64,000 nucleotides of DNA, taken from Chloranthus sessilifolius (Eukaryota; Streptophyta; Magnoliopsida; Chloranthales; Chloranthaceae). Both the position numbers and the translations under genes were made by a program. The stretch spans positions 1,804,001 to 1,868,000 of the forward strand of contig CM037591.1 of the NCBI GenBank assembly GCA_021018995.1, in the 5' to 3' direction. Below are positions 1 to 64,000 of this stretch, one piece after another. Under the pieces are notes generated by a model. It did no database searches. It saw only the letters and a list, made by a program, of their open reading frames with translations, and was not told the origin of the DNA. Within the stretch, counting starts at the first letter, position 1. Each line of letters starts with the position of its first letter.

Positions 1-16
1 CAAAAGACTATCCAAA

Positions 17-401
17 ATATAGGGAAAATTCCAAAAAAAAAAAACTGAATTTTGACCCCAATATCTCTAACACACCTAAACTACTGCTCTGTCAAATGAG
101 CACCCAAAGATTCCATAAGTTCATCAACTAAAACCTTACCGTCAACTCCCATTAATATGCGAACGGAAAACTCTGAGTTGGCATTTTAGCACCCAAAGAA
201 ATCATACGTTCATCAACTAGACCCTTGCCATCAACTCCCGTCAGCGTTTTCCGTTCGCATATTAACTGGAGTTGGCGGTAGGGGTTTAGTTGATGAACTT
301 ATGAAATCTCCGGGTGCTCGTTGACAGGAGTAATAGTTTAGGTGTGTTAGAGATACCGAGATCAAAGTTCAGGGGTTTATTTGAATTTTTTCCCAAAATA
401 T
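17..401. repeat. Foldback (inverted-repeat) element
   Basis: The left part (about 17-170) and the right part (about 248-401) are reverse complements over more than 120 bp with scattered mismatches; both carry the phrase 'ctctaacacacctaaact' (right arm on the minus strand). The loop (about 190-247) repeats part of the left arm in direct orientation ('gttcatcaactag', 'tcaactccc'), so the left arm is partly duplicated. No coding capacity. Most likely a MITE or foldback transposon; no convincing target-site duplication was found. Confidence 0.7.
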
Positions 402-552
402 AAATCAATGATAACTCAATGATCATAAAATCCTCTGCATTTACAATGTCTTCTAGTTCTCCTTCTAAATATTAATTTTCCTAGCATGCTTCCTCGTTAT
501 CGTCTACAACATAGTTGTTTAATGGATCCAAGTGATCTAGATAGAATATGTT

Positions 553-856
553 TGAAGTTTAGTCACACATTGGGTAAATTATAGCCGTGTCTCTCCCCTT
601 ATAATGTCCTGGGCCCCTCCACTCATTGCCAATTGATTTTGAGTTGGATGCACAGATTTATCATGGTATCAAAGCAAGCCTTTCTCCACTCCACGTCACC
701 CAATTCAATTATCCACGTGATTTGGCTCAGTCCCGCTAACACGGCCAGGGGCATATTGAAGTTTAGTCCCACATTGGCTTTGTCTCTCCCATTATAATAT
801 CTTGGGCCCCTCCACTCATTGCCAATTGGTTTTGAGTTGGATGCACAAATTTATCA
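553..856 (+). mobile_element. TRIM (miniature LTR retrotransposon)
   Basis: Two direct repeats, 553-663 (111 bp) and 757-856 (100 bp), both start TGAAGTTTAGTC and end TTTATCA, giving the TG...CA ends of LTRs. Right after the first LTR comes TGGTATCAAAGC (664-675), close to the plant primer-binding site complementary to initiator tRNA-Met. The internal domain is only about 90 bp and non-coding, which fits a terminal-repeat retrotransposon in miniature that depends on enzymes from other elements. The polypurine stretch before the second LTR is weak (GGCCAGGGGC). No clear 5-bp target duplication. Confidence 0.75.
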
Positions 857-1535
857 TAAATATATTGGAATAAACTATATGAATCAACTTAGTGGATACA
901 CAAAAGATCCCTACTAATCTAACACAAGTGTTGTGTGTGTACAATTGTGAATAATGCTAAAAGTTATAATATGGAAGAACATTTATAAGTAGTCAACTCA
1001 GTAGTCAACTAAGTCTATATTTGACATTTATAACAACCAAATCAAATAACAAATAAACAATAATATAAATCATGGCATGAAGATATTAATCCTGCATGTG
1101 TAAAGGTGTTGTGGAGTATGATGTGTCATTGATGCGGTTCTTTTTCAACATTATTGAGTTTTCTTGTCATATATACATGCTTGTTTCATAAAATAAAACA
1201 ATGACCAAAGCCCTACCCAACACACTATCACTCTTGCTTATACAATTTAAGACGATGACTTTGTCTTCACTACCTAGGCTTGACACACAGAAAATAAAGG
1301 AAAATATGTCATCTCATCACCATTAAAGTCTAAGGGCTGCACTGCTGTAGTGGTTCCCAATGGCATAGTGATCTTAGTTGACGTGACTTGTGTTTCATCT
1401 TTACTTACCCCCAAAAATGGATGGTACAACAAACAGTTTGGACCATCCATTTTCTTATACTAAAAACCACATGGTATAGATCTATTTTTTTTCCTTAAAA
1501 TGACCTACGCAGTGCCTCTTTTCTCCACTTGTCAC
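857..1535. other. No gene seen; AT-rich intergenic
   Basis: I see no coding sequence, RNA gene or structured repeat here. The sequence is AT-rich and unremarkable. Confidence 0.5.
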
Positions 1536-1560
1536 TCAACCCATGTTCTGGGTCAAGTAA

Positions 1561-1562
<2 letters not shown>

Positions 1563-1597
<35 letters not shown>
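1563..1597. repeat. (AT)n microsatellite
   Basis: An uninterrupted AT dinucleotide run of about 35 bp. It creates a spurious Tyr/Ile-rich reading frame that is not a gene. The bases from here to about 2260 hold nothing else I can support. Confidence 0.95.
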
Positions 1598-1602
<5 letters not shown>

Positions 1603-2263
1603 CTTAGGAACATCAAGGATTTCGTCGGAGCTGGAGTTGGATTCATTGTCTTTATTTGTGCAATAAAATTTAAAATCTCCGCCCTAGTCTCGTTTTTCGC
1701 CCTCGAACCTCGATTTGTCTTGTAGAGTGAATTGATCAACATTTTCTTTAGATTACACTCTTGTTCGGCCTCTACCGCAATTGTTTCCACATCACCGCTT
1801 AGCTGTTCTTTTTGTTACTACAAAAGTAGCTGCATCAGCTTCAACTACTCGTCACCAGTTGATTGAGTTTGAAAAATATTCATGTTTTCTATCATAATGT
1901 GATGACCTAGACTTAAAAGTGAAGGATTGGATCGATATCAATGTTTTAAAGGTGTTAACCAAATAAGGGCCATGAACAACATCATGTTTGTAGAAGGTGA
2001 GTAGAGACCTAGTAGCAAATGTAAAAAATTGAGTGAACAATAAAAATTAGAGCTATTATATAGTGATAAAAATAAGGAGACCTATCAAATTAATAAAATT
2101 TTATTCTTACAATTTGAATATTATGGTTTTGAACTTTGAAAATGAAGATCACAAGTATGGAGAGAAGTACATAGGCTAATGGTGTTGTTGAAATGTAGAA
2201 AACCTTTAGTTTGAATCGGCCATTTTTCTACATCTATTCCTCTCCTCATTAGATTTTTCTATA

Positions 2264-2845
2264 TGCATATGATTGGTATTGACAAGAAGGGAATATAGAA
2301 ATTGTAGTTTAGGCAAATAATCCTAAGCTTCAGCCACTTTCCTTTGTGGAGATGTGATTCTAAAGACATGCTCTTCCCACTGATCTACTCTAACAACCCG
2401 ACGACGACTCCTTGCACCACCACTGGCCTGCACCCTAGTCACCTGCAACCCATCTCCGATAGGCAACAAACTCGTCCTCGAACCCCCTCTCCACCCCGAT
2501 CCCTTGCAAAACACATTATAGCCAACGACGAAAGCCCCGCAAAGGCTCCCACCCGCTTGTGCTGCTCGATAGACCCCTTCATGATCCTCCAAGGTACAAT
2601 CTATGAGCACAAAATCGGCTCCTCTATAGCCACTCAACAAGTGGGTCCGAGCATCTCCTATAACAAATTCAATGTGATGGACTTCGGGCCCGAGAGCCTT
2701 TTCAGAGGATCGTAATCCATCGAGCCCACAAAGAATGCACACCACCCGACTACCTGTTTGGTGAACAGCGGCAGCTAGTGCTAGGGTGGTGGCACCTGCA
2801 TATGACGAGTATTGACAAGAAGGGAATATAGAAATTATAGTTTAG
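2264..2845 (+). repeat. 47-bp direct repeat bracketing the DUF1442 fragment
   Basis: A ~47-bp sequence beginning 'gcatatga' and running through 'ttgacaagaagggaatatag' to 'tagtttagg' occurs at about 2266-2312 and again at about 2799-2845, on either side of the DUF1442 fragment in the left arm. The right arm has only the inner copy. The outer copy ends where homology between the arms ends, so it marks a rearrangement junction. Confidence 0.75.
2323..2745 (-). pseudogene. DUF1442-family protein, 3' fragment (left arm)
   Basis: The frame encodes about 140 residues resembling the C-terminal half of plant DUF1442 proteins, which are predicted SAM-methyltransferase-fold proteins without a settled function. 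Recognisable blocks are GYRGADFVLIDCTLEDHEGV (the adenine-side acidic loop of a Rossmann-type fold), VVGYNVF, LLPIGDGLQVTR, and the terminal VVRVDQ...EEHVFRI followed by the stop. Family members are usually 200-230 residues, so the N-terminal part is missing; upstream of about 2745 the sequence turns non-coding. Compared with the copy at 9526-9974 it lacks a few residues after VVRVDQ. The ICT1-like exon lies divergently 1.7 kb away. In Arabidopsis I recall DUF1442 and class I release-factor genes as neighbours (At1g62840/At1g62850), which would make this a captured or relict syntenic block; this needs checking. Confidence 0.7.
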
Positions 2846-2927
2846 GTTAAACCAATCTCTACATTAATCTTTATGAAAGTAAGCTAAGATATCAATAGTT
2901 TCCTGAATTTTGATTCAGTATTAGGTG

Positions 2928-3103
2928 AGCTCGCTTAGCTTAGAGGTTAAAGCATCACATTTGTAGAGTGGAGGGCTTATAGTTTCGTATCTTTTGGAAT
3001 AAACTAGTCTACAAAACAAGGACATTGGAGAGACACCTGACTGATAGCTTCAGTCAAGCCTTCAGGAGTTAGACTCAAACAGTGACATATTGCTAAGCGA
3101 GCT
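2928..3103. mobile_element. Short TIR element or SINE-like insertion
   Basis: A perfect 12-bp inverted repeat, AGCTCGCTTAGC at 2928-2939 and GCTAAGCGAGCT at 3092-3103, bounds a 176-bp non-coding segment. The left part ('cttagcttagaggttaaagc') also resembles a tRNA A-box, with a weak B-box-like 'agtttcgtatct' downstream, so a degenerate tRNA-derived SINE is the alternative. It is conserved at the matching place in the right arm (about 8657-8832), so it predates the duplication. Confidence 0.4.
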
Positions 3104-3509
3104 TTTTATCTTGTTTGTTTGGCGTAGTCTCTTATCCTCAATGAGTAGTTATTTTATTTTGAATAACAAAGAGCTTTTTCTATTTGATTTTTAGGTTCAC
3201 GAATCCCTCTATAACTTAACCAACACAATAAAAGTTTTTCATTTCTTTTATTCATCATGTATCGAATTTCATTCATCCCATGGTAAAGAAATAATGATTT
3301 GTTCGATCTACTAACATTCTAAATATGCACATAAAGAACAAATTATATTGATATTTTTGTTTCCACTTTCTTGGTCGTTTTACATATATTTTTGAATATC
3401 TTATATTATTTAAATCATGTATTTCCTTCATTTGTAGGGAAGCGGGTAATGGATGGGACGTGCTTCCATTTGTCTCGTTGCCAAACACAGCCTTAGTTTC
3501 TCAAAAGTT

Positions 3510-3723
3510 GAGACTGCGTTTGGGATTGTTCTTTGGAGGCAAAAAACAGCCCACCTAGAAGAGCAGGTTTAAATTGCTCTTTTAAAGAGAACCAAATTCA
3601 GCTTTTTCACTTTCCAAACGAGCTAAGAGCACATGGAACCAAACAAAGTCCTAAACTAAAGTGCTCGGCTCCAAAGCTGAGAGATGCACTTTGCCTCTAA
3701 AGAGCAATCTCAAACATAGCCTA
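3510..3723. mobile_element. MITE with long inverted ends
   Basis: The left end ('gcgtttgggattgttctttgg') and the right end read on the minus strand ('atgtttgagattgctcttta') are imperfect inverted repeats of about 40 bp around a ~215-bp non-coding body. The ends resemble the 'tgtttggga' ends common in plant hAT MITEs. The same element is present in the right arm at about 8072-8305, so it was there before the inverted duplication. Confidence 0.55.
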
Positions 3724-4457
3724 GTGCTTTCTTCGGATAGCACCAATTTCCGAGCAATTCAAAGCCACCAAACTAAGCTCGTTTGAGCTAATTACTCATT
3801 GCAAACTCATCTGCGACAATGAGTGAGTTGATATCTTGTCACTTATACACTTATGTGGACCTCGAGACGTACACATATTTTCATGCTACTGAAACCTGTG
3901 CTTTTCTAAACGTCCACTCATTGCACAACTGACAAGATTACTTATTGGCTTCAAAAAGTAGACAAATTAGGTTCCCCAGTGCTCCCGCCAATCTCCTTCT
4001 GCAATCGGGAGGTGCACAGTTACTTGAAATCCTTTAGACCATCTCGCTCAATAAGACAGCTCCCACCTTCTGTCCCTGGCGGAGGTTGCTCTTTTTCTCA
4101 AATTCGTAATTCATAGTTCGTAATTCATGCATCCTCTCGTTTGAATACTAGGGTGTTACTAGCACTTATTAATTTCACCATCAGTTTTTGCAGCAAGAAT
4201 CTATAAATTGATTTCTTGTACCAAACTCATCTTTTTTGTTTTTTTTTTAATATAATTTTTCGTAATTAGAATTGAGCGGACCAAAAAGATTATCTAAACC
4301 GAGTTTCTAGGGTTCTATTTGTATTTGCTTTTTTCGCTTTTTCTCTTCGTAACATCTCCTTTTTCAATATGGTTATTTATTGTTTTTATCTCTAGCATTT
4401 AATAATTATCTTCCTCCCCTAGGGTTTCTCCAAACCGAAAAACCAAACTCTATATAA

Positions 4458-4734
4458 ATGACAGCCTTTAAAAGCAGTTTGATTCTTAAAGGTTTTTCCT
4501 GTACATCCCCATTTCGCAATTCTTGTTCGGTCTTTTCGACACTGAAAATGTGCAGTGCGCTTCGATTAGTATCTCGAGGCGTTACGAGCAATCAAATCCA
4601 GTGCAACGCATCAGATTCAGGTTATGGGGGAAAGAACGTGTCGGCTCGTCTATCGCAGATGCAGCAGATTCTGCAAGAGGCTGAAAAGAGGTCTCTTTCT
4701 GCCAGCAACGAGTCGGCCCCGAAAATTACATTAG
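4458..4734 (+). pseudogene. ICT1-like peptidyl-tRNA hydrolase, exon 1 (left arm)
   Basis: Starting at ATG 4458 the frame gives a Ser/Thr/Arg-rich N-terminus typical of an organelle-targeting peptide, then ASDSGYGGKNVSARLSQMQQ and LQEAEKRSLSASNES..PKITL. This resembles exon 1 of plant ICT1-like proteins (class I release-factor family, GGQ-domain peptidyl-tRNA hydrolases that rescue stalled organellar ribosomes); the GGQ catalytic domain would be in later exons, which are absent. The exon-intron boundary is readable by comparison: the right-arm copy has TTGG|GTATGA, while here it is TTAG|ATATGA, so the donor GT has become AT. The reading frame is intact, unlike the other copy. With no downstream exons and no donor it is a broken copy. 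The family assignment rests on recall of this N-terminal motif. Confidence 0.6.
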
Positions 4735-4960
4735 ATATGAGAATGAACTCTCTTTTTCAATTATATAATGAAATTAATGTGTCTTTTATTGTTTCTAGTT
4801 TCCATTGTATATGATTCTCCTCCAATTCGTTTCATTGGGATAGTTTGATGTTATGTTTTTAAAATATGATAGAATGATTACATGTGAATTCGGAAAAATC
4901 TGCTGAATTAGTGGATGCTTCTGATAAAGATTAGACGTTTTATTTGGGTTGGAGTGACGA

Positions 4961-5239
4961 TAGAATTGATTCAATGTGCATAAGATTTACAATATCATGT
5001 CACAGCGTTTTCATCGCATTTATTTTTGTGAGTTTGAAAGGCCCTACTTATATCTCATGTAAGAAGAATCTCTTATCTGTTTATATTATGAGCTGATTTT
5101 GATCATAGTCAATGCTATCAAAATCACGTTAGATTGTAAGACCATAAGAGGAACAATTTGGATCACATTTTAAATCGGAAGATTTATTTTTATTTTTTAT
5201 TTATTTTTATTTTTTTTCCAAAAAACAAAAATCAAAACA
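4961..5239. other. Palindrome spacer, no gene
   Basis: AT-rich sequence between the left duplication arm and a CACTA-like terminus. No coding or repeat signal recognised. Confidence 0.4.
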
Positions 5240-5254
5240 CACTACAAAAAATCA
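5240..5254 (+). repeat. Candidate CACTA terminal inverted repeat
   Basis: CACTACAAAAAATCA matches the usual start of En/Spm (CACTA) plant transposons. It lies on the correct side of the tnp2 fragment at 5985-6841, whose 3' end points towards it. I could not find a matching reverse-complement terminus to the right in this window, so the element boundary is unproven. Confidence 0.45.
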
Positions 5255-5984
5255 TTACGATTAAGAAAAATGAAATTTTCATCCATCCCATTGATTTGCA
5301 AAAGGTTGCAATTGGGAACCTAGATTTGGGGGGGTGGATTTGGATTTATGTCAGTCAAATCCAAATCCACTGATCGGGGGGTGCCAAATCTTAGTATTGT
5401 ATTTGGATTTAGCTAAATCCACGTGCTTAGTGTAAAGCGGTGATTTTCCAAATAACACCCAAGAAGCGTTCTTTAGAAATCCAAGTGAACCTGAATTTAA
5501 GTTAGTTGGTGTACGGGCAAGAGAGAAAACTCTTGTATTGCTTCTCACTACGACATCATCAGATTTAAAAAATACCCTATGTTCTTTGCATTAAAAACTC
5601 TCTTTTCGTTTGAAGGATATCAACTAACCACTTTTAGAGCTTAACACCCTATGCTCTTTGACTATAACTTCTTTTTCTCAAGTTTCTCTTTGTTTCAAAT
5701 GAATCAACTGTCACGCATTCAAATCATCTTTTTCTCATGTTAGATGATTCTACCAAGATATGGAGTCAAAAAAATAAAATAAAAACCTCGTTTTCTCAAT
5801 CTCCAACTCGTCTCCACACAACTTCCAAACAAAAGATTTCTAAATCCACCGGCTTCGAAATCTATTTATTTGAAATACATTGGCTAATTCCCAAAATGAG
5901 TTTATTGCGGATGTTAGTTGGTGAAGATAGTAAATTAGGGTTAGGGTTTAGGAATAGAGAGGAAGTAGAGAAGGAAAAGAAGAG
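5255..5984. other. Candidate CACTA subterminal region with hairpin
   Basis: No gene. At 5334-5370 there is a perfect 14-bp hairpin (GTGGATTTGGATTT and AAATCCAAATCCAC, 9-nt loop), with further copies of 'atttggattta' and 'taaatccac' to about 5435. CACTA subterminal regions usually hold short inverted motifs bound by the transposase, so this fits, but the assignment depends on the terminus at 5240. Confidence 0.4.
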
Positions 5985-6841
5985 GAGACTACCAAATGTT
6001 GTAATATGACATGTGAATCGTGACTTTTGAGTCCAAATATTTTATGTTCTCTTACGTTGATACGCCTTGCTATGTTAGAGGAGAAACCATCCGGTAATTT
6101 CAAACTTGCCATGACTCTACAAACATCTATTTTTCGTTTTTATAGCATGCAAATGGTAGATAAGCTCGTTTTCTATCCGTCTGCCACTGTGGATGAAGCT
6201 CATGTCTCACCTTCATGCGTTCTAAATCAAGACGGTCCATTAAACTATCCTTTGTTTTTCCTTCAAGATTCAACAAAGTCCCGAGAATATTATCACACAC
6301 ATTTTTTTCAATACGAATAACATCCAAATTGTGCCTAAGTAAATTGTGCTCCCAATACAATAATTCAAAAAATATACTCTTCTTCTTCCAATTATATGGC
6401 ATGTTATCATTCTCTGTGCATCGTGATCTTTTCCTCACAGGTCGCTTCCCAAAATATGCATACTGTTTTGCAACTAATTCAACACCTCTATTCCAGACAA
6501 GGGAATTGGAGTTAGTCTAAACTCTACACTACCATCAAATGAATTTTTTCGATTTTGAAATCTTGATTTAAAGGCAAGAATCAACGATGACCCATATAGC
6601 ATCTTTTTCTTCCATGAGATAGATATAAGCTAGATGTGTCCTTATGGCATGAAGGACATGACAATTTTCCTTTTGTGCTCCAACCAGACAACACTCCATA
6701 GCTGGGGAAGTCACTTATGGTCCAAAGCAAGGCTGCATGCAATTGAAATCTCTCATCCCTCAAGGCATCATACATCTCCACCCCTAATTCCCACAATTCT
6801 TTCAACTCTTCTACCAAAGGCCTCAAGTATATGTCAATATC
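5985..6841 (-). pseudogene. CACTA (En/Spm) tnp2 transposase, central/C-terminal fragment
   Basis: Translated on the minus strand this gives tnp2 (Transposase_21 family) blocks in the correct order: DIDIYLRPLVEELKELWELG, HAALLWTISDFPSYGVLSGW, GKLSCPSCHKDT, LSHGRKRCYMGHR, then after an in-frame TGA FLPLN, FFELLYWEHNLLRHNLDVI and NVCDNILGTLLNLEGKTKD, then in another frame LKLPDGFSSNIARR and GLKSHDSHVILQHL. It is the transposase of CACTA elements, acting in the nucleus on its own terminal and subterminal repeats. Internal stops, at least one frame change and loss of both ends make it non-functional. The first recognisable residue falls at 6841, exactly the inner boundary of the right duplication arm. 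The N-terminal part of a tnp2 in the same orientation is at 11128-11982. Confidence 0.85.
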
Positions 6842-7064
6842 ATAACTCCAACTCAAATAAAACAACTAATTTCTATAGAAGCGTCCACTATTTCAGCATA
6901 TTTCTCTGAATTCACATGTAATCATTTTATGATATTTTAAAAGCATAACAGCAAATTATCCCAATGAAACGAATTTGAGGAGAATCATATACAATAGAAA
7001 CTAGAAACAACAAAAAGATACGATAATTTTAATATATAATTGAAAAAAGAGTTCATTTTCATAC

Positions 7065-7341
7065 CCAATATAATTTTCGGGGCCGGCTCGTTGCTGGCAG
7101 AAAGAGACCTCTCTTCAGCCTCCTGCAGAATCTTTTGCATCTATGATAGATGAGCCGACACGTTCTTTCCCCCGTTGCTAGAATCAGATGCCTTGCACCA
7201 GATTCGGCTGCTCGTAACGCCCCAAGACACAAATCGGAGGGCACCGCACATTTTCGGTGTCGCAAAGATCGAACAAGAATTGCGAAATGGAAATGTATAG
7301 AAAAAACCTTTTAGAATCAAATTGCTTCTGAAAGTTGTCAT
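7065..7341 (-). pseudogene. ICT1-like peptidyl-tRNA hydrolase, exon 1 (right arm)
   Basis: Second copy of the exon at 4458-4734. From the ATG at 7341 it reads MTTFRSNLILKGF, the ASDSSNGGKNVSAHLS block, then a TAG where the left copy has CAG (Gln), then on in frame through MQKILQEAEERSLSASNEPAPKIIL to a canonical donor (G|GTATGA, intron starting at 7064). So this copy keeps the splice donor but has a nonsense codon, the converse of the left-arm copy. No later exons are present nearby. Confidence 0.6.
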
Positions 7342-8996
7342 TTATGTGGAGTTCAGTTTTTCGGTATGAAGAAGTCCTAGGAGTGGAAGATAATTATTAA
7401 ATGCTAGAGATAAAAATAATAAATAAACAGATTGAAAAAAGAGATGTTATGAAGAGAAAAAGTGAAAAAAAGCAAATACAAATAGCACCCTAGAAACTCA
7501 GTTTAGATCATCTTCTTGGTCCGTTCAATTTCTAATTACGAAAAATTATGTTAAACAAAACAAAAAATATGAGTTTAGTACAGACAATCAATTTATAGAT
7601 TCTTGTTGCAAAAACTGATGGTGAAATTAATAAGTGCTAGTAAAACCCTAGTATTCAAACGAGCGAATGCATGAATTTAAACTATGAACTATGAATTTGA
7701 GAAAGAGAGCAACCTCCGCCAGGGACAGAGGGTGAGAGCTAGCTTATCGAGTGAGATGGTCCAAAGGATTTCAAATAGTTGTGCACCTCTCGATTGCATC
7801 AGGAGATTGGCGGGAGCACTGAGGAACCTAATTTGTCTATATTTTGAAGCCAATAAGTAATCTTGTCAGTTGTGCAGTAAGTGGACGTTTAGAAAAGCAC
7901 GGGTTTCAGTAGCATGAAAATATGTGTACGTCTCGAGGTCCACATAAGTGTATAGCTGACAAGATATCAACACACTCATTGTCGAAGATGAGTCTGCATT
8001 GAGTAATTGGCTCAATCGAGCTTAGTTTGGTGGCTCCGAATTGTTCGGAAAATGTCACTCTCCGAAGAAAGCACTAGGTTGTGTTTGAGATTGCTCATTA
8101 GAGGCAAAGAGCAGCTCTCTGCTCTAGCGCAGAGCACTTTAGTTTAGGACTTTGTTTGGTTCTATGTGCTCTTAGCACTTTCAGAAAGTGAAAAAGCTGA
8201 ATTTCGTTCTCTTTAAAAGAGCAATTTAAACTTGCACTGTTAAGTGGGTTGTTCTTTGCCTCCAAAGAGTAATCCCAAACGCAATCTCAGCTTTTGAGAA
8301 ACTAAGGCTGTGTTTGGCAACGTGACAAATGGGAGCACGTCCCATCCATTGCTTGCTTCCCTACAAGTGAAGGAAATACATGATTTAAATAAATATAAGA
8401 TCTTTAAAAAATATATCTAAAACGACTAAGAAAGTGCATATTTAGAATGTTGGTAGATCCAACCAATCATTAGTTCTTAACCATGGGATGAATGAAATTC
8501 GATACATGATGAATAAAAGAATTGAAAAAGCTTTTATTTTGTTGCTTAAGTTATAGAGCGATTCGTGAACTTAAAAATCAAATATAAAAAACTCTTTGTT
8601 ATTTAAAATAAAATAACCACTCGTTGAGGATAAGAGACTACACCAAACAAACAAGATAAAAAGCTCGCTTAGCAATATGCCACTGTTAGAGCCTAGCTCC
8701 TAAAGGCTTGACCATAGCTATTAGTCAGGTGACCGCTCCCAATGTTGTTGTTTTGTAGACTAGTTTATTCCAAAAGATACAAAACTATAAACCCTCCACT
8801 CTACAAATGTGATGCTCTAACGTCTTAGCAAGGCAAGCTCACCTAATACTGAATAAAAATTCAGGAAACTATTGATATCTTAGCTTACTTTCATAAAGAT
8901 TAATGTAGAGATTCGTTTAGCCTAAACTACAATTTCTATATTCCCTTCTTGTTAATACCCGTCATATGCAGGTACCACCCCCTAGCACTAGCTGTC

Positions 8997-9524
8997 TGTC
9001 ACGCCCCGTGCGTAGCACCGAATATTTTCCACCATATTTGTACTATATACAATATATGTATATAGTACAGATTCATAGAATATACTAAAATAGTAGAGTA
9101 ACTAGGGAGGCTCCATGGAAGATTCTAGACAAGAAAAGTCTAGACTAATGGAAGAAAGTAGAAAATTAGGGAGAGAACTTGGAAGAGGGTAGAACCCAAG
9201 ATTAGTGTGAAAGCTTCTAGAGAAAACTCTAGAGTATTCCACTATTGTTGGATTTTTGGCACATGTATAGATCTTATATCGTTAATTGTACATAGGAAGC
9301 CTATAAATAGGCAATAGGGTCTTATTTGCAAGGCACCTCCGAAATTGTAAAGTATTCTTGAGTTTAATACAAACTTGTTCTTTGCATTCCCTCTCTTAAG
9401 ATCTCTTCTACTGTCTCTTAGTCTCTTTGCGAGTTTTCGGAGTTAGGTTGATCTTGCGACGCTAGGGAGCGAATAAACGCAAGAGCCGCACGGATAGTCG
9501 AGGGGCGATGCTAGGTCCGTGACA
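8997..9524 (+). mobile_element. Solo LTR splitting the right arm
   Basis: The insertion starts TGTCACGCCCC and ends GTCCGTGACA (TG...CA ends), 528 bp, with no internal domain. The left arm preserves the uninterrupted site (minus strand of about 2762-2776: 'agctgccgctgttc'). The flanks are 'ctgtc' on the left and 'tgccg' on the right, so the likely duplicated target is 4-5 bp with one change. Inside are a TATA box in CCTATAAATAGG (9302-9308) and AATAAA near 9472. It inserted after the inverted duplication formed. The family is probably a Ty3/gypsy or Ty1/copia element with a short LTR; I cannot tell which. Confidence 0.8.
9302..9308 (+). promoter_or_regulatory. TATA box of solo LTR
   Basis: TATAAAT within CCTATAAATAGGC about 306 bp into the LTR, a usual position for the U3/R boundary promoter of an LTR of this length. 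Confidence 0.55.
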
Positions 9525-9525
9525 T

Positions 9526-9974
9526 GCCGCTCACCAAATAGGTGTCGGGTGGTGTGCACTCTTCGTGGGATCGATGAATTACGAACCTCAGAAAAGGCTC
9601 TCGAGCCCGAAGTCAATCACATTGAATTTGTTATAAGAGATGCTCGGACCCACTTGTTAAATGGCTATAGAGGAGCCAATTTTGTGCTCATAGATTGTAC
9701 CTTGGAGGACCATGAAGGGGTCTATCGAGCAGCACAAGCGGGCGGGAGCCTTCGTGTGGCTTTCGTCGTTGGCTATAATGTGTTTTACAAGGGATTGGGG
9801 TGGAGAGGGGGTTCGAGGACGAATTTGTTGCCTATCAAAGATGGCTTGCAGGTGACTAGGGTGCAGGCCAGTGGTGGTGCAAGGAGTCGTCGGGTTGTTA
9901 GAGTAGATCAGTGCACTAGGGAAGAGCATGTCTTTAGAATTATATCTCCACAAAGGAAAGTGGTTGAAGCTTAG
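9526..9974 (+). pseudogene. DUF1442-family protein, 3' fragment (right arm)
   Basis: Homologous to 2323-2745. It reads from a truncated start just after the solo LTR through VVCTLRGIDELRTSEKALEP (about 9548-9607), then EVNHIEFVIRDARTHLLNGY, RGANFVLIDCTLEDHEGV, VVGYNVFYKG, LLPIKDGLQVTR and VVRVDQCTREEHVFRI to the stop at 9974. It is about 150 residues against 200-230 for the family. It keeps the CT(R)EEHVFR tail that is shortened in the other copy. The solo LTR sits at its 5' end but entered sequence already lacking the N-terminal region, because the left copy, without the LTR, is truncated at the same place. Confidence 0.72.
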
Positions 9975-10168
9975 GATTATTTGCCCTTTAGTCCTAGTTT
10001 TGAATGTTAGAGCTATAAACAGAATTAAGCAGTGTGATGCATTGTAAATAACTAGGTACATAAATCACCCATCAACAATGACTTCTAGTATTTTTGATGG
10101 GTCTATTATTGTTATTGTTTATTTTTATTGGATAATGGTTTGATTGAAGGAAACAACCATATTGATAA

Positions 10169-10284
<116 letters not shown>

Positions 10285-10332
10285 TCACTTCAATCAATGT
10301 TTAATGGAGGTATTGTTAGTTTTTATAGGTAA

Positions 10333-10397
10333 GTTGGGTTCGAACCTGTGACGTTGAGGTTGCAATATTGTCGACCTTCCATTGTGCTACAGGTTCA
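10333..10397 (-). mobile_element. tRNA-like SINE head (Pol III A and B boxes)
   Basis: On the minus strand the sequence contains TAGCACAATGG, a perfect A box, and about 40 nt downstream AGGTTCGAACC, a perfect B box. The arms of a tRNA cloverleaf do not close well and there is no CCA-adjacent stem, so it is more likely the 5' head of a tRNA-derived SINE than a working tRNA gene. Its 3' side runs into the microsatellite at 10169-10282. Confidence 0.55.
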
Positions 10398-10399
10398 AG

Positions 10400-11127
10400 C
10401 ACTGCCCTTAATGGAAGTCTTTGCATGTTTAACTTGGCCGATGCAGTCTTTGTTGGCTCTTGACTGAAGGGGGAAAGTCTTCTCCATATCCCATAAGTCT
10501 CCTGATTTTTTCAAAATGTCGGAAAAAGTCGGTTACTTGTAGTCATCCTGACTACATCACCAATTAATTAGTCGAGTCAATGATTTGGCCAAATAAGAGG
10601 CAATATATTATTTTATTCATTTATATTTAAAGAGTAAAAAAGACTTACTTTTTGTACTATTTTGTTCAACTCGTTCATAAAACCTTTAGATTTTGCTTAT
10701 TTTGTACTATTTTATTTGTTAAAATTTTAATGTTAACTTGCAATATGGTATGAAAATTTTATTTTTTTGAATTGTTTTATTTTTCCAAGTTTTTTCGACT
10801 CTGACCAATTTTTGTTGGTTTCTCCCGATTTAGACCAGTGTCGATTTATTCTGACTCCTTACTTTGTGACTATGGTCTTCTCTGTCCCAAGTTAAAGAGT
10901 AAAGATATCCCTTGCCCTCTAATACATGTCACATTGGATTTGCTAGATCTCCCAGTTGGTGCATATCTCTGGTTCATGATCCATTTCTCCGTACTGCAGT
11001 CATGCTCGATGCCAGTCCCAAAATCGAGATTTTAAGCCTTGACATTCAATCAATTGTTTTTTATTAGACAATACTGGTTCATATTGATCTCGCCGTTGTC
11101 AAAACACCAAGTGCTTCAATCATAAAC
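10400..11127. other. No gene recognised
   Basis: AT-rich. Short open frames here do not match the tnp2 order expected between the two CACTA fragments. The piece of tnp2 that should lie between the RWHDEGRTK and DIDIYL blocks (roughly 90-100 residues) is not found here. Confidence 0.4.
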
Positions 11128-11982
11128 TTTAGTGCGACCCTCATCATGCCATCTCATATCTAATGCAACTTTCGTTGACATACACAACCTTTGTAATTGC
11201 GGTTTCATAGGAAAGTGACGCAAAATCTTTGCTGCACTCTTTCTTTTAGTGGCTTCGAAATGAGACTATTGACTTCCAATGTGAAGTGTCACAAATGTCA
11301 CATGACTATTTGTCTACGGATTCTTTCCAATATAACATGCGATCATTCGGACATGCATCAATTTCTTTATAATGACGTCCCAAAGCAGAAATAATCTTCT
11401 TTGTTTGCAAGAAAGCATCTGGCAATGTCGACCCATCGGGGAGTACCTCCTTCAATAAGTAGAGCAGCATACTTATGAACTTGTTGCTCCACCCACCGAG
11501 ACATTTGATATGCCATAACTTAACAATAAATGACAACTGTGTGTGACTTCTACAACCTAGGAACAAATCTTGCTCCACATCATGTGCCAATTTGTAAAAT
11601 TTGGCAGCACTGGCATTGGATAGATCATTTGTTCCTTGGGTCAAATCAATTGAAATTTGTTATGGGTTCTAAATTCCAAATGCATCATGCAACAAAACAT
11701 CATATCATTATCCATATCATCTTCATCGGGTGTATTGTCTATTATATTATCCCCTACAGGACTTGCTTGAGGTAATTCCTCCCCATGAAGAAGCCATACA
11801 TTAGAATTTTTCTTAATCCCATTGCTTACCACATGATAGTATGTTGTCTCCCCCTATCTTGATATCGTGCATTATTACATTTAACACATGGACACTTCAA
11901 TAATCCATTAACAGTTGCTCCATGGGCTATCGCTTGCTCGATAAATTCATTTGTTCCTTCAAGGTATTCTTTAGAAATCCTA
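11128..11982 (-). pseudogene. CACTA (En/Spm) tnp2 transposase, N-terminal fragment
   Basis: Minus-strand translation starts with the transposase-associated domain (RISKEYLEGTNEFIEQA, then LLKCPCVKCNNARYQDRG with its Cys-rich CPCVKC motif). Next come WLLHGEELPQA, an acidic Asp-rich linker, and the start of the tnp2 domain: KLWHIKCLGGWSNKFISMLL, LLKEVLPDGSTLP, DACPNDRMLYWK, AKILRHFPMKPQLQRL and LDMRWHDEGRTK. The frame changes at least twice and there are in-frame stops (for example TAG after HTIMW). The order and strand suit the N-terminal half of the tnp2 whose C-terminal half is at 5985-6841, but about 90-100 residues between them are missing and the duplication arm separates them. The start codon and first exon are not identified. 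Confidence 0.85.
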
Positions 11983-14057
11983 TTTAAGTCAGCAGTTTAC
12001 TTATCTAATTAACAAATCTACATAAAATTGCTCATACTAAAAACTTATGGAATTAGATAAATGATATACCTATGCTTCTACAACCAACTCTTATCCATCC
12101 TGTAAAATATTGGATTGACAATCTTCAACTTCCTATTTGAATATTAGAGCACCTCAAAGAAATGTCCTTTTCACCTAAAATTAATTATCAATAATTATTT
12201 TGGCAAGCAGGAGGTAACTATCAATAAACTTAATAATGTAATTATTCAAACTACAAGGGAATATATATGTATACATGTAGCTGTCACAGTACAAGCCATG
12301 TCTCTTAAGACATGATACTAATTCAAGTAACTACAGACTTGTCTTAGCGTTGGCTACCCATGATTCCTAAAGTGTAGCTTGTTAAAAGTTGTTGTAGCTT
12401 TTGATTGTTACAGCCAAAATTGACTTTAATGATAGAAAACACAACAATATAAGAAGGTTTAATCTCCATAACCCATCAATTATATGGGGTTTGTCTAATT
12501 GAAATGCTATTTTGTCCCCCAACCTTAAATAATTATGTTTTTGCTTTTGTTTAATGAGAGTAATAGTCACCTTTCATCACACATTACATCACTAACTTGA
12601 TTTTAGGGGATAATAAGCCTCAATTAACCATTTAATTTAATCCATGGGGAATCGTATAAAGTTCTCCAATCTCCTTTACAAATGATTCATTACTCTGTGT
12701 CAGACTCCCATTCGAGCATTTTAATCCATTTTAAGAAAGCGAATGTCTCCAATCAAACAAATAATCAGTTAAAGAGTCCAAAAAACTAGGGGCCTTCAAA
12801 ATAGTTTCTAAACTAATAACTCACATTTTTTACTTCATTATATTAACCACCAAAATACTACAAGTCTCCCTTTCATTTGTTCCTACAAAGAAAGCAAACT
12901 TCCCCTCCCAATGTTTATCCATCTTTAATTGCTTCACTTAAAATTAAAAGTCCTACTGAAATGAAGAACTGAAAATTAATCACTTAAACTGAAATAAAAC
13001 TCAGTTCTAATGAGCATACACAAGCCTGAAAACAAGTATGAAGACGTGGCCCATTATGCACAAACATCAGGCCTATAAGTTACGTCCAATATCCATGTTG
13101 ACCCACATAACAGGCCTGAAAACAACGTGCATACACAGGCCCAAAAAGTAAATTCCAACTCTATAATAACTGCAGGTTTCGGCCTGTTTAAAATGGCACA
13201 TGATGTCACTTCCCTCATAAATCTGAACTTGGGCAATAATTGAGCTTAGAATATGAAATAGCTTGTTTGCTTTTAATTAGTTGTGTAGTATAACAATAGA
13301 CACCTGTTGCGTATGTGAAAGGATATGCTAGTATAAGGAGCAGCTTAGGGAGTTTTGAAGCCAATCACGCCTAAATATGTGGAAGCAAAATACGTTTCAC
13401 TAATTGATCTACACGATCGATTACCATTGATTGAAAATAATTTGAATCTAGGGTCACGATTGACCAGTGCCATTTCGGTCAGAAATCACAGCCTTGTGTG
13501 CTAATAATTAAAATGTATTGAGTGTTCCATTATGATATAGTTTGTTAGTTATAAATTTGGTGTGTTGTAAGAAACATGGAATGATCGAAGTAGCGGTGCC
13601 CTAAAACTATTTTCAAATTATATTGACCTAACTTGCCGAACATGAAACTAAAAATTGTATTAATTCATTTATTCTGTCAATGTCTCTCCACAAAATCATA
13701 TAACTGTTATTTTATATTTATTCAATTCCACAAGTTCAGGAGAAGTGAAATTTTCGGGAAGCAAAGAATCTGAATAATTCATAAATGAGTATTATTTGCA
13801 AATAGAAATTGGGTACTGACAACCAGAATTTTTCCACGTGCAAAATGTTGACTGCTTTGAAACAATCATGGGAGCAAACTCCATAGAAGTATTGAAAATT
13901 CAATTTCAGTTGAAGACCGAAAACTGTGACCAAAATCAACTATTGGAAAAGGGATTTCTCCTCAAATGGCCAAAAAGATATGTGAAACTACAAAATAAAC
14001 AAATAAATAAATAATCTAACAATATTGAAACTGAGATTGAATCTATATTCTCCTCAT
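11983..14057. other. No gene recognised; AT-rich
   Basis: No protein family, RNA gene or clear repeat seen. A short phrase 'aggcctgaaaacaa' occurs twice near 13020-13125. I looked here for the far CACTA terminus (TTGTAGTG type) and did not find a convincing one. Confidence 0.4.
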
Positions 14058-14400
14058 GTCGCATATACTTACAGTGTCGTGTTAAGCTTAGCTTGTAACG
14101 CCTGAATCTCAGATTTGCTTGCCCCCGATTTAGATCCACCAAATCAAAACCAGCTAAGGAACCCTAACCATCAATGCAAAAAATTATCAATATTGAAGAT
14201 GAATCTTGAAACAAGTAAACCCCTAAAGTTAAAATTTCTTGAAACCTAAAAAATATCCAAAATATCAAATAGAAACTTACAATAGGAGATTGAGGCGGGT
14301 ACGAGGGTTGTCGCCGGATCGCTTCTTTCAAATCTGACGTCTCAACGAGTTAACCCTCTTTGAATGAGGTTTTCAAATCTCATCTCTCACCGAATGAGGT
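14058..14400 (-). other. Exon-like remnant with two GTAAGT donors
   Basis: On the minus strand there is an exon-like stretch (about 14280-14400, containing the open segment DLKEAIRRQPSYPPQSP) ending at a GTAAGT donor, a ~120-bp AT-rich intron-like stretch ending in TTCCTTAG, and a second exon-like stretch (about 14073-14155) ending at ACT|GTAAGT. The second has an open phase reading SKSGASKSEIQALQAKLNTT. The phases do not join cleanly, so a broken gene or chance is possible. The family is not recognised. Confidence 0.25.
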
Positions 14401-14689
14401 TTCGCTTGAATTGTATACAAATAATGTGCGTTAAAATAATGGTAGCACGGCTCGGCTAGTTTGAATAAGCCGTTTAGGCATTTGGTAGACGTCAGGCATA
14501 AAAGCTGCGTCGCGTTTTCTCGGCTATAACGGAGAGGCTCACCGTAAGCGGTCTGTCGTTTGATTGGCATTTTGAAAACAATGCTCGTTAGCCTCACGTA
14601 TACCAAAATTGGATACGAGGGGACACCCTCGTATGTGGTTTTCGCGACGTGTAACGACGCATCTAGTAAACACGTTGGTGTTAGAATCT

Positions 14690-14994
14690 CGGATTTTTGA
14701 TACTATCGTCCAGCCCCAAAAATAATACATACCAAATGATACGAATCAATTTCGGATGATACTTTTTAATTTTTCTCAAAAAAAAATAAAATTTTAATAA
14801 AAATAATAATAATATCGATAATTTAAAATTATCGGACGATAATTTGAAATTATCGTCCATTACGAACGATATAAACGATAATTTGACTATTTTTTAATAT
14901 GAGCGATAAAAACTCAATATATCGTATCATTCAAATCCAAAACCAATATGTATCGTCCGATACTTATTAGTATCGGACGATATTTTGATCCATG
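14690..14994. mobile_element. hAT-type MITE, 5'-damaged copy
   Basis: Shares 'atcgtccagccccaaaa', repeated 'atcggacgata' motifs and the end TTTTGATCCATG with the complete element at 56762-56990. The right end (14994) is clear; the left terminal repeat is not recognisable. The interior holds many short 'cgata' palindromes. Confidence 0.6.
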
Positions 14995-15065
14995 CACCAC
15001 ACCACTTTATGTTACAGTTACCTCACTTAAACAAATGAAAATTTTTTTGGCTGTTTTAAAACAGC

Positions 15066-15335
15066 TCATGGAGAGTGTTTTTCATCCTAATCTTCAACAA
15101 GTAGATCTTGAACTCATACACCTCCCATCAGATCATCAGATGTTGATGCCATATGATGACACGCATTCCAAAAAGTGAATATAATCACTGTATCATCAAA
15201 CGTGATTCACACTCACTTTTTAGAATTTGTGTCACGTGAAATTAACATTTGACTAACTTTTTAATGTAACCCATTATTTCAAGATCTATCATGTGAAAAA
15301 TTGAGACGAAAAATGATATTCATTATCTAATACTT
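15066..15335. mobile_element. Foldback MITE (GATCTTGAGATCAT family), copy 1
   Basis: Arms of about 110 bp (15066-15175 and about 15212-15335) are imperfect reverse complements. Shared features with 16925-17172 and 21786-22082 are 'tagatcttga' near the ends and 'attccaaaaagtg' flanking the centre. Confidence 0.6.
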
Positions 15336-15420
15336 TAAAGTAGGTCAATGAATTTTCCTTACATAAAGGGAATACATGAAGAATATTTCGTATGTAAATA
15401 TTGTTGGAAGTTTGATGTAT

Positions 15421-15842
15421 GTCATGGTGAGTACACGATCAGATTTAGCATAGACCTTGGGTATGGTTTGCAAGTATATGTATAATCCGGAAAAAGAGCA
15501 TTAACTTCAGGTTAAATAGATATTGAGATATCCAAAAGGTATTGCTGAAAATGGTTTGATGTTTGAAGGTAGAGATACATGCAAGTTGAATCTTTACGGT
15601 TACATTGATTCTGATTATGCTGGTAACTTTGACAGAAGGTCTACCACGAGGTATGTGTTCATTTTGACGGGTGGAGCAATCAGTTGAAAGTTTATGCTTC
15701 AAGGGATAGTTGTATTGTCAACTACAGAAGCAGAATATATAGCGATTACAGAAGCTGCTAAGGAAGCCTTATGACTTAAAGGTTTGATCAGTGAATTTGA
15801 TAAGATTAATGAGAACACCGATATCTTCTGCGATAGCTTAGG
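15421..15842 (+). pseudogene. Ty1/copia polyprotein relic (RT end and RNase H)
   Basis: Plus-strand translation gives the end of a copia reverse transcriptase (MVSTRSDLA..LGMVCKYM, NPEKEH..QVK.ILRYPKGI) followed by RNase H: LNLYGYIDSDYAGNFDRRST, YVFILTGGAIS, VVLSTTEAEYIAITEAAKEA. The RNase H acidic residues are visible in DSDYAG and TEAEY. In-frame stops stand where the family has Trp (IS[W]K and AL[W]LKG, both TGA). No LTR was found for it, so it is an isolated decayed fragment. Confidence 0.85.
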
Positions 15843-16421
15843 ATAAAATATATTATAAAAAAAATAATAATTAAAAATTGTTAAAAATAGCTCTCTTTTG
15901 AAATAAATTAAGCATACATGAACGGCTTTGAGCCGAACCCTTCTAACACCTTGAGAGTATGTAATTGGACTTCACCAGTGGTGGCATTGGGTCAGTCCCA
16001 AAGTGTCCACTGAGGAAAAAGCGCTAATATTTTTTAACTCTAAATCAGTGGAAGTTTTAAAATCAACTTTCACTAATTGATTTGTGAGCTCATAAATAGT
16101 TGTGCAACCCTTGAGGCTTGACCATTTGAACAAAAGGAGATTGACCTGAGCCCCACTGATGACGCTCGGGTCTGGTACCTAATACCAGAACATGAGTTTA
16201 TGTGACCTTCCTAGATGTTAATCAGATTATATTTTAATTATGTGGTTGATGCTCTTATAATTTAGTTTAATCAAATAACTATGGACACTTAAACACTACC
16301 ATTCCCAAAATGTTAGTGTGTACAAAATACATAATAGCTGTAATGTCTGACCGGACAGAACCGGGCAAGAAAAAACAATGTTAAGATCTATGATTGCCCA
16401 CTTTTGTATCTTTCCTCCGAG
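15843..16421. other. No gene recognised
   Basis: Sequence following the copia fragment. Possibly its 3' non-coding region, but no LTR or polypurine tract was identified. Confidence 0.35.
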
Positions 16422-16609
16422 CAATGATCAAAATTTTGGTTTTCGTTTTGATTTCGGAGGGGACCGAAACCGAAAATTTGGGTCAAAATTTCGGCTGAAA
16501 ATTTGAATTTCGGCTAAAATTTTATTCCCATATATTTGATGACCGAAATTTCAGTCCCAAATTATTATTTCGGTAGGGCCCAAAATTTCAGCCGAAATTT
16601 TGATCCTTG
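16422..16609. mobile_element. hAT-type MITE with 8-bp target duplication
   Basis: 188 bp bounded by CAATGATCAAAATTTT and AAATTTTGATCCTTG (inverted, about 14/16). The flanks CCTCCGAG (16414-16421) and CCTCCAAG (16610-16617) are an 8-bp target duplication with one mismatch, the length hAT transposases make. The body is full of short 'ccgaaattt' repeats. The ends resemble those of 56762-56990. Confidence 0.75.
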
Positions 16610-16924
16610 CCTCCAAGACAAACCAACAAGCATCGTGTTGCTTTGGCTAGCTACAAAAGCTACCATTGCCTTTTAAATAGGCCTAAGGTAAAGCTGGTTT
16701 GCAAAAAAGTTTTGCGAGCCGGCCGGTCTAATAAACTTTTACAAACTTTGAATACCTAGTTACATCCCCCAAGTAAATTAACTGAAAGTGCTCGGAGATG
16801 TGCAAGCACTTTATTTGAGGCTGTGCTCAACCATTTTATCTAGGGTAACTTTATTTACAGCCTGAGATTATTTCTTCTCAACTCGGGTTTTATGTATTAA
16901 AACTCATATATGTTTTCAATTAGA

Positions 16925-17172
16925 CAATGGAGATCATTTTTTATTCTAATCTTCCATACGATAGATCTTGATATGATGAGCCTACCATCATATGGTCAAA
17001 CATTGATTATATATGGCACACATTCCAAAAAGTGCCATGAACCATGTTAGATGGTGCACTATGATCCTGTTCACTTTCTTAGATGCGTGTCATATAGAAT
17101 CAACATATAATGGTAGGCTTATGATCTCAAGATCAATTGGGTAAAAGATTGAGACAAAAAAGATCTCTATCA
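16925..17172. mobile_element. Foldback MITE (GATCTTGAGATCAT family), copy 2
   Basis: Long imperfect inverted repeat: 'gatagatcttgatatgatgagcctaccat' region on the left pairs with 'atggtaggcttatgatctcaagatc' on the right. Centre contains 'attccaaaaagtg'. Non-coding. Confidence 0.65.
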
Positions 17173-17475
17173 TTTTATTCAAATCATCAACATTACATTT
17201 TTAAGAAGGTGAAGATGCCAATCTTATGTGCCATACATAATAAATCATCTTTAAATCACAAGGCAAAAATGACAGTATCCGTCACATGTCCAAAAAGTAA
17301 CCCCTGAACCAAGTCGCATGGTATTGGATTGATGGCGCATCATTTTCATCAGTGTCATAAAGTTATCAATCTTAAATGAAAAGTTTAATCCTATGATTTC
17401 CACGGTTGTCAAGGCTTCAGGAACTTTATGAAAGCAAGTTTTAAAGAGGATTTGGTGTCTAAAATGATACGAGTA

Positions 17476-17621
17476 AGGGTACGTTCAGTTCACCGTACTA
17501 TAAGAATATTACTAGTAATCTTCTCTTATTAGTGTAAAAAGTATAATTTTGATTATTTTCATTATAATTTCTTGAGATTTGAGTCAATAATTTTAACTTT
17601 ATCATGAACCGAACATGCCCT
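17476..17621. mobile_element. Small MITE with ~17-bp terminal repeats
   Basis: AGGGTACGTTCAGTTCA at the left and TGAACCGAACATGCCCT at the right are inverted repeats with two mismatches, bounding a 146-bp AT-rich body. The ends resemble common plant MITEs (hAT or Harbinger class); no clear target duplication. Confidence 0.6.
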
Positions 17622-17789
17622 CGGTCATAATCTTATCTTAAACTTATATTAAGATCTTAATCTAATCTAAACTTTGGTTACACATGCTTAACTCTCTAAA
17701 CAAGAACCTTGAAGGCTCTCGCATTTCATTTGGTTTTCATATACCATGAAATAGGGTAAAATTTATGCCACACAATTATGGAGCATCTT

Positions 17790-19780
17790 TGTCACGACCC
17801 GGAATCTTAGCCAATCTCAAGGGCTTAGAATTTTGTGTTATGACACTGCACTTTTATTAAGGCGATAAGTGGACATATATATCTTATTAGATCTTACATA
17901 ATATTGAACTCTCAAAAATCGTAAACCAAAATTTCTTCTCACATTAAAATTTTCTTCTTTAAGCTTACATTGAATTTTGAGTCTATTATACTAAATTACT
18001 GCAAATAAAGGAACGATCAACTACTGGAAAAGCTTTCTAAATATTTGATATATACCTGACATCGTCTAGCTTGTTATCCACGTAGTGACTCTCATAAATC
18101 GTATCATCTACCGGTAAATCAAGTCCATCAGGGCAATGTAATCTATATCTTCACCTGCAACTGTTAGTTTTTCGTGAGATGAGTTTACTCAGTCATGTAC
18201 ATTCAATGGGTTGCACAATCGATCTACCACAATCTACCCAGGTGATTGTCAGTGTAACCTCGTGAGTGGACGTGAATCTTTTACAATTTGATATACATAG
18301 CATAATCAGAATTCTCATAAATATTTCATAACTAATAAGCTAAAAGAACGTAACTATTTTTAGTGAATATGATGCTTCTAATGTTTATCATTTTTCTTAC
18401 TTATTTTGTCAACTTAACTAACGTGGCATATTTTAAGTCTTATCGTAGTTTCATACGCCTACACAATGTACTTCGCATCATACATATCTTACGTATACGA
18501 CCTGTACCAGAGTCGTTGCTCGAGCCTATCACGTGAGGTTCAAGTGTAAAAAATCATCCAACCTTCATATCGTAAACTACCATCCAGCCTGTTGAGGTTG
18601 AGCGCATATGAATCAGTGCCCCCTTATATTCGGGACACTGTCGTATCATATTATCCTTAAGACCCATCTTGGTTGCAGACGTTATACTTTTACGATGACT
18701 CATAAGGTATGACACGTGTAGAACTTAATTTTATATTCAGCTGACTTTTACAGCTTATCTTATCATATTTGTATCTTATCATATTTGCATTTTCTTATCA
18801 TTTGCATACAACTTAAATTTAGAGTGAGTTATGGTGAGATAAGCTTCACTAAATCACACTTTTCAAAGGACGAGTTCCATTGTAACCTAAATGTACTTCG
18901 TGTGCAGCCCATCGTCCCATAGAGGTATTACATCCATACATGAATGCCTACATTCCGAGTTCTATGTAACCATAAAGTGAACCCCACCATGATAAAGACT
19001 TAAAAGTTATGTATCATATCCAATTCATTTTTAACCTGTCATATATATGCACTAACGTATTATCTACATGATGAAGATGTAAGCAAACATAATTTATTAT
19101 ATGTATTATAAGTATCATGAAATAATATCACATCATTTGAAATTGAAGTACTATTCAATTTGTGAGTTATATCACTTATGAGATGGAGTGAACACAATGA
19201 AACATTGAAAGTTTTGCATTCAATGATTAGATGTTTCAAATCTATGATAATTTTAAAACACGCTTCTTAAAGCGAGGATAATTTAGTCTCATCTAGTAGA
19301 TCATCTCGAGCTGATGAATTTAATCTAATCGTAATAATTCTAATGAAATTTAGACCATATATGACTCGATTTTGTGTAGACCGTTGGATCTAAATTCATA
19401 GATATCGTTGTAATTTAGATCAAATTTCGATTACTCTAATCTTATAAATGCAATTATCATAAGATAATATTAGGAGTTTTCTTTGGTTTGGACTCTTATT
19501 GGTCCGTTTACACCATTAATCGAACGTTCATTAATTCACGGTCACAATCGTTTCATCATATGATCATGGAGTACCAAATGTCTCTTAATATGGATAGATA
19601 ATACATCGAATGAGTCCACTAAGACTTAGAAGGTGGGTTGGGCCCATCCTTGAATATTGGTCCGCGATATCTCAAAATGCGCTTTTGACTATTTTAGGTA
19701 TATGAGTCCATTAAGGATCCATAGACTAGATGGGGGTCTTGAATGACTCATGTGTTGATGGACTAAACCTTGCATGTATG
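17790..19780. mobile_element. Probable degraded LTR remnant
   Basis: Starts TGTCACGACCCGGAATC, a typical plant LTR start. About 360 bp in there is a 'cacctgcaa...' phrase in the same relative place as in the LTRs at 23983 and 36405, and a later segment with 'ttcgggacactg'. No coding sequence. The end is not identified, so the right coordinate is a guess and the call could be wrong. Confidence 0.3.
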
Positions 19781-21752
19781 CGTGATGACCCAATTTTACT
19801 AAAGAAGTCATAAACTCAAAATTTACTAATAATGGCCCATGACCATGAATCTAGCATTTTGCAAATCTTGAAATTTGTAAAAAATTTTAATCTAAAATTC
19901 TTAATAGACCTAAATCAGTGAAAAATAAGTCTTTTTCACCTACTGAGAATTTTTCAAATATGAAAAACTTCCCATGAAATGACGATCTCAAAGTTCGGAT
20001 TCCATCAATGTTTAAATTAAATTTGAGGCGCATTTAGAGCTTAAATACCTCAGTTATGTGACATCTAGTTTGGTAATCATATTGTATCCTAGAAAATAAG
20101 GTGGGTTTTCATTCGAACTCTTCTCTAGTTTGGTCTTTTTCAAGGTCGTATAGGGGTTTAAAGTCGGCCCTTTTTCTAGTTCCCTAAGGATTACTATTTT
20201 TAGGAACTGTGAACAGTCAATAACTTTGACTGATAAGTTTTTCGGGCCATGCCGTCCGTTGGATAAGAAGAGGCCCAGAATTTAGTGAGAGTTCATCTTG
20301 ATGCACCTTGGGCCAATTTGACCTGAAACCCGAGATCAAAGAGGGTCAATCTTGACCCTGGACTTAGGTGCCACGGGAAAAATGCAATATTTTTAAGTGA
20401 GCATTGCATCACTTTAGATGGTAGAAAAACTGAATTTCAATTTTTTTAGATGGAGATCTAACCATCAATTTAATAGATGGTCAAATATATGCTACTTAAT
20501 TAGGTCTATGGGTGTCGGCTCATGCTTAGTTCTAATCAAAGGATCAAAGCTAGCCTCCTAGGCCCAGTTGTACATAATTTAATAAGCAGGAAACAACAAA
20601 AATAATCTATTTAACACACATGTTTTATAGATTTTGGGGCCACCAAAAACACATAATATTATTATACAAAAAGAAAAGTGCACCGTCAGATTGATTATAA
20701 TCTAACAATTTTGAAATGGCTCATATCAAGGAGACCCGTAGGGTCAATGTTGACCCTTTAGCTAGTGTGCGCAAATTTCAGTTGCAAGAACATAAAGGAT
20801 TCTAAGTGTTAATATAATAGTTTTCACCGATTTTAGGGTGCTAATATTTGTCAGAATATAAACGATTAGAGTAATGTGAACAGTTAGATGTGAAGGCAGT
20901 AAAAAAATAAGGGGGATCTATGCTTTGATCAAGGCTCAAATATTCTCAAATCATCAAGAACCGAGCGGTCAAAGTTGGACCCTCACCTTGGGTATGCAAA
21001 AATCTGCACACAACTAAGCACCTTGTATGCTATGTTTGAAGCCCTTAGGGGGTCACACATAATGTGTGTACTTTTGAGGGGTATATGGTCCTCTACCTTC
21101 GAGTCGAAGGGTTTGGTCTCATGATCAACCCATTGACTTTTACGACCCTCGAGAGGCGTGTAAAACGCCCAAAAAGTACAAACATACAAACATTATGTGA
21201 TCGTTGTCATTTTTTATTGAACATACAAACATGTGGAGGGGTAGATTGAAGGAGATAAGAAGGCACCCACCTCGTTCGTAGCTTTCACGTAAGATCGGAT
21301 GGCCCAGATTGATATGCATTGACGTAGTTTGACTTCGACACACCAATTATGATTGCCTGAGAGAGACCTTCTCGTTGCTTGATTTTTTGGTGCAATTATC
21401 CAGTATTGCAGCCTAGTTTAAGCACATAAGATAGTGCTCGGAGGAGGCGATGTTGATGGTGGTATCGGCCATTGTTTTGATAGCAGCGACATGGATAAAA
21501 TGGTGGGGCGATTGTGAGAATAGGAAGAGGATGAGAGAGGTGCCATAGTTGATGGAGAGCGGATGATGCAAGATCATTGAAATGCTTGCTATAGAAACAA
21601 AATACTAATCGTGTCGTCACTATTGTAGTTAAATTCTAATTGCAGTGAGAAGGACATTGAGGTTATGGGTCGCTGAGTTGGCCAAATACGATCTTAATCT
21701 AAACATGAGACTAAAAAGAAAATTTAAGAAAGGAAGAAGATGTTGATGTATT
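19781..21752. other. No gene recognised
   Basis: AT-rich sequence with several repeats of phrases such as 'gggtcaatnttgaccc' (about 20342 and 20733), possibly LTR-derived non-coding DNA. No protein or RNA gene supported. Confidence 0.35.
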
Positions 21753-21776
21753 GGAGAGAGAGAGAGAGAGAGAGAG
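21753..21776. repeat. (GA)n microsatellite
   Basis: GA run of about 24 bp just left of the foldback MITE at 21786. Confidence 0.9.
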
Positions 21777-21785
21777 CATTAATCG

Positions 21786-22082
21786 TTGACTGCCTTGAAT
21801 TGGACGATGCAGAACACTTTTCGTCCCAATGTTCCATACAGTAGATGTTAAGATCATGACCCACGTATCAGACGGTCAGATGTTGATTCCATGTAGAACA
21901 CATCTCAAAAAGTGACCCGAGAACCCTTCTAATGCTGTGTGATCAGTGATACTATCACTTTTGGGGATGTGTGCCACATTGAATCAACACCTGACCGTCT
22001 GATATGTGTGTCATGATCTCAAGATCTATTCATCGAAGATTGGGATGAAAATTATCTCGATCGCATAATTCAAGGCAGTCAA
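21786..22082. mobile_element. Foldback MITE (GATCTTGAGATCAT family), best-preserved copy
   Basis: Perfect 15-bp terminal inverted repeat, TTGACTGCCTTGAAT at 21786-21800 and ATTCAAGGCAGTCAA at 22068-22082. Arms stay complementary over about 130 bp, including 'gacggtcagatgttgattc' on the left and 'gaatcaacacctgaccgtc' on the right. The 297-bp element has no coding capacity. Confidence 0.75.
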
Positions 22083-22482
22083 TGGTTGTAACAGTGGATT
22101 TCCTATTGAATTTATGTTTAACAATTACTTATTGCTGTGAAAATTGATATGGTTATCGAGATTCCAAATTTCCAATGGTAGATTTCCTATTGGGATTGAA
22201 CATTTGAACTATTTAACCATTGTTGTATGTTCATGAGATTGGTGCTTACTATGTTTGCTATTGACTTATTTTTGAGGTCAAATTTTTGGTTGCCTAATCA
22301 GAAAATGCCCTAAATGAGTCTATATCATAAAACATCTATAATAAATCTAATTACTCCTATTTTAACCTCGTAAATCTGTTATAAAAAAAAATCTAATTAC
22401 ATACTAGGAAACTCTGAATGCTTGAGAAGCCAATTACTTGATAATTAAATGATGTACATTTAGAAATTTATTTATAATGTCG

Positions 22483-22483
<1 letters not shown>

Positions 22484-22530
<47 letters not shown>
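22484..22530. repeat. (AT)n microsatellite
   Basis: Uninterrupted AT run of about 47 bp. Confidence 0.95.
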
Positions 22531-22532
<2 letters not shown>

Positions 22533-22744
22533 TATTAGCAACTTATCATTGTTTTAAACTCATGTTTGTAGTTGAGGAACACCACACTCAAGTTCTTGTT
22601 GTATTGCATTTTCTTTTAATATTTACTTATATTAAATTCTTAGTTATATTTTCAAATTATATATAGTAAAATAGAATATGAGTATTATTTTATTTGTCAA
22701 AAAAAATTGTGACAAATTTTTTATATATTATAAAGTAATATTAA

Positions 22745-22805
22745 ACAAGGGCCGCCATTTTAGGAACTCGCCTTGGGCCCCAAAAATGTCATGGCCGGCC
22801 CTGAC
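22745..22805 (-). mobile_element. Possible hAT element end
   Basis: On the minus strand the segment begins CAGGGCCGGCCATGACA, followed by TTTTTGGGGCCCAAGGCGAG. This GGCCGGCC-type end is common in plant hAT elements. No partner end was found, so it may be a fragment. The next 350 bp hold two copies of 'gtcttctttaagacatta' and a ~90-bp tandem duplication (about 23010-23085 and 23112-23203) around the start of the MULE gene. Confidence 0.35.
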
Positions 22806-24759
22806 TATGATGTTCCTTCGTTAGGCAGTGTCTTCTTTAAGACATTATCAGGGTCTTCTTTAAGACATTAGGGTTTAAGAATTTATTTCTTTTCTTATTT
22901 AACTTTTATATAAGATGCATCGTAGAAGTATGAAACAAAATATTAAGATAACCAATTAATTATTCGTGGTTGTATTCTCCGTATCAATCCGAGTTGGATA
23001 ATCCTTATATATGTAGGATGGCTTCACATATAGTTGCGTTATGAGTGCTGATACAATTATATTAGTATGCTACTCTAATGGGCTATTTAATCTTTATAGA
23101 GTTGGATAGTACCTTATATGTTAATATATATAGGCTTCGCATGCAGGTGCATTATGAGTACTGACACAGTTATACTAGTATGTCACTATAATGGGCTATT
23201 GAAAGTTCAAGAAAATAATATGATAAATAGTGGCGAAAAATATAAACAGAAATCGATAAGCCGGGATGCAACATATAATAAATTTATGGGAAAGATGTAT
23301 GAGTTGTGTTACTCAATATCGGAGCGGATGGATCTAAGGTTTAGATATAGATACTTGACTACCGAAGAGAGTTTTATTTTTGACATAGACAATGAGACCG
23401 ACTTTCATGACATGATGACCCTATACCCAATTGACTATCCTCACATTGTCCTATATATTTCTTAAAAGACCGCGGAGTAAAAAAAGTTGAACGAGCATAC
23501 AAGAAAGGAAAGTCTAAATACTGGAATGCTAGGGAAGTATGTGCTAGTAGATTAGAAGTAAATGCAACTAAATTTGTTTGGTAGTCAAGCATTTCATGTT
23601 TTATGTTGCTTATTTGATAGTGAGAAACCCGATAGCTCGCAGAGTAAAGGAGTTGGATGTAATGAACGACACAACCTGTACTTAGACACAGTGAAGAAAT
23701 GAGAGGAAACAAAGATATTTAGGTAAATCGATGAAATTATATGTATGTGCTTTTATTTAATATTAATTAAAAAATTATCAATAAGTTGATTGACATACAC
23801 TGGTATGCTTTTGATCGTAGAATTGCTCATGACTGCATATTTCCTAATTCAAGAGCCCATTAAAGTCACCGATCGTGCAATCAATATGACCCATGACAGT
23901 GATTATTTTACATAGTTTTTAGTTTTTCGTCCCCTGTTGCCGAAAAAAAGGGTGAACAGAATACCAATTTTAGGTGGGTTGGTGTGTCAGCTCGAATTTC
24001 GGCACCCCGAAACTCGTGCCATCAGCACGATCATCTTGACCGTGCCCCTTAGCTGTGCACGGAACATTGGTATATCAAGCAATGAACTAAATTGAAAAAA
24101 TAAATAAACTGCAGAATTAAATTATCATATAAGTATTTCTCAAAAGACAGTTCTACCTTCATGCCTCTGCATGAATGGAGAACCGATCCGAACCACCGAT
24201 GATAGCTAATCATCGCAGATGATTCGCCCAAAAGAATAATTCCAAACTCTAATTACATTGTTTAACCAAAAACAAGGCTTGGCATACCAAGCCGTACCAA
24301 TAATCTCACAAAAACCCTCAAAGCTGCACAACGGAGTCCTCTAGAAGAAGTCCTCAGGAGGTGGCTCCAACTCGTCTCCAGGTGCAAGGTCCGACTCACC
24401 GGGGTCAACGTCACCTGAAGCCTCGGCAGCTGCTAGTAATGGACCTGCGACGTATAGTCTAAAGGGTGAGTTACATCCTAGCTCAATAGGGAACAGAACA
24501 CAGTTGAACATATAAATTACCACTCACATATATTCCATGATATGCCATGCATGATGTGTCTATGCAGTTACTGATGAAAAACAGTTGAAAATAATCACAT
24601 TTCACTGGTAGTTTACTCATGTCTTTTACTTATTCATGAATGATGCCGAGAAGGCCTAAAATAAAACTTAAACTTTCAACTTAAGTAATCCCCGAGCAAT
24701 ATAGCATCAAGCCCCGATGAGATACCCATTATCGTCATCTATATAGACAGTTTTAAAAG

Positions 24760-25105
24760 TATTCCCTGGGAATACAAATAGTACCAAAACCCCTTTCCCC
24801 TGGGGATTGGTGGCGGGGTTTCACTTATCTCAACACAACACCCCTGGGGTGTGCTTTACGCATGTCTGGATAAGCCTCGTCTTGGCCTCACGGTTTCATT
24901 GCGTATCAGTCCGCGGATATCCAAACCTCAAATAACAAAAATATCAGGTGCTTTACATATAGTTATTCACCGTGTAAGTGTGCTATCTTATATCAGTTAG
25001 GCCCTATCAGATATAATTCAATCTTGGATACATCCCTGGGATGTATCCATTCACTTGCATCATACCTGATGCTCTTATTTCTTTACTTCCTCATCCCCTG
25101 GGGAT
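24760..25105. repeat. CCCTGGG hairpin series in solo LTR
   Basis: Five short perfect or near-perfect palindromes share a CCC(C)TGGG(G) centre with different arms: GTATTCCCTGGGAATAC (24760), CCCCTGGGG (24797), ACACCCCTGGGGTGT (24837), TACATCCCTGGGATGTA (25029), CATCCCCTGGGGATG (25092). The arms change while remaining self-complementary. Confidence 0.85.
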
Positions 25106-25427
25106 GGCTCATTATAATTACTCTTATAGATGTCACACACACACACTTTTCACAAACTCTTAAGCAATAAAAACAGTTTGAATTGAATTCTATATCACTA
25201 CATACATGCTCTGGCAAAATAAAGTACATGTTCAAGGTGTTTCCTACCTCAAGTCTTTGTTTGATCATGCATCAAGGTCCCACGTGGCTCCTTGTGCCCA
25301 AGCTCACATGTACCACCTATGGTACCACATAACACATGAAATACATCACTAAAGATGTAACAAAGAAGGTCCAAGACCCTCCAAGAATCTTAAAGTCAAA
25401 CTCAAAAGTCAACAAAAATTGGCACAG

Positions 25428-25880
25428 TCGATTAATCAAACTCTAAAATCGATTAATCGAATCTGATTCGATTAATCGAAATTCAAAATCGATTAATCGA
25501 TTCTAAAATCGATTAATCAAAATTCTCATTCGATTAATCGAATCCCAATTCGATTAATCGAAATTCTCCATTCCTTCCAGTCGATTCTCAATTCGAGTAA
25601 TCGAATTCTCAAAATCGATTAATCGATCCCAAATTGACTAATCAAAATTCTAAATCGATTAATAGAACTCTCATTTCGATTAGTCGATTTCTCCAAGTCC
25701 TTTCTTTCCCTCCACTAGAGTTCACTGTAGGTTCCCAGTCGATTAATCGATACCCAAATCGATTAATCGAAATTCAAAGTCGATTAATCGAAACTCAATT
25801 CGATTAATCGAGATCTGGGTCCTCTGACTTTTCAACTTCTTGGCCAAAATCGATTAATCGAATCTCAATTTCGATTGATC
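25428..25880. repeat. Array of palindrome TCGATTAATCGA in solo LTR
   Basis: About eleven exact copies of the 12-bp palindrome and about seven one- or two-base variants lie at irregular 15-30-bp spacing over about 450 bp, in two clusters separated near 25690-25735. Spacers are short and non-identical, so this is not a simple tandem repeat. Confidence 0.9.
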
Positions 25881-28800
25881 GAAATGGTCAGATTCAGCCT
25901 CTTTTGGGTTGTTCTTCCTAATCTTTTTCCTTTCTCTTTCCTTCATTTTTCTAAGCCTTTATCCTATACTTTAAACCATTTCTAACTACAATCTAACCTT
26001 TCAATCTATGCATTTAATCTACAAGAATTTTACCTTCAATCAATCTCAAATTGATTTAAATCAAGTGGTTGGAAAGGCTAGGGTTCTAGCGTTGGCTTGA
26101 ACGGATCCTTCGCGTTGAATCAGTCTCTTTAATGCTTGAATCCCCCTTCCAGTCACCCACAATAATTCCTTGCTGAACCCTTCTTTTACTCTTCTCTCTC
26201 TTCTTTACTTCTCTCTCAACAACCTAAACATGCAATTTAGGGTTATCAAACCCTTTTATCTCTCCTCTAACTTGTGTGTTGAGCACATGCACCGCGATAG
26301 GTGTATGTGACTTCACATTTACATCACACACTACATAGTCAATGAATTTATCACATCTCCTCCGTTCATCACACTCTATGCTAACTATTGAACTCCTATT
26401 TGGTCAAACATGTGACCAATCGGCACGGATCTCGAAGTCACTGTTTAACGTGATTTTTAGGGATATTACAATTGGTCTCCCATTTCCTTGGAAAAATGGT
26501 AGTTTTATTAATGTTAATGAAGACTCACATCCTTTGGTTGATACCTATGAGTAATTTTGCAGTTTCGAGCATTCACGTCTATTTCCACATCCCCTCCCCT
26601 ATACTCGTATAGAGGAGAAAATAATTGAAGAGGGGCTAGTATATGAAGACTCAAATTCGATAAAAAATTCTTCACAAACTCAGAGCTGACTCTGAATTGA
26701 GTTTTTACATAATCATGTGTAATATTAAAGTGCATATCTTACGTATGAGTGACACATTATATATTTATTTTAATTAAAGGAACAAGAGTGCTCCGCCATC
26801 GAAGACATGGGTTTTCGATTCAGTTATTACCCAGAATTATAGTATCGAGGTACTATCAGGAGAGATGAGATTACTGAATATACGGGCTCAGATAACGACT
26901 CGAGTTATTAAGTCGGATTGGGATTCCAGGGATGAATTATTGGGAATAAATCAAAAGATGCAGACTTCGAAATTAAAGATGATAACTTAGAAGGAGAGAG
27001 TTCCGCAAGGAAGTCGAGATTTGATAGGATTGGAAATACATCTTTGACTGTCAAAATTTTTTTTCTTCTCGAGAAGAATTTATGACTGCCTTAAAGAATA
27101 ATATTATGTTGGAGAACTTTCAATTGAAACCAATAAAGACAACCAAGTAGATTATTGCTGCTAGATGTGCGGATAATATTTGTCGATGGAATATTCGTGC
27201 GAGTAGGGGCAACGTTGGTGGCGATTATTTCGTAATTAAAATAATAAATCCCAAGCACAAGCACGGTCTACTTAGTGTAGCTATGCAAAAAAGGGAGGTC
27301 ATCGACAAGCCTCAAGTGATTGGGTATCTTCTAAAATAATAAATATGTTGATGGATGCTATTGATTATGCGCTTGTGAAATTATCTATGAAATTCAAACA
27401 AATTGGGGGGTTATAATAAGCTATCGTAAAGCGTGAAAGGCGAAAGAGATAGCGTTGGCTAATATTAGGAGTGGTTGGGAGTCGTCTTATGCTAATCTCC
27501 CTTCATATATTACAGAATTGTGTAGATCCGATCCCGATGCCTTCATGACACTACAATATTTATATGATGACTCCTTCATTAGATTTTTTTAGGCATTTAG
27601 TCCCTCTATCGATGGATATAGAAGAACGTTGAGGCCCATAATTTCAATTGATGGAACACACTCAAAAGGTAAATTTTCCTGCTCGATGCTAATTGCGACA
27701 ACTGTTAATGGCAACAACAATTTATTCTCTATTGCTTTTACTGTAGTTGATGGTGAAACAAAAGATGCTTGAGAATGGCTTTTTCAATATCTTCAAGAAG
27801 CAATCATGGATGATGAGAGAGCAATTATCATAATTTCAGACTGTACGAATGCAATTAGATCGGCGGTTCTAAAAGTATTTTCAAATGTCACTCATAGATT
27901 TTACTTCTTTCACATTGCCAAGAACTTCAGGGAGAAGTTTAGGAATCTGACTTTGTGGAGTCAACTCTGGCCTATTGCTCTGACATATACCGTAAAAGAA
28001 TATGATGAGCTAATGACGAAACTTGAGAGTGTGAGCCCTGCTAGTGTAAAATATCTTTGGCAGAATGAACCATGGAGGTGGTCTAGAGTGCTCTTCCCTA
28101 GTCATAAATACAATCTTCTGACTACAAATATGTCTGAGTGTTTAAACAAAATCGTAGTTCGTGCCAGAGGTCTACCAATAATAGCCCTTATTAAAGCAAT
28201 AGGAAGAAAATTGCCAAACTTGTTCATGATAGAGCTATAAAAGGTCAGAAGATGTCGAAGGGTTTAATCCCATATGCATCCGATATCTTGGAAGAGGCTA
28301 ACGAAGTAGCTAGGTTTTGTCAAGTTCTACCATCATCACCCAACATTTTTGAGATATTAATGTCAATATTTAAGTATAATATACATTTAGATAAGAGGTC
28401 TTGTTCTGTTTTGACATTTTGAGCCTCCCTTGTATCCATGCCATGGCTGCCATTCGTTGGAGTAATACAGATCCGTCGATATATTGTTAAGAACGGTATA
28501 TATCTGTATGGTACTGTGAGACATATAATAAGGTAATCGAACCAACTCTAGATAAATCTCAATGGCACGTCAAGCATGTTAGTCTTGTTATTGACCCGCC
28601 ACACTGTAGGAACCCTCTAGGTCGACCATGAAAAAAAAGGTTAAAATCTGTACTAAAAAGAAATGGAGAATGCATTATACAACTTGTAAGCAGGAGGGAC
28701 ACAATCGTTCAACTTGTCAAGGACCACAATCAAAAAAATGTAAAATGAAATAATTAATTTTGCTAAGTGAGATGTCTTGTAATAAATAGAGTATTCAATC

Positions 28801-29079
28801 TTGACAATGGTGATGAATATATAATACATTATAATAAGTAGCTATTATGCCTTGTTATTTATATGAATGATCAATTATTTTTCCTTTATCTCTGATGTCT
28901 AATATATGTGTCATTCGTTGGAATATTTACAGCTTATATCAGTCTATAATGTTTGTAATAGGTTTTCTTATGTCTCATGTAAATTTCTTAATATGTCTCA
29001 CATCTATCCTTTAATGTCATATTTAGTTATTGAATTTTACTCATGCAGGGGACAACTGAAGTTTAAAGTTTTATTTTAA

Positions 29080-31310
29080 CTCTCATATAAGTCCTTTATT
29101 GTCTGACAGCAGCACTTTATTGTCTCATATCAGTTCTTATAATGTCATCAACTCTACCTATTTTTACGCACTCATATGTCTGAAGGTGGATCTTGTTTAG
29201 ATATTCGGGTTTCTTTTAAAAGTAAATTGAGAATGATAAAACCCCTAAGGCAAATGAAAAGTTGACGAGGGAATCAATCGTTGAACTTGACAAGGATCAT
29301 GGTAAAAAAAATACAGAAAAAAATTACGAAAATTTCTAAGTGACAAACTTATTGTAATAAGTAGGTTATTGAATGAGAAAAGTGGTGAGAAATATATAAA
29401 ATATTATAATAAGTATATCGTTGGACAATGTATAACTTCTATGAGTCTCGTGTTACTCATTATACGACCATCGTACTTTGCTATGTTATTGGATAATTCA
29501 CAATTCTTTTTCTCTGATGTGTAATATATGTGGATCTCTGTATAGTCTCACATCAGTACTTTATTGTCTGATATCAGTCATGTACTGTCTCACATTAGTA
29601 TTTTATTGTCTGATATCAGTCCTTTAATATTCTCACATCAGTCTTATATATATTTAGAAAACTTTACTCATGCAGGTCAGAATATAGTTTATTGTTGAAA
29701 ATGAGTCTAATATCAATCATATACTGTCTCACCACATGACTTTATTGTCTGATATCAGACCTCTAATGTTCTTACATTAGTCCTTTAATGGTTAAGATAA
29801 CTTTACTCCTATAGGTTAAAATATTATTGAAAGTAAAATATGAGTTTGATATCAGTCATGTACTGTCTCACATTATAACATTATTGTCTGATATCAGTAA
29901 AATATAGATTCAGATTACTCATGCAGATTAGAATATAGTTTAATGCTGAAAATAAGTCTAACATCAGTCCTATCTTATCTCACATCAGTACTTTATTGTC
30001 TGATATCAATATTTTAATGTTCCCATATCAGTCCTTTATAGAATCAGATAACTTTACTTATGTATGTGACAATGTAGCTTAAAGGTAAATATGAGTCTGA
30101 TATCAATTCTGTCTTGTCTCACATCAATACTTTATAGTCTGATATCAGTCATTTAATGTTTCAGATAAAATTAGTTATGCCTGTGACAATATAGTTTGAA
30201 GCTAAATATGAGTCTGATATCGGTCATTTACTGTCTCACATCGATACTTTATTGTCTAATATTAGTCCTCTAATGGTCTGATATTAGAAACATTAAATGT
30301 CTGATATCAGTCCTCTAATAGTATAATATCAGAAATATTAAATGTCTGATATCAAACCTTAGAGGACTGATATTAGTCATTTAATATTTCAGATGACTTT
30401 ACTCATGCCTGTGACAATGTAGTTTAAAGGTAAATATGAGTCTGATATCTGATATCAGTCCTATCTTCTCACATCAATACTTTATGATCTGATATCAGTC
30501 ATTTAATATTTCAGATAAAATTAGTCATGCTTGTGATAATATAGTTTGAAGCTAAATATGAGTCTGATATCAGCCCTTTACTGTCTTACATCAGTACTTT
30601 ATTGTCTGATATCAGTCCTTTAATGGCCTTATATCATAAATATTAAATGTCTGATATCAATTCTCTAATGGTTAGATATAAAAAATATTAAATGTCTGAT
30701 ATCAGACTATTAGAGAACTGATATCAGTCATTTAATATTTCAGATAACTTTACTCATGCCTATGACAATGTAGCTTAAAGGTAAATATGAGTCTGATATC
30801 AGTCATGTCTTGTCTCACATCAGTACTTTATGGTCTGATATCAATTATTTAATATTTTAGATAAAATTAGTTATGCCTGTGATAATGTAGTTTGAAGCTA
30901 AATATGAGTCTGATATCAGTCATTTACTGTCTCATATCAGTACTTTATTATCTAATATCAATTATCTAATGGTCTGATATCAGAAACATTTAATGTCTGA
31001 TATCAATCCTCTAATTGTCTAATATCAGAAATATTAAATGACTGATATCAGACCATTAGAGCACTGATATCAGTCATTTAATCTTTTAGATAACTTTACT
31101 CATGCATGTGATAATGTAGCTTAAAGGTAAATATGAGTCTAATATCAGTCCCGTCTTGTCTCACATCAGTACTTTATGGTCTGATATCAGTCATTTACTA
31201 TCTCACATCAGTACTTTATTCTCTAATATCAGTCCTCTAATGTTCTCACATCAGTTATTTAATGTATTATAATGTCTTATATCGATCTCATATTAGTCGT
31301 CTAACATCTT
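29080..31310 (+). repeat. Palindrome-rich array 1 (CTGATATCAG), upstream of Ulp1 gene (+)
   Basis: More than 2 kb of degenerate repeats of a ~45-bp phrase: 'tctcacatcagtactttattg' followed by 'tctgatatcagtc'. CTGATATCAG is a perfect 10-bp palindrome and occurs dozens of times. From 30085 on there is a higher-order repeat: the marker 'taaatatgagtct' recurs at alternating spacings of about 117 and 225 bp, a ~345-bp unit in at least three copies. The array ends about 120 bp before the start codon of the gene at 31431. The first ~330 bp after the transposase (28746-29080) contain nothing else recognisable. Confidence 0.9.
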
Positions 31311-31430
31311 TCAATTATCCTATTTCAGATATTCAATTAGCTTTTAAAGTCCAAAATAATAATGGCAAAATGATTAAAGAAAGAAAAATAGAAAGTCGAT
31401 GAGAATGACCAACAAGTCATCAAAAGAGTA

Positions 31431-34400
31431 ATGAACTGTCGCAAATTAGGTCGATGGTACGATCAATTGAGTAGTGACAAGAACCAGCTCCTCCTTCAAG
31501 AAAGTTGTTTTAAATATTTATGGTTAATTAGCGAATTCCTCACCCAATTCGAACAACTTGTACACGCTATTGTTAGAGGTTTCGATTCGAAGCATAAGAC
31601 ACTCTCCATTGGAGAGTATGTTGTTTTGTTCGTTCGGACAAACGTGAATAAGATTTTGGGTTTGAAAGTTGGCTCCCCTTCAGCATCAACAGAACCTTCA
31701 GTGTCGACAGATCCTGAAGGTGCAGCCACTTTTAGAGAATTTGGCCAAGTGGCAGTCGGACAGTCGGTCACCAAGGATCAGATCGAATCAGCCCTCGATT
31801 CACCTAGCCTACCTGATGTTGACTTCATCCGGCTTGGGAACTTGTACATGTTAGCGAACTTCCTCCTTCTCGACATTCGCCATACGATCGATTGGGACTA
31901 CATCGATCTCGCGAATGATCTTCGCATGTTCAATGGCCACAATTGGGGGATGTGGTTTATGCTTGATTGATTCCATACATGTAGCCACACATTCTCTTGG
32001 TGGTAAGAGGTATTGTATGCTAGGTTGCACTATTCTGTTACATGTATGGACATTCGAGCATGTTCCTCAAATTTCGTCGGGTAAAGTGAAGAACGCATGT
32101 AACGAGTGGCCACTGCTCTTGAAATATATGCCAATGAAGACTTCGCGCGCCGACGCGAACTTTTATTTTCGAAAGTTTTAAAAGTTCAAGGTACTATTTT
32201 ATCAACAAGATCAATTACTGGATACAAAATATGTAGTTTTATAATTATCTTCGTTACGTATCATATCTGCTTTGTTTGACTGATATATATGTCTGTTATT
32301 ATAGGTTGTCGCTTGAAATCTGGAGCCACCTAAGGACCCTTGACTTCTTAGACCGAGCAGCCCAAAAGAGATACCAAGGAAAAAAGAGAAATTAGAACAA
32401 GGAGATGACGTGTGTAGAAAGGGAGAAGATAATGAGGAACAGGAAGAAGAAGAAGATGACAATGATGTGGATGAGTATACGGTGCAGCCAAGATTGGCAC
32501 CGATCGGTACCGGTATTGGAGAATCTGAGGTTATTGCCAAGCTTTTTTTATATAATTGATGCATTAGAAGCTGAATCGAGGTCGATTCGGCCCTTGTCGC
32601 GGTCGTTGAGAAGCAAGGCCATTAGATCAAAGTCCTGAAATAATAAAGTTTGTTATTATTGGAACGTGTTAAGACGCTTGAGGCCGCAATAGAAATAGAT
32701 GAGAGCTCCGAGATTGGAGAGTGCAGAGAGGGAGATGAGAGGGGAGGAAATAAAGAGTGTGAGAGAGAGGGAGAGGGCCAAGAGAGAGTGGGAGAGGGAG
32801 TTGATACTGCGACAGTCGAAGTAGAAGAGAGAGGAGAAATGACTGCGAGAATGGATGAAGGAGAGTAGGTATTTATTTTAAATTAAATATAGTTACCCAT
32901 GCAGTCCTCTATCTACTTTTACTCGACATTCTCATGTATCCATAACGCCTATTGTCTCTTCAGTAATGTAGAGTTTGTATAAATATAGGTTTTAATGAAA
33001 AGGGCACGTCCAGCTGAGGTCAGCCTTGCTCAGTAACATCCAGTAAGGGAGAAAAAGCCTAAGCGATAGGTTGGCATGACTACCTAGTCAGCTGAAAGGC
33101 CAAGGACTAGGGTGAAAAAGCAAGGAAAAGTAAAGGAGGCGATAGGAAAAGCGTCTGTAGTCGCCGAAAAAATGAAAAAATATTATCGGAAGACTATGCC
33201 TCATTAGATGAGGCCCAGCTGGCTGCCAATATTTGGCAAAAAATTAATGATCCAAGGAAAATGGGAGTTATGACGGTAGAGGATAGAAATGAGTTTGCCT
33301 CTTTCTTTTGGGGCTGCCAGACGCAGTTGATAAGTAATAGATCTTACTTAATCAAGTCAAACTTTAATTTACCAATTACACGTGCATGAATAACTCACAA
33401 TTTGCATAGCGGGTGTCATTTACAGATTGATGGTGTCTAAAGTTGAAGAGCTCCAGATAACTATTAAGCTCATTAAGAGTCTTAAGCCAAATATGGAAGT
33501 GGAGGACGACGTGCTAAACGCAATGATGATGGGCATATACCGCAAATATAGTTCACGTACCGTGTACCTTCTATCGGCTATGTTTGTGGTGAGCACTCCT
33601 CTCGCACACTCGTTTCCTTGGGTCCTACAAGTTGTGAGTGATAATCATTAATTGATTGCATCTTTATACAGGAATTGTTGAAGGAGGTGCTGAAATTTGA
33701 GGAGTCCCAAAATAATGACTCTGTATACAATGCAATTAAGGACGAGGGACAAAAAATTGCAATTTGGGAGGGTGATGAAAGGTTTCATCATTTTTGCTTT
33801 TCATTCCTCAGCAAACACTATTTCAAAATTGTGGTAGCCCATTGTGCAACGGTAATTTTAATTCGTTATTTTAAAATTTCTTATTATTCACTACTCATAT
33901 AATTAGTATTCTGTAATATGAGTGACCATTCACTAATCACGGCTTAGACATTATATCTACAGGTTTTAATTCCGTTGCATAGTGATACTGGCTCTCATGC
34001 GTTAGCCTGTGTTGACCTCAACGAGAAAGCAATTTATCTCCTAGACCCATCGGCCAAGCCAGCATTCAGCATGTGGAAACATCACACAAATGCCTTGGTA
34101 AGCAAATAAGTGGGTCATTTAATGTATTAATTTATTTCTTATCCATAGGTTATGTACTTTGTGTTTATTTACTCTATTTATTTTAGGCTTTCCATCTCCC
34201 GCAACTGTTATACTTGAATGGACATAACAATGCGCTCGAGAAAGCTCTTCCGTGGCCACTATTCTTCACTAACGGCCTCCCAAAATAGGCTCGAGGATCG
34301 GTGGACTGTGCATTATTCGTGCTAAAATATGTCAAAAATATTATGACCGGGAGAGAAGATAAGTTTCAATTTGGAGCGGAAGAGAGACTTGTTTCTCGGA

Positions 34401-34450
34401 AGCAATGCGTGTTAGATATTCTCACATATCAGCTTCAAACATGTCAGTAA
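31431..34450 (+). pseudogene. Ulp1-like cysteine protease gene with DUF1985-type N-terminus (MULE-borne)
   Basis: The N-terminal exon (31431-31960) has CFKYLWLISEF and SLPDVDFIRLGNLYMLANFLL, continuing after a frameshift near 31950 into LIDSIHVATHSLGGKRYCML and LHVWTFEHVP (to about 32115), the pattern of the plant DUF1985 domain found beside TE-borne Ulp1 proteases. Acidic, Glu-rich exons follow (32400-32870). C-terminal exons give LKPNMEVEDDVLNAMMMGI (33427-33592), LKFEESQ...FLSKHYFK (33672-33850), then the C48 core: SHALACVDLNEKAIYLLDP (His and Asp, exon 33964-34099, followed by GTAAGC) and ARGSVDCALFVLKY (Cys, exon 34186-34450). The Gln expected before ARGS is TAG. Ulp1 enzymes remove SUMO from proteins; proteins of this TE class have no proven role. 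The frameshift and nonsense codon suggest a pseudogene. Confidence 0.75.
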
Positions 34451-35039
34451 TTTTGTGTTGTTTTCAAAAAATTGAAAGTAAAAAGGTGAACAATTCTAAG
34501 TGTCCCAGAAATTCTTCAAATGGATGAGACACAGTCATTGTAAGACTCTCATTGCTGGTTTAAGGTAGATTTGTATGATGAGTTTATGGATGGCAATGGT
34601 TTGTGAATTTGTGATATTCTATACTGAAGTTGTAAATTTGTGGATGGCAGTGGTTTGAGAATTTCTGAATTTGTATGATTAATTTGTAGTTGGTAGTCGT
34701 TTTTAGACTCCATTATGTCTATTATGAGTTATTTTGTCACAAACAGATATACTTATGATTGATTAATGCAAGTATTTATAAATGGATATTGAATATCTTA
34801 GATGTTTCACTGCCTGCATATTGCGGTTACTTATGATATTGATGTTACAGATATTTTAATCAAATTGATAATGCAATCAAGTAGGCTCATTGTTAATTAC
34901 CAAATTTAATCATGCAGGTCATTTCGATGGTTTTTTCATGTCTTAGATGTACTGGCTGTGTATTGCAAGGATTGAATATTGTCAGTGACAAATGAGGAAT
35001 ATGCTTGGCTGTATAATGCAGGTTGATGCATGAGATGAG
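34451..35039. other. No gene; transition to repeat array
   Basis: AT-rich DNA after the Ulp1 stop codon, with diverged forms of the repeat that follows ('catgcaggtcatttc', 'gtgagtcat' phrases). No coding signal. Confidence 0.4.
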
Positions 35040-35760
35040 TGGGTCATGCAAGTAATTTATTGACTCTTCTCGTGTGAGACCTGTAGGCTCCAAATCTGAT
35101 AATTAACAAATTTTCGTGACTGGGTTTAATATGAGTCATTTATTGACTCTTATAAGTCTAAGTTAGACTAATGTGAGACCTGTAGGATCCAAATATGATA
35201 GATAATGAGATCAGTCATGTTAAACATTGTCAATATTGATGTACCAATAGAGATTTTTTATGACTTGGTCCCATATAAGTCATTTACTAACTCTTATGAG
35301 TCCAAGTAAGACTCATGTCCGACCTGTAGGCTCCAAATATGATAGTTAACCATTTTTTATGACTGATTCTGAAATGAGTCATTTACTGATTCTTATAAGT
35401 CCAAGTTAGACTAATGTGAGACCTGTAGGATCCAAATATGATAGACAATGAGATCAGTCATGTTAAACACTGCCAATATTGATGTACTAATAGGGATTTC
35501 ACATAACTTAGTCCCATATGAGTCATTTAGTGACTCTTATGATTCTAAGTAAGACTTATGTGAGACCTGTAGGATCCAAATCTGATAGTCAATGATGTCA
35601 GTCAAGTTATAGTCCCATAACAGTGATGTACCAATCGTCATATTATAGTCTGATAACAGTGATATACCAATAAGCAATTTACCTAATATAAGTCTCATAT
35701 AAGTCATTAACGAACTCTTACAAGTCCCATAGAGACTCATGTGAGTCCAGTAGGGCTTTA
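35040..35760 (+). repeat. Higher-order tandem repeat, 99 + 144 bp
   Basis: The marker GACCTGTAGG recurs at 35078, 35177, 35321, 35420 and 35564, giving spacings of 99, 144, 99 and 144 bp. Two alternating monomers therefore form a 243-bp higher-order unit in just over two copies. Both share 'agtcatttactgactcttatgagtccaagt'-like sequence; the long monomer adds 'gagatcagtcatgttaaac'. It lies between the plus-strand Ulp1 gene and the 3' end of the minus-strand GRF gene. 35761-36172 is AT-rich with a short duplicated phrase 'cattttagtcagcacat' (about 35910 and 35941). Confidence 0.85.
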
Positions 35761-36172
35761 AGGAATGGATTGAATATCACCTAATTGAAAGAACATTCCC
35801 TGGTTCACACATAGACATATATATGCATGATAATAAACCTCGACTTCTATTAGTAGACTAGAAATCTACTTAACTTTTCCCTTAAAGCTATTGAGACCCA
35901 TAAATAATTTTAGTCAGCACATTTATCATATTCATTAGATCATTTTAGTCAGCACATCTATCATATTCGTTACATGTATATCCAAAGCAGTCAAACGGAA
36001 ACTGAAAAAGTTTGTAGTAGTATGAACCTTTTCAACAATATAGTAGTAGACTATATTACTTCTACAAATAACTTTCAAAAAATTAAAAATACTTATGTGC
36101 TTTGCTTATAATAATGCAAAATTATTAAGCAATTATACATAAAGCTAACCAAAATATGTAGATAACTCTAAA

Positions 36173-36404
36173 TCAAGGAAGGCTTCCTTTTCTTTTACTG
36201 CTTATTGACGTAGTCACCTCAAATTTGTTGGCGAGCTCTTCAATCTCCACCGTCACTTTTAGTTTTAAATCATCCCTTTTAATGTTCTCCAACTTCGACG
36301 TCGACGTCGAGGTTTGAGAACTTTTGTCTAACCAGCTAAAGTACCGACATTGATAACATGTAAAGTACTTACGCCCGAGATTCTTGAGAGAGTTTGAAAC
36401 TCAC
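36173..36404 (-). pseudogene. CCHC/GRF zinc-finger gene, 3' part (split by gypsy element)
   Basis: The minus strand reads VSNSLKNLGRKYFTCYQCRY then FSWLDK, the second half of a GRF zinc finger (pattern N..GR.Y..C..C..F.W), then a Ser-rich linker, LENIKRDDLKLKVTVEIEEL (possible short coiled coil) and a stop near 36173. The upstream half is at 45455-45800. With the 9-kb gypsy element and one target duplication removed, the two halves abut in this finger. GRF fingers bind single-stranded nucleic acid in host repair proteins and occur in TE-borne plant genes; the role here is unknown. Confidence 0.6.
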
Positions 36405-37261
36405 TGTGACAGCCCAGATTTCGGCACCCCGAAACCCGTGCCATCGGCACAGCCCTCGAGGTCGTGCCCCATATTGTAAGTGCGGAACACTTGGTACATC
36501 CCATTCATAATATTAAATAAAAGAAAATAATACAAAATAACTCTCCATTTCTACAGTACGTTAATCCAAAAATACATGTCCAAAAGATAGCTCTAATTTC
36601 ATGACTCTGCATGAGCAAAAGAATCAACCCGAACCATTAGTGTCGTAACTACAGTCACTCTCAATGGTTCGACAAAAGAATATTACATATACGTTTACCC
36701 TTTCAAAAAAAATAAGGCTGGACGTACCAAGCCGTAATTCTCTTTTCTCTTTACAAAATACTATCAAAATACGCAGCGAAAATCTTCTAGAAGAATCTCT
36801 CCGGAGGAGGCTCAGTCTCCTCCCTAGGAAAGTACTCCGAATCATCGAGATCACCCTCGTCTGTAGCAATTCCTACATCCTCATCAATTTCTAAACCGTC
36901 ACCTGTGACATATAGTCAAAGGGTGAGCTACATCCTAGCTTAATAGGGCAATATCACAGCAAGTATATCCATTTTACAAACATATATTTCATGACAAAAA
37001 TAAACATGCTTTCATAGTTATATCATTTCTTGAAAAATAACTTTAAGATGTGACAAGATAATTTGACTACTTTTATCATTCTGATCGTGCATTTCTTTCA
37101 ATGATTACTAGTTTCCTTAGTTGCAACCAGGCTGAGATCTTGACTTAAATCTTAACTTAAATAATTCTTGAGCAATATAGCATCGAGCCCCGATGAAATA
37201 CCCTCCATCGTTATCTAATCAGACTATTTTTCATAGAATTGTCCTCGTCCCTGTCTCTTAG

Positions 37262-37560
37262 GTGACGAGCTTAATACTACTATACATCCCTGGGATGTCT
37301 GCTGGTGTATGAATTAGCCACGATGTCAATCCACGGATATCCCGCCACACAATCTTCTGAACCTTAAATCTAATTGTGCAATAAATATAGTTATTCACCA
37401 TGAATTTGTGCTAATAGATAATAAAACTCAGCCCGTGCATTCATGTTTACTGTTTATCTCTTTAACATGGATCTTTTATCCACCTCACATCCCTGGGATG
37501 TCACGCTGTCTATTGCATCACTGCGATGCCTGTGTGTTCTTGCATCCCTGGGATGATCTT
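37262..37560. repeat. CCCTGGG hairpin series in 3' LTR
   Basis: ACATCCCTGGGATGT at about 37265 and 37489, GCATCACTGCGATGC at about 37515, and CATCCCTGGGATG at about 37542. The second kind has a changed centre (CTGC) but keeps GCATC/GATGC arms. In the other LTR the first has decayed to 'acatcctcgatgt' (43930). Confidence 0.8.
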
Positions 37561-37914
37561 TCTCTTACTTAATGAATTCCTCTTTTACTTGCGTAAACAC
37601 ATGCACTATTGCCATTTACTTTATGCTTTGCATTAACTATAACTCAACAAAATTTAATGGAACATGCATCTTACACTATCACTACATATGGGTTTGTAAT
37701 ATAGCATACTAGTTAGATATTCCCCTACCTTACATGCATCTCGAACCTTTGAATCCTCAAACCCGATCCTACTATGAGTAACTCAACGGTTCGGCTTAAC
37801 CTAGGCATGATCAACATATGCAAAATATCATTACAATATTTAAACAGTGGGTCAAGAAGCCTAGGTTCAATTACCATTCATTTTCAAACTAAACTAGACT
37901 CCAAAGCCTAAATT

Positions 37915-38250
37915 ACTCAAATCGATCGAACGATTTTCAAATCGTTCGAACGATTCACAAAATCGTTCGAACGGTTTCTAAATCGTTCGAATGAATTTCA
38001 TATCGTTTGAACGGTTTCTAAATTGTTCAAACGAATTTTATTTCGTTCGAACGAATTCTCCTTTTTCTTCTTTATCTTCTGAGCAAACCGTTCAATTGAT
38101 TTTTTTATTTCGATCAAACGGTTTCCAAAATCGAACGAATGAAATTCAAATCGTTCGATCGATTTACTCAGAAACCCTTCTCTCTTTTCAAATCTTCTCC
38201 TCAGGCCAAATTCGTTCAAACGGTTTGGAAATCGTTTGATCGAATTTGCC
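37915..38250. repeat. Array of palindrome TCGTTCGAACGA in 3' LTR
   Basis: At least a dozen exact or near copies of the palindrome TCGTTCGAACGA (variants TCGATCGAACGA, TCGTTTGAACGG, TCGTTCAAACGG) over about 335 bp, in two clusters, at the same relative place in the LTR as the TCGATTAATCGA array of the solo LTR. The corresponding block in the 5' LTR is at 44545-44815 and lacks a few units. Confidence 0.88.
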
Positions 38251-38881
38251 TGTTCTCAGCTTTGGATCGAGTTCATCAATTCTTGAACTCCTCCAACCCT
38301 TCTAAAACTTCACCAATCTCATGTCTTTATACTATATTTATATATATAAACATATTGCTAAATCAAACTAATTTTAAAGAATCTCTTAAGAAAATTTAGC
38401 TCACCTTCAACGGTTGGATCCTTTGATCCCAAGTCTGATCTTACTAGGGTTTCTCAATCTCACAATTAAAACCTCTCCTCGATCCCAAGCTCTATCTGCT
38501 AGTTCTCCGAGCCAAAGTCAATAATTTGCATTCAATACAATCGCATGATTTCTCATATATACTCTCCCACTCTCTCTCTCTCTCTTTCTCTTAACTCTCC
38601 TCTTAACTACTCAATCAAAAGAAATACTTTATTTCCCTTTCCCTTCTTCCTTATAACCTATCCATTTGTCTTGGTGTTAAACACCAACATCTAAGGTACA
38701 TGTGTGTGTGTGTACATACATAAGGATACTCAATCCATCTAAAGGGTGAGTTTATATTATACACCTCGTATACCTACGATTGATAAGTCGACTCTGTCAA
38801 AGGTGACCCGTCAAACACGTGACCAGTTGGTCAGCATCCCGAGGTGAACCATTTAAAATACAAAATTTCTGGGACGTTACA

Positions 38882-38894
38882 TTCACCCCTCCAT
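38882..38894 (-). promoter_or_regulatory. Polypurine tract
   Basis: On the sense (minus) strand ATGGAGGGGTGAA directly precedes the 3' LTR. This is the RNase-H-resistant primer for plus-strand DNA synthesis. Confidence 0.7.
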
Positions 38895-39074
38895 GGGAAT
38901 TTCGTCCCCGAAAATGATACGCAAGAGGGGCCTCCCCCACACCCCAGCATGGGTACACGTGGGACTTAGTTCAAATACCCATCCTGCATGAAGTACATGT
39001 AGTCACAAAGAAAACAGCCACACATACAAAATAGATAGCTAAATTGGAAACACATTCACCAACATAAATACAAT

Positions 39075-41464
39075 TTATAGACAAGAGAAAACAAAAATGC
39101 AGTTATACAGTGTCAAGTGGCAGTCATGCCACGATTGGTCAAGAGGAACATGTCCTCGGCTACCTGTGTTTGAGACATACTCTGCTACGTCGTGTTTGAG
39201 ACCTCTCCACCAGTAGCTCCTACGCAGATCTTGATACATTTTGGTACTACCCGGATGGATGGCGTACTTTGACTTGTGTGCTTCATCCAAAATAGTCTGG
39301 CATAGACCGGCATCAATCGAAATACAGAGGCGTCCCCTGAATAAATAGGAACCGTCCTCCCGTATAGAGAAATCCGGTCGAGTCCCCCCCATCACTTCCT
39401 TTCGAATCTTAACCAACTCGACATCTTTCATCTGTAATTCGTGTACGTGTTCGAAGATCATTGGCCGAACTGAAATATTGGCCAACAAGGTACCTGAAGC
39501 TTGTACTTCTATCATCGCATCATACATTGACAAATCTTCGAACAATTTCCACCTGTGCATTCCCAGTATCAGGTTAGTCAATTGAGCCGAACCTTTCCCA
39601 CTCAAAGCATCGACGACCACATTAGCCTTGCCGGGATGATATTGGATAGAGCAATTATAATCTTTGAGAAATTCCATCCACCTTCTCTGCCTCATGTTTA
39701 GCTCTTTCTGTGTAAATAAATATCAGAGGCTTTTATGGTCCGTGAAAATCTCAAAGGTCTCTCCATACAAATAGTGTCGCCAGATCTTCAATGCGAAAAT
39801 GACTGCAGCGAGCTCGAGGTCATGAGTCAGGTAATTCTTTTCATGGTCCTTCAACTGTCTCGACCCATAAGCAATCACCTTTTTATACTGGTTTAGCACA
39901 CAACCTAAACCACTATGAGAAGCATCACTATAAACTGCAAAACCTCCACTGCTTGAAGGAATTGCAAGTACCGGGACTGAGGTCAGTCGCTTCTTCAACT
40001 CTTGAAAACTTGCTTCACACGCATCGATCCACTCAAATCGCACATCTTTTCGTGTGAGTCTGGTCAGTGGCCCCGATAGTTTAGAAAACCCTTCCACAAA
40101 ATGTCTATAATACCCGGCTAGACCAAGGAAACTACGTACCTCGGTGACCGTCTTTGGTTGTTCCCACTGCACGACTGCCTCAATCTTAGTAGGATCCACC
40201 GTGACACCATCTTTTGAGACAACGTGTCCCAAAAAGGTAACTTCTTCTAACCAAACTCGCATTTACTGAGTTTGGCGTATAATTGGTATTCACGTATTGT
40301 CTGTAGAGCGGATCTCAAATGTTCCTCATGTTCTTTCCTTGATTTGGAGTAGATGAGGATATCATCGACAAATACAACTACGCAAGAGTCCAGGTGTGGT
40401 TTAAACACCCGATTCATTAAATCCATGAAGGACGCCGGCGCATTCGTCAATCCAAACGGCATCACTAAAAACTCGTAGTGTCCGTATCTCGTCCTAAAAG
40501 CAGTCTTTTGAATGTCTCCTGCTTTGACCCTGAGCTGATGATATCCCGACCTCAAGTCGATCTTTGAAAAATACTTGGCTCCCTGTAGCTGGTCAAACAA
40601 ATCATCTATCCTTGGCAACGGATACTTATTCTTAATAGTGAGTTTATTCAACTGACGGTAATCAATGCATAACCTCATTGATCTGTCCTTCTTCTTAACA
40701 AACAAGACCGGCGCACCCCAAGGGGATACACTAGGTCTGACAAACCCCTTATCTAAAAGTTCCTGCAATTGTTCCTTCAATTCTTTCAACTCGGTCGGAG
40801 CCATTCTATATGGCGCTTTAGAAACCGGCTCCGTTCCAGGTGCCAAGTCTATAGCAAACTCCACTTCTCGATCCGGTGGTAAGCCTGGTAATTCCGCTGG
40901 GAATACATCTTCAAATTCGCACACCACTACGATTTTCGTAATTATATTCTTTCTTTCCTTGTCATCCTTCAAGAAGGCTAAGTAACCACTGCATCCATTC
41001 TTGATTAGGCGCTCAGCCTTGATGGCGGACACAAGTGGTAGGAATTTTGTTCGTACTCCAACAAATCGAAATGATCTCCTAGTATTCAGCCTAAAGATGA
41101 TAATCTTACTTTTGCAGTCAACCGTTGCACAGTGTTTTGACAACCAGTCCATGCCAAGGATTACATCAAATCCTTGCATGTCTAACATAATCAAATTTGC
41201 TGACAACTCAAAAACCTCTCCATCTTTAACAGCTACCGTTACTGACTTGCAGATTAAGTCTGCATTCACTACTGGTCCATTTGGAACTGTCACAGCCAAG
41301 ATGAAATCTAATGTCTCTGGCTTGATCCCCATCCTTCTTACAAATCGAGGAGTAACAAACGAATGAGGAAACCCTGGGTCTATCAACGCTCTACCCTCGT
41401 ACGCTCCACGGCTCTCTTTCCCATATACAAATAAGGTACCTATAGTGTACATACATCTTATCAC
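39075..41464 (-). pseudogene. Gypsy pol relic: protease, RT, RNase H, integrase start
   Basis: From 41464 the frame gives the aspartic protease ([11 protein letters not shown], later DVILGMDWL) and reverse transcriptase ([49 protein letters not shown] with the catalytic Asp pair). A one-base frameshift at about 40255 follows KCEF. RT thumb and RNase H continue in the new frame ([53 protein letters not shown]) to an in-frame TGA at 39723. Then come [20 protein letters not shown] and the integrase H2C2 start ([19 protein letters not shown]). After about 39180 the sequence is unlike integrase: the catalytic core and C-terminal domain are deleted, so the element cannot encode its own integration. 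Confidence 0.88.
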
Positions 41465-41469
41465 TTCAC

Positions 41470-41640
41470 TCGGGTTACTGACTTAAACATATTATTCAAG
41501 TGTATATTATTCAAATGACCAACAAAACTCTTAATTTATAATTAATCTAACCAAGAAAAATATACTATTTTTCGACTAATTCATTGTAAATGTTGAATTT
41601 GATAGCATGCTAATTAAACTCAAGTAGAACTCACCTTGAA
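41470..41640 (-). other. Intron-like AT-rich gap between gag and protease
   Basis: After NDIIQG the sense strand goes GTGAGT, then about 170 bp of very AT-rich sequence with no gypsy homology, then returns to the protease frame near [13 protein letters not shown] donor is clear; several AG acceptors are possible (for example AAG before ATG 41464). Either a spliced intron or a small insertion. Confidence 0.35.
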
Positions 41641-41707
41641 TAATATCGTTGGAGTTATGAGCTTCCTCTGCCATGACTGCATAAGTTCTCCCTTGTACAA
41701 CCGGTCT

Positions 41708-42958
41708 CTAAGCCTGTACGGTTCGTGATGCAGAAGCAGAAGCTATTCTCCCTTTGCTCATCTCAGGGCAATCCTTTATTATGTGGCCTAGTTTCCCACA
41801 TCGGTAACACCCCTGCATTCCCCTTCTACAATCGACTGTTCTGTGAGGCTTGCCGCATTTGGCACAAGTCTCCTTTGGAGTAGAGGAAGCTGCCCGAGAG
41901 ATGCCTTGAGTAGCAGATACTCCGGTGGTGGCGGTAGGGTTCCCATATCGAATCGGTCTCACAAACACGGACGTAGGTGGTCTAGAGAAATTTGTATACG
42001 TGCCCTGTCTAGGGAGTGGAGTCGTCGTGGTAAATCTCGGCTTTTTGTTCCCCGAGCTATACTCACTTCCTCCCCCTTAAGCTGTTCATGCCCCGTCGTG
42101 TTGATCTCGTCTCTTGTACACCCCATATATATCCCTCTCGGCTACAATGGCTTTTCCCATCACATCCGCATAGAATTCTAGTTCAAAGATTGACACTCTT
42201 TCACGGATGTTTGGTCTTAAACCCTCTGCAAATTTAGCCGCCTTCATGATTTCTGTAGATGCTAGCTCCGATGCAAATCGAGACAACCGCGTGAACTCTA
42301 CACCATACTCTCTGACTGACATGCCTCTCTGTTGTAAGTTTGCGAACTCTCTCCTCATCTGGACTCGCACTTGCTTAGGGAAGTACTCCCTATTGAACTC
42401 CGTTACAAATTCTGTCCAAGTCCATAGACGGTGAGGGTCTTCAACTTCTCTTCTCCTCAGCACAGACTTCCACCACGGATCGGCATCTCCCTCCAACTGT
42501 AAGGAAGCCCATCCTACCTTCTCACTTTCTGTACCCCGTAGTCTGTCTAGAAGCTTTTCAATTTGATTCAACCACTTCTCTGCTTCTAATGGGTCCGTCT
42601 GTCCATAGAAACTAGGAGGTCTCAATCTCTTAAAATCTACAAAAGATGATGGCAACAATGCTGAAGGAGGTGGTGGTGGTGGCTGATGACTGTTGGTGTT
42701 ATTGACGTTATTCGCCGCCAATAGTGCCGTCTGCTCGGCCAATATCGCAGTCTGCTGCGTCTGCTAAGCCATCGCAGCAGCCATAGTCTCCATAGCCAAT
42801 GCGATCCGGTTAGTCGTTTCACTCCTCTGTTCTCCTTCTCGGAAATTTTCCTGGTCTCTACTACTAGACCCTGCCTGAAATCTCTCGTCACCGCTCTGGT
42901 TTCTATTCTGGGTACCTCTCGGTCGACCCCATCTTTCAGAAGACATCGTGCTCTGCAT
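41708..42958 (-). pseudogene. Gypsy gag relic with CCHC zinc knuckle
   Basis: The likely start is ATG 42958 (MQSTMSSERWGRPRGTQ). An in-frame TAG at about 42764 follows METMAAAMA. The retrotransposon gag domain follows (RLRPPSFYGQTDPLEAEKWL, WASLQLEGDADPWWKSV, WTWTEFVTEFNREYFP, FANLQQRGMSVREYGVEF). Two close stops occur near 42080-42088, then the same frame goes on to the nucleocapsid knuckle CYRCGKLGHIIKDC (about 41790) and another stop at 41708. Gag forms the virus-like particle; with four stops in one frame this copy is dead. Confidence 0.88.
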
Positions 42959-43037
42959 GTGAAACCAAAGTTTCGTTAGCAGAAGATCCCTTCACTCCAA
43001 CAAAATCTAAGACTTTGTCATAAATTCTAAAGAAACT

Positions 43038-43050
43038 GCTCTAATACCAA
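43038..43050 (-). promoter_or_regulatory. Primer-binding site (tRNA-Met type)
   Basis: On the sense strand TTGGTATTAGAGC lies just inside the 5' LTR, matching the usual TGGTATCAGAGC site with one change. Confidence 0.8.
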
Positions 43051-43051
43051 C

Positions 43052-45449
43052 TGTGACAGCCCAGATTTCGACACCCCGAAACCCGTGCCATCGGCACAGC
43101 CCTCGAGGCCGTGCCCCATATTGTAAGTGCAGAACACTTGGTACATCCCATTCATAATATTAAACAAAAGAAAATAATGCAAAATAACTCTCCATTTCTA
43201 CAGTACGTTAATCCAAAAACACATGCCTAAAATATAGTTCTAATTTCATGACTCCGCATGAGCAAAAGAACCAACCTGAACCATTAGTGCCGTAACAACA
43301 GTCACTCTCAATGGTTCGATAAAAGAATATTACATATACGTTTACCCTTTCAAAAAAAATAAGGCTGGACGTACCAAGCCGTAATTCTCTTTTCTCTTTA
43401 CAAAATACTATCAAAATACGCAGCGAAAATTTTTCAGAAGAATCTCTCCGGAGGAGGCTCAGTCTCCTCCCTAGGAAAGTACTCCGAATCACCGGGATCA
43501 CCCTCGTCTGTAGCAATTCCTACATCCTCATCAATTTCTAAACCGTCACCTATGACATATAGTCAAAGGGTGAGCCACATCCTAGCTCAATAGGGCAATA
43601 TCACAGTAAGTACATCCATTTTACAAACATATATTTCATGACAAAAATAAACATGCTTTCATAGTTATATCATTTCTTGAAAAATAACTGTAAGATGTGA
43701 CAAGATAATTTGACTACTTTTATCATTCTGATCGTGCATTTCTTTCAATGATTACTAGTTTCCTTAGTTACAACCAGGCTGAGATCTTGACTTAAATCTT
43801 AACTTAAATAATCTCCGAGCAATATAGCATCGAGCCCCGATGGAATACCCTCCATTGTCGTCTAATTAGACTATTTTTCATGGAATTGTCCTCGTCCCTG
43901 TCTCTTAGGCGACGGGCTTAATACTATTATACATCCTCGATGTCTCTGGCGGTGTCTGGATTAGTCATTGCATGGTCATCCGGATATCTCTGAACCTTAA
44001 ATTGAATTGTGCAATAAATATAGTTATTCACCGTGAATTTGTGCTAATAGATAATAACACTCAGCCCGTGCATTCATGTTTACTGTTTATCTCTTTAACA
44101 TGGATCTTTCGTCCACCTCACATCCCTGGGATGTCACGCTGTCTATTGCATCTCTGCGATGCCTGTGTGTTCTTACATCCCTGGGATGATCTTTCTCTTA
44201 CTTAATGAATTCCTCTTTTACTTGCATAAACACATGCACTATTTCCATTTACTTTATGCTTTGCATTAACTATAACTCAACAAAATTTAATGGAACATGC
44301 ATCTTACACTATCACTACATATGGGTTTGTAATATAGCATACTAGTTAGATATTCCCCTACCTTACATGCATCTCGAACCTTTGAATCCTCAAACCCGAT
44401 CCTACTATGAGCAACTCAACGGTTCGGCTTAACCTAGGCATGATCAACATATGCAAAATATCATTACAATGTTTAAACAGTGGGTCAAGAATCCTAGGTT
44501 CAATTACCATTCATTTTCAAACTAAACTAGACTCCAAAGCCTAAATTACTCAAATCGATCGAACGATTCACAAAATCGTTTGAACGGTTTCTAAATCGTT
44601 TGAACGAATTTTATTTCGTTCGAACGAATTCTCCGTTTTCTTCTTTATCTTCTGAGCAAACCGTTCAATTGATTTTTTTATTTCGATCAAACGGTTTCCA
44701 AAATCGAACGAACGAAATTCAAATCGTTCGATCGATTTACTCAAAAACCCTTCTCTCTTTTCAAATCTTCTCCTGAGGCCAAATTCGTTCAAACGGTTTG
44801 GAAATCGTTTGATCGAATTTGCCTGTTCTCAGCTTTGGATCGAGTTCATCAATTCTTGAACTCCTCCAACCCTTCTAAAACTTCACCAATCTCATGTCTT
44901 TATACTATATTTATATATATAAACATATTGCTAAATCAAACTAATTTTAAAGAATCTCTTAAGAAAATTTAGCTCACCTTCAACGGTTGGATCCTTTGAT
45001 CCCAAGTCTGATCTTACTAGGGTTTCTCAATCTCACAATTAAAACCTCTCCTCGATCCCAAGCTCGATCTGCTAGTTCTCCGAGCCAAAGTCAATAATTT
45101 GCATTCAATACAATCGCATGATTTCTCATATTTACTCTCTCACTCTCTCTCTCTTTCTCTTAACTCTCCTCTTAACTACTCAATCAAAAGAAATACTTTA
45201 TTTTCCTTTCCCTTCTTCCTTATAACCTATCCATTTGTCTTGGTGTTAAACACCAACATCTAAGGTACATGTGTGTGTGTACATACATAAGAATACTCAG
45301 TCCATCTAAAGGGTGAGTTTATATTATACACCTCGTATACCTACAATTGATAAGTCAACTCTGTCAAAGGTGACCCGGTCAAACACGTGACCAGTTGATC
45401 CGCATCCCGAGGTGAACCATTTAAAATACGAAATTTTTGGGACGTTACA
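43052..45449 (-). repeat. 5' LTR of gypsy element
   Basis: 2398 bp, near-identical to 36405-38881. Differences include loss of about 60 bp of palindrome units near 44565, a shortened and altered segment at 43930-43990, and scattered transitions. Sense start TGTAACGTCCC at 45449. Confidence 0.92.
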
Positions 45450-45454
45450 CTCGC

Positions 45455-45800
45455 AGTGTTGATTACTTCTGACAGTAGCAAAGAGGACGAGCATCGTCAA
45501 AGTGAACCGTTTCATCGTTCTTAACGGTTCGATTTACCAATCCTGAACATTCATCTGAAGAACCCACAATGGTAACACTTATAATATTTACGGTCGGGAT
45601 TCTTGTCAGAGTTTGAAACCCAATGCACTGCTGATTTTTTACAGTAACATAGGGGTGCACCGCACCCTTTTAATCAATGATTTTCTTTTGCGGGCAATCT
45701 TTAATCTAATGTCCACGCATTTGACAACCAAAACAGATATCCATTTCAGCTTCTCTATATAAAGATTTGAGATACAATTACAACAAAATTGAACATACAA
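45455..45800 (-). pseudogene. CCHC/GRF zinc-finger gene, 5' part (split by gypsy element)
   Basis: The minus strand encodes a CCHC knuckle (MDICFGCQMRGH.IKDCP, about 45745-45690, with a stop where Trp is expected), then a first GRF zinc finger: GAPLCYCKKSAVHWVSNSDK followed by NPDRKYYKCYHCGFF. After a short linker a second finger starts (DDARPLCYCQK) and is cut by the gypsy element at 45454; its remainder is at 36173-36404. Tandem GRF fingers after a CCHC knuckle are typical of TE-associated plant proteins. The frame shifts between fingers and a TAA follows CYCQK, so it is decayed. The upstream start is not identified. The Ulp1-type gene ends 230 bp upstream on the same strand. Confidence 0.65.
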
Positions 45801-46033
45801 TAGAATAAATGTGTTAATGGTAAATTACAATATATGTGTAATTTAATTGAAGAACACTCTACAGAAAAGAATAAACTTAAAAATACTACATGACAATCTT
45901 AAAACTCATAGTTTAGCTCCAAAAAATAAATTTCATTATTAATGAACATATTGATAAATTACTGCCTGTTTGATGTGGTAAGAGAAAGGTAGCATACGAT
46001 ACAAAAGACGGGATCATTTTATACCAAAATGTG

Positions 46034-49000
46034 TCAAGATTTAGCTTCTCCTCTAAGTAACTCTAGCATAATCCTATCTCTAAAGTAAGACATATGATAT
46101 TGATCAAATTCAAGACTAAGCCCACGGGATGCGTAATCAATGTACTTTATCATAAAGGCTCTACAGTCAAAGTAATTTGATTGATGTGGGATAGCAAGCG
46201 GTCTAGTAAACGGCCAATCTCTGACGTTGATATTGTCATCGCCTTATTGAGCTAGGATCTTAAAAAGAATATTTTTCTGTATTTAAGAACACTCAAATTT
46301 TATTAAGTTGACATATAACAATAAAGATCTAGAGTTGAATGATATACGTACCAATATGTTTACAATGTCCTGACAATGAACACTGTCACTTTGTTCACTA
46401 GATGAGTCTAAATACTCAACTTTTCTCTCTTTCATGTATAATATGAATAAAGACCAGTGATAGTCTCTATTGACGGAAAGGTAAACCTGTTAAGTTGAGC
46501 CATGTTATAGGAGACGAGTGGCGGACTCTAGCAATAGTACAAGTATGAAGGAAACATCTAAAATTTATCCAATTACCTTCTCACATTCACTTATTTTATA
46601 TCCTAGTGCCTGGGGTGAAGTTCAAGTGATAAGGTTTTTGTTCGTATCGGCTTCGTCTTTCGCCAATGATTCTATCAATTTCGTCTAAACAAAATATGAA
46701 ATGGGTTTAGGAGATAATTACAAATTATAGGATGTGAAAATAAAAAATTAGATTCTTACGATAAAATAAGTTGAGAAGAAATGACTCTTTATAAATTTCT
46801 TTTTATGATCATTTTCTCATTTCTTCATCAAGATAAAGTATGTGTCAATTGCCTACAATACAGAATCACATATCACCATAATGGATATCATGAAATAAAG
46901 ATATGTACTTTCCATCAAAATAGGATCATCGGATTGATTGACATCAGACGACCTATGGATATCAGATGGATGACTCTATGAATATAAACATGTGTGTCGT
47001 TTAAAATGTTGGTCTTACCCCACTGTCTAGCCAATTAATACTGTAAACTGAGAACAAGTTCTTCGCCGTGATGGACAGTCTATCAGTCAAGTGAATCTCA
47101 TGTCTGTAAAGTTACATAGATTGTTAAGAAAAGAATCGAATTACATTAACTATAACTCAATACCTTTCAAAGGAGAGAAACCCTACTCCACGGGACCATC
47201 ATTAAGAGCTTTATCTATATTATATTTATCATTCTGTGTTAGTCGTTTCATAGGCCAGTAGAAATCGTCGTAGTTCTTCTATGGATAGACCACACATACA
47301 AATTAATAAACATTCAACTAAATTTAACATATATATTTTTGAACCTTTATGTTAGCTAATTGATCATTCACCTTTAGCGCACCTTTTGGAGGTGGTCTCT
47401 TAGTTGTAGATTTAGTACCAGTCCTTCTCTGCAATCTTTTCTGCATGTATATCCTACAATTAAATATGTTGGAAACTTATACTCTTAAAAACATAAAAAT
47501 TATTAATTTCAGTATTTACAGAGATCACCTTTCCTTCTTCTCCAGAGTTACTTTTGAGGGTTACAGGTGTGTTTGGGAGTGGACATTTGGAAGATTGACC
47601 TTGTGGAGTTAATTGGCATGTTGAGGTTTTCGATGGTACTGGGGTTTGTGAAGAACCCTCAAAATTACTTATCGATGTCGTTTACAGAGTAACTCGGCCT
47701 CTTAAACTAGCCCACACTCGCTTATAAGTATCCATTATGCCCACCAACTTTGTTTCACTTTTCCTAAGGGGTTCCTTTTTATTGTTATCAGGTATTTATG
47801 TAACTCTAGTTTCCACTATAGATTCTTCTCTCATCTCCTCGATAAATTCTCTATCATCGTCTTATTTCATGGACGTTTGATCGGCTAGCATCTCGAAGAT
47901 CCGCATCATTTCATCAGTAAAAACAATGAAAGGTGTTTGCTCTTCATTATCTACATTAGCAATTCTCCCCTTGTCTTCTTTCGATGACGTATGCATTAGA
48001 TAATCATTCTTATTGCCTTCGAACGATTCACGAGGCAATTCGCTCTCATCTTCAATAAATGTTTCTTCACAGTTCCTCTCCCCATCATCTATGATCTTAG
48101 AAGCACGACTCGTTCAATCAGTACGAGGGTCAATAGTGATCGACTCTAATTTCGTGGACATACGTACATTTTGACTAGCCTTATTTTGTTTACAAGTATC
48201 CCGAGGGACTTTCACTTTTTTCTTACCTTTTACGTCACTATCCTTTCACGTCACTATCCCAAAGGACTTGCACTTTTTTCTTGCTTTTCACGTCACTATC
48301 CCTAGGGACTTGCACTTTTTCCTTGCAATTCACATCACTATCTAGAGGGACTTACACTTTTTCCTTACCTTTCACTTCACTATCCCTCAATGGGTTTGTT
48401 GGAGGACTTATATTTTGGAAGTCATTTTTTTCAGTAAAACTACTCCTGTCCATATCTTTATTACGATTGGGAGAGGATTTGAAATCGTACTCTTTATGTT
48501 GGCTCTATTTTACAGTAATAACCTATTAGTTAGTTTTTGAAGACATTGTAATAAATAACAATAATTTCTATTAAGTAACTTACCTTCAAAATGATTATCT
48601 GCAACTCTAACAATTTTAGGCCCTTTCTTAGATCACTGTTTAACTTCTTCTGTCTTCGCACTTGATGAACAAGTTTGTTGTTGGACTTCTCCAACGCTGT
48701 GATGCGATTACCTTGTTCTTTGGAAGACATTTCTAAGAGTTAAAGATGATTGAATTCACAAGCAACATAATTGTTAATCCCATCATGGATCACATCTTCT
48801 AATAATTCATGATTAGTGAATTCAAATTTTAGAATTATCTGTGGATATGTTACCAGGAGGATGAGACCAAGTTATTAGGAGAAGTGACTTCTTCATTTAT
48901 TCACAGCTATTAAATGAAATTGGTTGAGGTTGAGACGAATAATACCTTAGGATTATTAAGCTCTGTAAGGTAATACTTTCGATGATGACTTTTACTAAGG

Positions 49001-49655
49001 TATACTTCGTATATCTTGGAAAATCATTGATAATTGAAGTCTGTGTTATGGTCGGGAAGTGCTCGTATGCCCAAATCTAAAACAAATTACAAACTAAAGA
49101 TTTCTTAGGGAATATGTGTATTATGTGATAAACGGTGTGCAAATGGATAACGTTCGTAAAGGCAGTGGCTAACTTGCAATGCAAAGGTACATCCATCAAG
49201 ATTGGTATGTATGCCGCTCCTCTTAAAATTTAAAGCGACAGATCGAAGGGAGTTTAACAAATATGTATGAGTAACCCGTCCTCATGCAATTCTGTTAAAG
49301 TATTCAATATTATAGACTAATCTCACGTCCATCTCTTCAATTATCTTAGAGTTATTTAGTATCATGAATGTCGCAAGAATATGGAATAAGGTGAGTCAAG
49401 TAAAATCGACTCTCTTTCTCTATGCTAGCAACAATCACTGGTTTTTCTATTTCACCGACACTAATACTCTCTATCAGACTAAAATATTTTATACAAAATA
49501 AATTAATGTCTTCATTTTCGACATTCGAACCTCTCCCCAGAGTTCTAGGAATAATTCCAACATGCTTAAGACTAAGTAAAATAGGTATTTCTAGAAAGGA
49601 AAAACCAACAGTACGTCCGCTAATGGAGAATCTCTCAGACTCATAATTAATTTAT
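46034..49655 (-). CDS. Ulp1-like cysteine protease gene with DUF1985-type N-terminus, multi-exon, best preserved (MULE-borne)
   Basis: Exons read on the minus strand. DUF1985-type start at about 49655-49340 (RFSISGRTVGFSFLEIPILL, LKHVGIIPRTLGRGSN). Then GIHTNLDGCTFALQ, a donor, and after a TTTTAG acceptor IWAYEHFPTI. A coiled-coil exon at 48530-48730 (ITALEKSNNKLVHQVRRQKK). A Lys-rich repeat region (48215-48392). Then YWPMKRLTQNDKYNIDKAL, EIHLTDRLSITAKNLFSVY, AIDTYFILMKK, FIKSHFFSTYF, and the C48 core VNRDYHWSLFILYMKERKVE with LDSS (His, Asp), PHQSNYFDCRAFMIKYIDY (Gln, Cys), ending LRGEAKS and TGA at 46034. All four catalytic residues are present and many introns have good borders. Ulp1 enzymes cleave SUMO; a TE-encoded role is unproven. 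It may still be damaged: frames in 47500-48200 were not fully joined. Confidence 0.7.
48215..48392 (-). repeat. 48-bp coding repeat (16-residue basic unit)
   Basis: Three to four copies of a 48-bp unit ('gggacttgcactttttccttg' on the plus strand) encode DSDVKxKKKVQVPR-like units on the minus strand. The Lys clusters could act as nuclear-localisation signals. One copy carries a stop, another a frameshift. Confidence 0.7.
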
Positions 49656-50040
49656 TTTTTTATTAATATGTATATCAGCTCATGGATTGTAGGAATATCT
49701 ATTAGACGAAGAAGAGACTTTATTACAGTTGAACTAAGAGCTTCAAACTCCACAAGCGATAAAGTAGCTATAAGAGTAGAGACCCTAAGAGTAGAACATG
49801 CAATTTTATCCTTATGCATATAATTTATGTCATTACATTATAATTAATTTATGAACATGTACCAGAAGGTTTTCAAAAAAATAAATACATTTACAGTTTA
49901 TCATGAGTGAATTCAACCACAAGATCGGCCTTAGACAAATATGTCATCTTTAAAGACTACAACAATCTCATAACTGACCTAACATAATTTACACAAAAAA
50001 TCAATAAATAAATTTTCCTAATATTAACTGTCATTTTGTA
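49656..50040. other. Probable 5' region of the minus-strand Ulp1 gene
   Basis: AT-rich, with possible further N-terminal coding bits (Glu/Ala-rich near 49680-49800, minus strand), but no motif I can name and no start codon I can defend. Confidence 0.3.
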
Positions 50041-50250
50041 AAAATTAATGGCATTAACAGTTTTTCATGAGTGACAAAGTATAGGACGAAAATGGTCTTA
50101 TATAAGACGAAAATAGTCTTATATGAGACTGAAATGATCTTATATGAAACGAAAATGGTCTTATATGTGTTCCTTATAAATAGGATAAATAGGGGGGTAG
50201 TTGAGACCCCGGTCGGTTATTATCTCTAAAAATAAGTCATTCATTAATAC
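50041..50250. repeat. Module with GTCTTATATAAGAC repeats and TATA box, copy A
   Basis: Four copies of a ~23-bp unit ('gaaaatggtcttatatgagac'), one of them the perfect 14-bp palindrome GTCTTATATAAGAC, then TATAAATAGGATAAATAGGG and 'ctctaaaaataagtcattc'. A second copy is at 51280-51440, on the other side of array 3, in the same orientation. Confidence 0.75.
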
Positions 50251-51270
50251 AAAGGTTAATCTGAATCTATAAAGTACTGACGTGAGAACATTAAAAGACT
50301 GATATTAGACAATAAAGTACTGATGCAAGACAGTGCAGGACTGATATCAGACTCATTTTTAGCATTAAACTATATTTTGATCTGTATGAGTAATCTGAAT
50401 CTATAAAGTACTGATGTAAGAACATTAAAAGATTGATATCAAACAATAATGTACTTATGTGAGAAAGTACAGGAGTAATGAGTAATCTGAATCTATAAAT
50501 TAAGTACTTATATGAGAATATTAAAGGACTGATATTAGACAATAATGTACTGATGTGAGACAGTGCAGGACTGATATAAGACTCATTTTCAATAATAAAC
50601 TACATTCTGACCTACATGAGTAATCTGAATCTATAAAGTACTAATGTGAGAATATTAAAAGACTGATATCAAATAATAAAGTACTGATATGAGATAGTAC
50701 ATGATTTATATTAGACTCATTTTAAGCTTTAAACTATATTCTGACCTGCATGAGTAAAATTATCTGATTCTATAAAGGACTGATGTGAGAACATTAAAGG
50801 ACTGATATCAGGCAATAGAGTACTGATATGAGACAGTAAATGACTAATATCAGACTCATTATGATTCATTAAACTACATTCTGACTTGCATGAGTAATCT
50901 AAATCTATTAAGTACTGATGTGAGAATATTAAATGGCTGATATCAAACAATAATGTACTGATGTCAAAAAGTGCAGGACTGATATAAGACTCATAATGAC
51001 TCATTAAACTACATTCTGACCTGCAAGAGTAATCTGAATCTATAAAGTACTAATATGAGAACATTAAAAAACTGATATTAGACAATAATATACTGATGTG
51101 AGATAGTGCAGGACTGATATCAGACTCATTTTTAACATTAAGCTATATTCTGACCTACATGAGAAATCTTAATCTATAAAGTATTGATGTGAGAACATTA
51201 AATGACTGATATCAGACAATAAAGTAATGATGTGAGACAGTACAAGACTGATATCAGACTCTGGAATAAC
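50240..51270 (-). repeat. Palindrome-rich array 2 (CTGATATCAG), upstream of Ulp1 gene (-)
   Basis: The same repeat family as 29080-31310 but reversed: 'gactgatatcagac', 'aataaagtactgatgtgagacagt', 'atgagtaatctgaatctataaag'. Each ~120-125-bp unit contains two palindrome sites; about eight units are present. Relative to the minus-strand Ulp1 gene it lies upstream in the same orientation as array 1 relative to the plus-strand Ulp1 gene. Confidence 0.9.
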
Positions 51271-51279
51271 TTTACTCAT

Positions 51280-51440
51280 GCAATTTGTCGTGAGTAACAA
51301 AGTATAGGATAATAATGGTCTTATATGAGACGAAAATGGTCTTATATGTGTCCCCTATAAATAGGGTAAATAGGGGGGTAGTTGGCGACCCACTCCGGTC
51401 GGTATTTATCTCTAAAAATAAGTCATTCATTAATACAAAG
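51280..51440. repeat. Module with GTCTTATATGAGAC repeats and TATA box, copy B
   Basis: Diverged copy of 50041-50250 with two of the ~23-bp units, then CCCCTATAAATAGGGTAAATAGGG and the same 'ctctaaaaataagtcattcattaatacaaaggtt' tail, which is itself repeated in weaker form at about 51480 and 51550. Confidence 0.75.
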
Positions 51441-52454
51441 GTTAAGCATTTAAGATAATATTACTACATTTCTATCTATCTCAAATAAGTCATTCATTAA
51501 AATAAAGATTCAATATTTAGGGCAACATTATTATATTTGTATATAGCTCAAACAAGCTATTCATTAAAATAAAGGTTGAGCATTTAGGGCAATATTACTA
51601 CAACATTATTTTATGAGTTGTTCTTATGGGTTTTACCGGACAGCTGGAGATGTGCACGCAGAAAGTTTAGATGTACGTGATTAAAAGAATATGAAACGTC
51701 GGTAGAATTGAATGTTTGCAGAGACAGTAGCAGCAGACTTCTCCTTGTTGCTTCGTCAGCAGAGAAGAAGACGAAGCGAAGAGAAGGGGGGTTTATATGG
51801 GATCCTAATGCTTGCTGTCAATGTTCATAAAAATCAGCGATAAGAGAGGAGGGTTTGCAGATCTCTGTTAATTGCCTTAAGGGTCCTTTACTAGTTTAAA
51901 GAAGATTCATAGATTTAAAATAAGAGCTACCCAGACATACCTAAATATTGTCATAGAGTTCAAATAATGGAACAACAAGCAACGTCAAGTTTTTTGGTAC
52001 TACAAAATACTCCCTTTACAGGAAGAAGATGAAGAGAAGATGATATCTTTACAGGAAGATGAAGAGAAGAGAAAACCCACTTGTCAGCAAGAAGAAGATG
52101 AATAGAAGAGAAAACACTAACCTTCTTTGATAGTTATGGAAGGATGAGTGTTTTAGTAAATTTATGTTAGAGATTTTGGTCCTCTAAAGTTTAACTTAAA
52201 GAAAAAAATAAGGCATGTGCAAAATTTTGAGATCGTTGCAGGTAAATATTAAAAAAAAGTTTAGGGTCAAGACCCTGTTGGGTCATTTCATGAAGTTGGA
52301 ACTCAGGTGGGTAAGTTAGAAAGAGTTGGGACCCGGCTAGGTAATCCATCCAAAAAAAAATTCAAAATAAAACTGAACCTACTGGAAACAAATGAAAACC
52401 GTATTTTTGGTCGGTATTGGTTGGTCAATTCATTTTTTCAGGCTAAATTATTAC
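51441..52454. other. No gene; possible outer end of the MULE-like region
   Basis: Three weak repeats of 'aagtcattcattaaaataaagg' (51420-51590), then purine-rich segments ('gaagaagatgaagagaag', twice, 52021-52110). No MULE terminal inverted repeat could be matched to the left side near 22.8-23.1 kb. Confidence 0.35.
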
Positions 52455-55400
52455 CCATAGTCAATTGAAAGAAAATTTAGTTAAACACTTACATGAATTT
52501 AAATCTAAAGCCACTAAAACCCAAATTTTCCAAACAAATTGCAATGAGTTAAGATTGTGTATCTTGACTCTTTCAACAGATTTTTACAAAAATTAAGCTC
52601 GTCAACTCTTATGTAACTATCTAGAATTTAATGTTTTTTTGCACTCACCAAATAGGCCTAGAAGTTTCTACCCTATCTAATATTTTGGGTCAATCTAGAA
52701 ATTCAAGTGTCTCGGACATCCAAGGAAAGAAGTAGCAGCATAAGCTCTCAAGCCCCACAAAGGTGAAAGCTCTCAGGCGACCACTGCGAATGTCTTGAGA
52801 AACAAGCCTTTGGAATTATCATCATCGACACTTTGTGTAGCTAATTGAAAAAAATTTGACTAAAACACCTACACAAATCGAGTCAATAACACCACTAAAA
52901 CCCTAATTTTTCAAAATTAGTTGCAACATGTTAAGATTGTGTATCTTGATTCTTTCTACAAATTTTTACATAACTTAAACACATCAACTCTTCTGGAACC
53001 TTCTAGAATTTTCTATTTTTTGTGTTGGTCAATAGACCTAGAAGTTTCTACCCTATCTGATATTTTGGATCACTCTAGAAATTCAAGTGTCTCAGACATC
53101 CAAGGAGAGAGTAGCATCATAAGTTGTTGAGCCCCGCAAAGGTGAAAACTATCAGGCGGCCACTGCGAATATCTTGAGAAACAAGCCTTTAGAGTTATCA
53201 TCATCGACATTTATATTAGTTAATTGAAAAGACTGACAAAAACATTTACATGAATAGAATTAGTAACCACTAAAACCCTAATTTTCCAAAATTAATTGCT
53301 ATGTGTTAAGATTGTGGATCTTGATTCTTTCTACCAATTTTTACAAAACCAAAACACATCTACTCTTCTAGAACCTTCCAAAAATTTTTGATTTTGGTGT
53401 TGACTAATAGACCTAGAATTTTCTGCCCAATCTGGTATTTGTGCTCAATCTAGAAATTCAAGTGTCTCGAACATCCATGGAAGGAAGTAGCAGCATAAGC
53501 ACTCAAACCCGCAAAGGCGAAAGCTCTCAGTCGGCCACTGCGAATGTCTTGAAAAACAAGTCTTTAGAGTTATCATCATCGATAGTTAGAATAGTTTATT
53601 GAAACACATTTGACTAAAACACCTACACGAATTGAATTAGTAACCATTTAAACCCTAATTCTCCAAAATTGATTGTAAAGTGTTCAGAATTCATATTAAG
53701 TAGCAGCATAAGCTCTCACACCCCGCAAAGGCGAAAGCTCTTAGTCAGCCACTGCGAATGTCTTGAGAAACAAGCCTTTAGAGTTATCATCATCAACAGT
53801 TAGAATGGTTAATTGAAATGATTTTAACTAAAACATCTACAAGAATTGAATTAGCAACCACTAAAACACTAGTTTTCCAAAATTAACTTCAACGTGCTAA
53901 GATTGTGTATATTGATTCTTTCTACATATTTTTATAAAACTTGAACACATCAACTCCTTGTGAACCTTCCAAAATTTTCTATTTTTGGTACTAGCCAATA
54001 GACCTAGAATTTCCTACCATATTTGATATTTGTATTCAATCTAGAAATTCAATTGTCTCAGATATCCAAGGAAGGAACTAATAGCATAAGCTCTCAAGCC
54101 TCGCAAAGGGGAAAGCTCTCAGGCAGCCACTGCAAATGTCTTGAGAAACAAGCCTTTGGAGTTATCATCATTGACAGCTAGAATAATTAATTGAAACGCA
54201 TTTGACTAAAACGCCTACAAAAATCAAATTAGTAACCATTTAAACCCTAATCACCAAAATTAACTGCGATGTCTTCAGAATTCATATATTGTATTTATAC
54301 ATTCATCTATCAATATGAACAAGTTTTAAACCATCTACTATTCTAAAACCATTAAAATTTTCTATCTTTGGCACTACTCAATAGATAGAGAAATTTCTAC
54401 CCTATCTGATATTCCGGATCAATCTAGAAATACAAATGTCTCAGACATCCAACGAAGGTATTTAGCTGCATAAGCTCTCAAGCCCTGCAAAGGTGAAAGC
54501 TCTCAGGCGGCCACTGCGAATGTCTTGAGAAATAAGCCTATAAAGTTATCCTCATCGATACTAAGATTAGTTAATTGAAATTATTTTGCTACAACTTCTA
54601 CACGAATCGAATCAGTAACCACTAAAACACTAATTTTCCAAAATTAATTACAACGTGATAAGATTGTGTATCGTGATTCTTTCTATGGATTTTTATAAAA
54701 CTTAAACACCTCAACTTTTTTCGAACCTTCCAAAATTTTCTATTTTTGGTACTGACCAATAGACCTAGAATTTTTTACCCTATACGATATTTGTGTTCAA
54801 TATAGAAATTCAAGTGTCTCAGGCATCCAAGGAAGAAATTAGCAGCATAAACTCTCAAGCCTCACAAAGGTGAATGCTCTCAGGCGGCCACGATGAAGGT
54901 CTTGAGAAACAAGCCTTTGGAGTTATCTTCATTAACAGCTAGAATAATTAATTGAAACACATTTGACTAAAGTACCTATAAGAATCGAATTAGTAACAAC
55001 TATTTTTGAACCTTCCAAAATTTTCTACCCTATCTGATATTTGTGTTCAATCTAAAAATTCAAGTGTCTTAGACATCCAAGGAAGGAACTAGCAGCATAA
55101 GCTCTCAAGCCTCGCAAAGGTGAAAGCTCTCAGGCGGCCACTGCAAATGTCTGGAGAAACAAGTCTTTGGAGTTATCATCATTGACAACTAAAATAATTA
55201 ATCGAAACACATTTGACTAAAACACCTACAAGAATCGAATCAGCAAACACTCTCTTTGAACCTTCCAAAATTTTCTATTTTTGGTACTGACCAATAGACC
55301 TAGAATTTTTTACCTTATCTGATATTTGTGTTCAATCTAGAAATTCAAGTGTCTCAGACATCCAAAGAAGGAGCTAGCAGCATAAGCTCTCAAGCCTAGC

Positions 55401-55963
55401 AAAGGCGAAAGCTCTTAGGTGGCTACTACGAATGTCTTGAGAAACAAGCCTTTGGAGTTATCATCATTGACAGCTAGAATAATTTATCAAACCACATTTG
55501 ACTAAAACACCTACAAGAATCGAATTAGTAACAACTCTTCTTTAACCTTCCAAAATTTTCTATTTTTGGTACTGACTAATAGACCTAGAATTTTCTACCC
55601 TATCCAATATTTATGTTCAATCTAGAAATTCAAATGTCTCAGATATCCAAGGAAGGAACTAGTAGTATAAGCTCTAAGCATTGCAAAGGCGAAAGTTCTC
55701 AGGCGGTCACTGCGAATATCTTGAGAAACAAGCCTCTGGAGTTATCATCACTGACAGCTAGAATAATTAATCGAAGCACATTTGACTAAAACACCTACAA
55801 GAATTGAATTAGTAACTATTTAAACCGTAATTCTCCAAAACTAATTGCTTTAGAATTCAGATATTGTATTTATACATTCATCTATCAATATGAACAAGCT
55901 TTAAACCATCTACTCTTCTAAAACCATTGAAATTTTCTATCTTTGACACTAATCAATAGACTA

Positions 55964-56687
55964 ATATCTTAAATAGTGTTTAAGGCGTAACGTAAGCTTT
56001 TCTCCTCGAGGCGTACCATTGAGGCATATAATGCTCTTGAGACATACCTGAGACGCAATTGAGAAGTAGTGAGGCGTATGTGACGGTTAAGCTTCATGTG
56101 AATCTTTATTTTTTCACTACCTTATACTCATATTTCTTACAAATTTACTATTTTTATGAGTTTGCCCTTTTAAAGGATTATTAAGCGATAAAATAGAGTA
56201 AGGATTACGTCTATTATTTATTTAATAACTTAAAGTATTACTTATTGATGTCAAAAGAACCTATCAATGAGCAGTTGAAATGCAATTTGTATTGTAATAT
56301 TATTTTTTGAGTTGTGAGTCGTGACTTGAGACTTATAGAGAACCAACATTTGAAATATTGCTTATCTTTTGATTTTGAACTCTCTTTTTGTCAAGGATAG
56401 AAAACTTTTAATTTATTTATCATTGTTTATTCACCTATACCTCTTTATAATTGTGCCTTGATTATTGTTTAGTTGTTCCTTATTTTTTATGACATGTTTT
56501 CTAATTTATTTATCATTGTCTATGAATTTTTTTATATAATTTAAATTTAATATATTATTAAAATAAAAAAATAAAAAAATAAAAAAAATTGTGAGGCGTG
56601 AAGGCTTATGCCTCACCTCACGCCTTGAGACTTATGCCTCGCTCCACGGGAGGGTTGAGAGCTACGCCTTCGCCTTTAAAAATATTG
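55964..56687. mobile_element. 724-bp TE insertion in the array (GGCGTAAG ends)
   Basis: Interrupts the repeat unit between 'caatagacta' (55954-55963) and 'caatcgacca' (56688-56697), a possible 9-10-bp target duplication with two mismatches, as MULEs make. Both ends contain 'aaggcg' and, inverted, 'gaggcg...gaggcat' blocks ('gcctcacctcacgccttgag' at the right). No coding sequence. Confidence 0.55.
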
Positions 56688-56761
56688 CAATCGACCAAGA
56701 AATTCTACATTATCTAATATTCTAAATCAATCTAGAAATTCAAGTGTTTTAAACATCCAAG

Positions 56762-56990
56762 CATGGGTCAAAAATTTGAAAAATCGATACATATCGTCCA
56801 GCCCCAAAACTGATACGTATCAGATGATACGTATTGATTCCAGACGATACATTCCAATATATTGTCCGGTATTTTGGGTTTTTGTATGGGAGGCACTGAT
56901 ACGGTACCTTGAATGTACCATATCGGTGAGGTCCAAAACCAATATGTATCGGACGTTACAAATCAGTATCGAACAATATTTTGATCCATG
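56762..56990. mobile_element. hAT-type MITE with perfect 8-bp target duplication
   Basis: 229 bp bounded by CATGGGTCAAAA and TTTTGATCCATG (inverted, 11/12), flanked by CATCCAAG at 56754-56761 and again at 56991-56998. The flanking words belong to the tandem repeat core ('catccaaggaagg'), so the empty site can be seen in every other unit. A damaged relative is at 14690-14994. Confidence 0.9.
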
Positions 56991-57441
56991 CATCCAAGGA
57001 AGGTATTAGCAGCATAAGCTCTCAAGCCCCGCAAAGGTGAAAGCTCTCAAACGGCCATTGCGAATCTCTTGAAAAAACAAGCCTTTAGAGTTATCATCAT
57101 CAACACTTAGATAAGTAAATTGAAACGTCTATGACTAAAACATCTACATGAATCGAATCAGTAACCACTAAAACCCTAATTTTCCAAAATTAATTACGTG
57201 TTAAGATTGTATATCTTGATTCTTTCTATAAACTTTTACATAATTATACACATCAACTCTTACATAATTAAACACATCAACTCTTCTGGATCCTTCCAGA
57301 ATAGTAGGTTTTTTGTGTTGTTCGATAGATCTAAAATTTTCTACCATATCTAATATTTGTGTGCAATATAGAAATCCAAGTGTCTCAGACATCTAAGGCA
57401 GGAAGTACCAACATAAGCTCTCAAGCCTTCCAAAGGCGAAA

Positions 57442-58394
57442 TGTCACGGGGTCGCTCTTCAGTAACCTCGGTCCTGTGCGGCACCTAACGCCCGCTGCGC
57501 TAAGTCAGCCTACTTTTGATACCAACTGTCGCGGGGCATCCTTCAACGTGCTACCAACCCACGCGGTGCTTCGCTACCGCATGCAACGAAGCCAACCCAT
57601 CTACATATCAGCTTTGATACCACCCACCTAGAGGACGGGAACTCCCCCAACGTGGTTACCTCTATTTTGCGGCCTACCACCCAGCTTATCGTGCCCCTTA
57701 CAACACACTCGCTTGTACCACTGTGCTAAACTTGGCCTGCTTAAGCTTCACCCTGTGCACTGCACTAGTACCTCGCTTCACAGCAGTCTTGGCATGCAGC
57801 TCCCCATGCCATCATGTCTTGCCCACATACCGAACCAAGCCCACAGCCTTGTGCCTACTCGTGCTGTCGTGCTCAACGGAGTCCCACGTAGCCCTCGTGC
57901 TAGCGTGCTCTACTGAGTCCCACGACGTGTAGTCCGAGGCCATATGCACCGTGACGTGTAGTCCGAGGCCATACTTCAACCTCACCTGGGTGCCACACAG
58001 TATCACTGCGTCGATGTCCTAGGCCCACCCTTTCAGGCTTAGGAGACACTTGCGCCCCCTTTGGCAACGCAAGGCCCCGTGTGGGTGGAAGGCAACTCTT
58101 CAACTCCTCTCCCGCATAGAAGGCTAAAACAGTCATTCAGTCAAAATGGCAGGAGAACCTCAAACCCCTTGGTTTGACATACCGCAACGCCTTCGCATCG
58201 CTAGCCCAACTTCGCCCTGACGTGTCTGTGTCGCGACATTGTCACTCCCGCGTCTTACCCACATGCGACCGTGTCGCGTCCTCGCAGCGCGACTACGTCG
58301 CCATGCCCTCTTGGCCCTATGTCGCGTGCCCTCCTGGCACCACATGTCATGCCCCAAGCACCATGCTGCAAGCTCAAGTATTGGCCCCGTCACA
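57442..58394 (-). mobile_element. GC-rich LTR-like insertion (953 bp)
   Basis: Inserted in the core of one array unit: left flank '...ggcgaaa', right flank 'gaaagctct', with gaaa duplicated. Starts TGTCACGGGG and ends CCCCGTCACA. Much more GC-rich than anything else in the window. Contains TTTTGATACCAAC before TGTCGCGGGG (57526), on the minus strand GTTGGTATCAAAA after ...CCCCGCGACA, which looks like an LTR end plus primer-binding site. A 21-bp phrase GACGTGTAGTCCGAGGCCATA is repeated at 57924 and 57953. Open frames here on both strands look like composition artefacts. Confidence 0.55.
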
Positions 58395-59345
58395 GAAAGC
58401 TCTAGGCAACCTCTGTGAATGTCTTGAGAAATAAGCCTTTGGAGTTATCATCATTGACAATTAGAATAGTTAATTGAAACACATTTGACTAAAACACCTA
58501 CATGAATTGAATTAGTAACCATTTAAACCTTAACTTTTCAAACTTAACTGCAATGTGTTAAGAATTCAAATTATGCATTTGTACATTCATCTATCAATAT
58601 GAACAAGTTTTAAACCATCTCTTCTAAGACCATTTAAATTTTCTATCTTTGGCACTAATCAATAGGATAAGAAATTCCTACCCTATCTGATATTCTGGAT
58701 CAATCTAGAAACTAAAGTCTCTCAGACATCCAAGGAAGGAATTAGCAGCATAAGCTCTCAAGCCCCACAAAAGTGAAAACTCTCAGGCAGCCACTGCAAA
58801 TGTCTTGAGAAACAAGCCTTTGCAGTTTATCATCATCGACACTTAGAATCGTTGATCAAATCAAATTCGGATAAAAATGACACGAACCAAATCAACATAA
58901 CAACAAACCCTAATTATATAAAATAAATCGAAATTGTCAATTAGAAACAAGATTTCATAGGCACAAAATTCAAAATAAATTCAAAAATAGCTCAAAGGGA
59001 AAAATTACCAATGATTATTGGAATCAATAAAAGAATCTCATCGTCAGTACTTCGAAATTAGAATGACAAAATGAATCTTACTCGACTCAAACCTTCATTT
59101 ATTGAATCAATAACCATATAAACCCTTATTCTGAAACAACAAACAAGATTCAAATGCACAAAGAAAAAATCAAGAAATATATCTAACAAAAATAATACCA
59201 ATAATCATCCAAATCGATTAAACTGTATAGATTTTTGTACGTCTCAGGCATCCTAGGAAGGAGATGAACAACATATACTCTCAAGCCGGGCCATGGCGAA
59301 AGCCCTTAGGCGACCACTGCGAATGTTCCGAGAAACTTGATTTAT

Positions 59346-59738
59346 GGTTGCACCTGTAATCTTAAGCACATATATGCCTTTGTGATGCCTAATTATATAC
59401 TTTGGAAAGAGTTTCCTTAGGCCTTGTTTGATAACATGGAAATGTAATCATATAGGTGGAAGTGAAATAAAGTTTCGAATTGTTGTTGTTTGATAGCAAT
59501 GTAAGGAGATGAAAATGAAATTAAGTCGGCCTCGCATTGAAATTGAATTTTCATATACCAAATCATTTTATGAGGGATCCATTTCAACCTTTTAAGTGGC
59601 TGAAATTGAGTTTCCTATTAACAAAATAATAATTTTTTGTCATTGCAAATCTAAAGTTACCTGTAGAAAGCTTAAAAGCAAAAAAAATTATCTTTTGACT
59701 TTTAAAAAAGTAATTTCCATTTCTATGACCATCATATT
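59346..59738. other. No gene; possible MITE remnant
   Basis: 'ggccttgtttgataac' near 59418 resembles a common plant MITE end, but a matching opposite end was not found. AT-rich otherwise. Confidence 0.3.
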
Positions 59739-60065
59739 AGCACGATCACTATGACCACCATATTATCTACATCATACTCTTTTTAGCACGATCACTATGA
59801 CCACCACATTATCTACATCACTATGACCACCCATTAGCGAGTTGGGTCACCTGAACCATATTTTGGTCACATCAAGCCGACCCAGTTGCAACCTTATTCA
59901 TGAATAAATAAAAATAGTAAAGTTTTAGTTAGCTTCCAAGTCTTGTGTTTGATATTTAAAAGTTTTAAAACTTGTCTTTTCCAAAGATGTGTGTCTTTTC
60001 AAAGTTGTGTCATTTCAAAAGAAATGTCTTTTCAAAGTGGTGTGTCTTTTCCGAAGAGATGCCTG
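59739..60065. repeat. Short degenerate tandem repeats
   Basis: Two copies of a ~59-bp unit starting 'agcacgatcactatgaccac' (59739 and 59797) with a third partial copy; then five degenerate copies of 'gtgtcttttcaaag' at 59967-60055. Confidence 0.7.
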
Positions 60066-60235
60066 TAGCACCTTTTCAAGTAAATGATGTATTAACACAC
60101 CACTTGATTTCTATTTAAGGATTCTAAAATTAGTATTTTAATATAATCACATTGGAGTCTCTCTACTCTTTGGTTCTGTCTTGAAAGGTCTTGATCAAAG
60201 TGTTCTTGCAATATTTAATGTTCGAATAACATGAA

Positions 60236-60597
60236 CGGATTCATCAATCTTTCACAAAAATACACAGCCAATTCGTTGTATTCTGGAACCAATTTGTCGG
60301 TAACCCAAGAATACACAATCGGTTCGTTGTATTCTGGAACCAATTTGTCGATAACCTGCTAGTGACTACTTTGTCGAAGTGGTGGGGGCAAATATTAGTT
60401 TAAAAACAGCGATATTTCTCATGCCTCGAATCGGTTCCCAGTATTATTTTGAATCAATATTTCACAATTTTTCTAACAATTTTAAACAAATATTTGCTCA
60501 CACCACTTCAAGAAAGTGGTCAACAAGTTACCGACAAATTGGTTCAAGGATACAAAGAGTCGACTGTGTATTCTTGTGAAGGATTTGATAAATCTGA
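60236..60597. mobile_element. Foldback element, copy A
   Basis: Inverted arms: 'ggattcatcaatctttcac' and 'ccaatttgtcggtaac' on the left pair with 'gttaccgacaaattgg' and 'gtgaaggatttgataaatc' on the right; 'gtcgaagtggtggg' pairs with 'accacttcaagaaag'. The left arm also contains a 56-bp internal duplication ('ttcgttgtattctggaacc' twice). About 360 bp. Confidence 0.7.
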
Positions 60598-62229
60598 TTT
60601 TAAATATCCAACAATCTCCCACTATTCAAAATTTTTAAATTGGAGCAACGCAAGAAATATATGCATTAATGAAAATATCATACAGATTTGAATTTTCACT
60701 TTAATGAAAATAACTCAAAGTTTGCTAAGGTCTTTAGTGAAACTAAGTCTTGAACTAACGATCTTATATGACAAATCGAAACTATACCACACACATATTT
60801 CATATATTTAGTATTCAATAAATAGGTTAGCATATTTAGGGTTTATGCTAGTACCCTGATTTTCATAAGCGTTTATGAAATAAAGTTATGCCTCATTGAA
60901 GATGGCTCCACCCTCATACTTATATAGGTAGACCTATAAGAGATGCCTATGTAACTTTAACATCTCAATACATAGTGTTATAACGTCTACTAAGAGCAAT
61001 GTACAACCTCCCCTTAATTCTCATAAATATAGTGCCCATTGGTTTGTGACAGATTTACGACTTATTTTTCCATTTGAACCTAAACATTGACCAAACAAAT
61101 ATTAGGTAGGGTTTTAATCGTAAGTGATTATTTGGATAAATGACGTTAAACCCATCACAATTCTTCTTTTAGATTAATACTTTTCATAATTGTAATTGTC
61201 GACATATAAAGTGTTTCTTCAAACACTTTTGTCTGAAACCATATATCATTTGTTTTCTTGTTCATTGACAAAAAAATAAGTTTCATAGAGAATTTAGAAG
61301 TTTTGACTTGATCTTGAATTCTTTAAACATGTATAAATAATCTTACCAATCCTTTTGGTAATAGCTCGATGATGCCACAAAATCATGAGCATTTGATCAT
61401 TGCTAATGATTCAATGCCATGCTCAATCGATCAAGACCACTCAATGACCATAGAGCTAAATCCAATAATTTGATTAAAATCGCAAGTATATGATCACATT
61501 TAAACACATGAATATTAAATCTCATCTCCACAAAGATTTACAATATTTTTGTATTACTCATTCAATAAGCCAACCTCACAACATAAATAAAAAGGAAACA
61601 ATATTGATGTCCACTTTTAGCAACATGATACATATGATAGATCTATCAAAGTAGTCTAACAATCATCCCATCATCGACACATTTGATTTATTCAAAATCA
61701 CGTCATTGGATCCTAACCATCTTGATTATTATGATTGCCATGCATCATGCTATAATCCTTAAATTAATAAGAAATTTGTGAAACTAAGGTTTAGAAGAAG
61801 TATCATGTCTGTGCTTCTTCAAACATCAAAACAAATCATAACAAGTATAATTGTATGTCTTAGAGACGGTACAATCAAATTAATAATAATAAATGAAGTC
61901 AAATTCTACTTACCTGTTACTGAAAGAAAACATAAACCGACATCATGAAATGGTTTTATCTCTTTGGTCAACTGTAGCATTCCCACACTCTAGACTTCCA
62001 CATGCGGGAACTGGAGAAAATAGTTACCCAAATTCAAAATGTTGCCTCAAATCCAACAGGCTCAAACGAGTCATCACCGATCTTGACTCCATGGCGTGCT
62101 ACTCCATAGAGAATTTCAAGTACATAGACGATCTCTTTGCTATAAGATAACGCGTCACCATAGTGCTCTGCAAATAGATTTCGATATCACGATTCCTCCG
62201 CCATAACTCATTTGAAATTAACAAATATT
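60598..62229. other. Non-coding segment between two foldback copies
   Basis: Begins 'ccaacaatctcccactattc', resembling sequences next to some plant LTR elements, but no LTR, protein or RNA gene can be supported. Short open frames have no recognisable motif. Confidence 0.35.
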
Positions 62230-62515
62230 CGGATTCATCAAATCCTTCACAAGAATAAATAGCTGATTCGTTGTATCATGAAATCAATTTGTCGGTAACC
62301 TGTTGGTGCCCACTATGTCGAAGTGGTGGAGGTAAATATTTGTTTAAAGACAACGATATTTCTCATGCCTCGAACTAATTCTCTATATTATTTCAGGTCA
62401 ATATTTTACAATTTTTTCAACAATTTTAAACCAATATTTGCACCCACCACTTCAACAAAGTAGTTGCCAACAGATTATTGACAAACTGGTTCCATGATAC
62501 AACGAACATATTCAT
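62230..62515. mobile_element. Foldback element, copy B
   Basis: Diverged copy of 60236-60597 in the same orientation: 'ggattcatcaaatccttcac', 'caatttgtcggtaacctg', 'gtcgaagtggtggagg', loop 'cgatatttctcatgcctcgaa', then the complementary right arm. It lacks the 56-bp internal duplication. Confidence 0.7.
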
Positions 62516-62730
62516 CCTACTTATATGAAACTTCTAAGTAAGTTTTGGCAAGAAGTTAGAAATCTTATACAAGTATGTGTCGATCCTATCATAACCCCAG
62601 ATTTTTGAAAACCATACACATCACATACCATGCAAAATACCACACTTCATACGCAAGTATTAGTGTCTCACAAGGAAACCAAATTAAAACTACGTATACA
62701 CACTTACTGTGTATATGTGAAATTTTGTAG

Positions 62731-62751
62731 CTTTCACTATATAAGTGAAAG
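62731..62751 (+). promoter_or_regulatory. TATA box inside a hairpin
   Basis: CTTTCACT and AGTGAAAG are perfect 8-bp arms around ATATA, so TATATAAG (62738-62745) spans the loop and one arm. About 150 bp into the LTR, followed by a purine-rich leader. Confidence 0.5.
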
Positions 62752-63069
62752 TGGGGAGGAGAGTCTCTCCTACGTAACCTAAATCAACCTAGATAGAAAG
62801 AAGGAAAAATAGAGAGAAAAAGGAGAGAGTTTAGAGGAGAAGGTTTACAAAAGAGGTGAGGTTCTTAGTCTTTCCATAGAGGACCTTGAAGGGCCTCACG
62901 ATTGAAAGAAGTTGGATCAAACAATAGGGGGATCGTCAAGTAAGGTATGATTTAAATGTTTTCGAATATTTTTAGTAGAGTTTAAACTAGGGGTCGAATG
63001 ATCTTAGACACTATTAATCCTCTCATGAGGAAGAGGATAATCTCCGAATGAATGGAGAACATACACCGT

Positions 63070-63275
63070 TTCGTGGCTCGCTCGAGCGGTAAAAAATGAT
63101 TTGCTCGAGCGAGGCATCTCTTAAAATCCCAGATATCTCAAATAATAATCGCTCGAGCGATGAATAGTGCTCGCTCGAGCAATGAATAATAATCACTCAA
63201 GCGATAAATAGTGCTCGCTCGAGCGATGAATAGTGACCGCTCGAGCGAGGTCAAGTGCTCGCTCGCGCGAGGACT
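63070..63275. repeat. Array of palindrome TCGCTCGAGCGA
   Basis: Eight exact or near copies of TCGCTCGAGCGA separated by 'tgaatagtg'-type spacers over about 205 bp, at the place corresponding to the arrays in the other LTR types. Confidence 0.9.
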
Positions 63276-63569
63276 TCCTTCCAGCTCTCTAAATTCTTTT
63301 GGGTATGATTCATGAGAACTGTGTTTTCAAGGGGTCTAAGGACCTTCTGAGTAAAACTGTGTCTCATACAATGTAGGTTCAACGTGGGTTGTTGCGCATA
63401 AGTTTCTGCGATAAAGGAACGCGTCGGATTGTGTTGAGGTAGGGAATATTTTTGAAACATGTGCATTATTCCGTCAATTCATATATGTAGTGTAATCCAA
63501 TTAAATAGTTAAGTACTGCATGATCATTATGAAAAAAGGGTGTGTGAGTGAGTTTCAAACGTGATAGTC

Positions 63570-63930
63570 TTGAGGTCCCCAGGGGACGAAAAATTATAAA
63601 GTAAACATCTGAAGGATGCGATGGAATCAGGGGCATCCCAGGAATGCAGATGAAAACTAACAGTGAAACGGAAGTAATGTGATAAGGCCTGATGTAATAT
63701 AATTAGCACAATCACGGTGAATAACTATATGTAGAACACATTCGATATTTTTATTATTTAAGGTTTGATTAGAATACCCGACCAACGTTGCGGGATACCC
63801 ACGACTGACTCGGCAGGATATCCGTGACCGGTACGGCGGCCAATCCGTACATTCATAACACATCCCAGGGATGTAGATTTAAGAATAAACTTCGTCACCT
63901 ATGAGAAAGGGGCTTGGGCAGTATTCCCAG
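63570..63930. repeat. CCCAGGG hairpin series
   Basis: GTCCCCAGGGGAC (about 63577), GCATCCCAGGAATGC (about 63632), ACATCCCAGGGATGT (about 63861), GTATTCCCAGGGAATAC (about 63920). Reverse-complement form of the CCCTGGG series in the other LTRs. Confidence 0.85.
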
Positions 63931-64000
63931 GGAATACATATAACAACTGTCTAGTTAGACGACGATGGCGGGTATTCCATTGGGGCTCGATGCTATATTG

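Follow-up and report, generated by a model that had tools for sequence, protein, structure and literature searches.

The window, by which we mean the whole 64,000-nucleotide stretch of Chloranthus sessilifolius DNA analysed here, contains three related long LTRs, each carrying an array of perfect 12-bp palindromes with a period of ~20-22 bp and a core specific to its family. The first is a solo LTR on the minus strand (23983-26470), with TG..CA ends and flanks, GTTGG and ATTGG, that match at four of five positions. Its array (25428-25882, minus strand) holds 18 units when up to four mismatches are allowed, the definition of a loose unit used throughout, and an exact string search finds the core, TCGATTAATCGA, 11 times between 25449 and 25850, in line with the original count of about eleven.

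The second type of array lies in both LTRs of a Ty3/gypsy element on the minus strand (36405-45449), identified by its Pfam order (gag, protease, RVT_1, RNase H, Integrase_H2C2), its LTR pair and its target-site flanks (CTCAC and CTCGC, matching at four of five positions). The 3' LTR (gypA, 36405-38881) and the 5' LTR (gypB, 43052-45449, delimited by comparison of the pair and by its sequence ends) are 93.1% identical over 2483 bp. Between them (39075-42763, minus strand), Pfam matches gag, protease, reverse transcriptase, RNase H and the zinc domain of integrase, spread over several interrupted ORFs, and the LTR is reached shortly after the zinc domain (38881-39200). The five internal minus-strand ORFs of at least 120 aa correspond to gag-pol; two plus-strand ORFs have no Pfam match. 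Since the five minus-strand ORFs yielded no integrase core when searched, the element appears to have been shortened internally or to be otherwise incomplete. The sequence adjoining gypB resembles an initiator-Met primer binding site, and a possible Tekay/Del or Athila lineage is suggested only by the long LTR, the primer site and the ORF order. Both arrays have the core TCGTTCGAACGA, exact at 37942, 38043 and 44616: that of gypA spans 37922-38243 (minus strand; 14 loose units, 2 exact) and that of gypB 44555-44816 (minus strand; 11 loose units, 1 exact), the outermost units lying outside these ranges. The gypB array is three leading units shorter than its partner, and such a difference between two LTRs of one element indicates that the arrays change length quickly.

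The third LTR, in plus orientation, is incomplete because it extends past the end of the window. Its array (63078-63270, plus strand), with the core TCGCTCGAGCGA exact at 63149 and 63215, has eight loose units, two of them exact, at steps of mostly 22 bp, and a block at 63677-64000 (plus strand) is homologous to positions 24697-25012 of the solo LTR. The distance from block to array is 407-416 bp in both LTRs. By blastn, gypA and the solo LTR are 63.9% identical over 851 bp; the solo and third LTRs are 65.1% identical over 605 bp. Among 40 scored of 1,966 candidates, the third LTR has 39 further relatives at 85-94% identity, 12 of which were aligned; in L160 and other copies of this type the last array units hold CTCGCGCGAG, another palindrome, which is 10 bp long and has its centre shifted. 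We refer to the families by their inner bases, as ATTAAT (TCGATTAATCGA), TTCGAA (TCGTTCGAACGA), CTCGAG (TCGCTCGAGCGA) and TCA, the last being a type with the core TCAATCGATTGA that emerged outside the window.

To ask how far these words exceed chance, we counted them in the 2.17-Gb genome (32 contigs, including C15 of 95.7 Mb and C16 of 6.0 Mb), with the reversed word, likewise a palindrome and of the same composition, as control. TCGATTAATCGA occurs 241,617 times (55 for the reversed word), TCAATCGATTGA 64,441 (79), TCGCTCGAGCGA 30,274 (141) and TCGTTCGAACGA 3,664 (78), so that the window words exceed their controls ~47- to 4,400-fold; a fifth, TCGCATATGCGA, occurs 1,284 times (8), and was looked at as arrays in two places. 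These counts and the exact strings bear out the original description of palindrome arrays whose cores differ between LTR types. The consensus offered with it, TCGNYNNRNCGA, fits the three window types and neither TCAATCGATTGA nor TCGCATATGCGA, and the outer TC..GA alone is common to all five. Homogeneity within LTRs, also claimed, describes the solo LTR (11 of 18 units exact) and was overstated for gypA (2 of 14), gypB (1 of 11) and the third LTR (2 of 8).

The TCA type emerged unplanned when we surveyed 19 10-kb loci, taken at round coordinates and hence not strictly random, in which TCAATCGATTGA (36 copies, at least two in each of five loci) and TCGATTAATCGA (23 copies) are the commonest 12-bp palindromes. 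Across the window and these loci there are 58 pairs of 12-bp palindromes that differ at no more than two bases and lie 14-70 bp apart, as against none in each of five Markov-resampled sets. We also ranked, blind to palindromy, the 12-mers that recur at distances of 15-70 bp between differing flanks. Of 131 such words in the sample the two highest are palindromes, as is the highest of 68 in the window, and the palindromic share (2/131 and 2/68) compares with ~0.0005 by chance. Together the four palindromes account for ~340,000 exact copies in this genome, which points to strong and repeated selection for symmetric sites in the control regions of retrotransposons.

The main evidence for conservation of the core is the comparison of units within an array. 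Identity between units is 0.69-1.00 in the core columns, partly inflated by the fact that units were located via the core, and 0.27-0.57 in the 12 flanking columns (six per side) of the ATTAAT, CTCGAG and TCA families. The TTCGAA flanks give 0.34-0.62 in 9 of 12 columns and 0.77-1.00 in the other three, in a small set of 82 comparisons from three arrays, two of them the LTRs of one element. The low linker values and the share of exact units, 92 of 170 in ATTAAT, are independent of how units were found. Alignment of 13 third-type copies gives a diversity of 0.079 for cores, 0.084 for linkers and 0.045 for sequence beyond the array; with CG/TG/CA columns dropped, the values are 0.040, 0.073 and 0.039, respectively. 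In copies this young, variation in the core is thus only modestly below that in the linkers and no lower than that beyond the array. One copy of this type (L162) is missing from the list of oriented arrays, and hence from all unit-based counts (flank and linker, G:U, compensatory change and within-array identity).

That core columns are kept and most linker columns are not argues against plain duplication or slippage of whole units, and conservation confined to the core argues for a two-fold symmetric protein site. The pattern stops cleanly at the core in three of the four families and is less clean in TTCGAA, which supports the dimeric factor named at the outset as one possibility. Spacing is regular: 19-22 bp in 106 of 139 steps in ATTAAT, 22 bp in 81 of 106 in CTCGAG and in 35 of 63 in TCA, and 19-21 bp in 17 of 19 in TTCGAA. 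The first flanking base extends the palindrome above control in TTCGAA (0.59 v 0.34) and in none of the other three families; in CTCGAG some farther columns exceed control symmetry, such as the third base (0.60 v 0.44).

Compensatory change, by which the symmetry had been proposed to be kept, shows no clear excess within families. ATTAAT has five compensatory both-sided changes (2.8 expected) alongside 13 non-compensating ones and 100 one-sided changes, and the other three families have 0, 0 and 0 (0.5, 4.9 and 0.7 expected) and 17, 113 and 41 one-sided changes; one-sided changes thus predominate, and within families the outcome named beforehand as refuting the proposal is the one observed. 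Across the genome, units with position 5 changed stand beside an exact TCGATTAATCGA 5,866 and 5,725 times on the two strands, and never in the reversed pattern; among the 100 such units listed, two also show the corresponding change at position 8, and the list repeatedly contains TCGACTGTTCGA, a unit that is not a palindrome. TCGACTGTTCGA also recurs at 83-bp steps beside TCGATTAATCGA units (for example, G000:C1:229221-229335). Symmetry kept by compensatory change is thus not supported within families; between families, the cores differ as whole palindromes. Because they differ in this way, divergence between families looks like replacement of the whole site of an array rather than stepwise mending.

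In all five sampled loci with TCAATCGATTGA arrays (L133, L139, L143, L145 and L147), a TATA word starts 30-32 bases after a unit; other TATA-like words are found at +3 in L133, at +5 in L139 and at +10 after an internal unit in L145. L145 has the domain order of a Ty3/gypsy element, with RT_RNaseH_2 at 9547-9900 and Integrase_H2C2 and rve at 8530-9057, both on the minus strand, and this order of RNase H and integrase is the basis on which L145 alone of these loci was typed. Its arrays lie between pol and further ORFs, and these ORFs have no convincing Pfam match.

Genome-wide, TCAATCGATTGA stands 14-44 bp before TATAWAA in 2,267 and 2,113 matches on the two strands (0 for the reversed pattern), TCGCTCGAGCGA in 281 and 286 (0) and TCGATTAATCGA in 1,501 and 1,595 (1 and 0). 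Among the 100 matches listed for each word, which are the first on chromosome 1 (plus chromosome 2 for CTCGAG) and include copies that are not independent, the gap is 27-32 bp in 76 for TCAATCGATTGA, where a flat distribution would give 19.4, and in 60 for TCGCTCGAGCGA, 41 of these at exactly 30; TCGATTAATCGA does not fall in this class (16 of 100, p 0.84), with 36 at a gap of 34. Eleven hand-picked TCAATCGATTGA-TATA spacers have a median similarity ratio of 0.6, and with spacers so diverged several subfamilies seem to be involved. Units near a TATA word are a small share of all exact units (4,380 of 64,441 for TCAATCGATTGA, 567 of 30,274 for TCGCTCGAGCGA and 3,096 of 241,617 for TCGATTAATCGA). 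In the LTRs of the window the TATA box is not settled, gypA having one that gypB lacks. An earlier placement of the window arrays downstream of TATA was withdrawn, as the TATA words are not common to gypA and gypB (position 321) or across families.

These features lead us to favour, on balance, the view that the arrays are clustered regulatory sites for predicted DNA-binding proteins that act as symmetric dimers, with whole-site replacement between families. Each 12-bp core would be a candidate site for one symmetric dimer, consecutive dimers would face the same side of the helix owing to the two-turn spacing (19-22 bp), and linker sequence would be under little constraint. Each retrotransposon family may have settled on a core of its own, which would then have spread and been kept through its array. 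For the part of the TCAATCGATTGA units in which the nearest site lies ~30 bp before TATA, the array could serve as a promoter-proximal regulatory element with a putative effect of activation or of recruitment against silencing, and the arrays of the window LTRs may have the same role. Several points count against this view. No one half-site fits all families, so that a host factor shared by all of them would have to be loosely specific, unless several factors exist. The TCGATTAATCGA gap outside the 27-32 class, the small share of exact units near a TATA word, the unsettled TATA box of the window LTRs and the symmetry of farther flank columns in CTCGAG weigh on the same side.

Sites of this general kind are familiar from viruses. 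Papillomavirus E2 sites and EBV oriP comprise two-fold symmetric sites of at least 12 bp that are repeated for a dimeric protein, and in E2 sites the outer part is fixed and the inner bases vary. The arrays described here are likewise repeated two-fold symmetric sites, but for the viral ones the binder is a known viral protein. A search of viral contigs gave no relatives of the two element proteins, nor anything that fits the CTCGAG pair pattern. Among transposable elements, VANDALs are DNA transposons with motif arrays of their own.

Among the open-access papers listed, judged by titles and the beginnings of abstracts, none deals with palindromic LTR arrays, and the nearest known systems in the passages available are VANC-motif arrays and Retand tandem repeats. 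In Arabidopsis VANDAL transposons, arrays of the VANC21 motif YAGTATTAY run in a single orientation, and the main text of that report has no word beginning with "palindrom" or "dimer" (PMC5735166). As described there, VANC motifs resemble the units here in being short, family-specific and dense in non-coding parts of the transposon, and in changing together within arrays by tandem-repeat formation while differing between families (PMC5735166). They differ in that VANDAL elements encode their binding protein, whereas none was found in the ORFs searched here, and in that VANC motifs keep a single orientation, which the units here, perfect palindromes in LTR retrotransposons, do not share. Retand elements, Ty3/gypsy elements of plants, likewise have short tandem repeats that are family-specific and non-coding, but these lie in the internal region, between pol and the 3' LTR, rather than in the LTRs; a domain of the antisense ORFs is considered probably able to bind DNA, and the two uses of "palindrom" shown are in a reference title (PMC11963269). 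Palindromes and plant LTR retrotransposons also meet in a weak palindrome preference at insertion sites (PMC6911290), which concerns the target rather than arrays inside the element. The passages of these three papers contain no symmetric sites arrayed in LTRs.

A more specific form of the dimer-site model, which we regard as possible but doubtful, is a lock-and-key promoter system of plant LTR retrotransposons in which the array of each family would be read by its own cognate protein. Families would diverge by swapping whole palindromes at the same promoter place, ~30 bp before TATA in the listed matches of TCAATCGATTGA and TCGCTCGAGCGA, in an arms race like that of VANC and VANDAL with symmetric sites. 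If a cognate protein exists, retrotransposon expansion would be linked to a specific regulator, and shifts in specificity between element and host, or between elements, could be tested with short DNA probes.

We think it unlikely that the palindromes act in RNA instead, where neighbouring units would pair in the transcript as 12-16 bp hairpins, or units of two genomic RNAs would pair for dimerisation or packaging, and where self-pairing would tolerate sequence change as long as the palindrome persists. Folded arrays did beat dinucleotide shuffles in five of five cases (z -4.9 to -10.6), an outcome for which the palindromes alone suffice. Complementarity of the linker bases next to the core exceeds that of non-adjacent controls in ATTAAT (0.61 v 0.42), in TCA (0.57 v 0.34 at the first base, 0.67 v 0.38 at the second) and in TTCGAA (first base, 0.65 v 0.33 in a small set of 17 pairs), but not in CTCGAG. 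Shuffling within linkers weakened the fold, with z<=-1.64 in 17 and z>=1.64 in 2 of 41 arrays (49 less eight near-duplicate third-type copies), and mean z was -1.46 in ATTAAT and -1.82 in TCA, but there was little effect in CTCGAG (-0.23) or TTCGAA (-0.26). We relied on this measure because permuting linkers (22 arrays, mean z 0.15; z<=-1.64 in two, z>=1.64 in one) preserves each linker's own ends and is thus blind to the closure of neighbouring units. Sense-strand changes that preserve G:U pairing are not favoured, with 50 tolerated and 85 not, the wrong direction for an RNA role, in a set that omits 5 of 49 arrays as unorientable and includes a few weakly oriented arrays and non-independent copies. 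The lack of a clear compensatory excess within families and the position of arrays before TATA in the TCA loci also speak against it. Evidence on the hairpins originally suggested is therefore mixed. The complementary linker ends seen in ATTAAT and TCA are not expected from DNA binding and count against the DNA-site reading; our first choice is a dimer site in DNA, with a role in RNA ranked second.

It is quite improbable that the arrays are a useless by-product of mutation, in which palindromes stall the copying enzyme and cause template switching, so that palindromic units expand fastest and displace the rest. Unit number does differ in whole steps between copies and between the LTRs of one element, and of 41 complexity-filtered minisatellite rows in the sample and window, 21 have a period of 19-23 (nine more have 40-45). 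Template switching should copy linkers along with cores, yet most linker columns approach randomness where cores are kept; arrays also contain a recurrent unit that is not palindromic, and the model does not predict any favoured distance to TATA. More symmetric than shuffles (0.05) are 6 of the 21 rows of period 19-23 (5 of 12 outside the window) and 4 of the 20 of other periods (0 of 8), so that not every 21-bp array is palindromic. Least probable is a role as methylation or heterochromatin targets, with unit CpGs recruiting silencing: of the four main types, the three in the window have 2, 3 and 3 CpGs per unit but TCAATCGATTGA has only one, and CG/TG/CA columns are equally variable in core and linker (0.115 v 0.118 in 13 third-type copies), indicating that CpGs are not specially kept and are unlikely to be the conserved feature once suggested.

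The window contains other repeats as well. Inverted blocks of a minisatellite with 21-bp units and the core TGATATCA lie at 29541-31255 and 50085-51261, roughly 66-78% similar, near a MULE transposase fragment (27773-28240), beyond which the ORFs searched around these arrays gave no convincing Pfam match. We rejected them as a further type of palindrome array, as TCTGATATCAGA occurs only 242 times genome-wide against 98 for its reverse. A looser version of the arrangement is seen in L134 (5569-5901, 7166-7246 and 9868-9962), where 21-22-bp arrays have inverted-repeat units, several of them centrally gapped (GAAGC..GCTTC). An inverted duplication (2312-4962 and 6838-9985, 88-91% identical) contains DUF1442-like frames, of which one passes the Pfam cut-off and the other falls short of it, and positions 52457-55816 are taken up by a long array of tandem repeats, each roughly 210-380 bp in length.
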